Positions 1 through 64,000 of a DNA stretch of 64,000 nucleotides are shown here, piece by piece (the first letter of the stretch is position 1; each line of letters starts with the position of its first letter). The notes under the pieces were generated by a model, which saw only the letters and a list, made by a program, of their open reading frames with translations, did not search any database and was not told the origin of the DNA. Source of the stretch: Zoogloea sp. 1C4 (GTDB lineage: Bacteria > Pseudomonadota > Gammaproteobacteria > Burkholderiales > Rhodocyclaceae). Both the position numbers and the translations under genes were made by a program. The stretch lies in assembly GCF_009469605.1 (NCBI RefSeq), contig NZ_SSXU01000003.1:1-64000 (forward strand). Direction: 5' to 3'.

Positions 1-161
1 GGGGCCACTTCCCGACGGATGAAGCGGCCACCAAGCTGATCTGGCTGGCGCTGCGCAACATCACCGACGGATGGCGGGGAACGATGACATGCTGGAAAGG
101 CGCCATGAACCAGTTCGCCATCCTGTATGGCGAGCGCTTCATTCCGGCGGTCACAAAATGA
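1..161 (+). CDS. IS256-family (mutator-type) transposase, C-terminal fragment
   Basis: Reading from base 3, 52 codons end at a TGA at 159-161. The peptide contains DEAATKLIWLALRNI and, further on, NQFAILYGERF. Both are typical of the extreme C-terminus of IS256-family DDE transposases, where the conserved end is an LALRNI stretch followed by an NQFA(I/V) block. The start and the catalytic DDE residues lie left of the window, so it cannot be judged whether the transposase is intact. The downstream noncoding 80 bases are the right end of the element. The gene is not in the style of its neighbours and marks an insertion next to the 21-bp array. Confidence 0.85.
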   Translation, partial: GHFPTDEAATKLIWLALRNITDGWRGTMTCWKGAMNQFAILYGERFIPAVTK

Positions 162-168
162 GAACCGC

Positions 169-200
169 CGATTGATCCCGGCCATGGCCGGGATCAATCG
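169..200. terminator. Perfect 32-bp palindrome behind the transposase gene
   Basis: The half CGATTGATCCCGGCCA is followed immediately by its exact reverse complement. The palindrome begins 8 bases after the transposase stop. It would form a strong hairpin in RNA but has no clear U run on either side, so it may insulate the element from outside transcription or serve as a terminal binding structure rather than a classical terminator. Confidence 0.55.
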
Positions 201-238
201 AAATTCGCCTCGAACACAAAATTACTGACACTCCCGAC

Positions 239-490
239 ACTCCCGCGGGTTGGCGCTTTTTTGCTCCCGGTTGGGAGCAATTTCCTTCCAGCCCGGAGCG
301 ATGCGCTCCCGACCGGGAGTGATTTCGTCCGAGTCGGGAACGTTTTGCTCCCGGTCGGGGCGAAAGAGCTCCCGGTTCGGAGCTTTTTGCTCCCGATTCG
401 GACGGATGAGCTCCCGGTTGGGAGCAAAAAGCTCCGAACCGGGACAAATTTGCTCCCACCCCGGAGCAAAAGGCCCCCAAGCGCGAGCAC
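239..490. repeat. Degenerate 21-bp tandem repeat array, about 12 units
   Basis: Units of exactly 21 bases run on from 239 without a phase shift, for example 260-280, 281-301, 302-322, 344-364, 365-385, 407-427 and 449-469. The core is TTTGCTCCCGGTTGGGAGCAA, shortened here to its dyad GCTCCCGG...GGAGC; each unit is itself an imperfect palindrome. Because 21 is a multiple of three, several reading frames stay open on both strands and give heptapeptide-periodic conceptual proteins. I see no start signal or codon bias that would make any of them a real gene. The array lies between the insertion sequence end and the 3' end of the dehydrogenase gene. Confidence 0.85.
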
Positions 491-509
491 TCGGGCAAAC
501 GCCGGGCGG

Positions 510-1322
510 TCAGTCGTCGCTCGCCCCCGGCGACACCGCCGAGCCGGCCAGGATGCCGCCGTCGATGGTCAGCTCGGAGCCGTTCACATAAGGCGCCTCG
601 TCCGAGGCCAGCAGCACGCACACTGCCGCCACCTCTTCCGGGCGGCCGAAGCGGCGGGCCGGGTTGGCGCGCACGAAGGCCTGCATGCGCGCCTCGCGCC
701 CGGGGCCGGAACCGAGCATCGGCTCCCACATGGGGGTGAGGATCGCCGCCGGGTGCACCGAGTTGCAGCGGATCGGCAGGCCCTGCTCGGCGCAGTACAG
801 CGCCACCGTCTTGCTGTGGTTGCGGATGCCGGCCTTCGACGACGCGTAGGCCGACGCGCCGGGCACGCCCACCACGCCCGAGCGGGACGACATGTTGATG
901 ATCGAGCCCACGTTGCCCCGGGCGCGCATGGTCTGGATCGCGAAGCGGCAGCCCAGGAAGGTGCCATCCAGGTTGGTGTGATGCACCCGGCGCCAGTCGT
1001 CAAGGCTGGCGTGCTCCGGGCTCTGGGGGCCGGAGCCGGTCTCGAAGCCGGTGATGCCGGCGTTGTTCACCAGCGCGTCGAGCTGCCCGGCCTCGGCGAC
1101 GATGCGCGCCATCGCCGCCTCCCAGTCGGCTTCCTCGCGCACGTCGAGGCGCAGATAGACGGCGTTGCCGCCGATCGAATCGGCCACCGCCTGGCCGCGG
1201 GCGTCGTCGATGTCGCTCACGTAGCAGCGGGCGCCCTCCGCGGCAAAGGCGCGGGCGATGGCCTCGCCGATGCCCCGGGCAGCGCCGGTCACCAGGGCCA
1301 CTTTATTGTTCAGACGGTTCAT
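510..1322 (-). CDS. SDR-family NAD(P)-dependent oxidoreductase
   Basis: A 270-residue classical short-chain dehydrogenase/reductase, the usual length. The cofactor motif TGAARGIG is at residues 12-19, NNAG at 86-89, the catalytic serine in NMSS at 143-146 and the YxxxK pair at Y159/K163. An acidic residue (D37 in VSDIDD) after the second strand suggests NAD(H) preference. The C-terminus ends in the family's VNGSELTIDGG region. The substrate cannot be told from sequence; cyclopentanol/hydroxysteroid-type alcohols are the closest feel. It is transcribed away from putA; the 138-base spacer holds a short inverted repeat (GGGCGGA at 1349-1355, TCCGCCC at 1366-1372) that could be an operator. Confidence 0.9.
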   Translation of the reverse strand: MNRLNNKVALVTGAARGIGEAIARAFAAEGARCYVSDIDDARGQAVADSIGGNAVYLRLDVREEADWEAAMARIVAEAGQLDALVNNAGITGFETGSGPQSPEHASLDDWRRVHHTNLDGTFLGCRFAIQTMRARGNVGSIINMSSRSGVVGVPGASAYASSKAGIRNHSKTVALYCAEQGLPIRCNSVHPAAILTPMWEPMLGSGPGREARMQAFVRANPARRFGRPEEVAAVCVLLASDEAPYVNGSELTIDGGILAGSAVSPGASDD

Positions 1323-1460
1323 GCGTGCTCTCCAGGCAGAAGGTGAAAGGGCGGACGATGCAAAATCCGCCCGCCATTATCCGCCCGTCGCGAAACTCCC
1401 GCCCGCCGCCGCGCTCGAACCCCTGTAGCACACCCCATCGTCGTTCGAGGAGCCCGCGCC

Positions 1461-4400
1461 ATGAACGCCCCGCCCGACCGCCGCGCCGCCGACCACCGTG
1501 CCGCCATCTCCGCCCACTGCCGCAGCGACGAAGCGGCCCGGGTTGCCGCCCTCGCCGCCGAACTCGCCGCCGTGCCCCTCGACAGGGCCGCCGTCGCCGA
1601 GCACGCCCGGGCGCTGGTGGTGGCGGTGCGCCAGCAGCGCGAAGGGGCCAGCGGGGTGGACAACCTGATGCACGAGTTCTCGCTCTCGACCCAGGAAGGC
1701 ATCACCCTGATGTGCCTGGCCGAGGCCCTGCTGCGCATCCCCGACACGGCCACCCGCGACCGCCTGATCCGCGACAAGATCGCCAAGGGCGACTGGCGCG
1801 CCCGCCTGGGCCACAGCCACTCCCTGTTCGTCAATGCCGCCACCTGGGGGCTGATGCTCACCGGCCGGCTGGTGGCCACCCACAACGAGCACACCCTCGG
1901 CGGCAGCCTCGCCACGCTCATCGCCCGGGGCGGCGAGCCGCTGATCCGGCGGGGGGTGGAATTTGCGATGGGCCTGCTGGGCCAGCAGTTCGTGATGGGC
2001 GAGACCATCGCCACCGCCCTCAAGCGCAGCGAAGAGAAGATCCGTCAGGGCTACACCCACTCCTTCGACATGCTCGGCGAGGCCGCCGCCACCCGCGCCG
2101 ATGCCGAGGCTTACACCAACGCCTACGAGCGCGCCATCCACGCCATCGGCAAGGCCAGCGCCGGGCGCGGGGTGATCGCCGGGCCGGGCATTTCCATCAA
2201 GCTCTCGGCGCTCCACCCCCGCTACTGTCGCGCCCAGCGCCAGCGGGTGATGGACGAGCTCTACCCGCGCCTCGTGGCGCTAATGCAGCTCGCCTGCGGC
2301 TACAACATCGGGGTGAATATCGACGCCGAGGAGGCCGACCGGCTCGAACTCTCCCTCGATCTCGTCGAACGCCTGCTCGCCGAGCCGGATCTGGCCGGCT
2401 GGACGGGCCTCGGGGTGGTCGTCCAGGCCTACCAGAAGCGCTGCCCCTTCGTGATCGAGCATCTGGCCGACCGGGCGCGCGAGCACGGCCGGCGCATCAT
2501 GATCCGGCTGGTCAAGGGCGCCTACTGGGATAGCGAGATCAAGCGCGCCCAGGTGGACGGCCTGGCCGGCTACCCGGTATTCACCCGCAAGGTGCACACC
2601 GATCTTTCTTACCTGGCCTGTGCCGCCCGCCTGCTGGCGGTGGCCGACCGGATCTACCCCCAGTTCGCCACCCACAACGCCCACACCCTCGCCAGCGTCA
2701 CCCGCATGGCCGCCGACCGGGGCGTGGCCGAGTACGAATTCCAGTGCCTGCACGGCATGGGCGAGCCCCTCTACGACAACGTGGTCGCCCCGGGCCAGCC
2801 CGGCGGGCGCTGCCGCATCTACGCCCCGGTGGGCAACCACGCCAGCCTGCTGCCCTATCTGGTGCGGCGCCTGCTGGAAAACGGCGCCAACACCTCCTTC
2901 GTCAATCGCATCGTGGACGACGCCGTGCCGGTGGACGCCCTGCTCACCGATCCCCTCGACGCGGTGCGCCGCGACGGTGGCCGCCCCCACCCGGCCATTC
3001 CCCTGCCGCGGGATCTCTTCGGGCCCACCCGGCGCAACTCCGCCGGGCTCGATCTCGCCAGCGACGCCGAGATCAACCGGCTCGACGCCGAACTCGCCCT
3101 CCTCGCCCCGCGCCCCTGGCACGCCGAGCCGCTCCTCGCCAGCCACCCGCCCTCCGGCACGCCCTACCTGCCCGTGACCAACCCCGCCAACCGGCAAGAC
3201 CACGTGGGCACCGTACTCGAAGCCACCCTCACCGACGTGGCCCGTGCGGTGGAGGCCGCCGACACCTTCGCCGACGACTGGCACGCTGTGCCGCCAACCC
3301 GCCGGGCCACCGCGCTGCGCGCCGCCGCCGACGCCTTCGAGGCCCACCGCGCCGAGTTCATCAGCCTGTGCATCCGCGAAGCCGGCAAGACCCGCGCCAA
3401 CGCCATCGCCGAGGTGCGCGAGGCGGTGGATTTCTGCCGCTACTACGCCACCCAGATCGAACACCTGCCCCCCAGCGCCACCGCGCCCGGGCCGGTGGTA
3501 TGCATCAGCCCGTGGAACTTCCCGCTGGCGATCTTCGCCGGCGAGGTGGTGGCCGCGCTGGCCGCCGGCAGCCCGGTGCTCGCCAAGCCCGCCGAGCAGA
3601 CGCCCCTCACCGCCGCGCTGGCGGTGCATCTGCTCCACGCCGCCGGCGTCCCCCGGGCGGCCCTGCAGCTGCTGCCCGGCCGGGGCGAACGGGTGGGCGC
3701 CGCGCTGGTGGCCGATCCGCGCATCCGCGGCGTGATCTTCACCGGCTCGACCGAAGTTGCCGGGCTCATCCACCGTCAGCTCGCCCAGCGCCCGCCTGAG
3801 GCCCGGACCCCTCGCCTGATCGCCGAAACCGGCGGCCAGAACGCGATGATCGTGGACGCCTCGGCGCTACCCGAGCAGGTAGTGCAGGACGCCCTCGCCT
3901 CCGCCTTCGACAGCGCCGGCCAGCGCTGCTCGGCCCTGCGCGTGCTGTGCCTGCAGGAAGAGATCGCCGACCGGGTGATCGAGCTCCTCGCCGGGGCGAT
4001 GATGGAGCTCTCCATCGGCAACCCGGCGCGGCTGTCCACCGACGTGGGCCCGGTGATCGACGACACCGCCCGCGCGACGCTCCTCGCCCACATCGACCGG
4101 CTGCGCACCATCGGCCACCGGGTGATCCAGTGCCCGCTGCCCGACCCCTGCGCCACCGGCAGCTTCGTGCCGCCCACGCTCATCGAGATCGAGAGCATCG
4201 CCGAACTGGAAAGGGAGGTCTTCGGCCCCGTGCTGCATGTGCTGCGCTACCACGCCGGCCGGCTCGACGAACTCATCGACACCATCAACGCCACCGGCTA
4301 CGGCCTCACCTTCGGCATGCACAGCCGCATCGACGAGCGCATCGATACCGCCACCCGCCGCATCCGCGCCGGCAACCTCTACATCAACCGCAACCTGATC

Positions 4401-5108
4401 GGCGCCGTGGTGGGCGTGCAGCCCTTTGGCGGCGAAGGCAGATCCGGCACCGGGCCGAAGGCCGGCGGGCCGTTCTACCTGCCGCGGCTGATGGGCGACC
4501 TGTCGGTGCCGCCGGCCGCCCTCGGGCTCATGCCGGACGACAGCGGCGTCGACGACTGCCGCCTCGCCCGCTTCGACACGCTGCGCGCCTGGGCCCACCA
4601 CGAGGGTCTGCGCAGCCTGGCCGAAGCCTGTGCCGATTTCGCCACCACCTCGCCGCTGGCCTGCCGGGCAACGCTCCCCGGCCCCACCGGCGAACGCAAC
4701 ACCCTGGGGTTTGCGCCCCGCGGCACGATCCTGTGCGTGGCCGACGACCGGGACACCCTGCTCGTCCAGCTTGCCGCCGCGCTGGCCACCGGCAACACGC
4801 CGGCAGTGGTGCACGGCGCCGTGGCCGCCGCCGCCCTCGACGCCCTCCCGGACGGGCTGGCCGCAGCCGTCGTGCAGATCGACGAGGACGCGATCCTCAC
4901 CGTGGATGGCGTACTCCATGCCGGCAGCCCCGAGCGCCGCGCCGACCTGCACCGCCGGCTGGCCGACCACCCGGCACGCATCCTGCCGCTGGTCGAAGCG
5001 GGGCCCGACGGGCGCTACCCGCTGTACCGGCTGGTGGTGGAAAGGGCCGTGTCGATCAACACCGCCGCTGCCGGCGGCAACACGAGCCTGATGACCCTCG
5101 CCGTCTGA
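1461..5108 (+). CDS. putA: Bifunctional proline dehydrogenase / L-glutamate-gamma-semialdehyde dehydrogenase PutA (type B)
   Basis: Oxidises proline to glutamate in two steps: FAD-dependent proline dehydrogenase, then NAD-dependent P5C dehydrogenase, with channelling of the intermediate. The 1215-residue protein has the PRODH barrel with RLVKGAYWDSEIKRAQ near residues 347-362, then the aldehyde dehydrogenase module with E789 (AETGGQN) and catalytic C823 (GQRCSAL), and an extra C-terminal ALDH-like domain to the end. There is no ribbon-helix-helix DNA-binding domain at the N-terminus, so it should not be the autorepressor seen in enterobacteria. The start is the ATG preceded by CGAGGAGC. The gene stands alone; a strong hairpin terminator follows. 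Confidence 0.96.
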   Translation: MNAPPDRRAADHRAAISAHCRSDEAARVAALAAELAAVPLDRAAVAEHARALVVAVRQQREGASGVDNLMHEFSLSTQEGITLMCLAEALLRIPDTATRDRLIRDKIAKGDWRARLGHSHSLFVNAATWGLMLTGRLVATHNEHTLGGSLATLIARGGEPLIRRGVEFAMGLLGQQFVMGETIATALKRSEEKIRQGYTHSFDMLGEAAATRADAEAYTNAYERAIHAIGKASAGRGVIAGPGISIKLSALHPRYCRAQRQRVMDELYPRLVALMQLACGYNIGVNIDAEEADRLELSLDLVERLLAEPDLAGWTGLGVVVQAYQKRCPFVIEHLADRAREHGRRIMIRLVKGAYWDSEIKRAQVDGLAGYPVFTRKVHTDLSYLACAARLLAVADRIYPQFATHNAHTLASVTRMAADRGVAEYEFQCLHGMGEPLYDNVVAPGQPGGRCRIYAPVGNHASLLPYLVRRLLENGANTSFVNRIVDDAVPVDALLTDPLDAVRRDGGRPHPAIPLPRDLFGPTRRNSAGLDLASDAEINRLDAELALLAPRPWHAEPLLASHPPSGTPYLPVTNPANRQDHVGTVLEATLTDVARAVEAADTFADDWHAVPPTRRATALRAAADAFEAHRAEFISLCIREAGKTRANAIAEVREAVDFCRYYATQIEHLPPSATAPGPVVCISPWNFPLAIFAGEVVAALAAGSPVLAKPAEQTPLTAALAVHLLHAAGVPRAALQLLPGRGERVGAALVADPRIRGVIFTGSTEVAGLIHRQLAQRPPEARTPRLIAETGGQNAMIVDASALPEQVVQDALASAFDSAGQRCSALRVLCLQEEIADRVIELLAGAMMELSIGNPARLSTDVGPVIDDTARATLLAHIDRLRTIGHRVIQCPLPDPCATGSFVPPTLIEIESIAELEREVFGPVLHVLRYHAGRLDELIDTINATGYGLTFGMHSRIDERIDTATRRIRAGNLYINRNLIGAVVGVQPFGGEGRSGTGPKAGGPFYLPRLMGDLSVPPAALGLMPDDSGVDDCRLARFDTLRAWAHHEGLRSLAEACADFATTSPLACRATLPGPTGERNTLGFAPRGTILCVADDRDTLLVQLAAALATGNTPAVVHGAVAAAALDALPDGLAAAVVQIDEDAILTVDGVLHAGSPERRADLHRRLADHPARILPLVEAGPDGRYPLYRLVVERAVSINTAAAGGNTSLMTLAV

Positions 5109-5143
5109 ACACCCCTGTCGCCGCCCTGCCTGACGCCAACAGT

Positions 5144-5182
5144 CAAAAAAAACGGCACGGACGCTTTCGCATCCGTGCCGTT
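5144..5182. terminator. Bidirectional rho-independent terminator between putA and the PQQ dehydrogenase
   Basis: An 11-bp perfect stem AACGGCACGGA / TCCGTGCCGTT flanks a 10-base loop. On the minus strand the stem is followed by an eight-T run (complement of 5145-5152), a very strong signal for the dehydrogenase transcript. On the plus strand the stem is followed by a weaker TTTCC. Confidence 0.9.
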
Positions 5183-5231
5183 TCCGCAACCAGGCGGCCC
5201 GATGTTCCGGGCCACCTACTCCCAATCGGGA

Positions 5232-6998
5232 TTACTTGCCGTTGTGCAGCTTGAACACCCACACGGAACCACCCTGTTCCAGGAAGTTCACGCGACGGGC
5301 CACATCGCCGCCCCACAGGGGAACCGCACCGCCCCAGCCGGACACCACGGCCACGTACTGCTCGCCGTTTTCCATCCAGGTGACCGGGGGAGCCACCACG
5401 CCGGAGCCGGTCTGGAAGGACCAGACTTCCTTGCCGGTCTTGGCGTCCAGCGCCTTCAGGTAGCCTTCGGGGGTACCGTAGAAGGTCAGGTTGCCGGCGG
5501 TGGTCAGCACGCCGCCCCACAGGGGAGCGAAGTTCTTGTTTTCCCAGACGATCTTGCCCGAGACCGGATCGACCGCGCGCAGCGCGCCGATGTAGTCGTC
5601 GTGCAGGGCCTTGATGGTGAAGCCCGCACCCAGGTAGGCGGCGCCGCGCTTGTACGAGACCGGCTCGTTCCAGATGTCCATCGCCCACTCGTTGGCCGGC
5701 ACGTAGAACAGGCCGGTCTGCGGGTTGTAGGCGATCTGCTGCTGGTTCTTGCCGCCCAGGAAGGACGGAGCAGCCGTAACGCTCTTGCCCTTCTTGCCAT
5801 CGGCGCTGCCGGACGGATCGCCCGGGCGGTTCTCGTCCACGTAGATCGGACGGCCGGTGTTCATGTCGAAGCCCTTGGCCCAGGTGATGTCCTTGACGAA
5901 GGGGAAGATGTTGAGCGGCTTGCCGTTGGTACGGTCGAGCACGAAGAAGAAGCCGTTACGGTCAGCCTTGCCACCCGCCTTGATGATCTTGCCGGTCTTC
6001 GGGTCCTTGTAGTCGAAGGAGACGAATTCGTTCACACCGTCGAAGTCCCAGCCGTCGTGCGGGGTGGTCTGGTAGTGCCAGACGATCTTGCCGGTATCCG
6101 GGTCGATGGCCACGGTGGCGGAGGAGAACAGGTTGTCGCCGGGGCGCAGGTGGCTGTTCCACGGAGCCGGGTTGCCGGTGCCGGCGAAGACCAGGTTGGT
6201 GTCGGGATCGTAGGTGGCGCCGTTCCAGGTGGCCGCGCCGCCGGTCTTCCACAGGTCGCCGGTCCAGGTGGCGTTGAGGGTGCCGGAGATGCCGTTCTCG
6301 ACCTTCTCGCCATTCACCCACTTGTAGCCCATGTGGCCTTCAACGGTCGGACGCATCCAGACCATCTTGCCGGTCTTGGCATCGCGGGCTTCCATGCGGC
6401 CCTGCACGCCGAACTCGCCACCGGACACGCCGGTGATGACCAGGCCCTTGACGATCAGCGGAGCCGCCGTGGCAGAGTAGCCGGCAGCGTAGTCGTCGAT
6501 CTTGTCCTTCCAGACAACCTTGCCGGTGTCCTTGTTCAGGGCCACGAGCTGGGCGTCGAGGGTGGCGAAGATCACCAGGTTGTCGTAAAGCGCGGCGCCG
6601 CGGTTGATCACGTCACAGCACGGCATGATGCCTTCGGGCAGACGGTGCTCGTACTTCCACAGCTTCTTGCCGGTCTTGGCGTCGAGGGCGAAGATGCGGC
6701 TGTAGGAGGCCGTCACGAACATCTTGCCGTCGTGCACCAGCGGCTGGGATTCCTGGCCGCGCTGCTTCTCGCCGCCAAAGGAGAACGACCAGACCGGAAC
6801 CAGGTTCTTGACGGTCTTGGTGTTGATCTTGTCCAGCGTGCTGAAACGCTGACCCTGCTGGCCAAGGCCGAAATGAACGACGTCGCCGGTGGTCTTCGCA
6901 TCGTTGAGGATGTCGGCGTCGGTGACTTCCTTCGCCTGGGCGGCGCCAGCAACCATCAGCGCTGCAGCGATGATCGACATCGCAAACGGCTTTTTCAT
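5232..6998 (-). CDS. PQQ-dependent alcohol dehydrogenase (quinoprotein), lanthanide-type active-site signature
   Basis: A periplasmic 588-residue eight-bladed propeller dehydrogenase that oxidises primary alcohols and passes electrons to a c-type cytochrome. The start is the ATG at 6996-6998, preceded at 8 bases by AAAGGAGC and followed by a clear signal peptide ([18 protein letters not shown]...AQA). Vicinal cysteines C127-C128 (MPCCD) form the family's disulfide ring against PQQ. The catalytic aspartate is D318 in [13 protein letters not shown]320, two residues on, is the acidic residue that marks lanthanide-using enzymes (XoxF, ExaF, PedH), whereas calcium enzymes have A, S or T there. Propeller repeats of the type LDAKTGK recur. 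No heme c domain or cytochrome partner is present nearby. Driven by the sigma-54 promoter at 7105-7119. Confidence 0.93.
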
Positions 6999-7104
6999 AT
7001 TTTTGCTCCTTTGGATCATTGAATGTCTCCTTCGAGAAGGTGCTGAAGCACACGACGGACGGGCCACCTCCCGGCCACGCCCGAGTACGCAGCACGGTCA
7101 ATCC

Positions 7105-7119
7105 GCAAAAGCCGTGCCA
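7105..7119 (-). promoter_or_regulatory. Sigma-54 promoter of the PQQ dehydrogenase gene
   Basis: On the minus strand the sequence reads TGGCACGGCTTTTGC, a perfect match to the -24/-12 consensus TGGCACG-N4-TTGC with GG and GC ten bases apart. Transcription should start near 7093, giving a leader of about 95 bases before the ATG at 6998. A sigma-54 activator is therefore required; none is encoded in this locus. Confidence 0.85.
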
Positions 7120-7150
7120 TCAACGCGGCCGCATCACGGAAATCTGCATT

Positions 7151-7190
7151 TCGGGAAAATTTCCCGATATAAAAAGGGCTGTTGGCAACA
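7151..7190. promoter_or_regulatory. Two palindromes between the divergent sigma-54 promoters, candidate activator sites
   Basis: TCGGGAAAATTTCCCGA (7151-7167) is a 17-base inverted repeat and TGTTGGCAACA (7180-7190) an 11-base one. They sit in the only AT-rich stretch of the 469-base intergenic region, upstream of both promoters, where enhancer-binding proteins of the AcoR/NtrC type would bind. A further half-site-like GCAACAG lies near 7279. No gene is visible in 6999-7468. Confidence 0.5.
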
Positions 7191-7392
7191 ACGAAACTTT
7201 TAATGATCTGCACCAGCCCCGGCCTGATGGGCAATTCGCCCGATACAGCTGCTTCATTCCTCACCAAGTGCTCCAAACTGCAACAGCCCGGCGCGGAACA
7301 CGTTACGCCGGCACACGGCCACCGGGCAGCGGAAGCCCCCGCCCGGCATCCCCCACCGCCGTTTGAGGCCCTCCGGCCCGCGCCACAACCTC

Positions 7393-7408
7393 AGGCACGA
7401 AGCTTGCA
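7393..7408 (+). promoter_or_regulatory. Sigma-54 promoter of the SoxYZ-like/metallohydrolase operon
   Basis: AGGCACGAAGCTTGCA matches the sigma-54 consensus in the GG and GC dinucleotides, the spacing and all other conserved bases except the first T. The expected start site is near 7419, about 50 bases before the first gene of the operon. It faces away from the dehydrogenase promoter at 7105-7119. Confidence 0.8.
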
Positions 7409-7468
7409 GCCGTTCATCTCATCATAGAGCGCGCCGCCCACGAGCAGGCCGCCACGAGGAGACCAAGC

Positions 7469-8248
7469 TTGAAACTACTGCACGCCCTTGCGGCCGGGGC
7501 ATTCGCCGCCGTCTGCACCCTGGCCCATCCCGCCAGCCCGGCCCCCCAGGCCGACCCCCTGGAATCGCCCCGCTGGGGCGACATGCGCAGGGAATTCTTC
7601 CCGGCCAAGGCCCGCGTCCGCTTCGACAGCCGGGTCAAGGTCACCGCACCGCTCACCGCCGAGAACGCCCTCAACGTGCCCGTGAGCGTCGACGCCGGCG
7701 AGTTGTCCGACGTGCGTGAGGTCGTCGTCTTCGCCGACTTCAACCCCATTGTAAAAATAGTACGTTTCGAGCCCACCGGCGCCCATCCCGCGCTCGGCTT
7801 CCGGATCAAGCTCCAGCAATCGTCCCCCGTCCGCGCTGCGGTGCGCACCGGCGACGGCAGCTGGCACGTGGGCGGCACCTGGGTGAACACCGCCGGTGGC
7901 GGCTGTACCCTGCCCTCCGCCGGCAGCGCCTCGCCCGAATGGCAGAAGCGCCTCGGCGAGGTGAGCAGCCGGGTGTGGGCCAGGAAGGAAGGCGGCGAGC
8001 GCATCCGCCTGCGGGTGATCCACCCGGAAGACACCGGCCTCGCCGCCGGCGTGCCGGCCTTCTTCATCCAGGACCTGCGCCTCACCGATGAAGCCGGCCA
8101 GCCCCTGATGCACATCGAGGGTTTCGAACCCCTGTCCGAAAATCCGGTCTTCACCGTAGACATCCCCGCCGCCCGCGCCGCCGCCGGCTACCGGGTGAGC
8201 GGCCGCGACAACAACGGCAACACCATCTCGGCAGCGATCGAAAAATGA
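7469..8248 (+). CDS. Quinoprotein dehydrogenase-associated SoxYZ-like carrier protein
   Basis: A 259-residue exported protein with signal peptide (residues 1-26). It looks like a fusion of a SoxY-like domain (about 35-150) and a SoxZ-like Ig-fold domain (about 160-259). At the junction is TAGGGCTLPS with C146, the counterpart of the swinging-arm GGCGG cysteine of SoxY that carries sulfur intermediates in thiosulfate oxidation. Such fused proteins are a known family found beside PQQ dehydrogenases; their cargo is not established. The start is the first codon of the upstream hydrophobic leader, written TTG, with GAGGAG a few bases upstream. The stop overlaps the next start (ATGA). Confidence 0.85.
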   Translation: MKLLHALAAGAFAAVCTLAHPASPAPQADPLESPRWGDMRREFFPAKARVRFDSRVKVTAPLTAENALNVPVSVDAGELSDVREVVVFADFNPIVKIVRFEPTGAHPALGFRIKLQQSSPVRAAVRTGDGSWHVGGTWVNTAGGGCTLPSAGSASPEWQKRLGEVSSRVWARKEGGERIRLRVIHPEDTGLAAGVPAFFIQDLRLTDEAGQPLMHIEGFEPLSENPVFTVDIPAARAAAGYRVSGRDNNGNTISAAIEK

Positions 8249-9195
8249 AGCGCGTCGCCCGAACCCTCACCGCCATCTTCACCCTCGGCTGGGCCCTGCT
8301 GCTCGCCGCGGCCGACATGGACTACGGCCTCGCCCCCGAGCAGATCGCCCCCGACACCTGGGTGCTCACCGGCCGCAGCGAAGACTTCAGCACCCAGAAC
8401 GGCGGCAACATCGTCAACACCGCCTTCGTCGTCACCTCGGCCGGCGTGCTGGTGATCGACAGCGGCCCCAGCCGGGCCTATGGCGAGCAGCTGCGCCGGG
8501 CCATCGCCCGGGTCACCGACAAGCCGGTGGTGATGGTGGTGGACACACACCACCACCCGGATCACTTCCTCGGCAACCAGGCTTTCCCTAAGGAAACCCT
8601 GGCCGCGCTGCCCGGTACGATCCACGGCATTCACACCGAAGGCGGCAACCTCAACGAGAACATGTACCGCCTCACCGGCGACTGGATGGCCGGCACCGAG
8701 CCCGTCGCCCCGGCCCGCCAGCTCGCCGCCGGCCCGCTGCAGCTGGGCGACCACCGGTTCGAGCTGCTCGCCCTCGATGGCCACACCGAGGCCGATCTCG
8801 CCATCCTCGACCGCCAGACCGGCGTGCTGTTTGCCGGCGATCTGGTCTTCAACAACCGCGCACCCACCACGCCCCACGCCCGCCTCGACGCCTGGAACGC
8901 CGCCCTCGCCAAACTCGAAGCCCTGCCCTTCACCCGCCTCGTGCCCGGCCACGGCCCGGTGAGTACCGACGGCGCCCCGATCCGCCAGACCCGCGCCTGG
9001 CTAGCGTGGCTCGATGAGACCCTGCGCCAGTCTGCCGAAGAAGGCCTCGACATGACCGAGGTGCTGGCCCTGCCGCTGCCCGCCGGGTTCCGCCGACTGG
9101 CCGTCTCCGAGGCCGAATACCGCCGCTCGGTCGGCCAGCTCTACCCCGCTTATGAGCAGCGCGCCCTCGCCCGGGACGGAAAGGCTGCCCGATGA
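8245..9195 (+). CDS. Quinoprotein relay system zinc metallohydrolase (metallo-beta-lactamase fold, SoxH-related)
   Basis: A 316-residue exported metallo-beta-lactamase-fold hydrolase with an N-terminal signal sequence. The zinc motif H102-x-H104-x-D106-H107 lies in DTHHHPDHFLGNQ; later ligands are probably in GHTEAD, FAGDLVF and VPGHGP. The family is related to SoxH and is repeatedly found next to the SoxYZ-like carrier and PQQ dehydrogenases, so it probably releases whatever is bound to the carrier cysteine; that is inference. It overlaps its upstream gene by 4 bases and the following tonB by 4, so translation is coupled along the operon. Confidence 0.85.
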   Translation: MKRVARTLTAIFTLGWALLLAAADMDYGLAPEQIAPDTWVLTGRSEDFSTQNGGNIVNTAFVVTSAGVLVIDSGPSRAYGEQLRRAIARVTDKPVVMVVDTHHHPDHFLGNQAFPKETLAALPGTIHGIHTEGGNLNENMYRLTGDWMAGTEPVAPARQLAAGPLQLGDHRFELLALDGHTEADLAILDRQTGVLFAGDLVFNNRAPTTPHARLDAWNAALAKLEALPFTRLVPGHGPVSTDGAPIRQTRAWLAWLDETLRQSAEEGLDMTEVLALPLPAGFRRLAVSEAEYRRSVGQLYPAYEQRALARDGKAAR

Positions 9196-10001
9196 ACGCC
9201 GCACCCACCTTCGCCATGCCCTGGCCCGAGGTGCCCGCGCCGCGGATCAGCCGCCCCCTCAAGCTGGCCATCGCCGCCTCCATCGGCGTACATGTGCTGG
9301 CGCTCGCCTGGCAGCACGATCTCCTGCCCAAGGCAGACGACACCCCGCCCACCCTGAACGTGGTGCTCCGTGCCCCGGCCCCGGTCGTCCAGCCGGCCCC
9401 GGCGCCCGAACCCGTCGCCCGCGTCGAGTCCGTCGAGCCCCCGGCCCCGCGGATCACCCGCCCGGCCAAGGTGGATCCCATCTCCGCCCCCCGTGCGGCA
9501 CCGGTGATCACCCGCGCGGCCGCGCCCGACGTTCCGGCGATCCGCACCGAAACCCCGCGGCCCGCGCCGGTCGCCACCCCGGCACCAGCCCCTGTGGTCG
9601 CCGAAGCGGCCCCGGCCCGCCCCGCCGCATCGACCGTCGCTCACGCCGAGCCGGCTGCCCCCATCCACGCCGCCCCGGCCGCCGACGAGCCCGTAGACCC
9701 GGCCCTCCTCGAACGCTACGGCCGCAACCTGTCCAGCCTGTTCGCCCGCCAGCAGAACTACCCGCGCATCGCCGCCATGCGCGGCTGGGAGGGCGAGGTG
9801 CAGGTGCGCATCACCATCGCCCGCAAGGGCACCATCGTGTCCACCCAGGTGGTCCGCTCCAGCGGCTTCGACGTGCTCGACCAGAACGCCGTCCAGCTGG
9901 TCACCGCTGCCGGCCCGCTTCCCCGCCCGCCCGAGAACCTGCAGAACCGCGAGTTCCAGGTGATCGTCCCGGTGCACTACAAGCTGGAGAAATCATCGTG
10001 A
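9192..10001 (+). CDS. TonB-family energy transducer
   Basis: A 269-residue protein with a short cytoplasmic N-terminus and one membrane helix (about 24-40) bearing the SxxxH motif (S30, H34) conserved in TonB for coupling to ExbB/ExbD. A long Pro/Ala/Val-rich periplasmic spacer (about 50-170) precedes a TonB C-terminal domain (about 180-265) with YPRIAAMRGWEGEVQVRI. It spans the periplasm to energise outer-membrane receptors. No receptor, exbB or exbD is in the window, so its client is unknown. A metal or lanthanide uptake role is attractive given the operon but is inference. It overlaps the genes on both sides by 4 bases. Confidence 0.88.
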   Translation: MNAAPTFAMPWPEVPAPRISRPLKLAIAASIGVHVLALAWQHDLLPKADDTPPTLNVVLRAPAPVVQPAPAPEPVARVESVEPPAPRITRPAKVDPISAPRAAPVITRAAAPDVPAIRTETPRPAPVATPAPAPVVAEAAPARPAASTVAHAEPAAPIHAAPAADEPVDPALLERYGRNLSSLFARQQNYPRIAAMRGWEGEVQVRITIARKGTIVSTQVVRSSGFDVLDQNAVQLVTAAGPLPRPPENLQNREFQVIVPVHYKLEKSS

Positions 10002-11455
10002 GCAACGCCACCACCACGGCCGTGCCCGACGACACCGGCTGGCAGTCGCGCAGTGGCCCCCGCCCCATGTCCCTGCGCCTGCGCCTGAGCCTGGTGCTCA
10101 CCGCCCTGGCGGCCGCCCTGGTGCTGGCTGGCGCGGCCATGTGGGTGCGCGACGCGCGCATCGCCATCGCCGAGGAAGTCACCGCCGCCAACCGGGTGGC
10201 CGCCCAGTGGCTGGGCGCCGCCGCCCGGGGCGCCGCCGAAGGCGACCCGGCCTGGAGCGAGGAGCGCCTCATCGCCCACCTCACCGCCGTCGGCCGCATC
10301 CGCGCCCACCACCTCGAAGCCCGCGACCCGGTGGGCAGCGTGGTGTACCGCTCGCCGCCCTCCGCCTACAAGGCCGGCCACGACGCCCCCGCGTGGTTTG
10401 CCGATTGGCTCGGCCCGGACATGCCGGCCCTGCAGCTTCCCGCCGGCCGGCTCACCCTGTCGCTCCAGCCCGACGCCTCCCGGGCGCTGGTGGATCTGTG
10501 GGACGACCTCTCCGCCGCCGCCGGCCGTGCCCTGCTGGCGCTGGCCGGGCTCTTCGCCGGCTGCTGGCTGGCCCTTGACCGGGCCCTGCGCCCCCTCGAC
10601 AACGTGATGGCTGCCCTCGGTCGCGCCGGGCAGGGGCGTTTCGACACCCGCCTGCCCGAAACCGGCCCCGCCGAGCTCGCCCGCCTCGCCCAGGCCTTCA
10701 ACGGCATGGCCGGCCAGCTCGACCACGCGGTCTCCGAGAACGTCCGCCTCACCCAGCAGCAGGCGGTAGCCCGCGCCATCACCGAACGCCTGGAAGCCGA
10801 CCGCCGCGCCATCGCCCGCGAGCTCCACGACGAGTTGGGCCAGAGCATCACCGCCGTCGCCGCCCTGGCCGGCGCCATCGTCCAGCGCTGCACCGACAAC
10901 CCCGCCGTGAGCAAGAGCGCCGAAGTGATCCGCGACGTGGCCTCGCGGATGCACGACGACGTGCGCGCCCTGCTCACCCGCCTGCGCCCGCCCACCGCCG
11001 GCAGCAACGAGGAAACCCTGGCCGACGCCGTGGGCAGCTACCTCGCCGCATGGCAGAGCCGCCACCCGGACATCGAGCTGTCGTCCGAGCTCTTCGCCGG
11101 CCCCTATCCGCTGCCCGACGACATCACCCTCACCGCCCTCCGGGTGGTGCAGGAGTCGTGCACCAACATCGTCCGCCACGCCCAGGCCCGCCGCGTCCGG
11201 GTGCGCCTGCTGCGTGAGGAATCCGGCCTGGTGGTCGAGGTGTCTGACGACGGCCGCGGCATCGAGCCCGCCACGGGTCAGGCCGGCTTCGGCCTCACCG
11301 GCATGCGCGAGCGGGTCGCCGCGGTGGACGGCCAGCTCGACATCGCCAGCCCCCACGGCGGCGGCACCCGCATCCGCGCCCGCCTGCCCCTGCCCCCGGT
11401 GGCCGCTGCCGCCGACGCCACGACCCGACTCGCCCCGGAGCCCGCCCTGTCATGA
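9998..11455 (+). CDS. Sensor histidine kinase, MoxY-like (NarL-type family)
   Basis: 485 residues from a GTG start that overlaps the tonB stop (GTGA); an ATG 23 codons later is the alternative. A membrane helix (about 28-49) and a second one (about 170-192) enclose a periplasmic domain resembling the LapD/MoxY N-terminal domain. A HAMP linker and a HisKA_3 helix follow, with phospho-acceptor H277 in RELHDELGQS, then a HATPase with DDGRGI and GFGLTGMRERV. MoxY kinases control methanol/formaldehyde-responsive genes in Paracoccus, so this kinase probably senses an alcohol-oxidation signal in the periplasm. The partner regulator follows with an ATGA overlap. Confidence 0.9.
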   Translation: MSNATTTAVPDDTGWQSRSGPRPMSLRLRLSLVLTALAAALVLAGAAMWVRDARIAIAEEVTAANRVAAQWLGAAARGAAEGDPAWSEERLIAHLTAVGRIRAHHLEARDPVGSVVYRSPPSAYKAGHDAPAWFADWLGPDMPALQLPAGRLTLSLQPDASRALVDLWDDLSAAAGRALLALAGLFAGCWLALDRALRPLDNVMAALGRAGQGRFDTRLPETGPAELARLAQAFNGMAGQLDHAVSENVRLTQQQAVARAITERLEADRRAIARELHDELGQSITAVAALAGAIVQRCTDNPAVSKSAEVIRDVASRMHDDVRALLTRLRPPTAGSNEETLADAVGSYLAAWQSRHPDIELSSELFAGPYPLPDDITLTALRVVQESCTNIVRHAQARRVRVRLLREESGLVVEVSDDGRGIEPATGQAGFGLTGMRERVAAVDGQLDIASPHGGGTRIRARLPLPPVAAAADATTRLAPEPALS

Positions 11456-12087
11456 AACTCGATCACCTGACCCTCGTGCTCGCCGACGACCACGCCATCG
11501 TGCGGATGGGCTTCCGACTGCTCCTCGAAGGCGTCGGCGCCCGGGTGCTGGCTGAGGCCGACAGCGGCGAAGCCGCCCAGCGCCTGTTCGCCGAGCACAC
11601 CCCGGACGTGCTGGTGATGGACCTGTCGATGCCCGGCTGCGGCGGCCTGTCGGCGCTGGAGCGCATCCTCGCCCGCGAGCCCGCCGCCCGGGTGCTGATC
11701 GCCTCGGCCCACGCCGACGCCCTCACCGCCGAACGCACCCTCAAGGCCGGCGCCGCCGGCTACCTGTGCAAGCGCAGCGCACCCGACGAGCTCCTCCGCG
11801 CGGTGTGCCTGGTGGCCGCCGGCCAGACCTACATCGACCCGGAGATCGCCGCCGTGCTGCGCCGCGCCGACCGCCCGGAGCACCCGGCCGAAGCTCTCAC
11901 CGACAAGGAATTCCACGTCTTCCTGCAGCTTGCCCAGGGCCACTCGGTGGCAGAGGTGGCCGACACCTTCCACCTCAGCCCCAACACCGTCGGCACCCAC
12001 CTTTACCGCATCAAGCAGAAGCTCGGCATCCAGAACATGGCCGAACTGGCGATGGCCGCCGTCCGCGCCGGGCTGATCGAGGTCTGA
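11452..12087 (+). CDS. LuxR/NarL-family response regulator, MoxX-like
   Basis: 211 residues. The receiver domain has the acidic pair D12/D13, phosphorylation site D57 (VLVMDLSMP) and K109 region (YLCKRSAP). The C-terminal helix-turn-helix is of the LuxR type (LTDKEFHVFLQLAQG, then SPNTVGTHLYRIKQKLG). The start overlaps the kinase stop by 4 bases, so the pair is translationally coupled and almost certainly cognate. Because it is NarL-type, it is not itself the sigma-54 activator demanded by the two promoters upstream. Confidence 0.93.
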   Translation: MKLDHLTLVLADDHAIVRMGFRLLLEGVGARVLAEADSGEAAQRLFAEHTPDVLVMDLSMPGCGGLSALERILAREPAARVLIASAHADALTAERTLKAGAAGYLCKRSAPDELLRAVCLVAAGQTYIDPEIAAVLRRADRPEHPAEALTDKEFHVFLQLAQGHSVAEVADTFHLSPNTVGTHLYRIKQKLGIQNMAELAMAAVRAGLIEV

Positions 12088-12118
12088 CCACGCAGCACCC
12101 CCACCCCCCGGAGACAAC

Positions 12119-12616
12119 ATGAAAAACAAGGCATCCCTCTTCGTCGCCATCCTCGCCCTCAGCGCCGCCCTGCCGGCTGCCGCGGGCAACACGCTCAAGG
12201 TCCAGGAGCATATGGACATCGCCGTTCCGCCCGCCAAGGTCTGGGACACCGTGCGTGACTTCGGCAGCCTCGCCTGGCACCCGGCCGTCGCCACCACCAC
12301 CCTCGACAAGGGCGAAAAGGACAAGCGCGGCGCCGTGCGCACCGTCACCACCAAGGACGGCGCCAAGCTGGTCGAAGAGCTGCTCAACCATCGCGATTCC
12401 GAGCGGATGCTCAAGTACCGCATCATCGACTCGCCGCTGCCGGTGAGCGGCTACGTGTCCACTCTCAAGGTCAAGTCGGCCAAGGGCGGCAGCCGCGTCG
12501 AATGGTCGTCCACCTTCAAGGCCAAGGGCGCAGACACCGCCACCGCCAAGAACGCCGTGCGCGGCATCTACACCAGCGGCCTCGACGCCCTCAAGCAGCA
12601 GCTCGAAGCCAAGTAA
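12119..12616 (+). CDS. SRPBCC-family protein, MxaD-like, exported
   Basis: A 165-residue protein with a cleavable signal peptide (residues 1-22, ending PAAAG). The rest is a START/SRPBCC ligand-binding fold with the characteristic VPPAKVWDTVRDFGSLAWHP opening. MxaD proteins of methylotrophs are periplasmic SRPBCC proteins that influence electron transfer from methanol dehydrogenase to cytochrome c, which fits the neighbours. The ATG is preceded by CCGGAGACAAC. The ligand is unknown. Confidence 0.82.
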   Translation: MKNKASLFVAILALSAALPAAAGNTLKVQEHMDIAVPPAKVWDTVRDFGSLAWHPAVATTTLDKGEKDKRGAVRTVTTKDGAKLVEELLNHRDSERMLKYRIIDSPLPVSGYVSTLKVKSAKGGSRVEWSSTFKAKGADTATAKNAVRGIYTSGLDALKQQLEAK

Positions 12617-12631
12617 GCAGCGCCCGCGCCG

Positions 12632-14746
12632 ATGGTCTCCGCCCGAAGTCTCCTGCACCGGGCCGCCATCGGCGCCCTCCAGTGTCTCGTCCTCCTCTCC
12701 CTGGCCTGCCTGGGCCTGCCCACGCGGGCGGGCGATCTCTCCCAGGCCGACATGGCCCGGCGCGTCCAACCGCCCCTCCATGTGGGCGACAAGCTCCGGG
12801 ACATCCCCGCCTGGCCCATCACCAGCGAACTGGAGCCCGAAGCCGGCCCGGTCGCCTACGCCTTTGAATCCATCGACCTCGCGCCCATTCCGGGCTTCGA
12901 GGGCACGCCCCTCAACCTGCTGGTCACCATCGACCGGCGCGGCAACTTCCTGGGCGTCGAACTGCTGCGCCAGCACGAGCCGGTCTTCCTCTCGGGCCTC
13001 GGCGAAGAACCGCTGAAGGACTTCCTGCGCCAGTACGAAGGCAAGAGCCTCAAGCAGGAGATCACCGTCTCCAGCCTCTACGGCAACACCCGCGCCGGCG
13101 CGGGCGGCAACCGGGTGGTGCTGGACGGGGTGAGCAAGGCCACCGCCTCGGTGCGCATCGTCAATCAGAGCGTGCTCACCTCGGCCCTGGCGGTAGCCCG
13201 CGCCCGGCTGGGCTTTGCCGCCCCGGCCAACAAGGCGCAACCCGCCGAGGTGCGGCCGGACGTCTTCGAGCAACGCAGCTTCGCTCAGCTGGTGGAGGGC
13301 GGCGCCATCGGGCGGCTGCACCTGACCAACGGCGACGTGGAGCAGCGCTTCGCCGGCAGCGAAGGGGCTGGCGTCGACGCGGACGCCCTGGCCCGGCCCG
13401 ACGCCACCTTCGTCGACCTCTACGTGGCCTACCTCAACGCGCCCACCATCGGCCGGGCGATCCTCGGCGACGCCGGCCACGCCGACCTGATGCGCCGTCT
13501 CGAGCCCGGCCAGCACGCCTGGTGGGTGGCCACCGGCGGCCGCGACGCCTTTGTCGACGACGCCTTCACCCGCGGCACCGTGCCGCCGCGCCTCGCTTTC
13601 AGCCAGGACGGCGGTCCGGTGGAGCTGCGCGACCTGGACATCGCCCCCGCCCCTCCCGCCGGCGCCCCGCCCCTCAACGCCGCGCTGGTGCTGCGGGTGC
13701 CGCCCATGTCGGGCGTCGACCCGGCCAGCCCGGTGCGCTTCGAGCTGACCCTGACCCGCGCCAAGGGCTCGATGCTGCCGATCATCACCCAGCGCAGCGC
13801 CGTCCTGGATTACCAGCCGCCGGCCGGGCTGTTCCATCGTCCGCCCGCCCCGCTGCCCGACTGGCTGATCGCCTGGAAGGATCGCGCCACCGAGCTCGCG
13901 GTGATCGGCGCGGCGCTGCTCGTCCTGTCGGTGGTGCTCGCCCGGCCGCGCTGGATGTCGGTGTCGGCATCGCGCCTGCGGGTGTTCCGGCTGGGCTTTC
14001 TGGCCTTCACCCTCGGCTATCTGGGCTGGTACGCCCAGGGGCAGCTGTCGATCGTGCAGATCACCGGCGCGGTCAAGTCGCTGGCCGCCGGTGCCGGGCT
14101 CAAGAGCTTCCTGTACGACCCGGTGAGCCTGCTCCTCATCGCCTTCACGCTGGTGAGCTTCGTGGTGTGGGGCCGGGGCACCTTCTGCGGCTGGCTGTGC
14201 CCCTTTGGCGCGCTGCAGGAGTTCGCCGCCCACCTCGCCCGCCTGCTGCGCCTGCCCGAGCACCGGCTTCCGCCGCGGCTGGGCGATGCGCTCGAGAAGA
14301 GCCGCTACGCCGTGCTCGCCGCCCTGGTGGCCGCCGCGGCCTTTGCCCCGCAGCTGGCCGAGAAAGGCGTCGAGATCGAACCCTTCAAGACCGCCATCAC
14401 CGTGGGTTTCGACCGGAGCTGGCCCTTCGTGGCCTGGGCGGTGCTGCTGCTGGTGCTGGGCGGCGTGTATTACAAGTTCTTCTGCCGCTACCTGTGCCCG
14501 CTGGGGGCGGCGATGACCCTCGGCGGCAAGCTGCGCATCCTCGACTGGTTGCCCCGCCGCACCGAATGCGGCCAGCCCTGCCAGACCTGCCGCCACCGCT
14601 GCACCTATGACGCCATCGAGAAATCCGGCGCCATCCGCTACGACCGCTGCTTCCAGTGCCTCGACTGCGTGGGCATCTACCACGACGAAAACCGCTGCGC
14701 GCCGATCATGCTGTACCGCAAGCGCGCCGCCGCGACGCGACGCTGA
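12632..14746 (+). CDS. NosR/NirI-like membrane flavoprotein with iron-sulfur domains
   Basis: 704 residues with NosR-family architecture. There is a signal sequence, a periplasmic FMN-binding domain (about 80-200) with D165...T171 in DGVSKATAS, resembling the Dxx(S/T)GAT motif for covalent FMN, and a second periplasmic region to about 405. Several membrane helices (about 418-640) follow, with the cysteine motifs CGWLCPFG (C519, C523) and CRYLCPLG (C618, C622). The C-terminal cytoplasmic cysteine-rich domain (CGQPCQTCRHRC and CFQCLDC) should bind iron-sulfur clusters. It probably moves electrons across the membrane between the quinol pool or cytoplasm and the periplasm. No nos genes are nearby, so nitrous oxide reduction is not implied. 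Last gene of the operon. Confidence 0.88.
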   Translation: MVSARSLLHRAAIGALQCLVLLSLACLGLPTRAGDLSQADMARRVQPPLHVGDKLRDIPAWPITSELEPEAGPVAYAFESIDLAPIPGFEGTPLNLLVTIDRRGNFLGVELLRQHEPVFLSGLGEEPLKDFLRQYEGKSLKQEITVSSLYGNTRAGAGGNRVVLDGVSKATASVRIVNQSVLTSALAVARARLGFAAPANKAQPAEVRPDVFEQRSFAQLVEGGAIGRLHLTNGDVEQRFAGSEGAGVDADALARPDATFVDLYVAYLNAPTIGRAILGDAGHADLMRRLEPGQHAWWVATGGRDAFVDDAFTRGTVPPRLAFSQDGGPVELRDLDIAPAPPAGAPPLNAALVLRVPPMSGVDPASPVRFELTLTRAKGSMLPIITQRSAVLDYQPPAGLFHRPPAPLPDWLIAWKDRATELAVIGAALLVLSVVLARPRWMSVSASRLRVFRLGFLAFTLGYLGWYAQGQLSIVQITGAVKSLAAGAGLKSFLYDPVSLLLIAFTLVSFVVWGRGTFCGWLCPFGALQEFAAHLARLLRLPEHRLPPRLGDALEKSRYAVLAALVAAAAFAPQLAEKGVEIEPFKTAITVGFDRSWPFVAWAVLLLVLGGVYYKFFCRYLCPLGAAMTLGGKLRILDWLPRRTECGQPCQTCRHRCTYDAIEKSGAIRYDRCFQCLDCVGIYHDENRCAPIMLYRKRAAATRR

Positions 14747-14848
14747 AGCCCTCGCCCTGTGCGACCAGCGGATGCGTCGCGCTAGGCGCTCGCGTCGAAA
14801 GCCCGTACATTAGCCACCGCTGATTTACATCGAACCGCCCTGCGTCCA

Positions 14849-15796
14849 ATGCCCTTCGCCCTGCTCCTCGTCACGTTGGGAGCGCTCGCCGTCTTCCTGT
14901 TCCCGATGCTGATCCGCCGCGGGCTCGCCGCACCCCGGCTGCGGGAATCGGGACAGCCGACGGATCTGCCATGGCAGACCATCCGGATTCCAACCGTGCG
15001 GGGCAGGACGCTCCACGCCTGGTACATGCCCCCTCGCGGCGCCACGCCCGCGTCAGCGGTCGCCGTACTGCACGGCTGGGGCGGCAACGCGGAGACCATG
15101 CTGCCGCTCGCCGCCCCACTGCATCTGGCCGGGCATGGCGTGCTGCTCTTCGACGCGCGCTGTCACGGCAGCAGCGACGACGACGATTTCGCCTCCCTGC
15201 CGCGCTTTGCCGAAGACCTGGAGCACGCCCTCGACTGGCTGGCCCGGCAACCGGAGGTGGACGCCCGGCGCCTGGCCGCCATCGGTCACTCGGTCGGCGC
15301 GGCGGCAGCCCTGCTCGTCGCGGCACGCCGCCCCGCGCTTTCGGCCATCGTGAGCCTCGCGGCATTTGCCCACCCGGCGCGGATGATGGAGCGCTGGCTC
15401 GACAGCAAGGGCATTCCCCGCTGGCCCTTCGGGCAACTGATCCTGTGGTACGTGCAGCGCACGATCGGCCATCGCTTCGACGACATCGCCCCCTGCCACA
15501 CCATCCGGCAGATACGCTGTCCGGTGCTGATCGCCCACGGCAGCGACGACGCAACGGTGCCGGTGGCCGAAGCCCGCGAGATTCACGCCAACCGTGCCCA
15601 CGACGGCGTCGAGCTGCGCATCCTGACGGGCGGTCACGACGACTGTCAGGATCTCGACCGGGTACTGGCCGATGTCGTCCGCTTCCTCGACAGCAGCCTT
15701 GGCCCCGAAAGCACCAAAGAAAACGCCCCGCAGACAGGCGGGGCGTTTCTTGCAGAACCGTCCGGCAGAGCGCTCAAGCGCCCTGCCGCAAACTGA
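14849..15796 (+). CDS. Alpha/beta hydrolase, membrane-anchored
   Basis: 315 residues. A single N-terminal hydrophobic helix (3-22) precedes an alpha/beta hydrolase fold: oxyanion-hole region LHGWGGNAE (75-83), nucleophile elbow GHSVGA with S148, acid in HGSDDATVP and histidine in TGGHDD. Substrate unknown; a peptidase S9/esterase-type lipase is likely. About 100 bases separate it from the NosR-like gene, so it may be independent. The last 25 codons run straight through a terminator hairpin (15721-15748), which suggests the ancestral protein ended earlier. The start lacks a convincing ribosome-binding site. Confidence 0.8.
   Translation: MPFALLLVTLGALAVFLFPMLIRRGLAAPRLRESGQPTDLPWQTIRIPTVRGRTLHAWYMPPRGATPASAVAVLHGWGGNAETMLPLAAPLHLAGHGVLLFDARCHGSSDDDDFASLPRFAEDLEHALDWLARQPEVDARRLAAIGHSVGAAAALLVAARRPALSAIVSLAAFAHPARMMERWLDSKGIPRWPFGQLILWYVQRTIGHRFDDIAPCHTIRQIRCPVLIAHGSDDATVPVAEAREIHANRAHDGVELRILTGGHDDCQDLDRVLADVVRFLDSSLGPESTKENAPQTGGAFLAEPSGRALKRPAAN
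15721..15752. terminator. Bidirectional terminator inside the 3' end of the hydrolase gene
   Basis: An 11-bp perfect stem AAACGCCCCGC (15721-15731) / GCGGGGCGTTT (15738-15748) with a 6-base loop. T-rich tails exist on both strands (TTTCTTG on plus, TTTTCTTT on minus), so it serves both the hydrolase and the convergent MaoC gene even though the hydrolase frame continues to 15796. Confidence 0.85.
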
Positions 15797-15799
15797 TGC

Positions 15800-16246
15800 T
15801 CAGCGGGCCGGCACCATGATGTCGGCTTCGCCTTCGACCACGGGCTTGCCGCGGACGGTGCAGATGGTGTCGAACTTGACCTTGCGCTTCTCGGGCACGA
15901 GTTCCTTGATGGTGCAGCGGGTCACGACGGTGTCGCCGATCTTCACCGGGGCCTTGAACTTCAGGGTCTGGGCCAGGTAGATCGCGCCAGGGCCGGGCAG
16001 CTTGGTGCCGAGCACGGTGGAGATGAAGCCGGCCGACAGCATGCCGTGGGCGATGCGGCCACCGAACATGGTGGAGGCAGCCAGTTCTTCGTTGATGTGC
16101 ACCGGGTTGTAGTCACCGGAGACGCCGGCAAACATCAGGATGTCGGCTTCGGTCACGGTGCGGGCATAGACGGCGCTCTGGCCGACGGACAGTTCCTCGA
16201 ACTTGTAGCCGTAGAACTCTTCGAAATTGTTGTTCTGTTCGCTCAT
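15800..16246 (-). CDS. MaoC-like (R)-specific enoyl-CoA hydratase, PhaJ type
   Basis: 148 residues from an ATG preceded by AAGGGAACAGCA. It is a single hot-dog domain with the hydratase-2 motif in FAGVSGDYNPVHINEE, where the aspartate and histidine are catalytic, followed by GGRIAHGML. It hydrates trans-2-enoyl-CoA to (R)-3-hydroxyacyl-CoA, a feed from beta-oxidation into polyhydroxyalkanoate in many Rhodocyclales. No pha genes are adjacent. An upstream in-frame ATG exists, but its N-terminus does not fit the family. Convergent with the hydrolase gene. Confidence 0.88.
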   Translation of the reverse strand: MSEQNNNFEEFYGYKFEELSVGQSAVYARTVTEADILMFAGVSGDYNPVHINEELAASTMFGGRIAHGMLSAGFISTVLGTKLPGPGAIYLAQTLKFKAPVKIGDTVVTRCTIKELVPEKRKVKFDTICTVRGKPVVEGEADIMVPAR

Positions 16247-16369
16247 TGCTGTTCCCTTATGCATGTTGGTGGTCTGAGACGCATCGCACTCCCGGGCCGG
16301 AACGCTGCCGGCATGAGGCGCCCCGGCAGCATACCGCAAAAAGCGCGACGTTTTTGACGCCGCGCGCGT

Positions 16370-16980
<611 letters not shown>

Positions 16981-16984
<4 letters not shown>

Positions 16985-18345
16985 GGAGCTTCCTTGGTCT
17001 GGTCTTGGGTGGATCTGGATGGGATTGAGGGTTCGGGCAGGGTGCTCACCAGCCGGCGCCACTGGCTGGCCAGTCCGGCATCGTCGAGCAGTTCGGCAAG
17101 GCTGGCCGGCGTGGGCCAGTCCGGGTCGGGGTAGATCTCGCACTTGTGCTTCATGCTGCGGTGTGGCGCCACAAGTTCGCCGGCGGCGGCGGCCTCGTGG
17201 GCGGCGCGGATGCCTTCCGCGATGAGCGCATCGATGAAGGCCGGATCGCGGTTGAGCTTGGAGGCGTAGTCGAGCGGAAAGCGCGCCAGCGGGCCGTCCT
17301 CGCGGGTCGCAAGGCGGATGAAGCACACCGTCACCGGCTTGTAGGCGGCAAGCCCTTCCGGCAGCCGGCGCACGCTGCCGAGCTGTTCGGCGATGCGGTT
17401 CACCCGGTCGATGGCCCGGAGCTCCTGCCCCAGCGAAAGGTTGCCGGCCAGCTCGTTGCGCCGGTCGGCCTGCTCGTCCGGGGTCAGCGGGCCGGCAGTG
17501 CCGCCATCGTAGGTGTTGGGGTTGATCTGCACCACCCACAGCAGGTCGGGCTTGCAGTCGCGGCTGCGGCCGTCGAAGAAATCGTTGATCGGCGGGTTCT
17601 GGGAATACAGGCCGTCCCAGAAGACGCGCGGCCCAAGATCGCTGCCCTGATCTTCCTCGAGGGTCAGCGGGGTGGCGATGAAGAGTTCGGGAATGCAGGC
17701 GCTGGCCAGCAGCTCGTCGAGGCGCAGGCCCAGCTCGGGCTGGTCGGGAAAGGTGCGGAAAGCCGTCTGGGGCTCACCGCCCGGATTGACGACATCCACC
17801 GCGCCCACGAAGAGATCGATGCCCTTGCGGCCAAAGAAGCGATCGGCCTGATCGGGCAAGCCCACCACGGCGCGCATGTCGTCCTTCATCCGGCTCTGCA
17901 CCAGCGACGACGCAAAGGGCGACGGAGGCGTACTCACTGACGGCAGCCAGCGCTGCAGGCCCATCGCCCACTGGGTGGCGGCGTTGGTGAAGTACTCGCC
18001 CCACCAGATCGGCAGTTTGTCCTGAATGCTGAGGCTGGCCTTGTTGCGGTTCCAGTAGCGCAGCACCCGGCGAGCGCCTTCGGCCCAGCTGTCGTCGCCT
18101 GGATCGCTCCACGCCATCGCCGCAGTGATCGCCCCGCCAGAGGTACCCGAGAGGCCCAGCAGGTCGAACCACCGGCCTTCCTCACCGATGCGCCGGAAGT
18201 GCTCGAAGGAGAGGAACAGGTAGGCCAGCGCGCCGGCGGTGAAGGCCGTGTGGGCGCCGCCGCCCTGGCAGGCGATGGCGAGGCGCGGCACGTCGGCGGA
18301 CGCCTTTCGGGAGGTTCTGGGCGATTTCTTGGTCGATGGGGGCAT
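16981..18345 (-). CDS. Patatin-like phospholipase family protein inserted in the urease operon
   Basis: 454 residues. A patatin fold with the oxyanion-hole [13 protein letters not shown] (26-38), nucleophile S69 in GLSGTSGGA and catalytic D244 in [10 protein letters not shown], so the Ser-Asp dyad is intact. A Lys/Arg/Ser-rich N-terminus (1-18) precedes the domain; there is no signal peptide. It is expected to be a lipid acyl hydrolase. It starts one base after the ureF stop and overlaps ureG by 4 bases, so it is a full member of the operon although it has no known part in nickel insertion. I know of no requirement for it in urease maturation. Confidence 0.9.
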
Positions 18346-18346
18346 C

Positions 18347-19030
18347 TCAGGATCGGAAGAGTCGCGAATACTGGGTTTCGTGGCGGCTGCTGGCGATGGC
18401 GAGGCCGGGCTGGAAATTGGACCAGTCTTCTGGCGCCAGCACCAGCGCGGCAGCCACGCGGTCCGGCACCCGGGCGGCCAGATCGGACAGCAGGCGCTGG
18501 CCGGCGGCCTGCCCGAGGGGCACGGCCTTGACCGCGGCCATCACCATGTTCTCGATCCACGCCCAGGCGTAGCCGCTGATCGCCGGCCCGGGCTCGACCT
18601 GCCAGGCCACCGCCGCCGCCGCCCAGGCCACCGGAAAGGCCGGGTCTTCCAACGCCCGCAGCCGCGCCGCCCAGCCGGGCAGGCCCGCGAAGGCCGGCAG
18701 ATCCACCAGCAGGCGGACCAGCGAGTAGCCCATCTGGACAGTCTCGGCGCGCAGCTCGGCGGTCTCGCGGCTGGCGAGGCACAGGGCGTTGAGCTCGGCC
18801 ACCCGGGCGTCGTCGCCAGCCGCCCAGGCTTCCATCAAGCGCGCCAGCAGCGGCAGCTCGAAGCCGCCCACCGCGCCGGCGAGGGCGTCGTCGATCCACT
18901 CGCCCACCTGGGCTTCGGTCTTGACGAGACCGGAATCGATGGCGAACTCCAGCCCCTGGGAATAGGTGTAGGCGCCCACCGGCAAGGTGGGGCTGGTGAG
19001 CTGCAGGAGGCGGACCAGGGCGAGGCTCAT
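18347..19030 (-). CDS. ureF: Urease accessory protein UreF
   Basis: 227 residues from the ATG at 19030 (MSLALVRLLQL), the usual family beginning. A GTG at 19045, overlapping the ureE stop as GTGA, would add five residues and is an equally possible start through coupling. The conserved LPVGAYTYSQGLE block and all-helical composition are typical. UreF bridges UreD and UreG in the nickel-insertion complex and is thought to gate UreG GTP hydrolysis. It is complete to SRHETQYSRLFRS, the standard C-terminus. Confidence 0.94.
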   Translation of the reverse strand: MSLALVRLLQLTSPTLPVGAYTYSQGLEFAIDSGLVKTEAQVGEWIDDALAGAVGGFELPLLARLMEAWAAGDDARVAELNALCLASRETAELRAETVQMGYSLVRLLVDLPAFAGLPGWAARLRALEDPAFPVAWAAAAVAWQVEPGPAISGYAWAWIENMVMAAVKAVPLGQAAGQRLLSDLAARVPDRVAAALVLAPEDWSNFQPGLAIASSRHETQYSRLFRS

Positions 19031-19041
19031 GCCGGCGCCCG

Positions 19042-19518
19042 TCACTTGTACTGGTGGATCTTTGCTTCGGTCGCCCCGCGCTCGGCGTGGTGATGGCCGT
19101 GGGCGTAGGCGCCGGCTTCGGGCTCGAAGGGGGCGGTGAGGCTGGCAACCTCGGCGCCGAGGCCGGTGAGCATGGTTTCCAGCACGTGGTCGGCCTGAAT
19201 GCGCAGCCAGCCTGCACCCACCTGCACCGCCACGTGGCGGTTGCCCAGGTGATAGGCGGCGCGGGCCAGCGCGAAGGCGTCGGCGCAGCGGGCTTCGATC
19301 AGGTCTTCGGGCGCCGCGACCACCTCGACGATCCGCCCGTCGGCCGCCAGCAGGCGGTCACCACCGCGCAGGATGGTGCCCCGGGGCAGGAACAGGCCGA
19401 CCTCCTCGCCATCGGCCAGCTGGGTGCGCAGCCGGCTCTTGGTACGGGCGTCGAAGTTGAGGGTGAGGCGCGCGGTCGGGGCGGCGTCGCCTGTGTAGAG
19501 GGTTTCGATCAGCAGCAT
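19042..19518 (-). CDS. ureE: Urease accessory nickel metallochaperone UreE
   Basis: 158 residues: an N-terminal peptide-binding domain ([13 protein letters not shown] is typical) and a C-terminal metal-binding domain with GNRH and a short histidine-rich tail ([10 protein letters not shown]). It hands nickel to the UreDFG-apourease complex. The histidine tail is moderate in length compared with enterobacterial UreE. Its end overlaps the possible GTG start of ureF. A 127-base spacer with a REP palindrome separates it from ureC. Confidence 0.95.
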
Positions 19519-19560
19519 CGGTCAGACAATCTCATCTAGCTCAGACTTATCGGTCGGACC

Positions 19561-19634
19561 TGTAGGTCGGACTTCAGTCCGACACCGGGGATGGTTTGTC
19601 GGACTGAAGTCCGACCTACAGGCCGACCTACAGG
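19561..19634. repeat. REP-type inverted pair (REPIN-like) between ureC and ureE
   Basis: A 23-base arm starting TGTAGGTCGGACTTC (19561-19583) is repeated as its exact reverse complement at 19598-19620, with a 14-base loop. Each arm is itself palindromic (GTCGGACTTCAGTCCGAC). A truncated tandem tail GGCCGACCTACAG follows. The family recurs at 21432-21542 and, in a variant form, at 28594-28669. Confidence 0.85.
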
Positions 19635-19645
19635 GCATCACTTGC

Positions 19646-21346
<1,701 letters not shown>

Positions 21347-21431
21347 ATCAGGACTCCAGAAAACCGTGGGGAATGCCGGCTGCAGCCGGAAGCGCGTTGC
21401 GTCGGCCACCCGCGGGTTCCAGCCCGCAGGC

Positions 21432-21542
21432 CTGCAGGTCGGACTTCAGTCCGACGCGACCGCCCAGGAAAATCCGGGGGTGATCGAGCAAGCAGTGTCG
21501 GACTGAAGTCCGACCTACAGGCCGACCTACAGGCCGACCTGC
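21432..21542. repeat. REP-type inverted pair plus 12-bp direct repeats between ureB and ureC
   Basis: CTGCAGGTCGGACTTCAG... (21432-21455) faces its inverted counterpart at 21497-21520 across a 41-base loop. The right arm is followed by two more copies of the unit GCCGACCTACAG (21521-21542, the last ending CTGC). Together with the 19561 copy this is the same repeat family. The rest of the 252-base spacer holds no gene. Confidence 0.85.
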
Positions 21543-21598
21543 GGAAAACCCGTGCTGCCCGGAAGCAATTGCACCAAAAGCCGTGCAAGCACGCATGT

Positions 21599-21904
21599 TC
21601 AGAGTGCTCCCATCACCTGGCCGTTGAAGCCGAACACCTTGCGATCGCCGGCCAGGGCGACCAGCTCGACGGTGCGGGTCTGGCCGGGCTCGAAGCGCAC
21701 GGCGGTGCCGGCGGCGATGTTGAGGCGATGGCCCCGGGCCGCGGCACGGTCGAAGGACAGCGCGGCGTTGGTCTCGGCAAAGTGGTAGTGGGAGCCCACC
21801 TGGATCGGGCGGTCGCCGGTGTTGGCGACCACGAGGGTCAGGGTAGCGCGGCCGACGTTGAGCTCAAGCTCGCCGTCCAGCGGATCGATTTCACCGGGGA
21901 TCAT
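21599..21904 (-). CDS. ureB: Urease subunit beta
   Basis: 101 residues, the standard length of separate UreB subunits. It begins [16 protein letters not shown] and has the typical [10 protein letters not shown] block. A good ribosome-binding site (TGAGGAGCGACC) precedes the ATG. It forms the (alpha-beta-gamma)3 urease with UreC and UreA and helps position the active-site flap. The ureA stop lies 9 bases upstream. Confidence 0.96.
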
Positions 21905-21913
21905 GGTCGCTCC

Positions 21914-22216
21914 TCAGACGATCGGTTGATGGACGGTGACCAGCTTGGTGCCGTCCGGGAAGGTGGCTTCCACCTGGATCTCGGGGATCATCTCGGCCAC
22001 GCCGTCCATCACGTCGGCGCGGGTGAGCAGCGTGGTGCCATAGTTCATCAGCTCGGCCACGGTGCGGCCGTCGCGGGCGCCCTCGAGGATGGCGGCGCTG
22101 ATGTAGGCCACCGCCTCCGGGTAGTTGAGCTTGAGCCCCCGGGCCTTGCGCCGCTCGGCCAGCAGGCCGGCGGTAAAGATCAGGAGCTTGTCTTTCTCGC
22201 GGGGGGTCAGTTCCAT
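21914..22216 (-). CDS. ureA: Urease subunit gamma
   Basis: 100 residues, the standard UreA length and sequence ([49 protein letters not shown]). A small structural subunit of the heterotrimeric urease. Its ribosome-binding site is weak (CGGAACCATC), and the region directly upstream is occupied by a G-rich heptamer array, which may influence expression. Confidence 0.96.
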
Positions 22217-22229
22217 GATGGTTCCGTAC

Positions 22230-22440
22230 GGGGAGTAGGTAATGGGTAGTGGGTAGTGGGTAGTGGGCCGTAGGTGCTATGGAGTTGGTAAGTGAACCGG
22301 GCTTGGTCGGTTGGGTGATGGGCAGGATTTTGGGAGGTTGGTGAGGCAAAAGAGCGTGGTGAAGCACCGCACCCCCATTTCCTGTTACCCACTCCCCAAT
22401 ACCCACGACCCACTTCCCATTACCCACTCCCTACTTCCTA
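22230..22440. repeat. Inverted heptamer arrays with G triplets between ureD and ureA
   Basis: The left arm (22230-22267) runs GGGTAGT three times and ends in GGGCCGT on the plus strand. The right arm (22372-22440) is the same kind of array on the minus strand, with units GGGTAAT, GGGAAGT, GGGTCGT and GGGTATT. Each arm has at least four G3 tracts spaced by four bases, so each strand has a G-quadruplex-capable block. The roughly 105 bases between arms are unremarkable. The right arm reaches into the ureD stop codon and the left arm stops 14 bases before the ureA start, so the element fills the whole 221-base spacer. Confidence 0.85.
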
Positions 22441-23340
22441 AGTCGCCCATATTCGGGGAACGGCCGCATCGCGGCCTGCCAGCGCCGGGCGCAGCACCGA
22501 CCACAGGGCGACGAACCACGCCCGGGCGGGCTCGGCGGCGGGGCCGAGATAGCGGGCCACCAGCAGACCGGGCAGGCGCGTCACGCCGCCCTCGCCCACC
22601 GCCGGCTGCACGGCGCGGCAGGCTTCGAGGAGCGCGGTGTCAATGCCTTCGGCCGCCACCAGCAGCGTGCCGGTGACCGGCTGACCGCGCAGGCCCACCG
22701 GCGAATCCAGCAGGCGCGAGCCCCCTTCGATGCGGCCTTGTTCGTGCCACAGCAGCCGCCCGTCGCGCTCGATGCGCGAGGCGATGGCAAGGCTGCCGGC
22801 GGTAAAGCGTTCGCCCGAGGCGGTACGCCCCAGGCACAACAGATCGAGCCCCATGAACACGGCGTTGCCGGCCAGGCGCACGGTGGTGTCGGCCCGCCCG
22901 CGCACCCGGTCGAAGACGATCGCCTCCTGGGGCAGCCATTCGAGCATCCCACCTGCGCCGACGCTGAAATCCAGCGTCTGGCGGGCGAGCTGGGTGCCGT
23001 CGGGCTGGCGGCTGCGATACCACTTGCCGGCCCCGGGCGTGGTGACCAACGCCCGGGCGCCCTCACCCACGTCGATTGCGAGCGTGAGCTCGTCGCCCCC
23101 GGCGATGCCGGCGGGCGGGTGCAGCACCAGCGCGTGGCACACCTCCGGGCCTTCCGGGTAGAGGGCCTTCTGCACGCGCAGCGGGCCTTGGTGGAGGCGA
23201 TGCACCAATACGGTGCAATCAGCGCCACGAGCCTGAAAGCCGAGCTCCAGGCGCGCGCACCAATTTCGGGCGTAAGTATCTGGCAAATCAGCGGTCTCTC
23301 CGGACCGCACCCCAGCAGGGGAAGAAATCATCTCCAGCAT
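22438..23340 (-). CDS. ureD: Urease accessory protein UreD
   Basis: 300 residues from the ATG at 23340. Other starts are 23331 (ATG), 23364 (ATG) and 23445 (TTG); none has a convincing ribosome-binding site, so the start is uncertain. The body is clearly UreD: LVHRLHQGPLRVQKALYPEG, HPPAGIAGGDEL, TTPGAGKWYRS, LEWLPQEAIVFD. It is the scaffold that docks UreF-UreG on apourease and channels nickel. It heads the urease operon; the promoter should lie in the AT-rich 23341-23474 stretch shared with the divergent lipoprotein gene. The family is usually about 280 residues. Confidence 0.92.
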   Translation of the reverse strand: MLEMISSPAGVRSGETADLPDTYARNWCARLELGFQARGADCTVLVHRLHQGPLRVQKALYPEGPEVCHALVLHPPAGIAGGDELTLAIDVGEGARALVTTPGAGKWYRSRQPDGTQLARQTLDFSVGAGGMLEWLPQEAIVFDRVRGRADTTVRLAGNAVFMGLDLLCLGRTASGERFTAGSLAIASRIERDGRLLWHEQGRIEGGSRLLDSPVGLRGQPVTGTLLVAAEGIDTALLEACRAVQPAVGEGGVTRLPGLLVARYLGPAAEPARAWFVALWSVLRPALAGRDAAVPRIWAT

Positions 23341-23474
23341 GGCACACCAGCGAGCAAGACCCATGCCGGCAAACGGCAGGAGACGAGACGCCACCCGGAC
23401 ATGCCAAGGCACTTTCCAATCAAGCCCATTTGGATATAATGACAAAAAATTTTACGTGTATATGTTTACATACC

Positions 23475-24056
23475 ATGAAAAACATCCACTATCATCTTGT
23501 AGCTGCACTCCTTGCCTCATCCATGCTGACCGCCTGCCAGACAACCGACGTTCGCGAGATCCCCATGAAGATCGCGGGCGGCGAGACGGTCAAGGTCAAG
23601 GCCGGCCCGCGCGGCCCAAAGCCCGCCGAAGACGCCCGCATCAAGATTACCGGAGCCGCAATCCTCATCGCACCTCCCGATGAAATCGGTGACACCCCGT
23701 CCCTGCTGTGGTCATTCAGCCTGCAGGCCAAGACCAGGGATGAGATTACCCGCATCACTGTCGAGAACGTCTTTCCGACCGATCCTGCCGCAATACTCGT
23801 GGACGACAGCGCGCCCAGTCTACGTGACGGCATGTGGATCAATAGCTGGAACAATGGCGATCCGATGGGCAAGCAGAATGGCTGGCTCCAGCAAAAGGGG
23901 CTCGCACCCTTCGTGTTCCGATTCACCGTCCACTTCAAGGACGGCACCCACTCCGTACTCCACCAGCTCGCCACCTTTGGAGATGACGACAAACGCTTCT
24001 TCCTGAACGCCGCACGGCAGACAAGCGAACGCTACATCATCCGAGGCGGCAAGTAA
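23475..24056 (+). CDS. Putative lipoprotein of unknown function
   Basis: 193 residues. Start at the ATG giving MKNIHYHLVAALLASSML with the lipobox LTAC; the cysteine is residue 21, so it should be lipidated. The mature part has no motif I recognise; it is hydrophilic, with tryptophans in SLLWSF and MWINSWNNGDPMG, and beta-rich in appearance. It lies in the opposite orientation to the urea cluster, convergent with urtE (14 bases apart) and divergent from ureD. Codon use is less G/C-biased than its neighbours and the upstream region is AT-rich with TATAAT near 23435, suggesting later acquisition. Confidence 0.72.
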   Translation: MKNIHYHLVAALLASSMLTACQTTDVREIPMKIAGGETVKVKAGPRGPKPAEDARIKITGAAILIAPPDEIGDTPSLLWSFSLQAKTRDEITRITVENVFPTDPAAILVDDSAPSLRDGMWINSWNNGDPMGKQNGWLQQKGLAPFVFRFTVHFKDGTHSVLHQLATFGDDDKRFFLNAARQTSERYIIRGGK

Positions 24057-24070
24057 CGCAGCCCCGTCCA

Positions 24071-24763
24071 TCACACCGACAGCATCTCCCGCACCCGGTT
24101 GGCGTCCATGTCGGCGCCGGTGCCGCGGCTGATGATCTCGCCGCGCTCCATCAGCAGGTAGTGGTCGGCGAGGGACCGGGCGAAGTCGTAGTACTGCTCC
24201 ACCAGCAGGATGGCCATCTCGCCGGTTTCGGCGAGGGCGCGGATGGCGCGCTCGATGTCCTTGATGATGGACGGCTGGATGCCTTCGGTGGGCTCGTCGA
24301 GGATCAGCAGCTTGGGCCCCGGGGCAAGCGCGCGGCCAATGGCGAGCTGTTGCTGCTGGCCACCGGAAAGGTCGCCGCCGCGGCGCTTCATCATCTGCTT
24401 GAGCACCGGGAACATCTCGAAGATGCGGACGGGCACCTGGCTGCTGGCCGGGCGGGTGGCGAGGCCCATCTGGAGGTTCTCCTCCACCGTGAGACGCGGG
24501 AAGATCTCGCGCCCCTGGGGCACGTAGCCGATGCCGGCGCGCACGCGGTTGTAGCTGGCGGCTTTGGTGATGTCCTGGCCGCCAAGCTGGATGTTGCCGG
24601 TGGCGGCGGGCACAAGGCCCATCAGCGTCTTGAGCAGGGTCGTCTTGCCCACGCCGTTGCGCCCGAGCAGCGTGGTCACCTTGCCCATCGGCACCTCGAA
24701 GCTGAGGTCGCGCAGGATGTGGGAACCGCCGTAGTACTGGTTGAGGTTGGTGACAGTGAGCAT
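24071..24763 (-). CDS. urtE: Urea ABC transporter ATP-binding subunit UrtE
   Basis: 230 residues from the ATG preceded by CTGGAGACCCCC; upstream in-frame codons come from the G-rich array and are not real. LivF-type ATPase with Walker A GRNGVGKT (34-41), Q-loop GYVPQGREIFPRL, signature LSGGQQQQ and Walker B LLILDEPTEGIQP. It pairs with UrtD in the cytoplasm to power high-affinity urea import. Last gene of the urt operon, convergent with the lipoprotein gene. Confidence 0.95.
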   Translation of the reverse strand: MLTVTNLNQYYGGSHILRDLSFEVPMGKVTTLLGRNGVGKTTLLKTLMGLVPAATGNIQLGGQDITKAASYNRVRAGIGYVPQGREIFPRLTVEENLQMGLATRPASSQVPVRIFEMFPVLKQMMKRRGGDLSGGQQQQLAIGRALAPGPKLLILDEPTEGIQPSIIKDIERAIRALAETGEMAILLVEQYYDFARSLADHYLLMERGEIISRGTGADMDANRVREMLSV

Positions 24764-24783
24764 GGGGGTCTCCAGGGGAAGGC

Positions 24784-24900
24784 CGGAAGTGGGAAGTAGA
24801 AAGTGGGGAGTGGGCGGTGTTTGCTGGACGCTCGGTGGGGCAATCAGGCTGGGGCAGGCACTGCACGCCCCATTTCCCATTACCCACTACCTATTCCCCA

Positions 24901-24903
<3 letters not shown>
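24784..24903. repeat. Inverted heptamer arrays with G triplets between urtD and urtE
   Basis: The left arm (24784-24816) carries GGGAAGT, AGAAAGT and GGGGAGT, then GGGCGGT, on the plus strand. The right arm (24868-24903), read on the minus strand, carries GGGGAAT, AGGTAGT, GGGTAAT, GGGAAAT and GGGG. This is the same arrangement and unit family as at 22230-22440. The right arm runs into the urtD stop codon (24901-24903) and the left arm ends about 20 bases before the urtE start. Confidence 0.82.
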
Positions 24904-25748
<845 letters not shown>

Positions 25749-25752
<4 letters not shown>

Positions 25753-26963
25753 GCGGAAGCTCCTTTGGCGGCACCGGCGGGCAGCTCGGCTGCGTTGGAT
25801 TCGCTGTTACGGGCAGCAGGCGCGGCGGGGGTTTCGGCCTTGGCCTGGGCTGCGGCGGCCTTCGCCTCGCGGCGGGTCAGCTTGGCCCACAGGCCCACCA
25901 CGCCCTGGGGCAGGTAGAGGGTGACGAGGATGAACAGCAGGCCCAGGAAGAACAGCCAGTATTCCGGGAAGCTGGTGGTGAACCAGCTCTTCGACAGATT
26001 GACGATGGCCGCGCCGAACACCGGCCCGATCAGCGTGCCGCGCCCACCCACCGCCACCCAGATGGCGATCTCGATGGAGTTGGCGACGGACATCTCCGAC
26101 GGGTTGATGATGCCCACCTGGGGCACGTAGAGCGCCCCGGCCAGGCCGCACAGCATGGCCGAGACGGTCCAGATGAACAGCTTGTAGTGCAGCGGGTTGT
26201 AGCCGATGAACATCACCCGGCTCTCGGCGTCGCGGATGGCGGTGAGCACCTTGCCGAACTTGGAGGCGATCAGCACCCGACCGAGGATCAGCGTGCCCAG
26301 CAAGAGCGCCACCGACAGGCCGAACAGCACCAGCCGCGTCTCGGGGGCGGTGATCGAATAGCCCAGGATGCGTTTGAAGTCGGTGAAGCCGTTGTTGCCG
26401 CCAAAGCCGGTCTCGTTGCGGAAGAAGAACAGCATCGCGGCGTAGGTGAGGGCCTGGGTGATGATCGAGAAATACACGCCCTTGATCCGCGAGCGGAAGG
26501 CGAAGTAGCCGAAGATCCAGGCGATCACGCCGGGCACCGCCACCGCCAGGAAGATCGCCCACAGGAAGTGGTCGGAGCCCGTCCAGTACCAGGGCAGCTC
26601 CTTCCAGTCGAGGAACACCATGAAGTCCGGCAGGTCGCTCTGGTAGCTGCCTTCGCGGCCGATCTGGCGCATCAGGTACATGCCGAAGCTGTAGCCGCCG
26701 AGCGCGAAGAACAGCCCGTGGCCAAGACTCAGGATGCCGCCGTAGCCCCAGATCAGATCCATCGCCACCGCCACCACGGCGTAGCACAGGATCTTGCCGA
26801 TCAGGGTGATGGCGAAGGTGGAGACGTGCAGCGGATGGCTCTCGGGCAGCATCAGGTGGGCCAGGGGCACCAGCACCCAGGCCACCAGCGCGGTGATCGC
26901 CACCGCCAGCCAGCCCTTGGGGCCGAGGCCAGCGACGAGTTTGATGCTTGCAGGCGTACGCAT
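25749..26963 (-). CDS. urtC: Urea ABC transporter permease UrtC
   Basis: 404 residues, LivM-type inner-membrane permease with about ten predicted helices, including the conserved GYGGILSLGHGLFFALGGY and GRGTLIGPVFGA blocks. A charged Ala/Lys-rich tail of about 40 residues ends the protein. It forms the channel with UrtB. The ribosome-binding site CTGAGGAGGGCGAC is strong. It lies 10 bases after urtB and overlaps urtD. Confidence 0.95.
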
Positions 26964-26973
26964 GTCGCCCTCC

Positions 26974-28581
26974 TCAGTTTTCTACGAAGCGGCCCTTGAG
27001 GGCAAACAGCCCCTGCGGACGCTTCTGGATGAAGATGATGATGAAGACCAGCACCAGGATCTTGGCGATCACCGCGCCAGCCCAGCCTTCGAGGAACTTG
27101 CTCACCACGCCCAGCCCCAGCGCCGCCCACACCGCGCCGGCCAGCTGGCCGACGCCGCCGAGCACGACGACCATGAAGGAATCGACGATGTAGCCGGTAC
27201 CCATGTCCGGGCCCACGTTGGCGATCTGCGACAGGGCCACGCCACCCAGCCCGGCGATGCCGGAGCCGATGCCGAAGGCCAGGGTGTCGATGCGCGCCGT
27301 GGGCACGCCCACGCAGCCGGCCATCGGGCGGTTCTGGGTCACGGCGCGGACGAACATCCCCAGGCGGGTCTTGTTCATCATCAGCCACACCAGCAGCAGC
27401 ACGAAGCCCGAGAAGGCCACGATCACCAGCCGGTTCCACGGCAGGGAGAGGTTCTCGGCGATCTGCACGCCACCGGACATCCACACCGGGTTGGCCACTT
27501 CCACGTTCTGGGCGCCAAAGAGCAGTCGCGCGGCCTGGATCAGCACCAGCGACAGGCCCCAGGTGGCGAGCAGGGTTTCCAGCGGGCGGCCGTAGAGATG
27601 GCGGATCACCGTGCGCTCCATGGCCATGCCCACCAGCGCGGCCACGAAGAAGGCCACCGGCACCGCGGCCACCAGGTAGTAATCGACGAAATCCGGAAAA
27701 CTGGCGCGGAACAGGGTCTGCATGGCGTAGGCCGAGTAGGCGCCGATCATCAGCAGCTCGCCGTGGGCCATGTTGATGACACCCATCACGCCGTAGGTGA
27801 TCGCCAGGCCCAGGGCCGCCAGCAGCAGGATCGAGCCCAGCGACACGCCGGTGAAGATCTGGCCGGCGGTCTCGCTCCAGGCGAGGCGGCCTTCGATGGA
27901 CTTGATCGCCGTCTGGGCGGCGTAGCGCACCTTGTCGTCCGTCTCCAGGTAGGCGTCGCCCTGCTTTTCGATGAGGGGCAGAAGCAGCGCCTTCACCGCC
28001 GGGCTGGCGGACTCGCCCAGGGTCTGCACCGCCGCGAGACGCACCGCGGCGTCGGGGCTGGTGAGGCGGGCCTGGGCGTGGAGCTGGGCGAGGATAGTCT
28101 TGATCTCGCCGTCAGCTTCCGCCTTCACGGCTTTGTCGAGGATGGGCAGCAGCGCGGCGCCGTCGCCCATGTCGGCGAGCAGCAGCTTCGCTGCGGCGAG
28201 GCGTTCGGCGCGATCGGCCGAGAACAGGCGCAGCGCCGCGAGGGCGCCATCCACCTGCTGGCGCAGGGCGTTGTTGAGGCCGATGGATTCGGGGTTGGCC
28301 GGGGCCGGCTTGATCGCCGCGCCGCTGGCGGCATCCAGCACCTGCCCGCCGGCGGTGATCACCACCCGCCCGCCGGCCACCGCCAGGGCGTCGTCGGCGA
28401 GGGCCTTGAGCACCCGCTCGGCGTCCGCGTCTCCGGTGGCGGCAAGGCCGGTGATGGCGGCCTGCTTGGCGTCGAAATCATCCGACGCCAGGCCCTTCAG
28501 CGCCGCGGGGTCGAGATCGGCGCGGGCGCCGGTGGCGCACAGGCCGAGCACCAGCCCGAGGGAAAGGAGGAAACGTCTCAT
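26974..28581 (-). CDS. urtB: Urea ABC transporter permease UrtB, with N-terminal helical-repeat domain
   Basis: 535 residues. A signal-like N-terminus (MRRFLLSLGLVLGLCATGARA) leads into about 200 residues of Ala/Leu-rich helical repeats, which look HEAT-like and periplasmic. A LivH-type permease follows from about residue 235 (SLGSILLLAALGLAITYGVMGVINMAHGELLM). The extra N-terminal domain is a known hallmark of UrtB against ordinary LivH, and supports urea rather than amino acids as substrate. The spacer to urtA holds a REP palindrome. Confidence 0.95.
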   Translation of the reverse strand: MRRFLLSLGLVLGLCATGARADLDPAALKGLASDDFDAKQAAITGLAATGDADAERVLKALADDALAVAGGRVVITAGGQVLDAASGAAIKPAPANPESIGLNNALRQQVDGALAALRLFSADRAERLAAAKLLLADMGDGAALLPILDKAVKAEADGEIKTILAQLHAQARLTSPDAAVRLAAVQTLGESASPAVKALLLPLIEKQGDAYLETDDKVRYAAQTAIKSIEGRLAWSETAGQIFTGVSLGSILLLAALGLAITYGVMGVINMAHGELLMIGAYSAYAMQTLFRASFPDFVDYYLVAAVPVAFFVAALVGMAMERTVIRHLYGRPLETLLATWGLSLVLIQAARLLFGAQNVEVANPVWMSGGVQIAENLSLPWNRLVIVAFSGFVLLLVWLMMNKTRLGMFVRAVTQNRPMAGCVGVPTARIDTLAFGIGSGIAGLGGVALSQIANVGPDMGTGYIVDSFMVVVLGGVGQLAGAVWAALGLGVVSKFLEGWAGAVIAKILVLVFIIIFIQKRPQGLFALKGRFVEN

Positions 28582-28593
28582 GGGAACCTTCCT

Positions 28594-28669
28594 TGTAGGT
28601 CGGGCCGGGGCCCGACAACGATGGACATTGATCTGCGCAAGGGCATCGGGCGTGCGCCCGACCTACAGG
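28594..28669. repeat. REP-type inverted pair, variant arm, between urtA and urtB
   Basis: TGTAGGTCGGGCCGG... (28594-28616) is mirrored by an arm ending GCGCCCGACCTACAG (28647-28669). The outer TGTAGGTCGG and the CCGACCTACA ends match the repeats at 19561 and 21432, while the inner palindrome differs (GGGC/GCCC instead of GACT/AGTC). It could also slow the transcript between urtA and urtB, giving more binding protein than permease. Confidence 0.78.
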
Positions 28670-28745
28670 GTCCGACCAAATTGAAGCTGCAAAAAAGGCC
28701 GGCTCCGGGCGCGGAGCCCTTCACCGGCCCGTGCGTCGCGCGTGC

Positions 28746-30005
28746 TTAGAGCTTTTGCTTGCTTTCGTTACCCGGGATGAACGGGCTCCACGGCTGGGCG
28801 CGGATCGGGCCCTTGGTCTTCCAGACGGTGTTGAACTGGCCATCCGCCTTGATCTCGCCGATGAAGACCGGCTTGTGCAGGTGGTGGTTGGTCTCGTCCA
28901 TCTTGAGGGTGAAGCCCGACGGCGCGTTGAAGGTCTGGCCGGCCATCGCGGCGATCACCTTGTCGGTGTCGGTGCTCTTGGCCTTCTCGACCGCCTGCGC
29001 CCACATGTGGATGCCCACGTAGGTGGCTTCCATCGGGTCGTTGGTGACGACGGTGTCGGCCTTGGGCAGCTTGGCCTTCTTGGCCCAGTCGCGGTACATC
29101 TTGATGAACTTGTCGTTCTCGGGGTTCTTCACCGACATGAAGTAGTTCCAGGCGGCCAGGTGGCCCACCAGCGGCTTGGCATCGACGCCGCGCAGTTCTT
29201 CTTCACCCACCGAGAAGGCCACCACCGGCACGTCCTTGGCCTTCAGGCCGGCGTTGCCCAGTTCCTTGTAGAAAGGCACGTTGGAGTCGCCGTTGATCGT
29301 CGAGATCACCGCCGTCTTCTTGCCCTCGGCGGCGAACTTCTTGATCTTGGCGATGATGGTCTGGTAATCCGAATGGCCGAAGGGGGTGTATTCCTCCATG
29401 ATGTCGGCCTCGGCCACGCCCTTGCTCTTCAGGAAGGCGCGCAGGATCTTGTTGGTGGTGCGCGGGTACACATAATCGGTGCCCAGCAGCACGAAGCGCT
29501 TGGCCGAACCGCCTTCCTTGCTCATCAGGTATTCCACCGCCGGGATCGCCTGCTGGTTGGGCGCAGCGCCGGTGTAGAAGACGTTCTTCTCGAGCTCTTC
29601 ACCCTCGTACTGCACCGGGTAGAACAGCAGGCCGTTGAGCTCCTTGTAGACCGGCAGCACCGACTTGCGGGACACCGAGGTCCAGCAGCCGAAGGTCACC
29701 GCCACCTTGTCCTGCGAAAGCAGCTGGCGGGCCTTCTCGGCAAACTTCGGCCAGTCGGAGGCCGGGTCCACCACCACCGGCTCGAGCTTCTTGCCGAGCA
29801 CGCCGCCCTTGGCGTTGATCTCGTCGATGGTCATCAGCGCGGTTTCCTTCAGCGCCGTCTCGGAGATGGCCATCGTGCCCGACAGGGAGTGGAGAATCCC
29901 CACCTTGATGGTGTCGGCGGCGTAGGCCGTGGAAGACATGGCGCCGATGGCGGCGATGGAGGCGGAGAGAACAGCGGCCTTGATGAAGCTACGGCGGTTT
30001 TGCAT
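28746..30005 (-). CDS. urtA: Urea ABC transporter substrate-binding protein UrtA
   Basis: 419 residues from the ATG preceded by AAGGAGCCCAAG. The N-terminus NRRSFIK followed by a hydrophobic stretch and AYA looks like a twin-arginine signal. The mature protein is a type I periplasmic binding protein of the FmdD/UrtA kind (KVGILHSLSGTMAISE, FGCWTSVSRKSVLPV, FYPVQYEGEE, YVYPRTTN), the residues that bind urea or short amides. First gene of the urt operon; its promoter should lie in 30006-30164, but I cannot point to a convincing one. Confidence 0.96.
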   Translation of the reverse strand: MQNRRSFIKAAVLSASIAAIGAMSSTAYAADTIKVGILHSLSGTMAISETALKETALMTIDEINAKGGVLGKKLEPVVVDPASDWPKFAEKARQLLSQDKVAVTFGCWTSVSRKSVLPVYKELNGLLFYPVQYEGEELEKNVFYTGAAPNQQAIPAVEYLMSKEGGSAKRFVLLGTDYVYPRTTNKILRAFLKSKGVAEADIMEEYTPFGHSDYQTIIAKIKKFAAEGKKTAVISTINGDSNVPFYKELGNAGLKAKDVPVVAFSVGEEELRGVDAKPLVGHLAAWNYFMSVKNPENDKFIKMYRDWAKKAKLPKADTVVTNDPMEATYVGIHMWAQAVEKAKSTDTDKVIAAMAGQTFNAPSGFTLKMDETNHHLHKPVFIGEIKADGQFNTVWKTKGPIRAQPWSPFIPGNESKQKL

Positions 30006-30164
30006 CTTGGGCTCCTTGCGTGGTTGGCGGGATTTCATGCGGTGCAGCAATGGAGTGCAGGTTACGGAGCCCGCCCTTTTGCCGAAATACGCAGGATTGC
30101 GTAGGTGGGCAGGTGGGCTAGAATTCGGCACGGCCGCAAACCCGCGGCCCCTCCCCCGAAAGCC

Positions 30165-31022
30165 ATGTCCAGCCCCGCCCCTTCCGAACTTGAACGCCTG
30201 CTCCGGGGTGTCGAAATCCCCCCCTGCCCGGCCATCCTGACCCGGCTGCAAAAGGAGATCGCGTCTCCCAACGCCTCCCTGTCCACCGTTGGCACCCTCA
30301 TCAGCAGCGATGTGGCCCTCGCCGGATCGGTGCTGAAGGTCGCCAACTCTGCCGCCTTCGGCCTCAGCCGCAAGGTCACCACCATCCAGCAGGCCCTGCC
30401 GGTGCTCGGCATGCGCACCCTTGGCAACCTGGTGGCCGGCGTCGCCCTGCGCAACGCCCTCGGCAGCCACCAGCGCCTCGACCGCTTCTGGGATTCCACC
30501 CTGCGCATCGCCCACCTGTGCGGACGCCTCACCAAGGAATTCCGCGGCGTGCCAGCCGACACCGCCTACAACTTCGGGCTGTTCCACGATTGCGGCATCG
30601 GTGTGCTGATGGGCCGCATCCCCGATTACCGGGACACCCTCCAGCTAGCCAACATCACCTACGACCGCCCCTTCACCGCCGTCGAAGAAGAACGCCACGC
30701 CACCCACCACGCCGCCATCGGCTACCTGCTGTGCCGCAGCTGGGGCCTGCCCGACGAGATCAGCACCGCCACCCTGCTCCACCACGACATGAGCGTCTTC
30801 GAGCCCGGCGCCGACGCCACCGCCGCCAAGACCCGCACCCTGATCGCCCTGGCCACCCTGTCGGCCTGCTTCGTCGGCAGCTTCCTGCGCATGAACGAGG
30901 ATTCCATCTGGCAGCGCGGCCGCACGCCGGTGATGGCCCACCTGGGCATCGACGACAGCGATTTCTTCGACCTGCGCGAGATGGCCTTCGAAACCCTCGA
31001 GCACATGGACAGCCCCGTCTGA
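30165..31022 (+). CDS. HDOD domain-containing protein
   Basis: 285 residues from the ATG at 30165 (MSSPAPSELERLL). A single HDOD domain covers residues about 15-215, with HD-like positions in NFGLFHDCGIGVLM. HDOD proteins lack a complete phosphohydrolase site and act as signalling scaffolds, often in stress or c-di-GMP networks. No GGDEF or receiver domain is attached here. Its role is not deducible from context: it diverges from urtA and precedes the NAD(P)HX repair gene by 36 bases. Confidence 0.85.
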   Translation: MSSPAPSELERLLRGVEIPPCPAILTRLQKEIASPNASLSTVGTLISSDVALAGSVLKVANSAAFGLSRKVTTIQQALPVLGMRTLGNLVAGVALRNALGSHQRLDRFWDSTLRIAHLCGRLTKEFRGVPADTAYNFGLFHDCGIGVLMGRIPDYRDTLQLANITYDRPFTAVEEERHATHHAAIGYLLCRSWGLPDEISTATLLHHDMSVFEPGADATAAKTRTLIALATLSACFVGSFLRMNEDSIWQRGRTPVMAHLGIDDSDFFDLREMAFETLEHMDSPV

Positions 31023-31058
31023 TCCGCCACCGCCCCACACCAGCCTGAGCGCCCCGCC

Positions 31059-32570
31059 ATGTTTGCCGCATCCCGCCCGATCTACCCCGTCGCCGGCATC
31101 CGCGCCGTCGAAGCGCTGGCCATCCCCGGCGCAACCCCGCCGCTGATGGAACGTGCCGGCGCGGCCGCCGCCCAGCTTGCCCTGCGCCTCGTCCAGGGCC
31201 CCGCCCGGGTGCTCGTCGCCTGCGGGCCCGGCAACAACGGCGGCGACGGCTTTGTGGTCGCGCGGCATCTGCACTGCGCCGGTCTGGCGGTGAGCGTGGC
31301 CTTTGCCGGTGATCCCTGTCGTCTGCCCGACGACGCCCGCGCCGCCCACGCCGCGTGGATCGCCGCCGGCGGCCTCACCGTGCCCGATCTGCCCGCACCG
31401 CCGGACGAAGGCTGGGCACTGGTGGTGGACGCCCTCTTCGGCATCGGCCTGCAACGCCCGCTGGAAGGCCGCTACGCCGCCTGGATCGACACCCTCAACG
31501 CCCAGCCCTGCCCGCGCCTCGCCATCGACATCCCCAGCGGTCTCGACGCCGACACCGGCCGCCGCCTGGGCCCCTGCTTCGAGGCCAGCCATACGATCAC
31601 CTTCATCGCCCTCAAGCCCGGCCTGCTGACCCTCGACGGCCCCGACCACTGCGGCGAAGTGCTCCTCGACACCATCGACGTGGACGCCGAAGCCCTCGCC
31701 CCCGCGCCCGGGCGCGAGATCACCCCAGCCCTCTTCGCCGCCCAGCTCAATCCACGCCGCGCCAACAGCCACAAGGGCAGCTACGGCGACGCCGCGCTGG
31801 TGGGCGGCGCGCCGGGCATGGTCGGCGCCGCGGTGCTGGCCGGCCGCGCCGCCATCCATCTGGGCGCCGGCCGGGTGCTACTGGGCCTGCTCGACCCGGC
31901 CGCGCTACCGGTGGACATCCTGCGTCCCGAGCTGATGTTCCGCGCCGCCGCCGAGCTCCTCACCGATCCCGCCATGAGCGCCATCGCCGTCGGCCCCGGC
32001 CTCGGGCAATCCGACGCCGCCCACGCCCTCGTCGCCACGGCCATCGGCCTCGACAAGCCCCTGGTGCTCGACGCCGACGCCCTCAACCTCGTCGCCGCCG
32101 ATCCGGCCCTGCAGCGCGCCCTCGCCGACCGCAGCGCGCCGACGCTGCTCACCCCCCACCCCGCCGAAGCCGCCCGCCTGCTCGGCTGCAGCACGCCGGA
32201 CGTCCAGCGCGACCGCATCGCCGCCGCCATCGACATCGCCAGGCGGCTGGGCGCCTGGGTCGTGCTCAAGGGCTGCGGCAGCGTCGTCGCCAGCCCGCAG
32301 GGCGCCTGGTGGATCAACACCAGCGGCAACCCGGCCATGGCCACCGCCGGCATGGGCGACGTGCTCACCGGCCTCGTCACCGCCCTCCTCGCCCGCGGCT
32401 GGCCCGCCGGCGACACGCTGCTCGCTGCGGTGCACCTCCACGGCGCCGCCGCAGACCAGTTCTGCATTACGCACGCCCTCGACAGCGGCCTCCTCGCCGA
32501 CGAAGTCGCCCCGGCCGCGAGGCAATGCTTCAACGACTGGATCCGTGCATCGGGCACCGGAACCCGTTGA
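31059..32570 (+). CDS. nnr: Bifunctional NAD(P)HX epimerase / ADP-dependent NAD(P)HX dehydratase
   Basis: 503 residues with two domains. The N-terminal YjeF_N epimerase (about 1-215) carries CGPGNNGGDGFVVAR and DIPSGLDADTG. The C-terminal ribokinase-fold dehydratase (about 225-500) carries HKGSYGDAALVGGAPGM, LTPHPAEAARLLG and GNPAMATAGMGDVLTG with the catalytic aspartate. It repairs hydrated NADH/NADPH. The length agrees with E. coli YjeF/Nnr (515). It may share a transcript with the HDOD gene upstream. Confidence 0.95.
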   Translation: MFAASRPIYPVAGIRAVEALAIPGATPPLMERAGAAAAQLALRLVQGPARVLVACGPGNNGGDGFVVARHLHCAGLAVSVAFAGDPCRLPDDARAAHAAWIAAGGLTVPDLPAPPDEGWALVVDALFGIGLQRPLEGRYAAWIDTLNAQPCPRLAIDIPSGLDADTGRRLGPCFEASHTITFIALKPGLLTLDGPDHCGEVLLDTIDVDAEALAPAPGREITPALFAAQLNPRRANSHKGSYGDAALVGGAPGMVGAAVLAGRAAIHLGAGRVLLGLLDPAALPVDILRPELMFRAAAELLTDPAMSAIAVGPGLGQSDAAHALVATAIGLDKPLVLDADALNLVAADPALQRALADRSAPTLLTPHPAEAARLLGCSTPDVQRDRIAAAIDIARRLGAWVVLKGCGSVVASPQGAWWINTSGNPAMATAGMGDVLTGLVTALLARGWPAGDTLLAAVHLHGAAADQFCITHALDSGLLADEVAPAARQCFNDWIRASGTGTR

Positions 32571-32665
32571 TTCCGCGCGTTCGTTTCAATTGAAACTATT
32601 TTTGTGTTATTTAAAACACACCAACGGAATTTTCGCCGCAGACCGAACAAAGTTCAAAAAAGGCC

Positions 32666-32694
32666 TTGACGCCCGTAGAGGTGATGCCTATAAT
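32666..32694 (+). promoter_or_regulatory. Sigma-70 promoter of tRNA-Val
   Basis: TTGACG (-35, 32666-32671) and TATAAT (-10, 32689-32694) are separated by exactly 17 bases, followed by GCGCGCTC, a GC-rich discriminator typical of stable RNA genes. The preceding 32575-32660 stretch is AT-rich and contains the inverted repeat GTTTCAATTGAAAC (32584-32597). Confidence 0.9.
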
Positions 32695-32711
32695 GCGCGC
32701 TCTAACTCACC

Positions 32712-32786
32712 GGGCGGTTAACTCAGCGGTAGAGTGCCACCTTCACACGGTGGAAGCCACTGGTTCGATCCCAGTACCGCCCACCA
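32712..32786 (+). tRNA. tRNA-Val (anticodon CAC), CCA encoded
   Basis: Acceptor stem GGGCGGT pairs with ACCGCCC; D arm with CTCAGCGGTAGAG; anticodon stem CCACC/GGTGG around loop TTCACAC, giving anticodon CAC (valine, GTG codons); T arm with GGTTCGATCC. The 3' CCA is encoded at 32784-32786. The total of 75 bases is normal. It is transcribed alone. Confidence 0.96.
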
Positions 32787-32793
32787 GATTCCA

Positions 32794-32832
32794 GCAAGAA
32801 GGCCACGCAAACGCGTGGCTTTCTTGCTTTTG
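32794..32832 (+). terminator. Terminator of tRNA-Val
   Basis: Stem GCAAGAA-GGCCACGC / GCGTGGC-TTTCTTGC around a short AAAC loop, followed by TTTTG. Confidence 0.85.
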
Positions 32833-32927
32833 CGCGCCACTTCCCAAGCCCCCTTCTGCCAACGCCGGTGTGCGCAACCAGCCTCTGCATCCGCCAGGCG
32901 TAACGCCCCGCACTTAGACGACGGACG

Positions 32928-32955
32928 AAAAAAATCGGGCGCCGCAGCGCCCGAT
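32928..32955 (-). terminator. Terminator of pnp (end of the rimP-pnp operon)
   Basis: On the minus strand a 9-bp stem ATCGGGCGC / GCGCCCGAT with a four-base loop is followed by seven T residues (complement of 32928-32934). It lies 24 bases after the pnp stop. Confidence 0.92.
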
Positions 32956-32979
32956 TCTCAAACGTGGAAGCCGAAAAAC

Positions 32980-35091
32980 TTATTCGGCCTTCTCGTTCAG
33001 CAGTGCCTTCATGGACAGGCGCACGCGGCCCTTCTCGTCGGTCTCGAGCACCTTGACGCGCACGACCTGACCTTCCTTGAGGTAGTCGGACACGGCATTC
33101 ACGCGCTCGTTGGCGATCTGGGAAACGTGCAGCAGGCCGTCGCGGCCCGGCATGATGTTGATGATCGCGCCGAAGTCGAGGATGCGGACGACCGGGCCTT
33201 CATAGACCTTGCCCACTTCCACTTCAGCGGTGATCGCCTCGATGCGGCGCTTGGCTTCCTGGGCACCTTCGGCGCTCACGGAAGAAATCGTCACATTGCC
33301 ATCGTCGGTGATCTCGATGATGGTGCCGGTTTCTTCCTGCAGGCCACGGATCACCGCGCCGCCCTTGCCGATCACGTCACGGATCTTCTCCGGGTTGATC
33401 TTCAGGGTGATCATGCGCGGGGCGAAGGTGGACACTTCACCACGGGCTTCGCCGAGAGCTGACTTCATCAGGCCCAGGATGTGCATGCGGCCTTCCTTGG
33501 CCTGAGCCAGGGCAACCTGCATGATTTCCTTGGTGATGCCGAGGATCTTGATGTCCATCTGCAGGGCGGTCACGCCCTTGTCGGTACCGGCCACCTTGAA
33601 GTCCATGTCGCCCAGGTGATCTTCGTCACCCAGAATGTCGGTCAGCACGGCAAAACGGCCACCGTCCTTGATCAGGCCCATGGCGATGCCAGCCACCGGC
33701 GCAGACAGCGGAACGCCTGCATCCATCATCGCCAGCGAACCGCCGCAGACGGACGCCATCGAGCTGGAGCCGTTGGATTCGGTGATCTCGGACACCACGC
33801 GAACGGTGTAGGAGAAGTCTTCCTTGCCCGGCAGCACGCCAGCCAGCGCGCGCTTGGCCAGACGGCCGTGGCCGATCTCGCGACGCTTGGGCGAGCCGAA
33901 GCGACCGCATTCGCCAGTGGAGAACGGGGGGAAGTTGTAGTGCAGCATGAAGCGCTCGCGGTATTCACCGGCGACCGCGTCGATGATCTGCTCGTCACGC
34001 CCGGTGCCGAGGGTGGTGACCACCAGCGCCTGGGTTTCGCCGCGGGTGAACAGGGCGGAACCGTGGGTACGCGGCAGCACGCCGACACGGATGTCGATCG
34101 GGCGGACGGTGCGGGTGTCACGGCCGTCGATACGCGGCTCGCCGGACAGGATGCGGCCACGCACCACCTTCGATTCGAGATCGAAGATGATGTTGTTGAC
34201 GGTGTTGGTGTCGTATTCGCGGCCTTCGGCGGTCAGGGCGGCATGCACTTCGTCGCCGATGGCCTTCAGCTGCTGGGAACGCTCCTGCTTGGCGGTGATG
34301 CGGAAGGCATCCTCGATCTTGGCGGCGGCGATTTCGGTGACGCGGGCGATCAGGGCCTCATCCTTGGCCGGCGGCTGCCAGTCCCACTCGGGCTTGCCAG
34401 CAACCTCAACGAGTTCGTTGATGGCGTTGATGGCGGCCTGCATCTGGGTGTGGCCGAACACCACGCCGCCCAGCATCACGTCTTCCGGCAGCTCAAGGGC
34501 TTCGGATTCGACCATCAGCACGGCGGTTTCGGTACCGGCGACCACCAGGTTCATCTGGCTGGTCTGCAGCTGGGTGGCGGTCGGGTTGAGGATGTACTCG
34601 CCGTTGGCGTAACCCACGCGACAGGCGCCGATCGGGCCAGCGAAGGGGATGCCGGCGATCGCCAGGGCGGCGGAGGCGCCGATCATCGCGGGAATGTCGG
34701 CGTCGACTTCCGGGTTCAGGGAGACGACCTGGACGATGACCTGGACTTCATTGTAGAAGCCGTCCGGGAAAAGCGGGCGGATCGGACGGTCGATCAGGCG
34801 GGAGGTCAGCGTCTCCTTCTCGGTCGGACGGCCTTCGCGCTTGAAGAAACCACCGGGGATACGGCCGGCAGCGTAGAACTTTTCAACGTAATCAACGGTA
34901 AGCGGGAAGAAATCCTGGCCCGGCTTGGCATTCTTGGCGGCAACCACGGTCGCCAGCACAACGGTGTCGTCAACATTGACGAGCACGGCACCATGGGCCT
35001 GGCGGGCAACTTCGCCGGTTTCCAGGATGACGGTGTGGGAACCGTAGGTAAAACTCTTCTTGATTGCGGTAGGCAAGGGATGTCCTTTCAT
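32980..35091 (-). CDS. pnp: Polynucleotide phosphorylase
   Basis: 703 residues. Two RNase PH domains (about 12-140 and 315-540), an all-helical linker, a KH domain ([25 protein letters not shown], about 552-610) and an S1 domain ([21 protein letters not shown] to the end). It is a 3'-5' exoribonuclease using phosphate, part of the RNA degradosome. Motifs [24 protein letters not shown] and [10 protein letters not shown] are typical. The spacer to rpsO holds a CAGCCGG...CCGGCTTTG hairpin on the minus strand, the usual site of partial termination or RNase III processing. Confidence 0.98.
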
Positions 35092-35272
35092 TCAATCGGC
35101 AGGCGGCAAACCACAACCGCGCGCGTAGCCGAGGTAAAAACGCCGTTTTTCTCTGGCGCACAGATATGACAAAGCCGGCGAAGCCACACGGACTTACACC
35201 GGCTGTGCCCATGACCAGCCCTGCGCGTTCGGCAGGATTGTCATGTTCGGTAACGAAGCTACTTCTATCCGC

Positions 35273-35542
35273 TTACTTGCGCAGGCCGAGGCGGGAGATC
35301 AGCTCGCGATAGCTGTCGACGTTCTTGCGCTTCAGGTAGTCGAGGAGCTTGCGACGCTGGCTCACCATCATCAGCAGACCACGACGGGAGTGATGGTCCT
35401 TGACGTTAGCCTTGAAGTGGCCGGTCAGATCGTTGATGCGGGCGGTAAGCAGAGCGACTTGCACTTCCGGAGAACCGGTATCGCCCTTGGCGCGCTGGTA
35501 GTCGCCAACGATTTGCGCTTTTTGTTCAGTGGAGATTGCCAT
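35273..35542 (-). CDS. rpsO: 30S ribosomal protein S15
   Basis: 89 residues, exact length of bacterial S15, with [17 protein letters not shown] and [22 protein letters not shown]. Binds 16S rRNA and nucleates the 30S platform. It has its own promoter upstream (35581-35610) besides read-through from the rimP operon. Confidence 0.98.
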
Positions 35543-35580
35543 TGTTTAACTCGGTTAGTTGTAGCCTTGCGAAGCGCGCG

Positions 35581-35610
35581 ATTATACCAACCGCGCGCAG
35601 GATTACTCAA
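35581..35610 (-). promoter_or_regulatory. Sigma-70 promoter of rpsO
   Basis: On the minus strand TTGAGT (complement of 35605-35610) and TATAAT (complement of 35581-35586) are 18 bases apart, about 40 bases before the rpsO start and overlapping the region just after truB. Confidence 0.78.
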
Positions 35611-35616
35611 GACATT

Positions 35617-36534
35617 TCATTGATTTCCGGTGGCCATCAAACGTGTCGGCACCAGCAGCCCGCCTTCGGAAAGCGTCCCCACACCGAGAAAACGCGTGCC
35701 GTCGTAGGCCCGGTACATCGCACCAACCACCCCCTCGATCCCCGCAGCCGACTGGCCGTGGGTGAAACTGCGGGTCTGGACAGCATCGAACGCGAGCTGC
35801 GGCAGATGCCCCAGCAACGCGTCCACCGGCGCCAGACGCCCTTCCCTATCCTCCGCCGGCAAGGCTTCGAGTTCTGCCAGCGAGATGCTGCCATTCAGAT
35901 CGAACGGCCCGATCCGCGTCCGCCGCAGGGCGGTGAGATGCGCCCCGCAACCCAGAAATGCCCCCAGATCCGAAGCCAGCGTGCGCACATAGGTGCCCTT
36001 ACTGCATTCCACGCGCACCACCAGGCTGTCACCATCCCGCGACAGCAGGTCGAAGCGATGGATGGTAACCCGTCGCGGCTCACGGGGAATCTCGACGCCC
36101 TCACGGGCATATTCATACAGTGCCTTGCCGTGATGCTTGAGCGCCGAGTACATCGGCGGCACCTGTTCGATGTCGCCGCGCAGCCGGTCGATCGCCTCGG
36201 CAAGAGCCGCATCGGTGACATCCACCGGGCAGCGGGCCAGCACCTCGCCTTCGGCATCGGCTGTGGTGGTGGTCACACCGAGCAACACCGTCGCTTCGTA
36301 AGCCTTGTCGGCGTCGAGCAGAGTCTGGGAGAACTTGGTCGCCTCGCCGAAGGTGAGCGGCAAGAGGCCGGTCGCCATCGGGTCGAGCGTGCCGGTGTGG
36401 CCGCCCTTCGCCGCGTTCAGCAGCCAGCGGGCCTTCTGCAGCGCATTGTTGGAGCTGATGCCGGTCGGCTTGTCGAGGAACAGCACGCCATGCACGGCAC
36501 GGCGCGGAATGCGTCGCTGAGGGGGCTTGGCCAA
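35617..36534 (-). CDS. truB: tRNA pseudouridine(55) synthase TruB
   Basis: 305 residues. Makes the near-universal pseudouridine 55 in the T loop of tRNAs. Catalytic D51 lies in GGHTGTLDPMATG; VHGVLFLDKPTGISSNNAL and ECSKGTYVRTLASDLG are typical of TruB. Between its start and the rbfA stop is a small hairpin (36552-36573, stem AGGCACCGC/GCGGTGCCT), possibly an internal attenuator. Confidence 0.96.
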   Translation of the reverse strand: MAKPPQRRIPRRAVHGVLFLDKPTGISSNNALQKARWLLNAAKGGHTGTLDPMATGLLPLTFGEATKFSQTLLDADKAYEATVLLGVTTTTADAEGEVLARCPVDVTDAALAEAIDRLRGDIEQVPPMYSALKHHGKALYEYAREGVEIPREPRRVTIHRFDLLSRDGDSLVVRVECSKGTYVRTLASDLGAFLGCGAHLTALRRTRIGPFDLNGSISLAELEALPAEDREGRLAPVDALLGHLPQLAFDAVQTRSFTHGQSAAGIEGVVGAMYRAYDGTRFLGVGTLSEGGLLVPTRLMATGNQ

Positions 36535-36579
36535 ACGGGGAATTCCTGAAAAGGCACCGCAGGCGCGGTGCCTGGAGAC

Positions 36580-37005
36580 TCAACGGGACGGATCGGGGGC
36601 GTCGGAGGCGGGCTTGTCGCCCTCGCCTTCACCCGCGTCATCGGCGTAGTGACGATCAGACTCGACAGCCTTGTCGATCAGCGCCGAGATCCGGTTGCCG
36701 GTTTCCACCGACGGGTCGTAGACAAAATGCAGTTCGGGCAGCGTGTGGATGCGCACGCGGCGGCCGAGCTCCCGGCGCAGGAAACTACTAGCCCGACGCA
36801 GACCCCGCAGGATCTCGTCGAGGCCTTCCTGGCCGGTCATCGAGGTGAAGAAGACCTTCGCGTGGGCGTAGTCCGGCGTGAGCTCCACGTCGGTCAGGGT
36901 GATGAAACCGACGCGGGGATCCTTCACTTCGAGGCGGATCAGTTCGGCCAGTTCGCGGCGGACTTGCTCCGCCACGCGCTGGCCACGGGAAAACTCCTTG
37001 GGCAT
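36580..37005 (-). CDS. rbfA: 30S ribosome-binding factor RbfA
   Basis: 141 residues: a KH-like single domain (SRGQRVAEQVRRELAELIRLEVKDPRVGFIT, given here only as a region, residues 5-36) and an acidic C-terminal tail (about 120-141). Late 30S maturation and cold adaptation factor. It starts 3 bases after the infB stop. Confidence 0.96.
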   Translation of the reverse strand: MPKEFSRGQRVAEQVRRELAELIRLEVKDPRVGFITLTDVELTPDYAHAKVFFTSMTGQEGLDEILRGLRRASSFLRRELGRRVRIHTLPELHFVYDPSVETGNRISALIDKAVESDRHYADDAGEGEGDKPASDAPDPSR

Positions 37006-37008
37006 GGC

Positions 37009-39831
37009 TTAGAGCGTCCGGGCGACTTCCTGGATTTCGAAGACCTCGAGTTGGTCACCTTCCACCAGATCGTTGAAGTTGCGAACCTGCAGACCGCACT
37101 CGTAGCCAAACTTGACTTCCTTGACGTCGTCCTTGAAGCGCTTGAGCGATTCGAGTTCGCCGCTGTGGATGACCACGTGGTTGCGCAGCACGCGAACCTG
37201 GGCGTTCCGCTTGACCAGACCTTCCAGCACGTAACAACCGGCGATGGTGCCAACCTTGGAGATCGTGAAGACCTGACGGACTTCGACCAGACCAAGCACC
37301 TGCTCGCGCTTTTCGGGGGCCAGCATGCCGGACAGCGCGCTCTTCACCTCATCCACGGCGTCGTAGATGATGTTGTAGTAGCGGATATCGACGCCGAACG
37401 TCTCGGCCAGCTTGCGGGCGTTGGCATCGGCACGGATGTTGAAGCCGATGATGACCGCACCGGAAGCCTGAGCCAGGTTGACGTCGGATTCGCTGATCGC
37501 GCCGACACCACCGTGGATGACCTGCACCCGGACTTCTTCGTTGGACAGCTTGACCAGCGACTGGGCCAGCGCTTCCTGGGAGCCCTGCACGTCGGCCTTG
37601 ATGATGAGCGGCAGCGACTTGACCTCGCCCTCGCCCATCTGTTCGAACATGCTTTCGAGCTTGGCGGCCTGCTGCTTGGCCAGCTTGACGTCGCGGAACT
37701 TGCCTTGACGGAACAGGGCGATTTCACGCGCCTTGCGTTCGTCAGCCAGGGCCACGACCTCGTCACCGGCACCCGGCACTTCGGACAGGCCGAGGATCTC
37801 GACCGGAATCGACGGGCCAGCCTCATCGATGGGCTTGCCGTTCTCGTCGAGCATCGCACGGACACGACCGAAGGTCGCGCCGGCGAGCACCACGTCGCCA
37901 CGCCGCAGCGTGCCGGATTGCACCAGCAGGGTCGCCACCGGGCCGCGGCCCTTGTCGAGGCGGGCTTCGATGATCAGACCCTTGGCCATGCTTTCGCGCG
38001 GCGCGGTGAGTTCGAGCACTTCGGCCTGGAGCAGGATGGCTTCGAGCAGGTCGTCGACGCCGGTGCCGGTCTTGGCGGACACTTCGACGAACATCGTGTC
38101 GCCGCCGTAGGCTTCCGGAACCACGCCTTCGGCGATGAGTTCCTGGCGCACACGCTCGGGGTTCGCGCCCGGCTTGTCGATCTTGTTGACCGCCACGATC
38201 AGGGGCACTTCGGCCGCCTTGGCGTGGTGGATGGCTTCCTTGGTCTGGGGCATCACGCCGTCGTCGGCTGCAACCACCAGCACGACAAGGTCGGTGGCCT
38301 TGGCGCCGCGGGCACGCATGGCGGTAAACGCTTCGTGACCCGGGGTGTCGAGGAAGGTCACCATGCCACGTTCGGTTTCCACGTGGTAGGCACCGATGTG
38401 CTGGGTGATGCCGCCCGCTTCACCGGCTGCAACCTTGGCGCGCCGGATGTAGTCGAGCAGCGAGGTCTTGCCGTGGTCGACGTGGCCCATGACGGTGACG
38501 ACCGGCGCACGAGGCTCCAGCGGCACATCCTTGTGCTCAACGTTTTCCTCGAGGAAGGCATCGGGATCGTCCAGCTTGGCGGCGAGCGCCTTGTGGCCCA
38601 TTTCCTCGACGACGATCATCGCGGTGTCCTGGTCCAGCACCTGGTTGATGGTGACCATGGAACCCATCTTCATCAGGGTCTTGATCACTTCGATGGCCTT
38701 CACGGACATCTTGTGGGCCAGATCAGCGACCGAGATGGTCTCGGGCACGTGGACTTCACGCACGATCGGTTCGGTCGGGGCGACGAAAGCCGTCGTTTCC
38801 TGATGACGACCGTTGCCGCGACCGCCGCTACGGCCACCGCCACGCCAGCCGCCGGCACCGCCGGTGGTGTCGCCACGTGTCTTGATGCCGCCACGACGCT
38901 TGGCGTCGGCGGGGACTTCCTTGCTGACGACCTTCTTGACGTCCTTGCGGACGCCCTTGTCTTCGGTCTTGGCGGGCTTGTGCAGCGTGCCGGACTTCGG
39001 CGCGGCCTCACCTTCGATCTTCGCCTTCTCGGCGGCAGCGACGCGAGCCTTTTCGTCTTCAGCGCGCTGCAGCATCGCGGCGCGGGCACGGGCTTCACGC
39101 TCCTGCTTTTCCTTCAGATCGGCAGCCTGGCGGGCAACCAGCTCGGCGTGGCGCTGGGCTTCGCGTTCACGGGAAGCCTTTTCCTCGGCGCTCAGGATCG
39201 AACCGGCCACGACACGGCGAACCGGGGTCGACGGACGAGTCTCGCCCTTCGGCTTGGCGGGTTCGGACGGAGCGGCAACCGGGGCAGGAGCCTCGGGCTT
39301 GACTTCGGCGACGACGGGTTCGGGTGCCGGCGGCGGCGCCACGACAACCGGCTCGGGTTCCGGCTCGGGAACCACCTCGACCACGGGCTCGGGCTCGGGT
39401 GCCGGCGGCGGCGCCACGACAACCGGTTCCGGCTGCGGCACCGGCTCGGCCACGCTTTCAACGATGGGTTCGACCACCGGCTCGAGCTGTTCGGCGACAG
39501 TCGCGCCAGCCGGCGTTTCGGTCAGCGGAGCGTCGTCGCGCTTGATGAAGGTGCGCTTCTTGCGAACCTCGACCTGCACCGTGCGAGCACGCCCGGTGGA
39601 GTCGGTTGCGCGGATCTCGCTGGTCTGCTTGCGCGTCAGCGTGATCTTCGACTTGGCTGCCGTCTCGCCGTGAGCGCGACGCAGAAAATCGAGGAGGCGA
39701 GTCTTGTCCTGCTCGGAGAGCAGGTCGGATTCACGCACCTTGTCGACGCCGGCCTTCTGCAACTGCTCGAGCAACACGGAGGCCGGCATTTTGAGTTCGC
39801 CGGCAAATTGTGTAACGGTTGTCTGTCCCAT
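37009..39831 (-). CDS. infB: Translation initiation factor IF-2
   Basis: 940 residues. An N-terminal IF2_N motif ([20 protein letters not shown]) and a long Pro/Glu/Val and then charged Ala/Lys/Arg linker (about 100-340) precede the GTPase core with P-loop [12 protein letters not shown] (K455), DTPGHEAF and NKIDKP, then the C-terminal fMet-tRNA-binding domains. It recruits initiator tRNA to the 30S subunit. The linker contains a 25-codon duplication (32 identical bases at 39320-39351 and 39395-39426). Part of the nusA-infB operon. Confidence 0.98.
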
Positions 39832-39847
39832 CTTGAACCTCCGGGTA

Positions 39848-41320
39848 TTACTCGAACCAGTGCGCGCGCGCCTTGGTGATCAGATTCTTGGCCCGCTCTT
39901 CGTCCAGCCCCGACATTTCCATCAGTTCGTCCACCGCCAGATCGGCCAGTTCGTCGCGGGTATGAACGCCACCCTGGGCCAGCTTGGCGGCCAGGGGCTT
40001 GTCCATGCCCTCGAGGTCCAGAAGGTCCTCGGAGACGGTTTCCAGCTGTTCTTCGGTGACGATGGCTTCGGTGAGGAGCACGTTGCGGGCGCGATTGCGC
40101 AGCTCGTTCACCGTTTCTTCGTCGAAGGATTCGATTTCCAGCATTTCAGCCAGCGGCACATAGGCGATTTCCTCGAGGGACGAGAAACCCTCGTCGATCA
40201 GGATGTCCGCCACTTCCTCGTCCACGTCCAGCCTGGAGATGAACAATTCACGTACCGTATTGTGCTCTGCCTGGGACTTGCGCTCCGACTCGGCTTCGGT
40301 CATCAGGTTGATGGTCCAGCCGGTGAGTTCGGAGGCAAGCTTCACGTTCTGGCCGTTACGGCCGATCGCGATTGCCAGGTTGTTCTCGTCCACCACCACA
40401 TCCATGGCGTGGGCTTCCTCGTCCACGACGATGGAAGACACTTCGGCCGGCTGCAGCGCGCCGATCACGAACTGGGCGGGCTCCGGCGACCACAGCACGA
40501 TGTCGATGTTCTCGCCGCCGATCTCGTTGCGCACCGCGGTGACGCGGGAGCCACGCAGGCCGACGCAAGTACCGATCGGGTCGATGCGCGGGTCGTTGGA
40601 CTTCACGCCGATCTTGGCGCGCAGGCCGGGATCGCGGGCGCAGGCCTTGATCTCCAGCAGACCATCGTCGATCTCGGGCACTTCCAGTTCGAACAGACGA
40701 ATGACGAACTCCGGCGCAGTGCGCGAGAGGATCAGCTGCGGGCCGCGGGCGCCGCGATCGATGCGCAGCAGGTAGGCCTTGACACGATCGCCAACGCGCA
40801 GGTTTTCCTTCGGAATCATCTGATCGCGGGGCAGCACGGCTTCGAGGCGACCCACTTCGATGATCGCGTTGCCACGCTCCATGCGCTTGATGGAGCCGGA
40901 GATGATGAACTCCTTGCGCTCCAGGAAGTCATTGAGGATCTGCTCGCGCTCGGCGTCGCGGACCTTCTGGAGGATGACCTGCTTGGCAGCCTGGGCACCG
41001 ATGCGGCCGAAGTCGATGGGCTCGAGGCCTTCCTCGACGTAGTCGCCCACCTGGATCTCCGGGTATTCTTCGCGGGCGTCGATCAGACCCATCTGGGCCT
41101 CGTCGTTCTCCACGTCCTCGTCGGGCAGCACCTGCCAGCGACGGAAGGATTCGTAGTCGCCGGTTTCCCGGTCGATGGAGACGCGCACATCGGCGCCGTC
41201 GTTGATGCGCTTCTTGGTTGCCTGGGCGAGAGCGGACTCGAGCGCCGAGAAGACGATCTCCTTGGAGACGTTCTTCTCACGGGCAAGTGCATCAACCAAC
41301 AGCAAAATTTCGCGGCTCAT
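39848..41320 (-). CDS. nusA: Transcription termination/antitermination protein NusA
   Basis: 490 residues: N-terminal RNA-polymerase-binding domain, S1 domain (about 135-200), two KH domains (about 200-345, with [21 protein letters not shown]) and two acidic C-terminal repeats (about 360-490). Modulates pausing, termination and antitermination. It probably also feeds back on its own operon through the structured leader at 41801-41875, as in other proteobacteria. Confidence 0.98.
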
Positions 41321-41341
41321 ACCTGCAAACCTCCAAATTCC

Positions 41342-41770
41342 TTAAAACCTGGGCACCAGGCGGGCCTTTTCGATATCTTCAAACGGGATCGTCATCGATC
41401 CCTTTTCCGTTTCCAGGGTGACGACGCCATCTTTCAGGCCCTGCAGCACCCCGGCAAAATTACGCTGATTGGAAATGGGCATGGCGAGGCGAACCTGCAC
41501 CTCCTGACCGGCGAAGCGCTCGAAATCGGCCGGCTTCTTGAGGGCCCGATCCAGACCGGGCGACGACACCTCAAGGCGGTCGTATTCGACGTTCTCGACT
41601 TCGAAGATCCGGGTCAGCTGATTGCTCACGGTGGCGCAATCATCCACCGTGATACCGTTCGGCGAGTCGATGAACACCCGCATCAGCCGGCCACGGGGAG
41701 AGGTCTCAAAATCGACCAGCTCATAGCCAAGACCTTCAGCGGTCTGCTCGATCAGTTTCAGCAGCTCCAT
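41342..41770 (-). CDS. rimP: Ribosome maturation factor RimP
   Basis: 142 residues from the ATG at 41770 (MELLKLIEQTAEGLGYELVD), preceded at ten bases by AGGA; a GTG two codons upstream is the alternative. N-terminal RimP domain with RGRLMRVFIDSPNGITVDDC and an SH3-like C-terminal domain. Needed for 30S maturation. First gene of the rimP-nusA-infB-rbfA-truB-rpsO-pnp operon. Confidence 0.95.
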   Translation of the reverse strand: MELLKLIEQTAEGLGYELVDFETSPRGRLMRVFIDSPNGITVDDCATVSNQLTRIFEVENVEYDRLEVSSPGLDRALKKPADFERFAGQEVQVRLAMPISNQRNFAGVLQGLKDGVVTLETEKGSMTIPFEDIEKARLVPRF

Positions 41771-41790
41771 GCCCACACATTCCTAAACCA

Positions 41791-41875
41791 CAAATAAAAA
41801 ATGGGCGAAACGCCCATCCCTGTTAATTCGACCGGATGTCGGCTCTTTCGAGCCGATTCGGTCCCTTCGAACCGA
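41791..41875 (-). promoter_or_regulatory. Structured leader of the rimP-nusA-infB operon: twin hairpins plus terminator-like hairpin
   Basis: Reading the minus strand after the promoter: a hairpin TCGGTTC-GAAG-GGACCGA (41858-41875), one base later a near copy TCGGCTC-GAAA-GAGCCGA (41839-41856), then after 21 bases ATGGGCG-TTT-CGCCCAT (41801-41817) followed by a T run. The last is a terminator-like structure only about 30 bases before rimP, so transcription into the operon is probably attenuated. It would also stop read-through from rluB. Confidence 0.75.
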
Positions 41876-41887
41876 TAAAACGTGCTA

Positions 41888-41916
41888 AGTATAGCAGCCC
41901 GCCGAGGCGGGCGCAA
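41888..41916 (-). promoter_or_regulatory. Sigma-70 promoter of the rimP operon
   Basis: On the minus strand TTGCGC (complement of 41911-41916) and TATACT (complement of 41888-41893) are 17 bases apart. The predicted start is near 41880, directly before the twin hairpins. Confidence 0.75.
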
Positions 41917-41942
41917 TTTCCACCCTCAAAACAAGTCGTGCA

Positions 41943-43118
41943 CTAGCCCGGGCGACGCGCCGGGCGGGCCGGTTTGCGGGCTTTTCCGGGTTGCCCGACA
42001 GGCTTGGGAAGGCCGGCCAGGGCACACACGTCCTCCACCGCCATGTCCTCCCACATCCCACGCTTGAGGCGCGACGGCAGCACCACCGGCCCGTAGCGCA
42101 CGCGCATCAGGCGGCTCACGGTGAGGCCCATCGCCTCGAACATTCGCCGCACTTCGCGGTTGCGACCTTCCGACAGCGTGACTCGATACCAGTGATTGGC
42201 ACCTTCGCCGCCCGCATCGAGCAGAGTGTTGAACTTGGCGGGGCCATCTTCGAGCTCGATGCCGGCCAGCAGCGCCTGCTTCTGGACATCGTCGAGTTCG
42301 CCCAGCAGACGCACGGCGTACTCCCGGTCGAGTTCGTAGCGCGGGTGCATCAGCTTGTTGGCGAGATCGCCATCATTGACGAACAACAGCAGACCCGAGG
42401 TATTGAAGTCCAGCCGCCCCACCGCGATCCAGCGCCCCTTGCGCAGATTGGGCAGGCGATCGAATACCGTTGGACGGCCCTCCGGATCGTCCCGCGAGAC
42501 GATCTCGCCTTCCGGCTTGTGATACAGCACAACCCGCGGGATGCGCGGCGCGAAGCGCAGCGGCATCAGCTTGCCATTGACCCGCACCCGGTCGCCGGGG
42601 CCAACCTTCTGGCCCACGTCGGCGGGTTCGCCATTGACCGAGATGCGACCGGCGACGATCCACTCCTCGATCTCCCGACGGGAGCCGATGCCGGCTGCGG
42701 CAAGCACCTTGTGCAGGCGTTGGGGCTCGGTGTAGGTGGTGTCCTGGGGCTTCTTGCGGCGCTCGCCTTCGGCGGACGGCGGCAGCTCGTTGCTGACCAG
42801 CGGATAGCTGTCGTCGCCACCGCCGAAGCCCACATTGCCCTGACGTTTGGCACGCCAGTTGCCGCGGCCCACACCCAGATCGGACAAGCCGATCGCCGAG
42901 GCGTTGCTCTTCGGCTGACGGAAGCCGTCGTCACGCTCGGCGCGGGGTGCGCGATTGCCCTCGCCCTCGGGCCGCCCACGGCCCCGGCGTCCGCCCTGGG
43001 GCTGACCTGCAGCGGCGCCTTGGGGGCGCGGGCCATTGCCGCCGGGGCGGGCAGGACCACCGGGCTTGCCGGTCTTAGCCCTGAACGGCTTGTTCTTCGG
43101 TTTTTGGGAGGTCGACAA
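41943..43118 (-). CDS. rluB: 23S rRNA pseudouridine synthase B
   Basis: 391 residues from a TTG start that lies inside the end of scpB (44-base overlap). A disordered Gly/Arg/Pro-rich N-terminus (about 1-130) precedes an S4 domain (about 130-190) and the RsuA/RluB catalytic core, with catalytic aspartate in [12 protein letters not shown] and the motifs [12 protein letters not shown] and [14 protein letters not shown]. The C-terminus is again Arg/Pro/Lys-rich. It makes pseudouridine 2605 in 23S rRNA. The long basic N-terminal extension is common in betaproteobacterial RluB. The start codon is the least certain part. Confidence 0.93.
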
Positions 43119-43656
43119 GATCCATGATCCTTTCGATTTCAGTCAGCGGAGGCAGCTCGGTCAGGCTTCGCAGCCCGAGGTCCTCCAGGAATTTTCGGGT
43201 CGTGGCATACAGGCCCGGCCGACCGGGAGTATCCCGATGACCGACCACATCCACCCACCCTCGCGACTCGAGGGTCTTCAATACATTGGTCGAGACCACC
43301 ACGCCACGGATGTCCTCGATGTCACCGCGCGTCACCGGCTGCCGGTAGGCGATGATCGCCAGGGTCTCGAGCACCGCGCGGGAATACTTGGGCGGCCGCT
43401 CTTCCTTCAGGCGATCGAGATAGACCTGGTACTCGGGGCGCGTCTGGAAACGCCAGCCACCGGCCGTCTGGATCAGCTCGACGCCCCTGCCCTGCCAGTC
43501 TTCGGCCAGCTCGCCCAGCAGCCGCCGGATGAAGTCGGGGCCGGGCTCTTCGTCGAAGAGCCGGCGCAGTTCGCTCACCGACAGGGGCGCAGGCGCCGCC
43601 AGCAGGGCCGTTTCCAGCACCAGCTTGAAGGCTTCAGTCGATTCCGGCTGCACCAT
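43075..43656 (-). CDS. scpB: Segregation and condensation protein B
   Basis: 193 residues from the ATG at 43656 (a GTG two codons upstream, at 43662, is possible). Two winged-helix domains; [24 protein letters not shown] is the family core (residues about 93-117). Forms the SMC-ScpAB or MksB-type condensin with ScpA. It overlaps the 3' end of scpA by 23 bases and the 5' end of rluB by 44, a tight three-gene unit. Confidence 0.94.
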
Positions 43657-44464
43657 CGGCACGTTTCACATAAATCGGCGCAAAGGCCTCGTTCTGGGTG
43701 ACCACCACCAGGCGCTCCTTCACCAGCTCGAGGGTGGCGAGAAAGCTCACCACCAGGCTGGGTACGCCCAGGTCGGGGTCGAACAGGGATTCGAACACCA
43801 CAAAGGTGTCGTCCCGCAGTTTTCGCAGGATCAGCGTCATGTGCTCGCGCACCGACAGCTCTTCCCGCTGGATCGTGTGGTGCCGCTTGAGGCGGCTCTG
43901 GCGGGCGATCTTCAGCCACGCCAGTTGCAGGTCGTGCAGGCTCACGGCCGGCAGACGCTCGACGACCTTCTCGGCCACGAACACCCCGACCCACTCGAAA
44001 TCCCGCTCCACGCGGGGCAGTTCGTCGAGGCGCGCGGCGGCGAGCTTGACCTGTTCGTATTCGAGCAGACGACGCACCAGCTCGGCACGGGGATCTAGCT
44101 CCTCGGCTTCTTCGGCCCGCGGCGGCCGGGGCAGCAGCATGCGCGACTTGATCTCCAGCAGCGTCGCGGCCATCAGCAGATAGTCGGCGGCGAGCTCGAG
44201 GTTGTGCTGGCGCATCGCCTCCACGTATTCCAGATACTGCACCGTAAGCGGCGCCATCGGAATGTCGAGGACGTTGATGTTGGCCTTGCGGATCAGGTAG
44301 AGCAGCAGGTCGAGCGGGCCTTCGAAGGCATCGAGGAACACCTCCAGCGCATCGGGCGGGATGTACAGATCCTTCGGCAGATCGAAGATCGGCTGGCCGT
44401 ACATTCGGCCGATGACGGCTTCGATGGGCTCGGCGGGCGGCGCCAGATCGAGCGGCGCCGTCAC
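43634..44464 (-). CDS. scpA: Segregation and condensation protein A
   Basis: 276 residues from a GTG start; the next in-frame ATG is 20 codons later. The kleisin core [25 protein letters not shown] (positions about 45-69) is unmistakable. It bridges SMC heads with ScpB. No smc gene is nearby, as usual in betaproteobacteria. The region 44465-44546 upstream holds nothing recognisable. Confidence 0.94.
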
Positions 44465-44546
44465 GGCTGGTCAACCGCCGCGCAGGCTAACACGCCGGAC
44501 GCAGGGCTCCAAGGCATAAATCCGCGTCCGGCCAATCCCTGAAACA

Positions 44547-45749
44547 TCAGCTGTAGCTCAGGCCCATCGCGTCGCGGACTTCGCGCATGGTTTCCTGGGC
44601 GAGCTTGCGGGCCTTGTCGCAGCCGTCGGCCACGATGCTGCGGACCAGGCTCGGGTCGTCGAGATAGGGCTGGGCGCGCTCGCGCATCAGGTCCTGCTCC
44701 TTCAGCACCGCGTCGATGACCGGCTGCTTGCACTCGATGCAGCCGATGCCGGCGCTGGTGCAGCCCTGGGTCACCCACTCGCGGGTCTTGTCGTCGGAGT
44801 AGATGACGTGGAACTGCCACACCGGGCACTTCTCCGGATTGCCCGGATCGGTGCGCCGCACGCGGGCCGGATCGGTCTGCATGGTGCGGATCTTCTTGCC
44901 CAGGGTGTCGGCCTCTTCGCGCAGGAAGATGGTGTTGCCGTAGGACTTGGACATCTTCTGGCCATCGAGGCCCGGCATGCGCGAGGCTTCGGTGAGAAGC
45001 GCGCCCGGCTCGACGAGGATCATCTTGCCGCTGCCCTCCAGGTAGCCGTACAGGCGCTCGCGGTCGCCCAGCGAGAGGCTCTGGGCCTCTTCGAGCAGCG
45101 CCTTGCCGAGGGCCAGGCCCTCTTCGTCGCCGTTCTGCTGGAAGCGGGTGCGGAACTCTTCGTACAGCTTGGCACGCTTGCTGCCGAGCTTCTTGATGGC
45201 TTCTTTCGCCTTGTCCTCGAAGCCGGGCTCGCGGCCATACATGTGGTTGAAGCGGCGGGCGAGTTCGCGGGTGAACTCGACGTGGGGCAGCTGGTCCTCG
45301 CCCACCGGCACCTTGTCGGCGCGGTAGATCAGGATGTCGGCGCTCATCAGCAGCGGGTACCCGAGGAAACCGTAGGTGGTCAGATCCTTGTGGGAGAGCT
45401 TCTCCTGCTGATCCTTGTAGGTGGGCACGCGTTCGAGCCAGCCCTGTGGCGTCATCATCGACATCAGCAGGTGCAGCTCGGCGTGCTCGGGCACGCGGGA
45501 CTGGATGAAGATGGTGGCCTGGGACGGATCGACGCCGGCGGCCAGCCAGTCGACGATCATCTCCCACACGCTGCCCTCGATGCCCCTCGGGTTGTCGTAG
45601 TCGGTCGTCAGGGCGTGCCAGTCGGCGGCGAAGAACAGACAGGGGTACTCGGACTGCAGCTTGACCCAGTTTTTCAGGACGCCGTGATAGTGGCCGAGGT
45701 GGAGGCGCCCGGTGGGGCGCATGCCGGAGAGGACGCGTTCAGCGAACAT
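44547..45749 (-). CDS. trpS: Tryptophan--tRNA ligase
   Basis: 400 residues, class I synthetase. The HIGH-type motif is HLGHYHG (17-23) and the KMSKS loop is at residues 265-269 (GQKMSKSYGN). An insertion of about 60 residues relative to the 334-residue E. coli enzyme lies in the C-terminal half (CTSAGIGCIECKQ); its CxxxxxxCxxC-like cysteines hint at the longer TrpS type seen in many betaproteobacteria. It is separated by 6 bases from the site-2 protease gene upstream and probably cotranscribed with it. Confidence 0.96.
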   Translation of the reverse strand: MFAERVLSGMRPTGRLHLGHYHGVLKNWVKLQSEYPCLFFAADWHALTTDYDNPRGIEGSVWEMIVDWLAAGVDPSQATIFIQSRVPEHAELHLLMSMMTPQGWLERVPTYKDQQEKLSHKDLTTYGFLGYPLLMSADILIYRADKVPVGEDQLPHVEFTRELARRFNHMYGREPGFEDKAKEAIKKLGSKRAKLYEEFRTRFQQNGDEEGLALGKALLEEAQSLSLGDRERLYGYLEGSGKMILVEPGALLTEASRMPGLDGQKMSKSYGNTIFLREEADTLGKKIRTMQTDPARVRRTDPGNPEKCPVWQFHVIYSDDKTREWVTQGCTSAGIGCIECKQPVIDAVLKEQDLMRERAQPYLDDPSLVRSIVADGCDKARKLAQETMREVRDAMGLSYS

Positions 45750-45755
45750 GGGATG

Positions 45756-46415
45756 TCAAAGTCCAATAACGGTTGCGAGAGCAAAACGGAAAATGGCCAC
45801 CAGCGGCCCGAGGATGTCGCCAAGGATACCGGTTAGCAGCAGGAACAGCAGGATCGGAAAACCATAGGGTTCGATCTGCGCAAACTTGTAGGCCGGGCCC
45901 GGCGGGAGCAGGCTCACCGCAATCCGCCCGCCATCAAGCGGCGGCAACGGCACCAGATTGAGGAACATCAGCACGGCGTTGATCTGCATGCCGGCGTCGG
46001 CCATCTTGGCCATCGGCAGCGCGTAGGCGTTGTCGGGCATGCCCACTGCCACGCGGAACAGCAGCGCCCAGCCGATGGCCATCACCAGATTGGCGAAGGG
46101 ACCGGCGGCAGCCACCCACAGCATGTCGGCCTTGGGGTTTCTGAGGCGGCCAAAATTGACCGGCACCGGCTTGGCCCAGCCGAACAGCATCGCCCCGGCG
46201 CCCACGAGGCTGCTGGTGATGAGGATAAGGCCCGGCACGAGGATCGTGCCCACCGGGTCGATGTGGCGGATCGGATTGAGGCTGATCCGGCCGGCGAGCT
46301 CGGCGGTGCGATCGCCAAAATGCCGTGCGGCATAGCCATGCGCCGCCTCGTGCAAGGTGATGGCGAACAGCACGGGCAGCGCCCAGATGGTCAGCGTGAC
46401 GATGAGTTCTTGCAT
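45756..46415 (-). CDS. Site-2 protease family membrane metalloprotease
   Basis: 219 residues with about six membrane helices. Zinc site HEAAH at residues 22-26 in TLHEAAHGYAARHFGD; the second ligand region is NLVPLPPLDGGR. A compact S2P without a PDZ domain (RseP-unrelated, SpoIVFB/YwhC-type). Its substrate is unknown; a trpS neighbour is common and not informative. Confidence 0.9.
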   Translation of the reverse strand: MQELIVTLTIWALPVLFAITLHEAAHGYAARHFGDRTAELAGRISLNPIRHIDPVGTILVPGLILITSSLVGAGAMLFGWAKPVPVNFGRLRNPKADMLWVAAAGPFANLVMAIGWALLFRVAVGMPDNAYALPMAKMADAGMQINAVLMFLNLVPLPPLDGGRIAVSLLPPGPAYKFAQIEPYGFPILLFLLLTGILGDILGPLVAIFRFALATVIGL

Positions 46416-46504
46416 GGAATCGGTCCGAGCGGGGGCACGGATTCTACCAGAGCCGGCCCGCCGGCCCCGCTGAAACCCGGAACTTCTCCAGAGCCCGCAA
46501 CAAC

Positions 46505-47128
46505 TTACAACCCGAATGGGGCGAGACTGCCCCGCCCTTCGCGCACCAGCACCGGGCTTCCGCCGGTCAGATCGATGACCGTGGTGGCCTCGCCGCGGCA
46601 GGGGCCGGCTTCGATGATGAGATCCACTTCCTTCTCAAGGCGGTCGCGGATGTCTTCCGGATCGGTCAGCGGATGCTCGTCGTCGGGCAGGAGCAGCGTG
46701 GAACTCAGCAGCGGCTCGCCCAGTTCGGCGAGGAGCGCCGACACCACGGGATGATCAGGCACCCGCAGGCCGATGGTCTTGCGCTTGGGGTGGAGCAGCC
46801 GGCGCGGGAGCTCCTTGGTGCCTTCGAGGATGAAGGTGTACGGCCCCGGCGTGGTGGCCTTGAGGAGCCGGTACTGGCTGTTATCCACCCGGGCGTAGGT
46901 GGCAATCTCCGACAGATCGCGGCAGATCAGTGTGAAGTGATGGCGCTCATCCACCCCGCGGATGCGGCGGATGCGCGCCAGCAGCGCGTTGTCGCCGGTG
47001 TGGCCGCCGAGGGCGTAGGCCGAATCGGTGGGAAAGGCGACGAGACCGCCGCCGCGCATGATCTCCGCCGCCTGCTTGATGAGGCGGGGCTGGGGTTGCT
47101 CGGGGTGAAGCGTGAAGAACTGGGCCAT
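46505..47128 (-). CDS. YciO/Sua5-family threonylcarbamoyl-AMP synthase-like protein
   Basis: 207 residues, a single Sua5/YciO/YrdC domain: FPTDSAYALGGHTGD, HHFTLICRDLSEIA, TPGPYTFILEGT, GLRVPDHPV. The length and the DER-HHF pattern fit the YciO subgroup better than TsaC itself, so the catalytic role in t6A synthesis is not certain. It is followed by the PHP gene upstream with an 18-base gap. Confidence 0.88.
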   Translation of the reverse strand: MAQFFTLHPEQPQPRLIKQAAEIMRGGGLVAFPTDSAYALGGHTGDNALLARIRRIRGVDERHHFTLICRDLSEIATYARVDNSQYRLLKATTPGPYTFILEGTKELPRRLLHPKRKTIGLRVPDHPVVSALLAELGEPLLSSTLLLPDDEHPLTDPEDIRDRLEKEVDLIIEAGPCRGEATTVIDLTGGSPVLVREGRGSLAPFGL

Positions 47129-47146
47129 GGTGAAGAAACGGGACTT

Positions 47147-47986
47147 TCAGATCAGACGCGACCACACGGGCGTGAGGTCGGGCGGCAGCGGAGGCGCCCG
47201 ACCGAGATCGATCGGGCTGTCTTCCGGGCCATGGAAATCGGAGGCGCGGGAGGCCATCAGGCCAAACTTGCGCGCCATCCGCGCAAAGGCGAGCACCTGC
47301 CCGCCATCGTGGGCGCCGCAGGCAACCTCGACGGCATCGCCGCCCAGCTCGCGAAACTTGTCGAAGAGGATGTCCATCTCGACATGGGACAACCGGTAGC
47401 GGCCCGGGTGGGCGATCACCGCCAGCCCGCCGGCACCCTTGATCCAGCCGACGGCATCCTCCAGCGTCGCCCACACGTGATCCACATAGCCCGGCTTGCC
47501 CCGGGCGAGGTAGTGGAGGAACACGTCATGCACATTCTTGGCGCAACCGGCCTCGACCAGAAAACGCGCAAAGTGCGCCCGACTGATGAGCGCCGGGTTG
47601 CCCACGTAGCGCAGCGCGCCTTCGAGGGCGCCGTGAATGCCGATGCGGTCGAGCTCAGCGGCAATTTTTGCCGCCCGGCCATCACGGCCACTGCGCACCC
47701 GATCAAGCCCGGCGATGAGCGCCGCGTTGGAGGGATCGACGCCCAGGCCGACGATGTGCACCGTCTGGTCCAGCCAAGACACCGACACCTCGACCCCGGG
47801 CACGAATCGCAGCCCCAGCTCGGCCGCGGTGGCGGCAGCCTCGGGCAGACCGAGGAGTTCGTCATGATCGGTGAGGGCGAGCAGATCGACCCCGTTGGCG
47901 TGCGCACGGCGGACCACGGCCGCGGGCGCCAGGGTGCCGTCCGAAGCGGTGGAGTGACAGTGAAGATCAGCGTTGACGGCGTTCAT
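47147..47986 (-). CDS. PHP-domain phosphoesterase, RNase AM / 3',5'-nucleotide phosphatase type
   Basis: 279 residues. PHP metal ligands in DLHCHSTASDG (H9, H11, D16), LTDHDE and HPGRYRLSH, with a final DFHG near residue 252. Relatives (YciV/TrpH) hydrolyse 3',5'-nucleoside bisphosphates and trim 5' ends of RNA. The start overlaps the stop of the upstream hydrolase gene by 4 bases (ATGA). Confidence 0.9.
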   Translation of the reverse strand: MNAVNADLHCHSTASDGTLAPAAVVRRAHANGVDLLALTDHDELLGLPEAAATAAELGLRFVPGVEVSVSWLDQTVHIVGLGVDPSNAALIAGLDRVRSGRDGRAAKIAAELDRIGIHGALEGALRYVGNPALISRAHFARFLVEAGCAKNVHDVFLHYLARGKPGYVDHVWATLEDAVGWIKGAGGLAVIAHPGRYRLSHVEMDILFDKFRELGGDAVEVACGAHDGGQVLAFARMARKFGLMASRASDFHGPEDSPIDLGRAPPLPPDLTPVWSRLI

Positions 47987-48873
47987 GATCCCTTGGACAG
48001 CAGAAAATCCTCGATGATCCGGGCGGTCAGGCCCGGCTGGTCGTGATGCAGGTTGTGGCCGCTGTCGGCCAAGTCCACTTCACGAAAATCCCGGAAGGCG
48101 GCCCGCGCCTCGGCGTGGGCTTCGTCGGTCACGCCGAGCCGGCGGCGCAGGTCAGGCTCGGCCGGCTCGACCCACAGGGTCGGCGCCGTCACCCGTCGCC
48201 ACGCGGCCAGGGCCTCGGCGCGCCGGTACAGCACGGCATTCACGCGGCGATGGGCCGGATCGCCTGCGAGGCGGATACCGCCCTCCCCGTCCGGCTCGCC
48301 CAGGTGCTCGGCGAGAAACGCGGCCTTGCCGGCATCGAGGCGGGGGTTGTCGGCCTGCAGACGGGCGGCCAGCGCGGCGCGGTCCGGGTAGCGCCGGAAG
48401 CCCGCCGGGCGTTCGAGATCATTGAGCCACTTTTCCATCCGGCCGGGAGCGTTCTCCGGCGGGTTGTCGGCAAGCCCAAAGGCGTCCAGCGCCACCAGCC
48501 GCCCAACCCGCGCCGGCCGCACGCCGGCATACAGGCAGGCTACGTTGCCGCCCATGCTGTGACCGACCAGCCGCACCGGATCGACCGGCGAACAGGTGCG
48601 CAGGAGTGCGTCCAGATCGGCCACGTAATCGGGAAACCAGTAGGCGTCGCCGCCGTTCCACTGGCTGAGACCAAAGCCGCGCCAGTCGGGGGCGATCACA
48701 TGCCAGTCTGCCTCGAGGGCATCGACCACAAACTGGAACGACGCCGAGACGTCCATCCAGCCATGCAGCAGGAACACCTTGGGCGCACCTTCCTCACCCC
48801 ATTCGCGGAGGTGGTAGCGCAGGCCGCGAACGTCGAGGTGGCGGCTGCGGGAAGGGCGTCGGATCAGGGTCAT
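47983..48873 (-). CDS. Alpha/beta-fold hydrolase
   Basis: 296 residues. HGWMDVSASF supplies the oxyanion hole, the nucleophile is S106 in VGHSMGGN, and DSGHNLHHD near the end carries the histidine. There is no signal peptide. Substrate unknown; the soluble esterase/epoxide-hydrolase type is likely. First gene of a minus-strand unit that diverges from the glycine cleavage operon. Confidence 0.88.
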   Translation of the reverse strand: MTLIRRPSRSRHLDVRGLRYHLREWGEEGAPKVFLLHGWMDVSASFQFVVDALEADWHVIAPDWRGFGLSQWNGGDAYWFPDYVADLDALLRTCSPVDPVRLVGHSMGGNVACLYAGVRPARVGRLVALDAFGLADNPPENAPGRMEKWLNDLERPAGFRRYPDRAALAARLQADNPRLDAGKAAFLAEHLGEPDGEGGIRLAGDPAHRRVNAVLYRRAEALAAWRRVTAPTLWVEPAEPDLRRRLGVTDEAHAEARAAFRDFREVDLADSGHNLHHDQPGLTARIIEDFLLSKGS

Positions 48874-48894
48874 CCCTAGAAGTTTAGCAGACCC

Positions 48895-48923
48895 TTGCCG
48901 TAGGCCATGCCCGGTGGTAAGGT
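48895..48923 (+). promoter_or_regulatory. Likely sigma-70 promoter of the gcvTHP operon
   Basis: TTGCCG (48895-48900) and TAAGGT (48918-48923) are 17 bases apart, just upstream of the riboswitch. The match is moderate. Confidence 0.55.
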
Positions 48924-48931
48924 GCGCGCCG

Positions 48932-49138
48932 TCGTGTGGGAGAGTGTTCGCGCAGCTGCTGCGAACCGCCGAAGGCGCAACCCCCGGAACCGCTCAGGCA
49001 AAAGGACCGCCGACGAATCAACAATCTGGAGAGTGATGCCGCCCGTTATCCGTGCCAGCCACGGCCGGCCGCATCCACCGAAGGGGCACGCTGCCGGCAC
49101 CGTTCGCCGCTGCAATCTCTCAGGTACAAAGGACAGAT
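48932..49138 (+). ncRNA. Tandem glycine riboswitch
   Basis: Two consecutive glycine aptamers. The first (about 48932-49016) has GGGAGAGTG, GCCGAAGGCGCAA and CTCAGGCAAAAGGACCG. The second (about 49024-49138) has CTGGAGAGTG, ACCGAAGGGGCA and CTCTCAGGTACAAAGGACAG. The linker between them is under 15 bases, the usual tandem arrangement. It senses glycine and switches on the glycine cleavage operon gcvT-gcvH-gcvP downstream. Confidence 0.95.
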
Positions 49139-49181
49139 GGGGCCGACGCGATTTCCGAATCGCGTCGGCCCCATTGCTTTT
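49139..49181 (+). terminator. Expression-platform terminator behind the glycine riboswitch
   Basis: A perfect 15-bp stem, GGGGCCGACGCGATT / AATCGCGTCGGCCCC, with a TCCG tetraloop (49139-49172) and a tail ATTGCTTTT. It lies between the second aptamer and gcvT, so glycine binding probably controls read-through. Its first Gs overlap the end of the aptamer, giving a means of competition. Confidence 0.85.
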
Positions 49182-49214
49182 CTACACTGGAACGATTGCC
49201 CACCGGAGAACACG

Positions 49215-50297
49215 ATGACCCAGCGCACCCTTCTTCACGCCACCCACGTCGCCGCAGGCGCCCGCATGGTCGATTTCGCCGGCTGGGACATGCCGGTGAA
49301 CTACGGCTCCCAGATCGAGGAACACCACGCCGTCCGCCGCGACGCCGGCATGTTCGACGTCTCCCACATGCTCGCGCTGGATCTCGTCGGCAGCGGCGCC
49401 AAGGCCTTCCTGCGCGGCCTGATCGCCAACGACGTGGCCAAGCTCACCGAGCCGGGCAAGGCGCTCTACAGCTGCATGCTCAACCCCGAAGGCGGCGTGA
49501 TCGACGACCTGATCGTCTATTTCCTCTCCGACACCGAATACCGGGTGGTCGTCAATGCCGGCACCGCCGACAAGGACGTGGCCTGGATGCAGCAGCAGCT
49601 CGCCGCCACCGGCCTCGCCGCCACCCTCACGCCCCGCCGTGATCTGGCGATGATCGCCGTCCAGGGCCCGAACGCCCGCGCCAAGACCTGGGCCGCCATC
49701 CCGGGCTCCGAAGCCGCCTCGGCCGGCCTCAAGATCTTCCAGGCCGCCGCCTTTGGCGACATGTTCATCGCCCGCACCGGCTACACCGGCGAAGACGGCT
49801 TCGAGCTCACCCTGCCGGCCGATCAGGCCGCCGCCACCTGGGACGCCCTCGTCGTCGCCGGCGTCAAGCCCTGCGGCCTCGGTGCCCGCGATACCCTGCG
49901 CCTCGAAGCCGGCATGGCCCTCTACGGCAACGACATGGACGAGACCGTCTCGCCGCTCAATGCCGGCCTCGCCTGGACGATCGATTTCAAGGACGCCAGC
50001 CGCGACTTCATCGGCAAGGCCGCGCTGCAGGCCAACCCGGCCAGCCAGCAGGTCCTCGGCCTCGTGCTCGAAGACAAGGGCGTGCTGCGCGCCCACCAGC
50101 ATGTCTTCACCGCCCAGGGCGAAGGTGAGACCACCAGCGGCACCTTTTCGCCGACCCTCGAAAAGGCCATCGCCATGGCCCGCCTGCCCCTGGGCGTTGC
50201 GCCCGGCGATGCCGTCGAGGTGGACATCCGCGGCAAGCGCCTCAAGGCCCGGGTGGTTAAAGCCTCTTTCGTCCGTAACGGCAAACCCCTAATCTGA
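49215..50297 (+). CDS. gcvT: Aminomethyltransferase (glycine cleavage system T protein)
   Basis: 360 residues from the ATG preceded by CCGGAGAACACG; longer in-frame readings run into the riboswitch and are not coding. Tetrahydrofolate-dependent T protein: [63 protein letters not shown]. It releases ammonia and makes methylene-THF from the aminomethyl-lipoyl arm of GcvH. Part of gcvT-gcvH-gcvP. Confidence 0.97.
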
Positions 50298-50348
50298 TGC
50301 GTCCCGCATTGCTGCGCCTTCAACCATTCTGACCAAGGAAATCTCACC

Positions 50349-50726
50349 ATGACGACCCCCTCCGAACTGCGCTACACCGAATCCCACGAATGGGTCCGCC
50401 TTGAGGCTGACGGCACCGTCACCGTCGGCATCACCGACCACGCCCAGCAAGCCCTCGGCGACGTGGTCTTCCTCGAGCTGCCCGAAGCCGGCCGCGTCGT
50501 CACCGCCGGCGAGAGCATCGCGGTGATCGAATCGGTCAAGGCCGCCTCCGACATCTACGCTCCGGTGGCCGGCGAGATCATCGCCAACAACCAGGAAGCC
50601 GTCGACGCGCCGGAATCCGTCAATGCCGACGCCTACGCCGCCTGGCTGTTCAAGATCAAGCCGGCCAACGCCGCCGACGTGTCCGCCCTGCTCGACGCCG
50701 CCGGCTACGAAGCCGCCATCGGCTAA
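50349..50726 (+). CDS. gcvH: Glycine cleavage system H protein
   Basis: 125 residues, normal length. Lipoylated lysine K64 in [24 protein letters not shown] at the start is typical. Shuttles the aminomethyl group between P, T and L proteins. Ribosome-binding site AAGGAAATCTCACC. Confidence 0.97.
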
Positions 50727-50828
50727 GTCGCAGCCCGGATCGGGAGCGTGCCCCTGGCGCGCCCCGATCCACCCGCTGCCGCTTGTCATTGCTGTAACCC
50801 TTGCCGTAACCCAACCCGAGTTTTCCCC

Positions 50829-53720
<2,892 letters not shown>

Positions 53721-53733
53721 TCTGCCAAGGCAT

Positions 53734-53770
53734 AAAAAAGCCCGGGGTCTTCTGGACCTCGGGCTTTTTT
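53734..53770. terminator. Bidirectional terminator between gcvP and the protease gene
   Basis: AAAAAAGCCCG (53734-53744) and CGGGCTTTTTT (53760-53770) form an 11-bp stem with A/T runs on both outer sides, giving U tails to both transcripts. Confidence 0.92.
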
Positions 53771-53802
53771 ACGTCGGTACGGCACGCTTGGCGTGGAGTG
53801 GC

Positions 53803-54567
53803 TCAGGGCGTGAGCAACGTCTTCACAAAGGCGGCGGGAATCGCGTAGGAGATGCCCGACGGCGAGGTCACGGCCGACTCCTTGCCGCCCTTGATGAACA
53901 CCATGCTGAGCACGCCCAACACCTCGCCGGAGGTGGCATCGAACATCGGGCTGCCGCTGTTGCCCGGGTAAGAGATGAGATCGAGCTGGATCACCGAGTA
54001 ACCACCCGCCGCCAGACGACGCACAGCCGCGCCATCCAGCTGCTTCGCGGTGGAAACCGGCTGGCCGATCGGGGTGATCGCCGAGACGATGCCCTTGTGG
54101 GTCACCGGCACGATGCCGATGCTGCCCCCGAGGGGAAAGCCGGTCACGGCCACGTCCTGCCCGTCGCGCACGGTGCTGGAATCCCCCAACCGTAACGCCG
54201 GCATCGGCGGCCCGTCGAAACGCAACACCGCCAGATCGTGATCGAGATCGATCGACTCCTTGGTGATCGGCCGGGCCGTGACCCGTCCCGCACCGGATAG
54301 TGCCATCACCAGCTTCTCGTCATCGCCCAGATCGGGCATGCCGACCACGTGGGCGTTGGTCACCACCTGATTACCGTTTCCAGCCACAAAACCTGTACCC
54401 AGAAACCGGAAACGAGGGTTGCGCGTGGGCGACAGCGTACCGATCGCCACTATCGAGCGCTTGACCGACGCCACGGTATCGGGGAAGTCAGCCCTTGCCG
54501 GCGGAGCAACGACACAGGCGAGCGCCATCACCCCGGACATCAGCGAACGGGAAAATCGGAAACCCAT
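53803..54567 (-). CDS. Trypsin-like (HtrA-type) serine protease, exported
   Basis: 254 residues from the ATG at 54567, preceded by GAGGTGAGCCC. Signal peptide about 1-26 (ending ARA). Chymotrypsin fold with the triad H73 (TNAHVVG), D111 (HDLAVLRF) and S204 (YPGNSGSPMF), all present. It has no PDZ domain, unlike DegP/DegS. The GTG three codons upstream is less likely. It follows the transglycosylase gene by 14 bases and is probably cotranscribed. Confidence 0.9.
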   Translation of the reverse strand: MGFRFSRSLMSGVMALACVVAPPARADFPDTVASVKRSIVAIGTLSPTRNPRFRFLGTGFVAGNGNQVVTNAHVVGMPDLGDDEKLVMALSGAGRVTARPITKESIDLDHDLAVLRFDGPPMPALRLGDSSTVRDGQDVAVTGFPLGGSIGIVPVTHKGIVSAITPIGQPVSTAKQLDGAAVRRLAAGGYSVIQLDLISYPGNSGSPMFDATSGEVLGVLSMVFIKGGKESAVTSPSGISYAIPAAFVKTLLTP

Positions 54568-54580
54568 CGGGCTCACCTCA

Positions 54581-55498
54581 CTAATTGACGGCCTTGATCG
54601 CAGAGAGCGCAGGCGATGCGTTTACGAGTCGCGCATCGAAGGGATGTTCCGTCCGCGGGAAGAATTCGAGGATGCGTCGGACGTAAGCCTGGGTTTCCTT
54701 GTACGGGGGCACGCCCCGATAGCGGTCCACCGCGCCTTCACCGGCGTTATAGCCGGCCACGGCCAGCGCCACATTGCCCCGGTAGTAGGCCAGCAGCCAG
54801 CGCAGGTAGGCAAGCCCGCCCTTGATGTTCTCCACCGGGTCGTAGCTGTCCTTGACGTTGAAACGGCTGGCCGTCTCGGGGATCAGCTGCATCACGCCCA
54901 TCGCGTTCTTGGGCGACAGGGCATTGGAATCGAAATTGGACTCGGTCGTCGCGATGGCCAGCGCCAGCCGCGGCTCGATCGAGAAACGCGGGGCGAGCGT
55001 GGTGATCAGCTCGACCATCTTCTTCTTGCGCTCGGGCAGCGACGCCAGATACTTTCGGGAATCCCAGTTGTCGCGAATCGAGAACGCCCACTCAACGCTG
55101 TGCGCCTTCAGGCATTCGGGCACCGCGCCGGTGTAGTCGCCGGCAACCCGGCGAGCCTTGCCGGCGCCTTCGTGCCCCTTGAACACCGCCATCTCGAACA
55201 GCGTCGCGGCGATCCCGTCGTCCCGGGGCACGCCGCGGCCATTCGCGTACATCCAGCCCAGGCTGTACATCGCCTCGGCACTGCCCGAACGGACCGCCTC
55301 GCAATAAAGCTCGGCCGCCCTTTCGGGATCACGGGGGGCGCCTTCACCGTGCTCGAAGGCCAGCGCCTGCTCGACGATCTGCCGGGCATCGGTGGCCTGT
55401 GCTTCGAACTTCGGCTCGGCCGCCTGCACGACGCGCGCCCCGCCTGCCAGGCTCGCACCCAGAAGGACGATGGAAAGCAGCTGCTTCACGCGCGTCAT
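54581..55498 (-). CDS. Lytic transglycosylase with Sel1-like repeats
   Basis: 305 residues from the ATG at 55498. Signal peptide about 1-27 (VVQAA). Two or so Sel1/TPR-like repeats (about 45-105, AELYCEAVRSGSAEAMYSLGWMYANG region) precede a soluble lytic transglycosylase domain with catalytic E186 (ATTESNFDSN), GVMQLIPETA and AGYNAGEGAVDRY. It cleaves peptidoglycan, probably at an envelope assembly site. Longer in-frame readings through the upstream gene are spurious. The start is 15 bases after the sugar dehydrogenase stop. Confidence 0.9.
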   Translation of the reverse strand: MTRVKQLLSIVLLGASLAGGARVVQAAEPKFEAQATDARQIVEQALAFEHGEGAPRDPERAAELYCEAVRSGSAEAMYSLGWMYANGRGVPRDDGIAATLFEMAVFKGHEGAGKARRVAGDYTGAVPECLKAHSVEWAFSIRDNWDSRKYLASLPERKKKMVELITTLAPRFSIEPRLALAIATTESNFDSNALSPKNAMGVMQLIPETASRFNVKDSYDPVENIKGGLAYLRWLLAYYRGNVALAVAGYNAGEGAVDRYRGVPPYKETQAYVRRILEFFPRTEHPFDARLVNASPALSAIKAVN

Positions 55499-55512
55499 GT
55501 CCCGGGGCCCGC

Positions 55513-56793
<1,281 letters not shown>

Positions 56794-56827
56794 TTCAGAG
56801 ATCCTGATAACGAATGTGAAGACTTGA

Positions 56828-59617
56828 TCAGAGGGTCGCGCGGATCTTTTCGATCTCGGCGGCAACCGGGGATTTTTCGGGGGCGCTGCGCTGGGCTTCG
56901 TCCAGCTCCTTGCGGGCACCGTCCTTGTCGCCGCTCTTGATGAGGGCACGGGCAAGGTTGATGCGCAGCTGCGGCAGCTTGGGCCCGAGGCTCACGGCCT
57001 TCTTCAGCGTCTCGATGCCCTTGGCGGTGTTGCCGCTGTCCATCAACAGCGTGCCGAGGGTGTCGAGCACCACCGGGCTGTTGGGGGCCAGGGACACGGC
57101 CTGCTCGGCCACGCTGACGGCGCTCTTGTCGTTGAGCTTGCCCAGCGCCCACGCCAGGTTGTTAAGCAGCATGGCGTTCTTGGGCGCCATCTCGAGCATC
57201 TGGCGATACTGCTGGACGGCCGATTCGTACTTCTGCTCGGACAGGCTGCGCTCGGCGAGGTAGGTGCGGATGACCATATCCTTCGGATTGGCCTTGACCC
57301 AATCGGACACCAGCTTCGCCGCTTCCTGCTCCTGGCCGGCGGCGAGCCGCGCGGAATGCACGCGGATCAGCGACTGCGGGCTCTTGTCGCGCTTGAAGGC
57401 TTCGGAGTACGGCCCGACGGCATCGGCAGACTTGCCCATGGCGGAGAGGGCCTCGCCTTCGAGCAGGAAACCGACCGACGATTCGCCGTGCTGCTTCTGC
57501 ACGTCCCTGGCCACTGCAATCGCCGCGTCGCCACGCTTGCTCTGGAGCAGCAGCGAGATCAGGCGCTGCTGGGCTTCGACGGCATCGGGCTTGAGCGCCA
57601 GGGCCTTGCGCAGGCTCTGCTCGGCACTGGCGAAATCCTTGGCCGCAACCTGCAGGTCGGACATGGCCACCAGCGGGGCTACCGAATTGGGCATGCGGGA
57701 GCTCAGCTTGCCGAAGGTCGTGAGGGCCTGTTGGTTCTCGCCGGCGGCCACCTGGGCGCGGGCAAGGAGTTCAAGCAGGGCCGGATCGTCCGGCGAGCCT
57801 GCCTGGGCTTCCTGGGCCAGCAGCAGCGCGCGCTTGGTGTCACCCGACTGCGCCAGCATCGCCACCAGCGCGGTGCGGATCGGCAGCGAGGTCGGCACGG
57901 CGGTCAGGCCCTTTTCGAGCAACGCCTGGATGTCCTTGTTCTGACCACCGGTCATGGCCTGGAGTTCGGCGTACTGCATGTAGCCCTGGGCCACCTTCGG
58001 GTTGGCGGCAACGAAGGTCTCGAAGCGCTTGCGGGCCGCATCGATGTTCTTGTCGGCCATGTCGAGGCGGGCAAGGTTGCTCACCGCCGGCAGGAAGTCC
58101 GGACGCAGTTCGAGCGCCTTTTCGAAGGCCTTGCGGGCACCGGCCGTATCCTTGCTGGCGAGCAGCACGCCGCCCTTCATGTTGTAGGTGACGGGATCGT
58201 TCGGCTTCTTCTTCTCGAGGGTCTGAACTGCGGCAACCGCCTTGGCCACTTCGTTGCGGCGCAGGTGGGCCATGATCAGGGTGATGTCGGCCTGGATGTT
58301 GTCCGGGTCGAGGGCAGACGCGGCTTCCAGATCCTGGAAGGCCTGGTCGGCTTCGCCGCCGACAAGGCGCGAGACGCCGAGACGGGTGCGGTACTGGGCG
58401 TTCTTCGGATCAGCCTGGGTGGCGCGCTGGAAATATTGCTCGGAACGGTTGAAGTCACCGTTCATCGCATAGACCTGACCGGCGAGGTTGAGCACGGCGA
58501 CGTCCTCGACCTTGTCCTTCAGCAGCGGCTGGAGCGCTTCGAGGGCGCGGGACGGCTCACGCGTGCCGATGTAGGCGGTCACGAGCAGGCGGCGGGCCAT
58601 CTGCAGATTGGGGGCGCGCTCGATGACCTTCTTGGCGTTTTCCTGGGCCTGGACGAAATCCTGGCGCTGCAGTTGCAGGGTGGTCGCCAGCAGGAGAGCC
58701 GGGATGTAGTCGGGGGCCACGCGCAGCACCTGCTGCACGCCGTCGTAGGCTTCCTTCGCCTTGCCGCTGCGCAGATTGATGTAGGACTGCAGGTAGACCG
58801 CCATCGGGTGACCGCCGAGGGCCTTGCGCATCTCGGTCACCTTGGCCTGGGCCAGGTCGACCTTGTTCTGGCGCAGCAGCACCGAGATGAGGTTCTGGTA
58901 AGCACCCACATCGGTGGGCTTGGCGGCAATCACCGCCTCGAAGGCCGGGATCGCTTCTTCGACGCGGCCCATGGTCAGCAGCAGGTCACCGCGCAGGGAG
59001 TGGGCTTCGGGCAGGGTCGGCGCATCCTTCAGCACCGCATCCACATCGACCAGCGCGCCGTCGAAGTCGCGGCCGATCGCCCGCAGGCGGGCCAGGCCCA
59101 CACGGGCGAGCGGGTAGTTGGCCGATTCGCGCAGGGCCGAATTGAAGGCTTCGCGGGCCTCGTCGATCTTGCCCTTGCCGATCAGGTTGGTGCCCTGCAT
59201 GGTGAGGATGGCAGCCCGGCTCTCGGGCTTCTCGAGCCGACGGTTGGCGAGCTCGGTGGCGATTTTGTCACCCTGGCCGGTGGCGACCAGCGCCTTGGCC
59301 AGCAGCGGCACGACTTCATCGGGCGAATAGCCGGCATCCAGCGCGCGGCTCAGTTCCTTTTCGGCACCGGCGTAGTCGCCCTGCTCGTAGTTGATCTTGC
59401 CCAGCAGGAAACGGGCTTCGCCGAGGTTGGCATCTTTCTGGAGCGCGTTCTTGAGCTGGATCGACGCCGCGTTACGATCGTTCTTGGCGATGTATTCCTT
59501 GGCGGACGTGACCATGGACTCGGTACTTGCACCGCATGCAGCCAGAAGGAAGGCGCAAAGGGTGCTGATGGCAGCATTCCGCACGGTACGGCGTTGATTT
59601 TGAACACGCATTAGCAT
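56828..59617 (-). CDS. prsT: PEP-CTERM/XrtA system TPR-repeat lipoprotein PrsT
   Basis: 929 residues from the ATG with AAGGAACC immediately upstream. Lipobox LAAC with C28. The rest is about 20 tetratricopeptide repeats. PrsT is the giant TPR lipoprotein that accompanies XrtA exosortase systems and exopolysaccharide export. Its start overlaps the end of prsR region closely (12 bases), so the two are cotranscribed. The alternative GTG at 59632 would overlap prsR. Confidence 0.92.
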   Translation of the reverse strand: MLMRVQNQRRTVRNAAISTLCAFLLAACGASTESMVTSAKEYIAKNDRNAASIQLKNALQKDANLGEARFLLGKINYEQGDYAGAEKELSRALDAGYSPDEVVPLLAKALVATGQGDKIATELANRRLEKPESRAAILTMQGTNLIGKGKIDEAREAFNSALRESANYPLARVGLARLRAIGRDFDGALVDVDAVLKDAPTLPEAHSLRGDLLLTMGRVEEAIPAFEAVIAAKPTDVGAYQNLISVLLRQNKVDLAQAKVTEMRKALGGHPMAVYLQSYINLRSGKAKEAYDGVQQVLRVAPDYIPALLLATTLQLQRQDFVQAQENAKKVIERAPNLQMARRLLVTAYIGTREPSRALEALQPLLKDKVEDVAVLNLAGQVYAMNGDFNRSEQYFQRATQADPKNAQYRTRLGVSRLVGGEADQAFQDLEAASALDPDNIQADITLIMAHLRRNEVAKAVAAVQTLEKKKPNDPVTYNMKGGVLLASKDTAGARKAFEKALELRPDFLPAVSNLARLDMADKNIDAARKRFETFVAANPKVAQGYMQYAELQAMTGGQNKDIQALLEKGLTAVPTSLPIRTALVAMLAQSGDTKRALLLAQEAQAGSPDDPALLELLARAQVAAGENQQALTTFGKLSSRMPNSVAPLVAMSDLQVAAKDFASAEQSLRKALALKPDAVEAQQRLISLLLQSKRGDAAIAVARDVQKQHGESSVGFLLEGEALSAMGKSADAVGPYSEAFKRDKSPQSLIRVHSARLAAGQEQEAAKLVSDWVKANPKDMVIRTYLAERSLSEQKYESAVQQYRQMLEMAPKNAMLLNNLAWALGKLNDKSAVSVAEQAVSLAPNSPVVLDTLGTLLMDSGNTAKGIETLKKAVSLGPKLPQLRINLARALIKSGDKDGARKELDEAQRSAPEKSPVAAEIEKIRATL

Positions 59618-59628
59618 GGTTCCTTGAG

Positions 59629-60996
59629 TCACGTTGAAGTCTCTTTCTTGATTCCGAACCGGTTCATCAGATCGTAGAGCGTCGGACGGCTGATTCCCAG
59701 CACCTCCGCCGCCCTGGCCACGTTGCCATTGACCCGGGCCATCACCCTCACCACCGCACGTCGTTCGGCTTCCTCGCGGACGACACGCAGGTTGAGGGCT
59801 TCCAGTTCTTCGTCGGGATTGACGTCAAGGCCGATGTCCTCGGCCGTGATGCAGTTGCCGTCGGCCATGATGACCGCGCGCTTGATCGCGTTCTCGAGCT
59901 CACGGATGTTACCCGGCCAGCGATGGGTTTCGATGCTGTGGACGGCGTCGTCCGTGAGGGTCATCGCACCACGCCCGTGATCGCCCGCGAAACGCTGGAC
60001 GAAGGCGTGGGCCAGCAACACCGCGTCGCCGTCCCGGTCGCGCAGGGCCGGGATATCGACCACGATCTCGGCGAGGCGGTAGTAAAGGTCTTCCCGGAAA
60101 CGGCCGGCCTGGATCAGGCCCTTCACGTCCTGGTGGGTGGCGCAGATGATGCGAACATCCACGGGGATTTCCTCGCGCCCGCCGATGCGCTCGATCACCC
60201 GCTCCTGCAGGAAGCGCAGCAGCTTGGCCTGCAGCGGCATCGGCAGATCGCCGATTTCGTCGAGGAACAGCGTGCCCTTGTTGGCCACTTCGATCTTGCC
60301 GAGGGTCTGCTTGACCGCGCCGGTGAAGGCGCCCTTCTCGTAGCCGAAGAGTTCGGATTCGAGGAGGTTTTCGGGAATCGCCGCACAGTTGATCGCCACG
60401 AAGCGCTCGTTGCGCCGGGGCGACAGCTCATGCAGGCCGCGGGCCAGCACTTCCTTGCCGGTTCCGCTTTCTCCCAGCAGCATGGCCGTGACGTTGGCGG
60501 AAGCCACGCGCTCGATGAGGCGGCACACCTTGAGCATGCCCGCGTCGCGGGTGATGAGACCCGACAGGGCGCTGCCCTGCTGGATCTTCAGGCGGCGGTT
60601 GTCCTGCTGCAGATCGTAGAGGCGCAGCGCGCGATCGAGGGTGAGCGCCAGCAGCTCGGGCTCGAAGGGCTTGGCGAAGAAATCGTAGGCACCCATGCCC
60701 ACCGCACGCACGGCGTTCTCGCGGTCGTGCTGCCCGGTGAGGACAACCACCTTGGTGTCGGGGGCCAGCGCGAGGATTTCGCCCAGCAGCTTGAAGCCTT
60801 CCGTCACGTCGTCCGGCGCGGGCGGCAGACCCAGGTCCATCGTCACGACGGCAGGTTCGTAGCGCCTCAGCTGCGCAATGGCCTCTTCACGATTGTTGGC
60901 AACCACCGTCTCGTACTGATCGAAGGCCCAGCGCATCTGTTTCTGAAGCGCCGGATCATCCTCGACGATCAGCAAAGTCCTGCGTTTATCAGTCAT
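59629..60996 (-). CDS. prsR: PEP-CTERM-box response regulator PrsR (sigma-54-dependent)
   Basis: 455 residues. Receiver domain with D54 ([10 protein letters not shown]), AAA+ sigma-54 activator domain with Walker A GESGTGKE (175-182), GAFTGA (222-227) and FLDEIGDLP, and a Fis-type helix-turn-helix ([20 protein letters not shown]) at the end. PrsR turns on sigma-54 promoters of PEP-CTERM protein genes in relatives such as Zoogloea. The kinase PrsK is the next gene upstream, 4 bases away. Confidence 0.95.
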
Positions 60997-61000
60997 ATCC

Positions 61001-63097
61001 CTATTCTGCTACCGCTTTGTTACCGGCATTCTGAGCGTTCGCGGCAATGGGCAACCTGATCTCGAAGCAGGTTCCGACACCCACCTCGCTCTGAACGGTC
61101 AGATTGCCACCCAGTTCCTGAACATATTGGTGCGCCTCGTAGGCGCCAATCCCCATTCCGCTCGCCTTCGTTGTCTGGAATGGCTTGAAAAGCTGGTCCC
61201 GGATGAATGCGGTCGACATGCCCGACCCGGTATCCCGAACGGTGATGCACGCCTGATTACCCTCCTGGGATAGCCGTACTGACACACTACCATGCTCCAA
61301 AGTAGCGTCTAGGGCATTTTGCACGATATGCCCAAGGATACGTTCGAGTCGTTCGGAATGCGCAAAAACTGCCAGCTCCGGCGCCCCTTCCTCAAAGGTG
61401 GGGCACGGACGGAACATCCTTTTCGACTGGACGATGTGCTCGAGCAACCCCTTCAGCAAGACCGGCTTGCGCTGGTTGATCGGGGTCTTTTCCATCAGCT
61501 GGGCCATCAGCCCACGCATCCGCGATTCCACATGCCGGACGGTGTCGAGCATGTCGGCCTGGAACTCCGGATTGTCCTTGTGTCGCTCGGCATTGCGAAG
61601 CATCAGCGACATCTGTGCAACAAGATTCTTCAGATCATGGACCACAAAGGCCGACATCCGGTTGAAGGCGTCGAACTTCTGGGCCTCGAGCAGGGCTTCG
61701 GTGGCCTGCATCCGGGCAAAATAGCTGGCGGCCTGCCGGCCCGCCATCTTGAGCAGATCCAGGACTTCCCAGTTCACATCCACCGGCGTGCGCGGGGTAA
61801 GCAGCACCACAAAGCCCACCAGCACGCCCGACGAGATCAGCGGCACGATCAGCCACATGTCGGCGAGCTCGGACGCCCACTCGGGCAGCGGCGCCGTCAC
61901 ATCGGGCGAGAAACCGCTGCGGGCCTCCTGCAGATTGACGATCCACTCGCGCTCCAGCATGAAGCGGGCAAAATCGGAATCCTCCCGCTCCTGCAGGCCA
62001 TAGTGCGGCATGTTGAGCCGCGCCTGCTGGCTGAAGCAGCCGTTGGCATCCCGCAGCCACACGCCACCACCCGGGCTCTCGACCAGATCGGCCAGCGCCT
62101 TGACCACCGATTCGCCGAGGCTGAGCCCGTCCCCCGCCACCGACAGGGCCTGGGTCACGCCCAGCCACTCGGTGCGGTAGTCGTACCGGTAGGCGAAGAA
62201 ATGCTTGGCGAGGAACACCCGCAGCCGGGCCCGGAAGGCCCCGGAGAAGAACACCACCCCCAGGAACAGCACGCCACCAAACAGCAGCGCCAGCTGCAGC
62301 GCCTCGCCCCACTCGCCGCCGAAGTAGCGCATGTAGTAGCCGGCACCGGCAATGATCAGCAGGTACAGGCCCGACCCGGCCAGCGCGGTGGAATGGAACA
62401 CCACGTGCCGCGAGACCGAGATCCGGAAGGTCCATTCCGGATTGCGCGACGCCGATACCGCCACCAGCGGCAGCGCCAGGGCGTGGGCAAAGCCGCGTAC
62501 CCCCCAGATCACCGGGTGGATGCGGCTGAACAGCAGCATTTCAGAGTACAGGTAGACGTCAAAGGCGAACAGCCCGCCCAGCGCCAGCACCAGCGGCTTG
62601 ACGCCCCAGCGGGAGCGCTCGATGACCGCCCGGTAGAAGAGTTCCAGCAGCACCAGGCCGAACACCGCGGTCATCAGCGCCGTGGCGGCCCAGGTGCGCA
62701 GCGGCGTGCCGTACAGCGGCACACCCAGGGTGAAGCAGATCACGCCGATCGCCCCGAGGGTGACGATGGCCAGCATGCCCGGCTTGGGCCACGCCGGTAG
62801 CCCGGAGTCGGGCCCGTCACCCGACGCCTGGGACAGCATGCTCAGGAGGAAGCCGAACCACGCTGCCATGCGCAGCACGTCCAGCAGATTGGCCAGCTGG
62901 AACATCCAGACCCAGCCCGAGGTGGAAAACACCCAGTTCGCCACCGCCCACAGGGCACTGGCCACAACCGCCGCGATCAGCAGGATGCCCTGCCGGCCCC
63001 TGCGCCAGGCCACGCCGAGGTAAAGCGCAAACAGCCCGTGCAGCACCGCAGCAAAGGCGTAGCTCCACGCCGAGACCTGCGAAAGGATTGATTCCAT
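61001..63097 (-). CDS. prsK: PEP-CTERM/XrtA system histidine kinase PrsK
   Basis: 698 residues. About eight or nine membrane helices occupy residues 1-285, a GAF-like domain follows (about 310-460), then the dimerisation helix with H487 (FVVHDLKNLVAQMS) and a HATPase ending in TGSGMSTAFI and GMGIGAYEAHQYVQ. It phosphorylates PrsR. Upstream is a terminator for the sugar transferase transcript, so prsKRT probably has its own promoter in 63098-63115 or inside the preceding region, which I cannot place. Confidence 0.95.
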   Translation of the reverse strand: MESILSQVSAWSYAFAAVLHGLFALYLGVAWRRGRQGILLIAAVVASALWAVANWVFSTSGWVWMFQLANLLDVLRMAAWFGFLLSMLSQASGDGPDSGLPAWPKPGMLAIVTLGAIGVICFTLGVPLYGTPLRTWAATALMTAVFGLVLLELFYRAVIERSRWGVKPLVLALGGLFAFDVYLYSEMLLFSRIHPVIWGVRGFAHALALPLVAVSASRNPEWTFRISVSRHVVFHSTALAGSGLYLLIIAGAGYYMRYFGGEWGEALQLALLFGGVLFLGVVFFSGAFRARLRVFLAKHFFAYRYDYRTEWLGVTQALSVAGDGLSLGESVVKALADLVESPGGGVWLRDANGCFSQQARLNMPHYGLQEREDSDFARFMLEREWIVNLQEARSGFSPDVTAPLPEWASELADMWLIVPLISSGVLVGFVVLLTPRTPVDVNWEVLDLLKMAGRQAASYFARMQATEALLEAQKFDAFNRMSAFVVHDLKNLVAQMSLMLRNAERHKDNPEFQADMLDTVRHVESRMRGLMAQLMEKTPINQRKPVLLKGLLEHIVQSKRMFRPCPTFEEGAPELAVFAHSERLERILGHIVQNALDATLEHGSVSVRLSQEGNQACITVRDTGSGMSTAFIRDQLFKPFQTTKASGMGIGAYEAHQYVQELGGNLTVQSEVGVGTCFEIRLPIAANAQNAGNKAVAE

Positions 63098-63107
63098 CGA
63101 GCCTCAA

Positions 63108-63139
63108 TAAAAGCAGACGCTCCCGGCAAGGGGAGCGTC
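63108..63139 (-). terminator. Terminator of the sugar transferase gene
   Basis: On the minus strand a 9-bp stem GACGCTCCC / GGGAGCGTC (63116-63124 and 63131-63139) with a 6-base loop is followed by TGCTTTTA. Confidence 0.82.
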
Positions 63140-63185
63140 CTGGGTTCAGACCATCCCCTGCCGGGGAACGCGACGCCTGACTGTT

Positions 63186-64000
63186 TTAGTGTGCACCGTC
63201 TCCGGTCAGCACAACCCGCACCGTCTCGAACAGGACCACGGTATCGAGGAACAGAGTGTGATTCTTGACGTAGTACAGATCGTACTGCAGCTTGTTGATC
63301 GCATCATCCACCGACGAACCGTACTGGTAACGGACCTGGGCCCAGCCGGTCACGCCCGGCTTGACGCAGTGGCGGACGGCGTAGAAGGGAATGTCGCGGG
63401 TGAGCTGATCGACAAAGAAGGGACGCTCCGGACGCGGGCCGACGAGACTCATGTCGCCTTTCAGCACATTGAACAGCTGCGGCAGTTCGTCAATGCGGCA
63501 CTTGCGGATGAAACGGCCGACGCGGGTCACGCGGTCATCGTTGGCGGTCGCCCAGCGGGGCTTGCCATCACGCTCGGCATCCCGGCGCATGCTGCGGAAC
63601 TTGGTCACCTTGAACAGGCGGCCACCCAGGCCGACACGCTCCTGGCGGTAGAACACCGGCGCGCCGTCCTCGATCACGATCAGGAGCGCCGCCAGCACCA
63701 TCACCGGCGCCGCAAGCACCAGCAGCAGCAGCGACACGAAGATGTCGAACACCCGCTTGACCAGCGTGCGGCCCCAGCCCTGACGGAAGCCTTCGCCGTA
63801 GATCAGCCAGCTGGCACGCAGGGAATCGATGCGCACCTGACCACGCACACGCTCGAAGAAGCTGGAGAGGTCGAGCACCTTGATGCCGGCCATCTTGCAG
63901 TCGAGCAGCTCACGCAGCGGAATGGCACCACCGCGACGCTCCTTGACCGCCACGATGATCTCATTGACGCGCAGGTGATTGGCCGCGGCAAGCAGGTTGC
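63186..64000 (-). CDS. Exosortase-system-associated sugar transferase (partial, N-terminus outside window)
   Basis: 271 residues seen; the frame is open to the window edge ([22 protein letters not shown]...), so the start lies beyond 64000. C-terminal bacterial sugar-transferase domain: hydrophobic hairpin [21 protein letters not shown], then [46 protein letters not shown] and [15 protein letters not shown]. Such polyprenyl-phosphate glycosyl-1-phosphate transferases start exopolysaccharide repeat units; the PEP-CTERM-associated subtype fits the prsK neighbour. Ends just before a terminator. Confidence 0.92.

Follow-up and report, generated by a model that had tools for sequence, protein, structure and literature searches.

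Lanthanide-dependent alcohol oxidation is widespread, and several of its accessory genes still lack an explanation. The closest described system is the ped cluster of Pseudomonas putida KT2440, where the SoxYZ-like PP_2677 and the SoxH-like PP_2678 accompany PedH, PedF and PedS2/R2; in its accessible part, the review of this cluster prefers maturation, disulfide or sulfur-protection roles and reports minimal transposon phenotypes in the absence of lanthanides (PMC12997753). The same part states that P. putida has no LutH homologue and calls its outer-membrane step unresolved, and NosR, flavin and ferredoxin do not appear in the accessible main text. In the NapH-like flavinylated clusters with exaA, reported in 172 genomes, a flavin/Fe-S membrane protein lies next to an alcohol oxidase and is proposed, in the accessible text, to carry electrons from the latter to the respiratory chain (PMC8238504); neither lanthan nor PQQ occurs in that text. 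Further points of comparison are NosR, which works with NosX/ApbE in nitrous oxide respiration, and the TonB-dependent receptors LutH/LanA and PqqU. Our literature searches found nothing on a Zoogloea PQQ-dependent alcohol dehydrogenase (PQQ-ADH) and nothing joining PQQ alcohol dehydrogenase, FMN transferase and 4Fe-4S; among the matches listed, none was apt by title for lanthanide alcohol dehydrogenase with NapH, and the match for NosR with quinoprotein and lanthanide concerned N2O-respiring methanotrophs.

Here we describe a locus of Zoogloea sp. 1C4 that lies in a window of 64,000 nucleotides (the whole stretch of DNA analysed). Like the ped cluster, as far as the latter is described in the accessible text (PMC12997753), it groups a lanthanide-type alcohol dehydrogenase with members of the SoxYZ and hydrolase families found there and with a two-component system; unlike that cluster, it adds divergent sigma-54 sites, a TonB/receptor component and a NosR homologue, here called NosRL. 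The locus is very probably a service island for a lanthanide-class PQQ-ADH of PedH type. Its marks are the gene content, the divergent sigma-54 sites, an Asp of lanthanide type and two helper modules that are separable and inherited independently: the SoxYZ carrier with the SoxH-like hydrolase, and TonB, kinase, regulator and NosRL together with a TonB-dependent receptor encoded elsewhere in the host genome. A link of the exaA/NapH-like kind has been published before (eLife 2021, accessible part), and NosRL with a lanthanide-class ADH extends it.

Organization of the locus

The original prediction had read eight genes of this locus as one alcohol-oxidizing relay. All eight were found (Table 1), with families backed by profile searches, and the right-hand genes are packed as tightly as described, with 4-base overlaps at the SoxYZ/hydrolase, hydrolase/TonB, TonB/kinase and kinase/regulator junctions and then gaps of 31 and 15 bases. 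The "MoxY-like" label of the kinase did not hold, the LapD_MoxY_N match (14.4 bits, E 0.036) falling below the cut-off of 25.

Table 1. Genes and promoter-type sites of the locus (positions in the window).
Feature	Position	Strand	Evidence
PQQ dehydrogenase	5232-7067	-	TIGR03075, 789.9 bits, cut-off 480; PedH-type
Sigma-54 type site ahead of dehydrogenase	7105-7119	-	TGGCAC-N5-TTGC, 0 mismatches
Sigma-54 type site ahead of right-hand operon	7393-7407	+	1 mismatch
Fused SoxYZ-like carrier	7469-8248	+	TTG start; TIGR04557, 212.7 bits, cut-off 140
Quinoprotein-associated zinc metallohydrolase (SoxH-like, type 1)	8245-9195	+	TIGR04558, 442.7 bits, cut-off 300
TonB energy transducer	9192-10001	+	PF03544, 65.9 bits
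Membrane histidine kinase	9998-11455	+	GTG start at 9998; HAMP/HisKA_3/HATPase
LuxR/NarL-type response regulator	11452-12087	+	Profile searches
SRPBCC protein	12119-12616	+	PF10604, 116.1 bits
NosRL, NosR homologue	12632-14746	+	NF046105, 540.7 bits, under cut-off 1000

The predicted sigma-54 sites are present in both directions and are conserved in relatives. Among 33 related divergent PQQDH|SoxYZ intergenic regions, a minus-strand site (at most 1 mismatch) occurs in 33/33 and a plus-strand site in 30/33, against 0.47/33 and 0.46/33 expected from plain shuffles; the pair, both directions together, recurs in 30/33.

Gene neighbourhoods were compared in a family survey of 121 genomes, 43 of them dehydrogenase-positive (including G289, whose 82% piece, at the end of a contig, fell under the automatic threshold and was added by hand), and in a phylum sample of 299 genomes. 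Co-occurrence of the genes is conserved.

The dehydrogenase

The dehydrogenase has both sequence marks of PedH/ExaF, an Asp two residues past the active-site Asp (D341 and the lanthanide-type Asp343, in W340-D341-F-D343) and a vicinal Cys pair (Cys150-Cys151); residues are counted along the 611-aa frame, which may in fact begin at Met24. Its best PDB sequence matches are 6zcv/6zcw (873/860 bits, vs 705 for ExaA 1flg), of which we take 6zcw to be PedH. The +2 Asp was found in 42/42 orthologue readings (40 distinct genes) and Ser in 15/18 readings of more distant PQQ-ADHs, both counts being for enzymes read within the family. By sequence the enzyme is likely lanthanide-type, with Ln3+-dependent activity predicted, and the proposed alcohol-oxidation island is borne out, a lanthanide link being likely. 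The host encodes the cytochrome c550 PedF elsewhere (G000:C53:434352). Genome G303 has SoxYZ and the hydrolase with a Ser-type PQQ enzyme only.

The SoxYZ-like carrier and the metallohydrolase

The carrier joins SoxY (PF13501) and SoxZ (PF08770) in one frame, with the arm GGGC146T at the Y/Z junction. Its single arm cysteine, pointed out in the original prediction, is invariant in 21/21 aligned sequences (the window's own plus 20 of 27 from L119-L198). In a structure model (pLDDT 87.1 overall, 62 in the block with C146) the Y half matches SoxY 2oxg (TMt 0.83). A true thiosulfate-oxidation SoxY was rejected (TIGR04488, 59.7 bits, cut-off 125). Carrier and hydrolase are, as recognized earlier, the known quinoprotein-associated pair, both scoring over their cut-offs, and they behave as one unit across the 43 dehydrogenase-positive genomes (36/1/0/6; 36 both, 6 neither). 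For these counts, the SoxYZ set (38 genomes) leaves out five in which the places scoring over the cut-off contain internal stops, being separate SoxY and SoxZ genes read through, and retains a partial copy in G215; the hydrolase set of 37 at E 1e-60 includes two genomes under the curated cut-off (G256, partial, and G298).

NosRL and SoxYZ vary independently in the same 43 genomes (24/5/13/1, Fisher p = 0.92). Four NosRL-positive genomes, 87–100% complete, have no fused SoxYZ (G216, G249, G261 and G300), and no TIGR04558 hydrolase was found in them at E 1e-60; in G261, NosRL still adjoins TonB, kinase and regulator. In these genomes, then, NosRL cannot require a thio-adduct of SoxYZ. The co-occurrence part of the single-relay claim stands, but a relay in which NosRL needs SoxYZ is ruled out by the independent variation, and a single obligate relay of all listed genes was likewise rejected, since its parts are not gained and lost together.

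Identity of NosRL

NosRL has an FMN-type domain, membrane helices and Fe-S cysteines, and these cysteines and the flavin Thr171 are invariant. It was rightly called NosR-like, sharing architecture, Fe-S cysteines and flavin Thr with NosR, but it is not NosR itself. It scores below the NF046105 cut-off, splits from nosZ-linked NosR at a 100/100 branch, is 36% identical to the host's own NosR (G000:C96:57485) and has no nosZ among the genes of its locus. Its motif DGVSKAT differs from the D-x-x-[ST]-G-A-T of NosR in having Lys for the consensus Gly, the usual substitution in NosRL; measured against the published ApbE-flavinylation consensus D-x-x-[ST]-G-A-[ST], Asp and Thr are kept. Covalent FMN is not certain because the motif lacks this Gly. 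The NosRL set was drawn at an identity of at least 48% and includes a partial in G283; a group at 37–42% identity (G286, G231, G230) has the Gly motif. Of 58 matched places in the 299-genome sample, 29 had their motif read, among them the 23 best. NosRL has no PDB sequence match at E 0.01, and its structure model (pLDDT 73, pTM 0.47) was left out of the conclusions.

Genomic company of NosRL

NosRL occurs with the dehydrogenase in 29/29 family genomes (G289 among them), and all 12 genomes of the phylum sample in which it was recognized have both a PQQ-ADH and PedF (Fisher 7e-9 and 1e-14, respectively, uncorrected for kinship). NosRL is dispensable; it was not seen in 14/26 PedF genomes and 55/67 PQQ-ADH genomes of that sample. 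Among 80 NosRL loci on genome contigs, a PQQ-ADH was readable at the key residue in 40, all of which include an Asp-type one, and none was found within ~10 kb in 39, several of these contigs being short. The 6/6 readable plasmid loci and one gamma locus also include an Asp-type enzyme. NosRL is thus tied to the lanthanide-class enzyme wherever the key residue is readable, which makes it a concrete protein to test.

We also viewed 15 annotated plasmid loci with NosRL and 5 with NosR, our own choice from listings with 158 records matched. ApbE lies directly downstream of NosRL in 14/15 of the former, PQQ/ped genes are in view in 14/15 and pedF in 13/15. In the locus itself no ApbE adjoins NosRL. 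On the Azoarcus KH32C plasmid, no ApbE and no PQQ genes are in view around NosRL. In an ApbE tree, the ApbEs linked to NosRL fail to group as a single clade separate from NosX.

TonB and its receptor

The TonB-dependent receptor lies outside the window, elsewhere in the host genome. In relatives it sits between TonB or the hydrolase and the kinase (7/36 and 11/80 loci in two tblastn maps; a further map by gene calls was less complete). It explains TonB better than the metal handling by TonB alone that had been proposed, and it is a candidate for the outer-membrane step left unresolved for P. putida in the accessible part of the ped review (PMC12997753). It resembles LutH/LanA in its genetic tie to a lanthanide-type ADH, and it has no PDB sequence match at E 1e-8. 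On a methanotroph plasmid with a receptor match, no gene in view is labelled lanthanide-related. The Variovorax paradoxus plasmid match is a record without annotation.

Every NosRL genome of the family (29/29) has the receptor. The six dehydrogenase-positive genomes that lack it all belong to a single clade of 9 members (tree of 39 of the 43 genomes), so the nesting of NosRL within receptor-positive genomes is partly kinship, and the case for the two as one obligate unit is weak. Genomes G205, G220 and G259 have the receptor without a dehydrogenase orthologue. A second receptor, of PqqU type (NF041535, 793 bits, under the cut-off of 1200), lies near a number of islands; the receptor between TonB and kinase scores only 118 bits to this profile. 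PqqU-like receptors occur in 12/13 PQQDH-positive genomes without PqqC and also in 27/30 with it (the PqqC set including one partial under cut-off, G283). PQQ import was rejected as the main reason for TonB in the host because the host encodes PqqC.

Possible roles of NosRL

In the reading we prefer, the dehydrogenase would oxidize alcohols in the periplasm and pass electrons to PedF, the TonB system would import a metal chelate or cofactor whose supply the kinase pair would report, and carrier and hydrolase would handle a thiol- or sulfur-bound by-product. NosRL would form a second, membrane-spanning electron path beside the quinoprotein, taking electrons from quinol or the cytoplasm and passing them via Fe-S clusters to a covalent FMN on the periplasmic side, as in NosR and PceC, and these electrons may keep the lanthanide quinoprotein in, or return it to, a competent redox state. 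NosRL is probably a redox partner of the dehydrogenase; the flow of its electrons into the periplasm is more tentative, at somewhat less than even odds, as it is taken from analogy with NosR (accessible parts of PMC12052999 and PMC7660919). For the whole, a lanthanide-class PQQ-ADH service island with NosRL sending electrons into the periplasm, we estimate a probability of roughly 0.4. It is rather unlikely that NosRL is, beyond this, a distinct, Proteobacteria-wide transmembrane flavin/Fe-S reductase family dedicated to lanthanide-class PQQ-ADHs, flavinylated at the non-canonical D-G-x-x-K-A-T and providing quinol-powered reductive maintenance as an electron input, not an outlet.

NosRL could instead drain electrons from the reduced dehydrogenase or PedF through FMN and Fe-S into the quinone pool, as a bypass of cytochrome c or an addition to it. 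This somewhat unlikely but possible outlet was proposed, in the accessible text, for the NapH-like protein beside exaA (PMC8238504), and it suits the constant company of a PQQ-ADH (29/29 and 12/12 genomes). Yet there the NapH-like protein is presented as doing what cytochrome c does elsewhere, whereas each of the 12 phylum-sample genomes with NosRL has PedF as well, and NosRL keeps company with lanthanide-type enzymes. The presence of pedF in most plasmid loci (13/15) argues the same way. Lanthanides probably raise the potential of PQQ, which would make donation to a flavin harder. An unlikely role is that of a periplasmic reductase, comparable to the siderophore reductases of PepSY type, acting on a metal or chelate that enters through the TonB-dependent receptor. 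Pairings of this sort have been put forward for PepSY systems (PMC8238504, accessible part), the receptor accompanies NosRL in 29/29 family genomes, and a Variovorax plasmid carries NosRL, ApbE and receptor as consecutive genes. Against it, 0/12 alphaproteobacterial plasmid loci list such a receptor (annotation incomplete), NosRL-ApbE standing there with ped, pqq or PQQ-ADH genes, and the family-wide nesting is partly phylogenetic. Lanthanide release should not require reduction, on general chemical grounds.

Less likely still is the relay first proposed, with C146 carrying an aldehyde thio-adduct, the hydrolase freeing the acid, and NosRL and TonB handling electrons or metal. The invariant C146, the joint travel of SoxYZ and hydrolase, and a match of the hydrolase to TIGR03413, the profile of glyoxalase II (at 35.8 bits, far under cut-off), would fit, but NosRL persists in the four genomes without fused SoxYZ, and the roles and minimal phenotypes given in the accessible part of the ped review (PMC12997753) point elsewhere. 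Very unlikely, finally, is a redox sensor feeding the adjoining kinase/regulator pair: of 80 loci, 52 have a kinase match and 58 a regulator match close to NosRL (unrelated two-component genes included), both adjoin it on the Azoarcus KH32C plasmid, and in gamma genome G588 an apparent pair (by eye) is two genes away, yet the 12 alphaproteobacterial plasmid loci list no histidine kinase adjoining NosRL, and the full Fe-S conduit is conserved.

The SRPBCC protein

The gene between regulator and NosRL had been called MxaD-like. In a search for an MxaD-specific profile, its product matched 0 NCBIfam families and, as its sole Pfam match, the generic PF10604. It has a probable secretion signal (by eye) and is mainly a Zoogloea feature, matched in 16/80 NosRL loci.

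Gene layout and divergent sigma-54 type sites

The island comprises genes grouped around a dehydrogenase assigned to the lanthanide class, with conserved divergent sigma-54 type sites, two separable modules and a membrane protein, the NosR homologue NosRL, that carries Fe-S cysteines and a flavin site. Gene families were assigned from NCBIfam and Pfam profiles. The window spans G000:C75:1-64000 of the 5.0 Mb host genome. Right of its divergent intergenic region lies a seven-gene operon (SoxYZ, a SoxH-like hydrolase, TonB, kinase, regulator, SRPBCC, NosRL), with 4-base overlaps between genes 1–5 and the last two at gaps of 31 and 15 bases. Among the matches listed, the closest named NosRL relative is from Zoogloea sp. 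MAG.512 (96%). A PutA proline/P5C dehydrogenase (window 1461-5108) adjoins the island and shows no sign of belonging to it.

Coordinates of the dehydrogenase gene, the sigma-54 type sites and the host receptor homologue
Feature	Position	Strand	Remark
PQQ alcohol dehydrogenase	5232-7067	minus	left of the divergent intergenic region
Sigma-54 type site TGGCACGGCTTTTGC	7105-7119	minus	
Sigma-54 type site AGGCACGAAGCTTGC	7393-7407	plus	
Host receptor homologue (host genome G000, contig C53)	G000:C53:48401-50902		TonB and ExbB genes adjoin

The original prediction placed sigma-54 promoters in both directions, and the sites support it: both are in the window, and with at most one mismatch the minus-strand site recurs in 33/33 and the plus-strand site in 30/33 of the relatives' divergent PQQDH/SoxYZ intergenic regions (near-copies taken out), against plain-shuffle expectations of 0.47/33 and 0.46/33. 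By gene clustering, a sigma-54 activator gene is recurrent across the fetched loci (18 genomes); none was present among the called genes of window 1-20000.

Conserved neighbourhood

Neighbourhoods were mapped with tblastn for 36 loci and for 80 NosRL loci, which belong to the best 80 of 377 relatives from the genome collection; additional loci were mapped from gene calls. Gene orders shared across these maps bore out the predicted co-occurrence of the locus genes: in one, PQQDH is divergent from SoxYZ-hydrolase-TonB-(receptor)-kinase-regulator-(SRPBCC)-NosRL, and in the other NosRL faces TonB, kinase and regulator. Within up to ~10 kb on each side of these 80 NosRL loci, some of them on short contigs, matches were found for PQQDH (41), kinase (52) and regulator (58; both of these counts include unrelated two-component genes), TonB (36), hydrolase (30), SoxYZ (27), a PqqU-like receptor (24), the TonB-dependent receptor (17), SRPBCC (16) and ApbE (6). 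That receptor has TonB or hydrolase on one side and the kinase on the other in 7/36 loci and 11/80 NosRL loci, some genomes being in both sets, and is absent from the TonB/kinase position in the window and in one relative (genome G288, locus L043). The alternative arrangement (loci L164, L165, L174, L178 and similar) has a second, more distant hydrolase (~33% identity) between kinase and TonB. Ferrovum-type genomes (L192, L194) have NosRL plus ApbE, and L192 has PedF and the PqqU-like receptor near NosRL.

The SoxYZ and metallohydrolase families had also been named as known neighbours of PQQ dehydrogenases, in agreement with the available text of PMC12997753, which already describes both families and the ped-cluster members PP_2677/PP_2678; for these it offers maturation, disulfide formation or PQQ protection as unproven roles.

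Lanthanide class of the dehydrogenase, by sequence

An Asp two residues after the active-site Asp is the lanthanide mark of PQQ-ADHs. Asp343 of the window enzyme occupies this position, as does Asp in 6zcv, 6zcw and XoxF rows, while ExaA has Ser; 6zcv (873 bits) and 6zcw (860 bits) are also its best solved matches, with ExaA (1flg) at 705 bits. Orthologues from fetched family loci had Asp in 42/42 readings (40 distinct genes, two fetched twice), and more distant PQQ-ADHs had Ser in 15/18 readings, the host's second enzyme among them. By sequence, then, the window dehydrogenase is of the lanthanide class. Near NosRL, Asp-type PQQ-ADH was found in 40/40 readable genome-contig loci (80 scanned) and 6/6 readable plasmid loci (16 scanned), plus one gammaproteobacterial locus, counts that refer to NosRL loci; Asp and Ser frequencies come from inside the family. 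Two of these readable loci additionally hold a Ser-type enzyme.

NosRL as a family and its partners

The host also encodes its own NosR, 36% identical to NosRL, and a 100/100 branch splits NosR-type rows from NosRL; because the trees are unrooted, they fit either one origin of NosRL or several. The available text of PMC12052999 gives the flavinylation motif as D-x-x-[ST]-G-A-[ST]. By hand count, its Gly is kept in 26/26 NosR-type rows and replaced in 46/46 NosRL rows (Lys 43, Arg 1, Met 1, Ser 1), with Gly for the next Ala in two NosRL rows and Glu for Asp in one; the flavin Thr and Fe-S cysteines are invariant in NosRL alignments (18 and 26 rows). Judged from these alignments and trees, NosRL is a family separate from NosR.

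Among 15 annotated NosRL plasmid loci examined, out of 158 matched plasmid records, an FAD:protein FMN transferase lies directly downstream in 14. As many (14) have pedF, pqq genes or PQQ-ADH in view (pedF in 13); Azoarcus KH32C is the exception. At control NosR loci nosZ adjoins in 5/5, and pedF or PQQ-ADH is listed in view in 0/5. On Rhodobacterales plasmids (L209, L211, L218, L219) the gene after NosRL-ApbE encodes an enzyme of the xanthine dehydrogenase family, possibly an aldehyde oxidase of the same pathway; the first three also list a CoxG-type protein.

In a phylum sample of 299 genomes, PQQ-ADH was present in 67 and PedF (cytochrome c550) in 26. NosRL was recognised in 12, all with PQQ-ADH (Fisher 7e-9) and all with PedF (Fisher 1e-14), genomes being counted as independent despite kinship. 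It was not seen in 55/67 PQQ-ADH genomes nor in 14/26 PedF genomes, the flavin motif having been read in 29 of 58 matched places. NosRL is accessory. The one gammaproteobacterium has PedF immediately upstream of a binding protein (identified by eye), PQQ-ADH and NosRL, in that order; elsewhere, as in genome G411, NosRL is far from PQQ-ADH.

Two separable modules

Among 121 family genomes, with some presence decisions made by hand, we found the dehydrogenase in 43, NosRL in 29, the receptor in 40, fused SoxYZ in 38, the hydrolase in 37, PqqC in 30 and the PqqU-like receptor in 52. All 29 NosRL genomes have both dehydrogenase and receptor. Across the 43 dehydrogenase-positive genomes, SoxYZ and hydrolase go together (both 36, SoxYZ only 1, hydrolase only 0, neither 6; p 1e-6), as do NosRL and receptor (both 29, NosRL only 0, receptor only 8, neither 6; p 5e-4), whereas NosRL and SoxYZ do not (both 24, NosRL only 5, SoxYZ only 13, neither 1; p 0.92). 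Kinship accounts for part of the NosRL-receptor nesting, as all six receptor-less genomes fall inside one nine-member clade of the dehydrogenase tree. The changes required on that tree (39/43 dehydrogenases) number 7 for NosRL, 4 for SoxYZ and 3 for the receptor. Four genomes have NosRL, receptor and dehydrogenase without fused SoxYZ (G216, G249, G261 and G300; 97, 99, 87 and 100% complete); in a fifth NosRL genome without it, G289, a contig end falls inside the dehydrogenase. The PqqU-like receptor occurs in 12/13 dehydrogenase-positive genomes without PqqC and 27/30 with it; scavenged PQQ may thus supply the island in genomes that do not make the cofactor.

Proposed working of the island

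The NosRL-type neighbourhood is not itself new, since the available text of PMC8238504 links a flavinylated NapH-like protein with exaA in 172 genomes and proposes that it carries alcohol-oxidase electrons, a job done by cytochrome c in other microbes. 'PQQ' and 'lanthan' have no match in its main text, and the lanthanide-class specificity, PedF co-presence, Lys motif and TonB-receptor link were not found in the open-access main texts and listings searched.

The main electron path would run from the dehydrogenase through PedF to an oxidase, with a TonB-driven supply route and its dedicated sensor pair alongside, and the carrier and hydrolase may handle a thiol-bound by-product. NosRL would then be a second electron conduit. 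It might serve as an outlet to quinone, which we consider somewhat less likely; we tentatively favor electrons running into the periplasm and keeping the quinoprotein competent (probability about 0.4). Two points speak for this direction: every genome of the phylum sample in which NosRL was recognised also has cytochrome c550, and electrons flow outward in the known relatives NosR and PceC.

In the predicted SoxYZ model (pLDDT 87.1) the Y half matches SoxY, and C146 lies in a low-confidence linker between the Y and Z halves (block mean 62), so the carrier arm would be tethered rather than terminal. The host has an apparent separate true soxY-soxZ (G000:C53:196951-197562, 131.3 bits, stop in between) and may thus hold a Sox system alongside the carrier.
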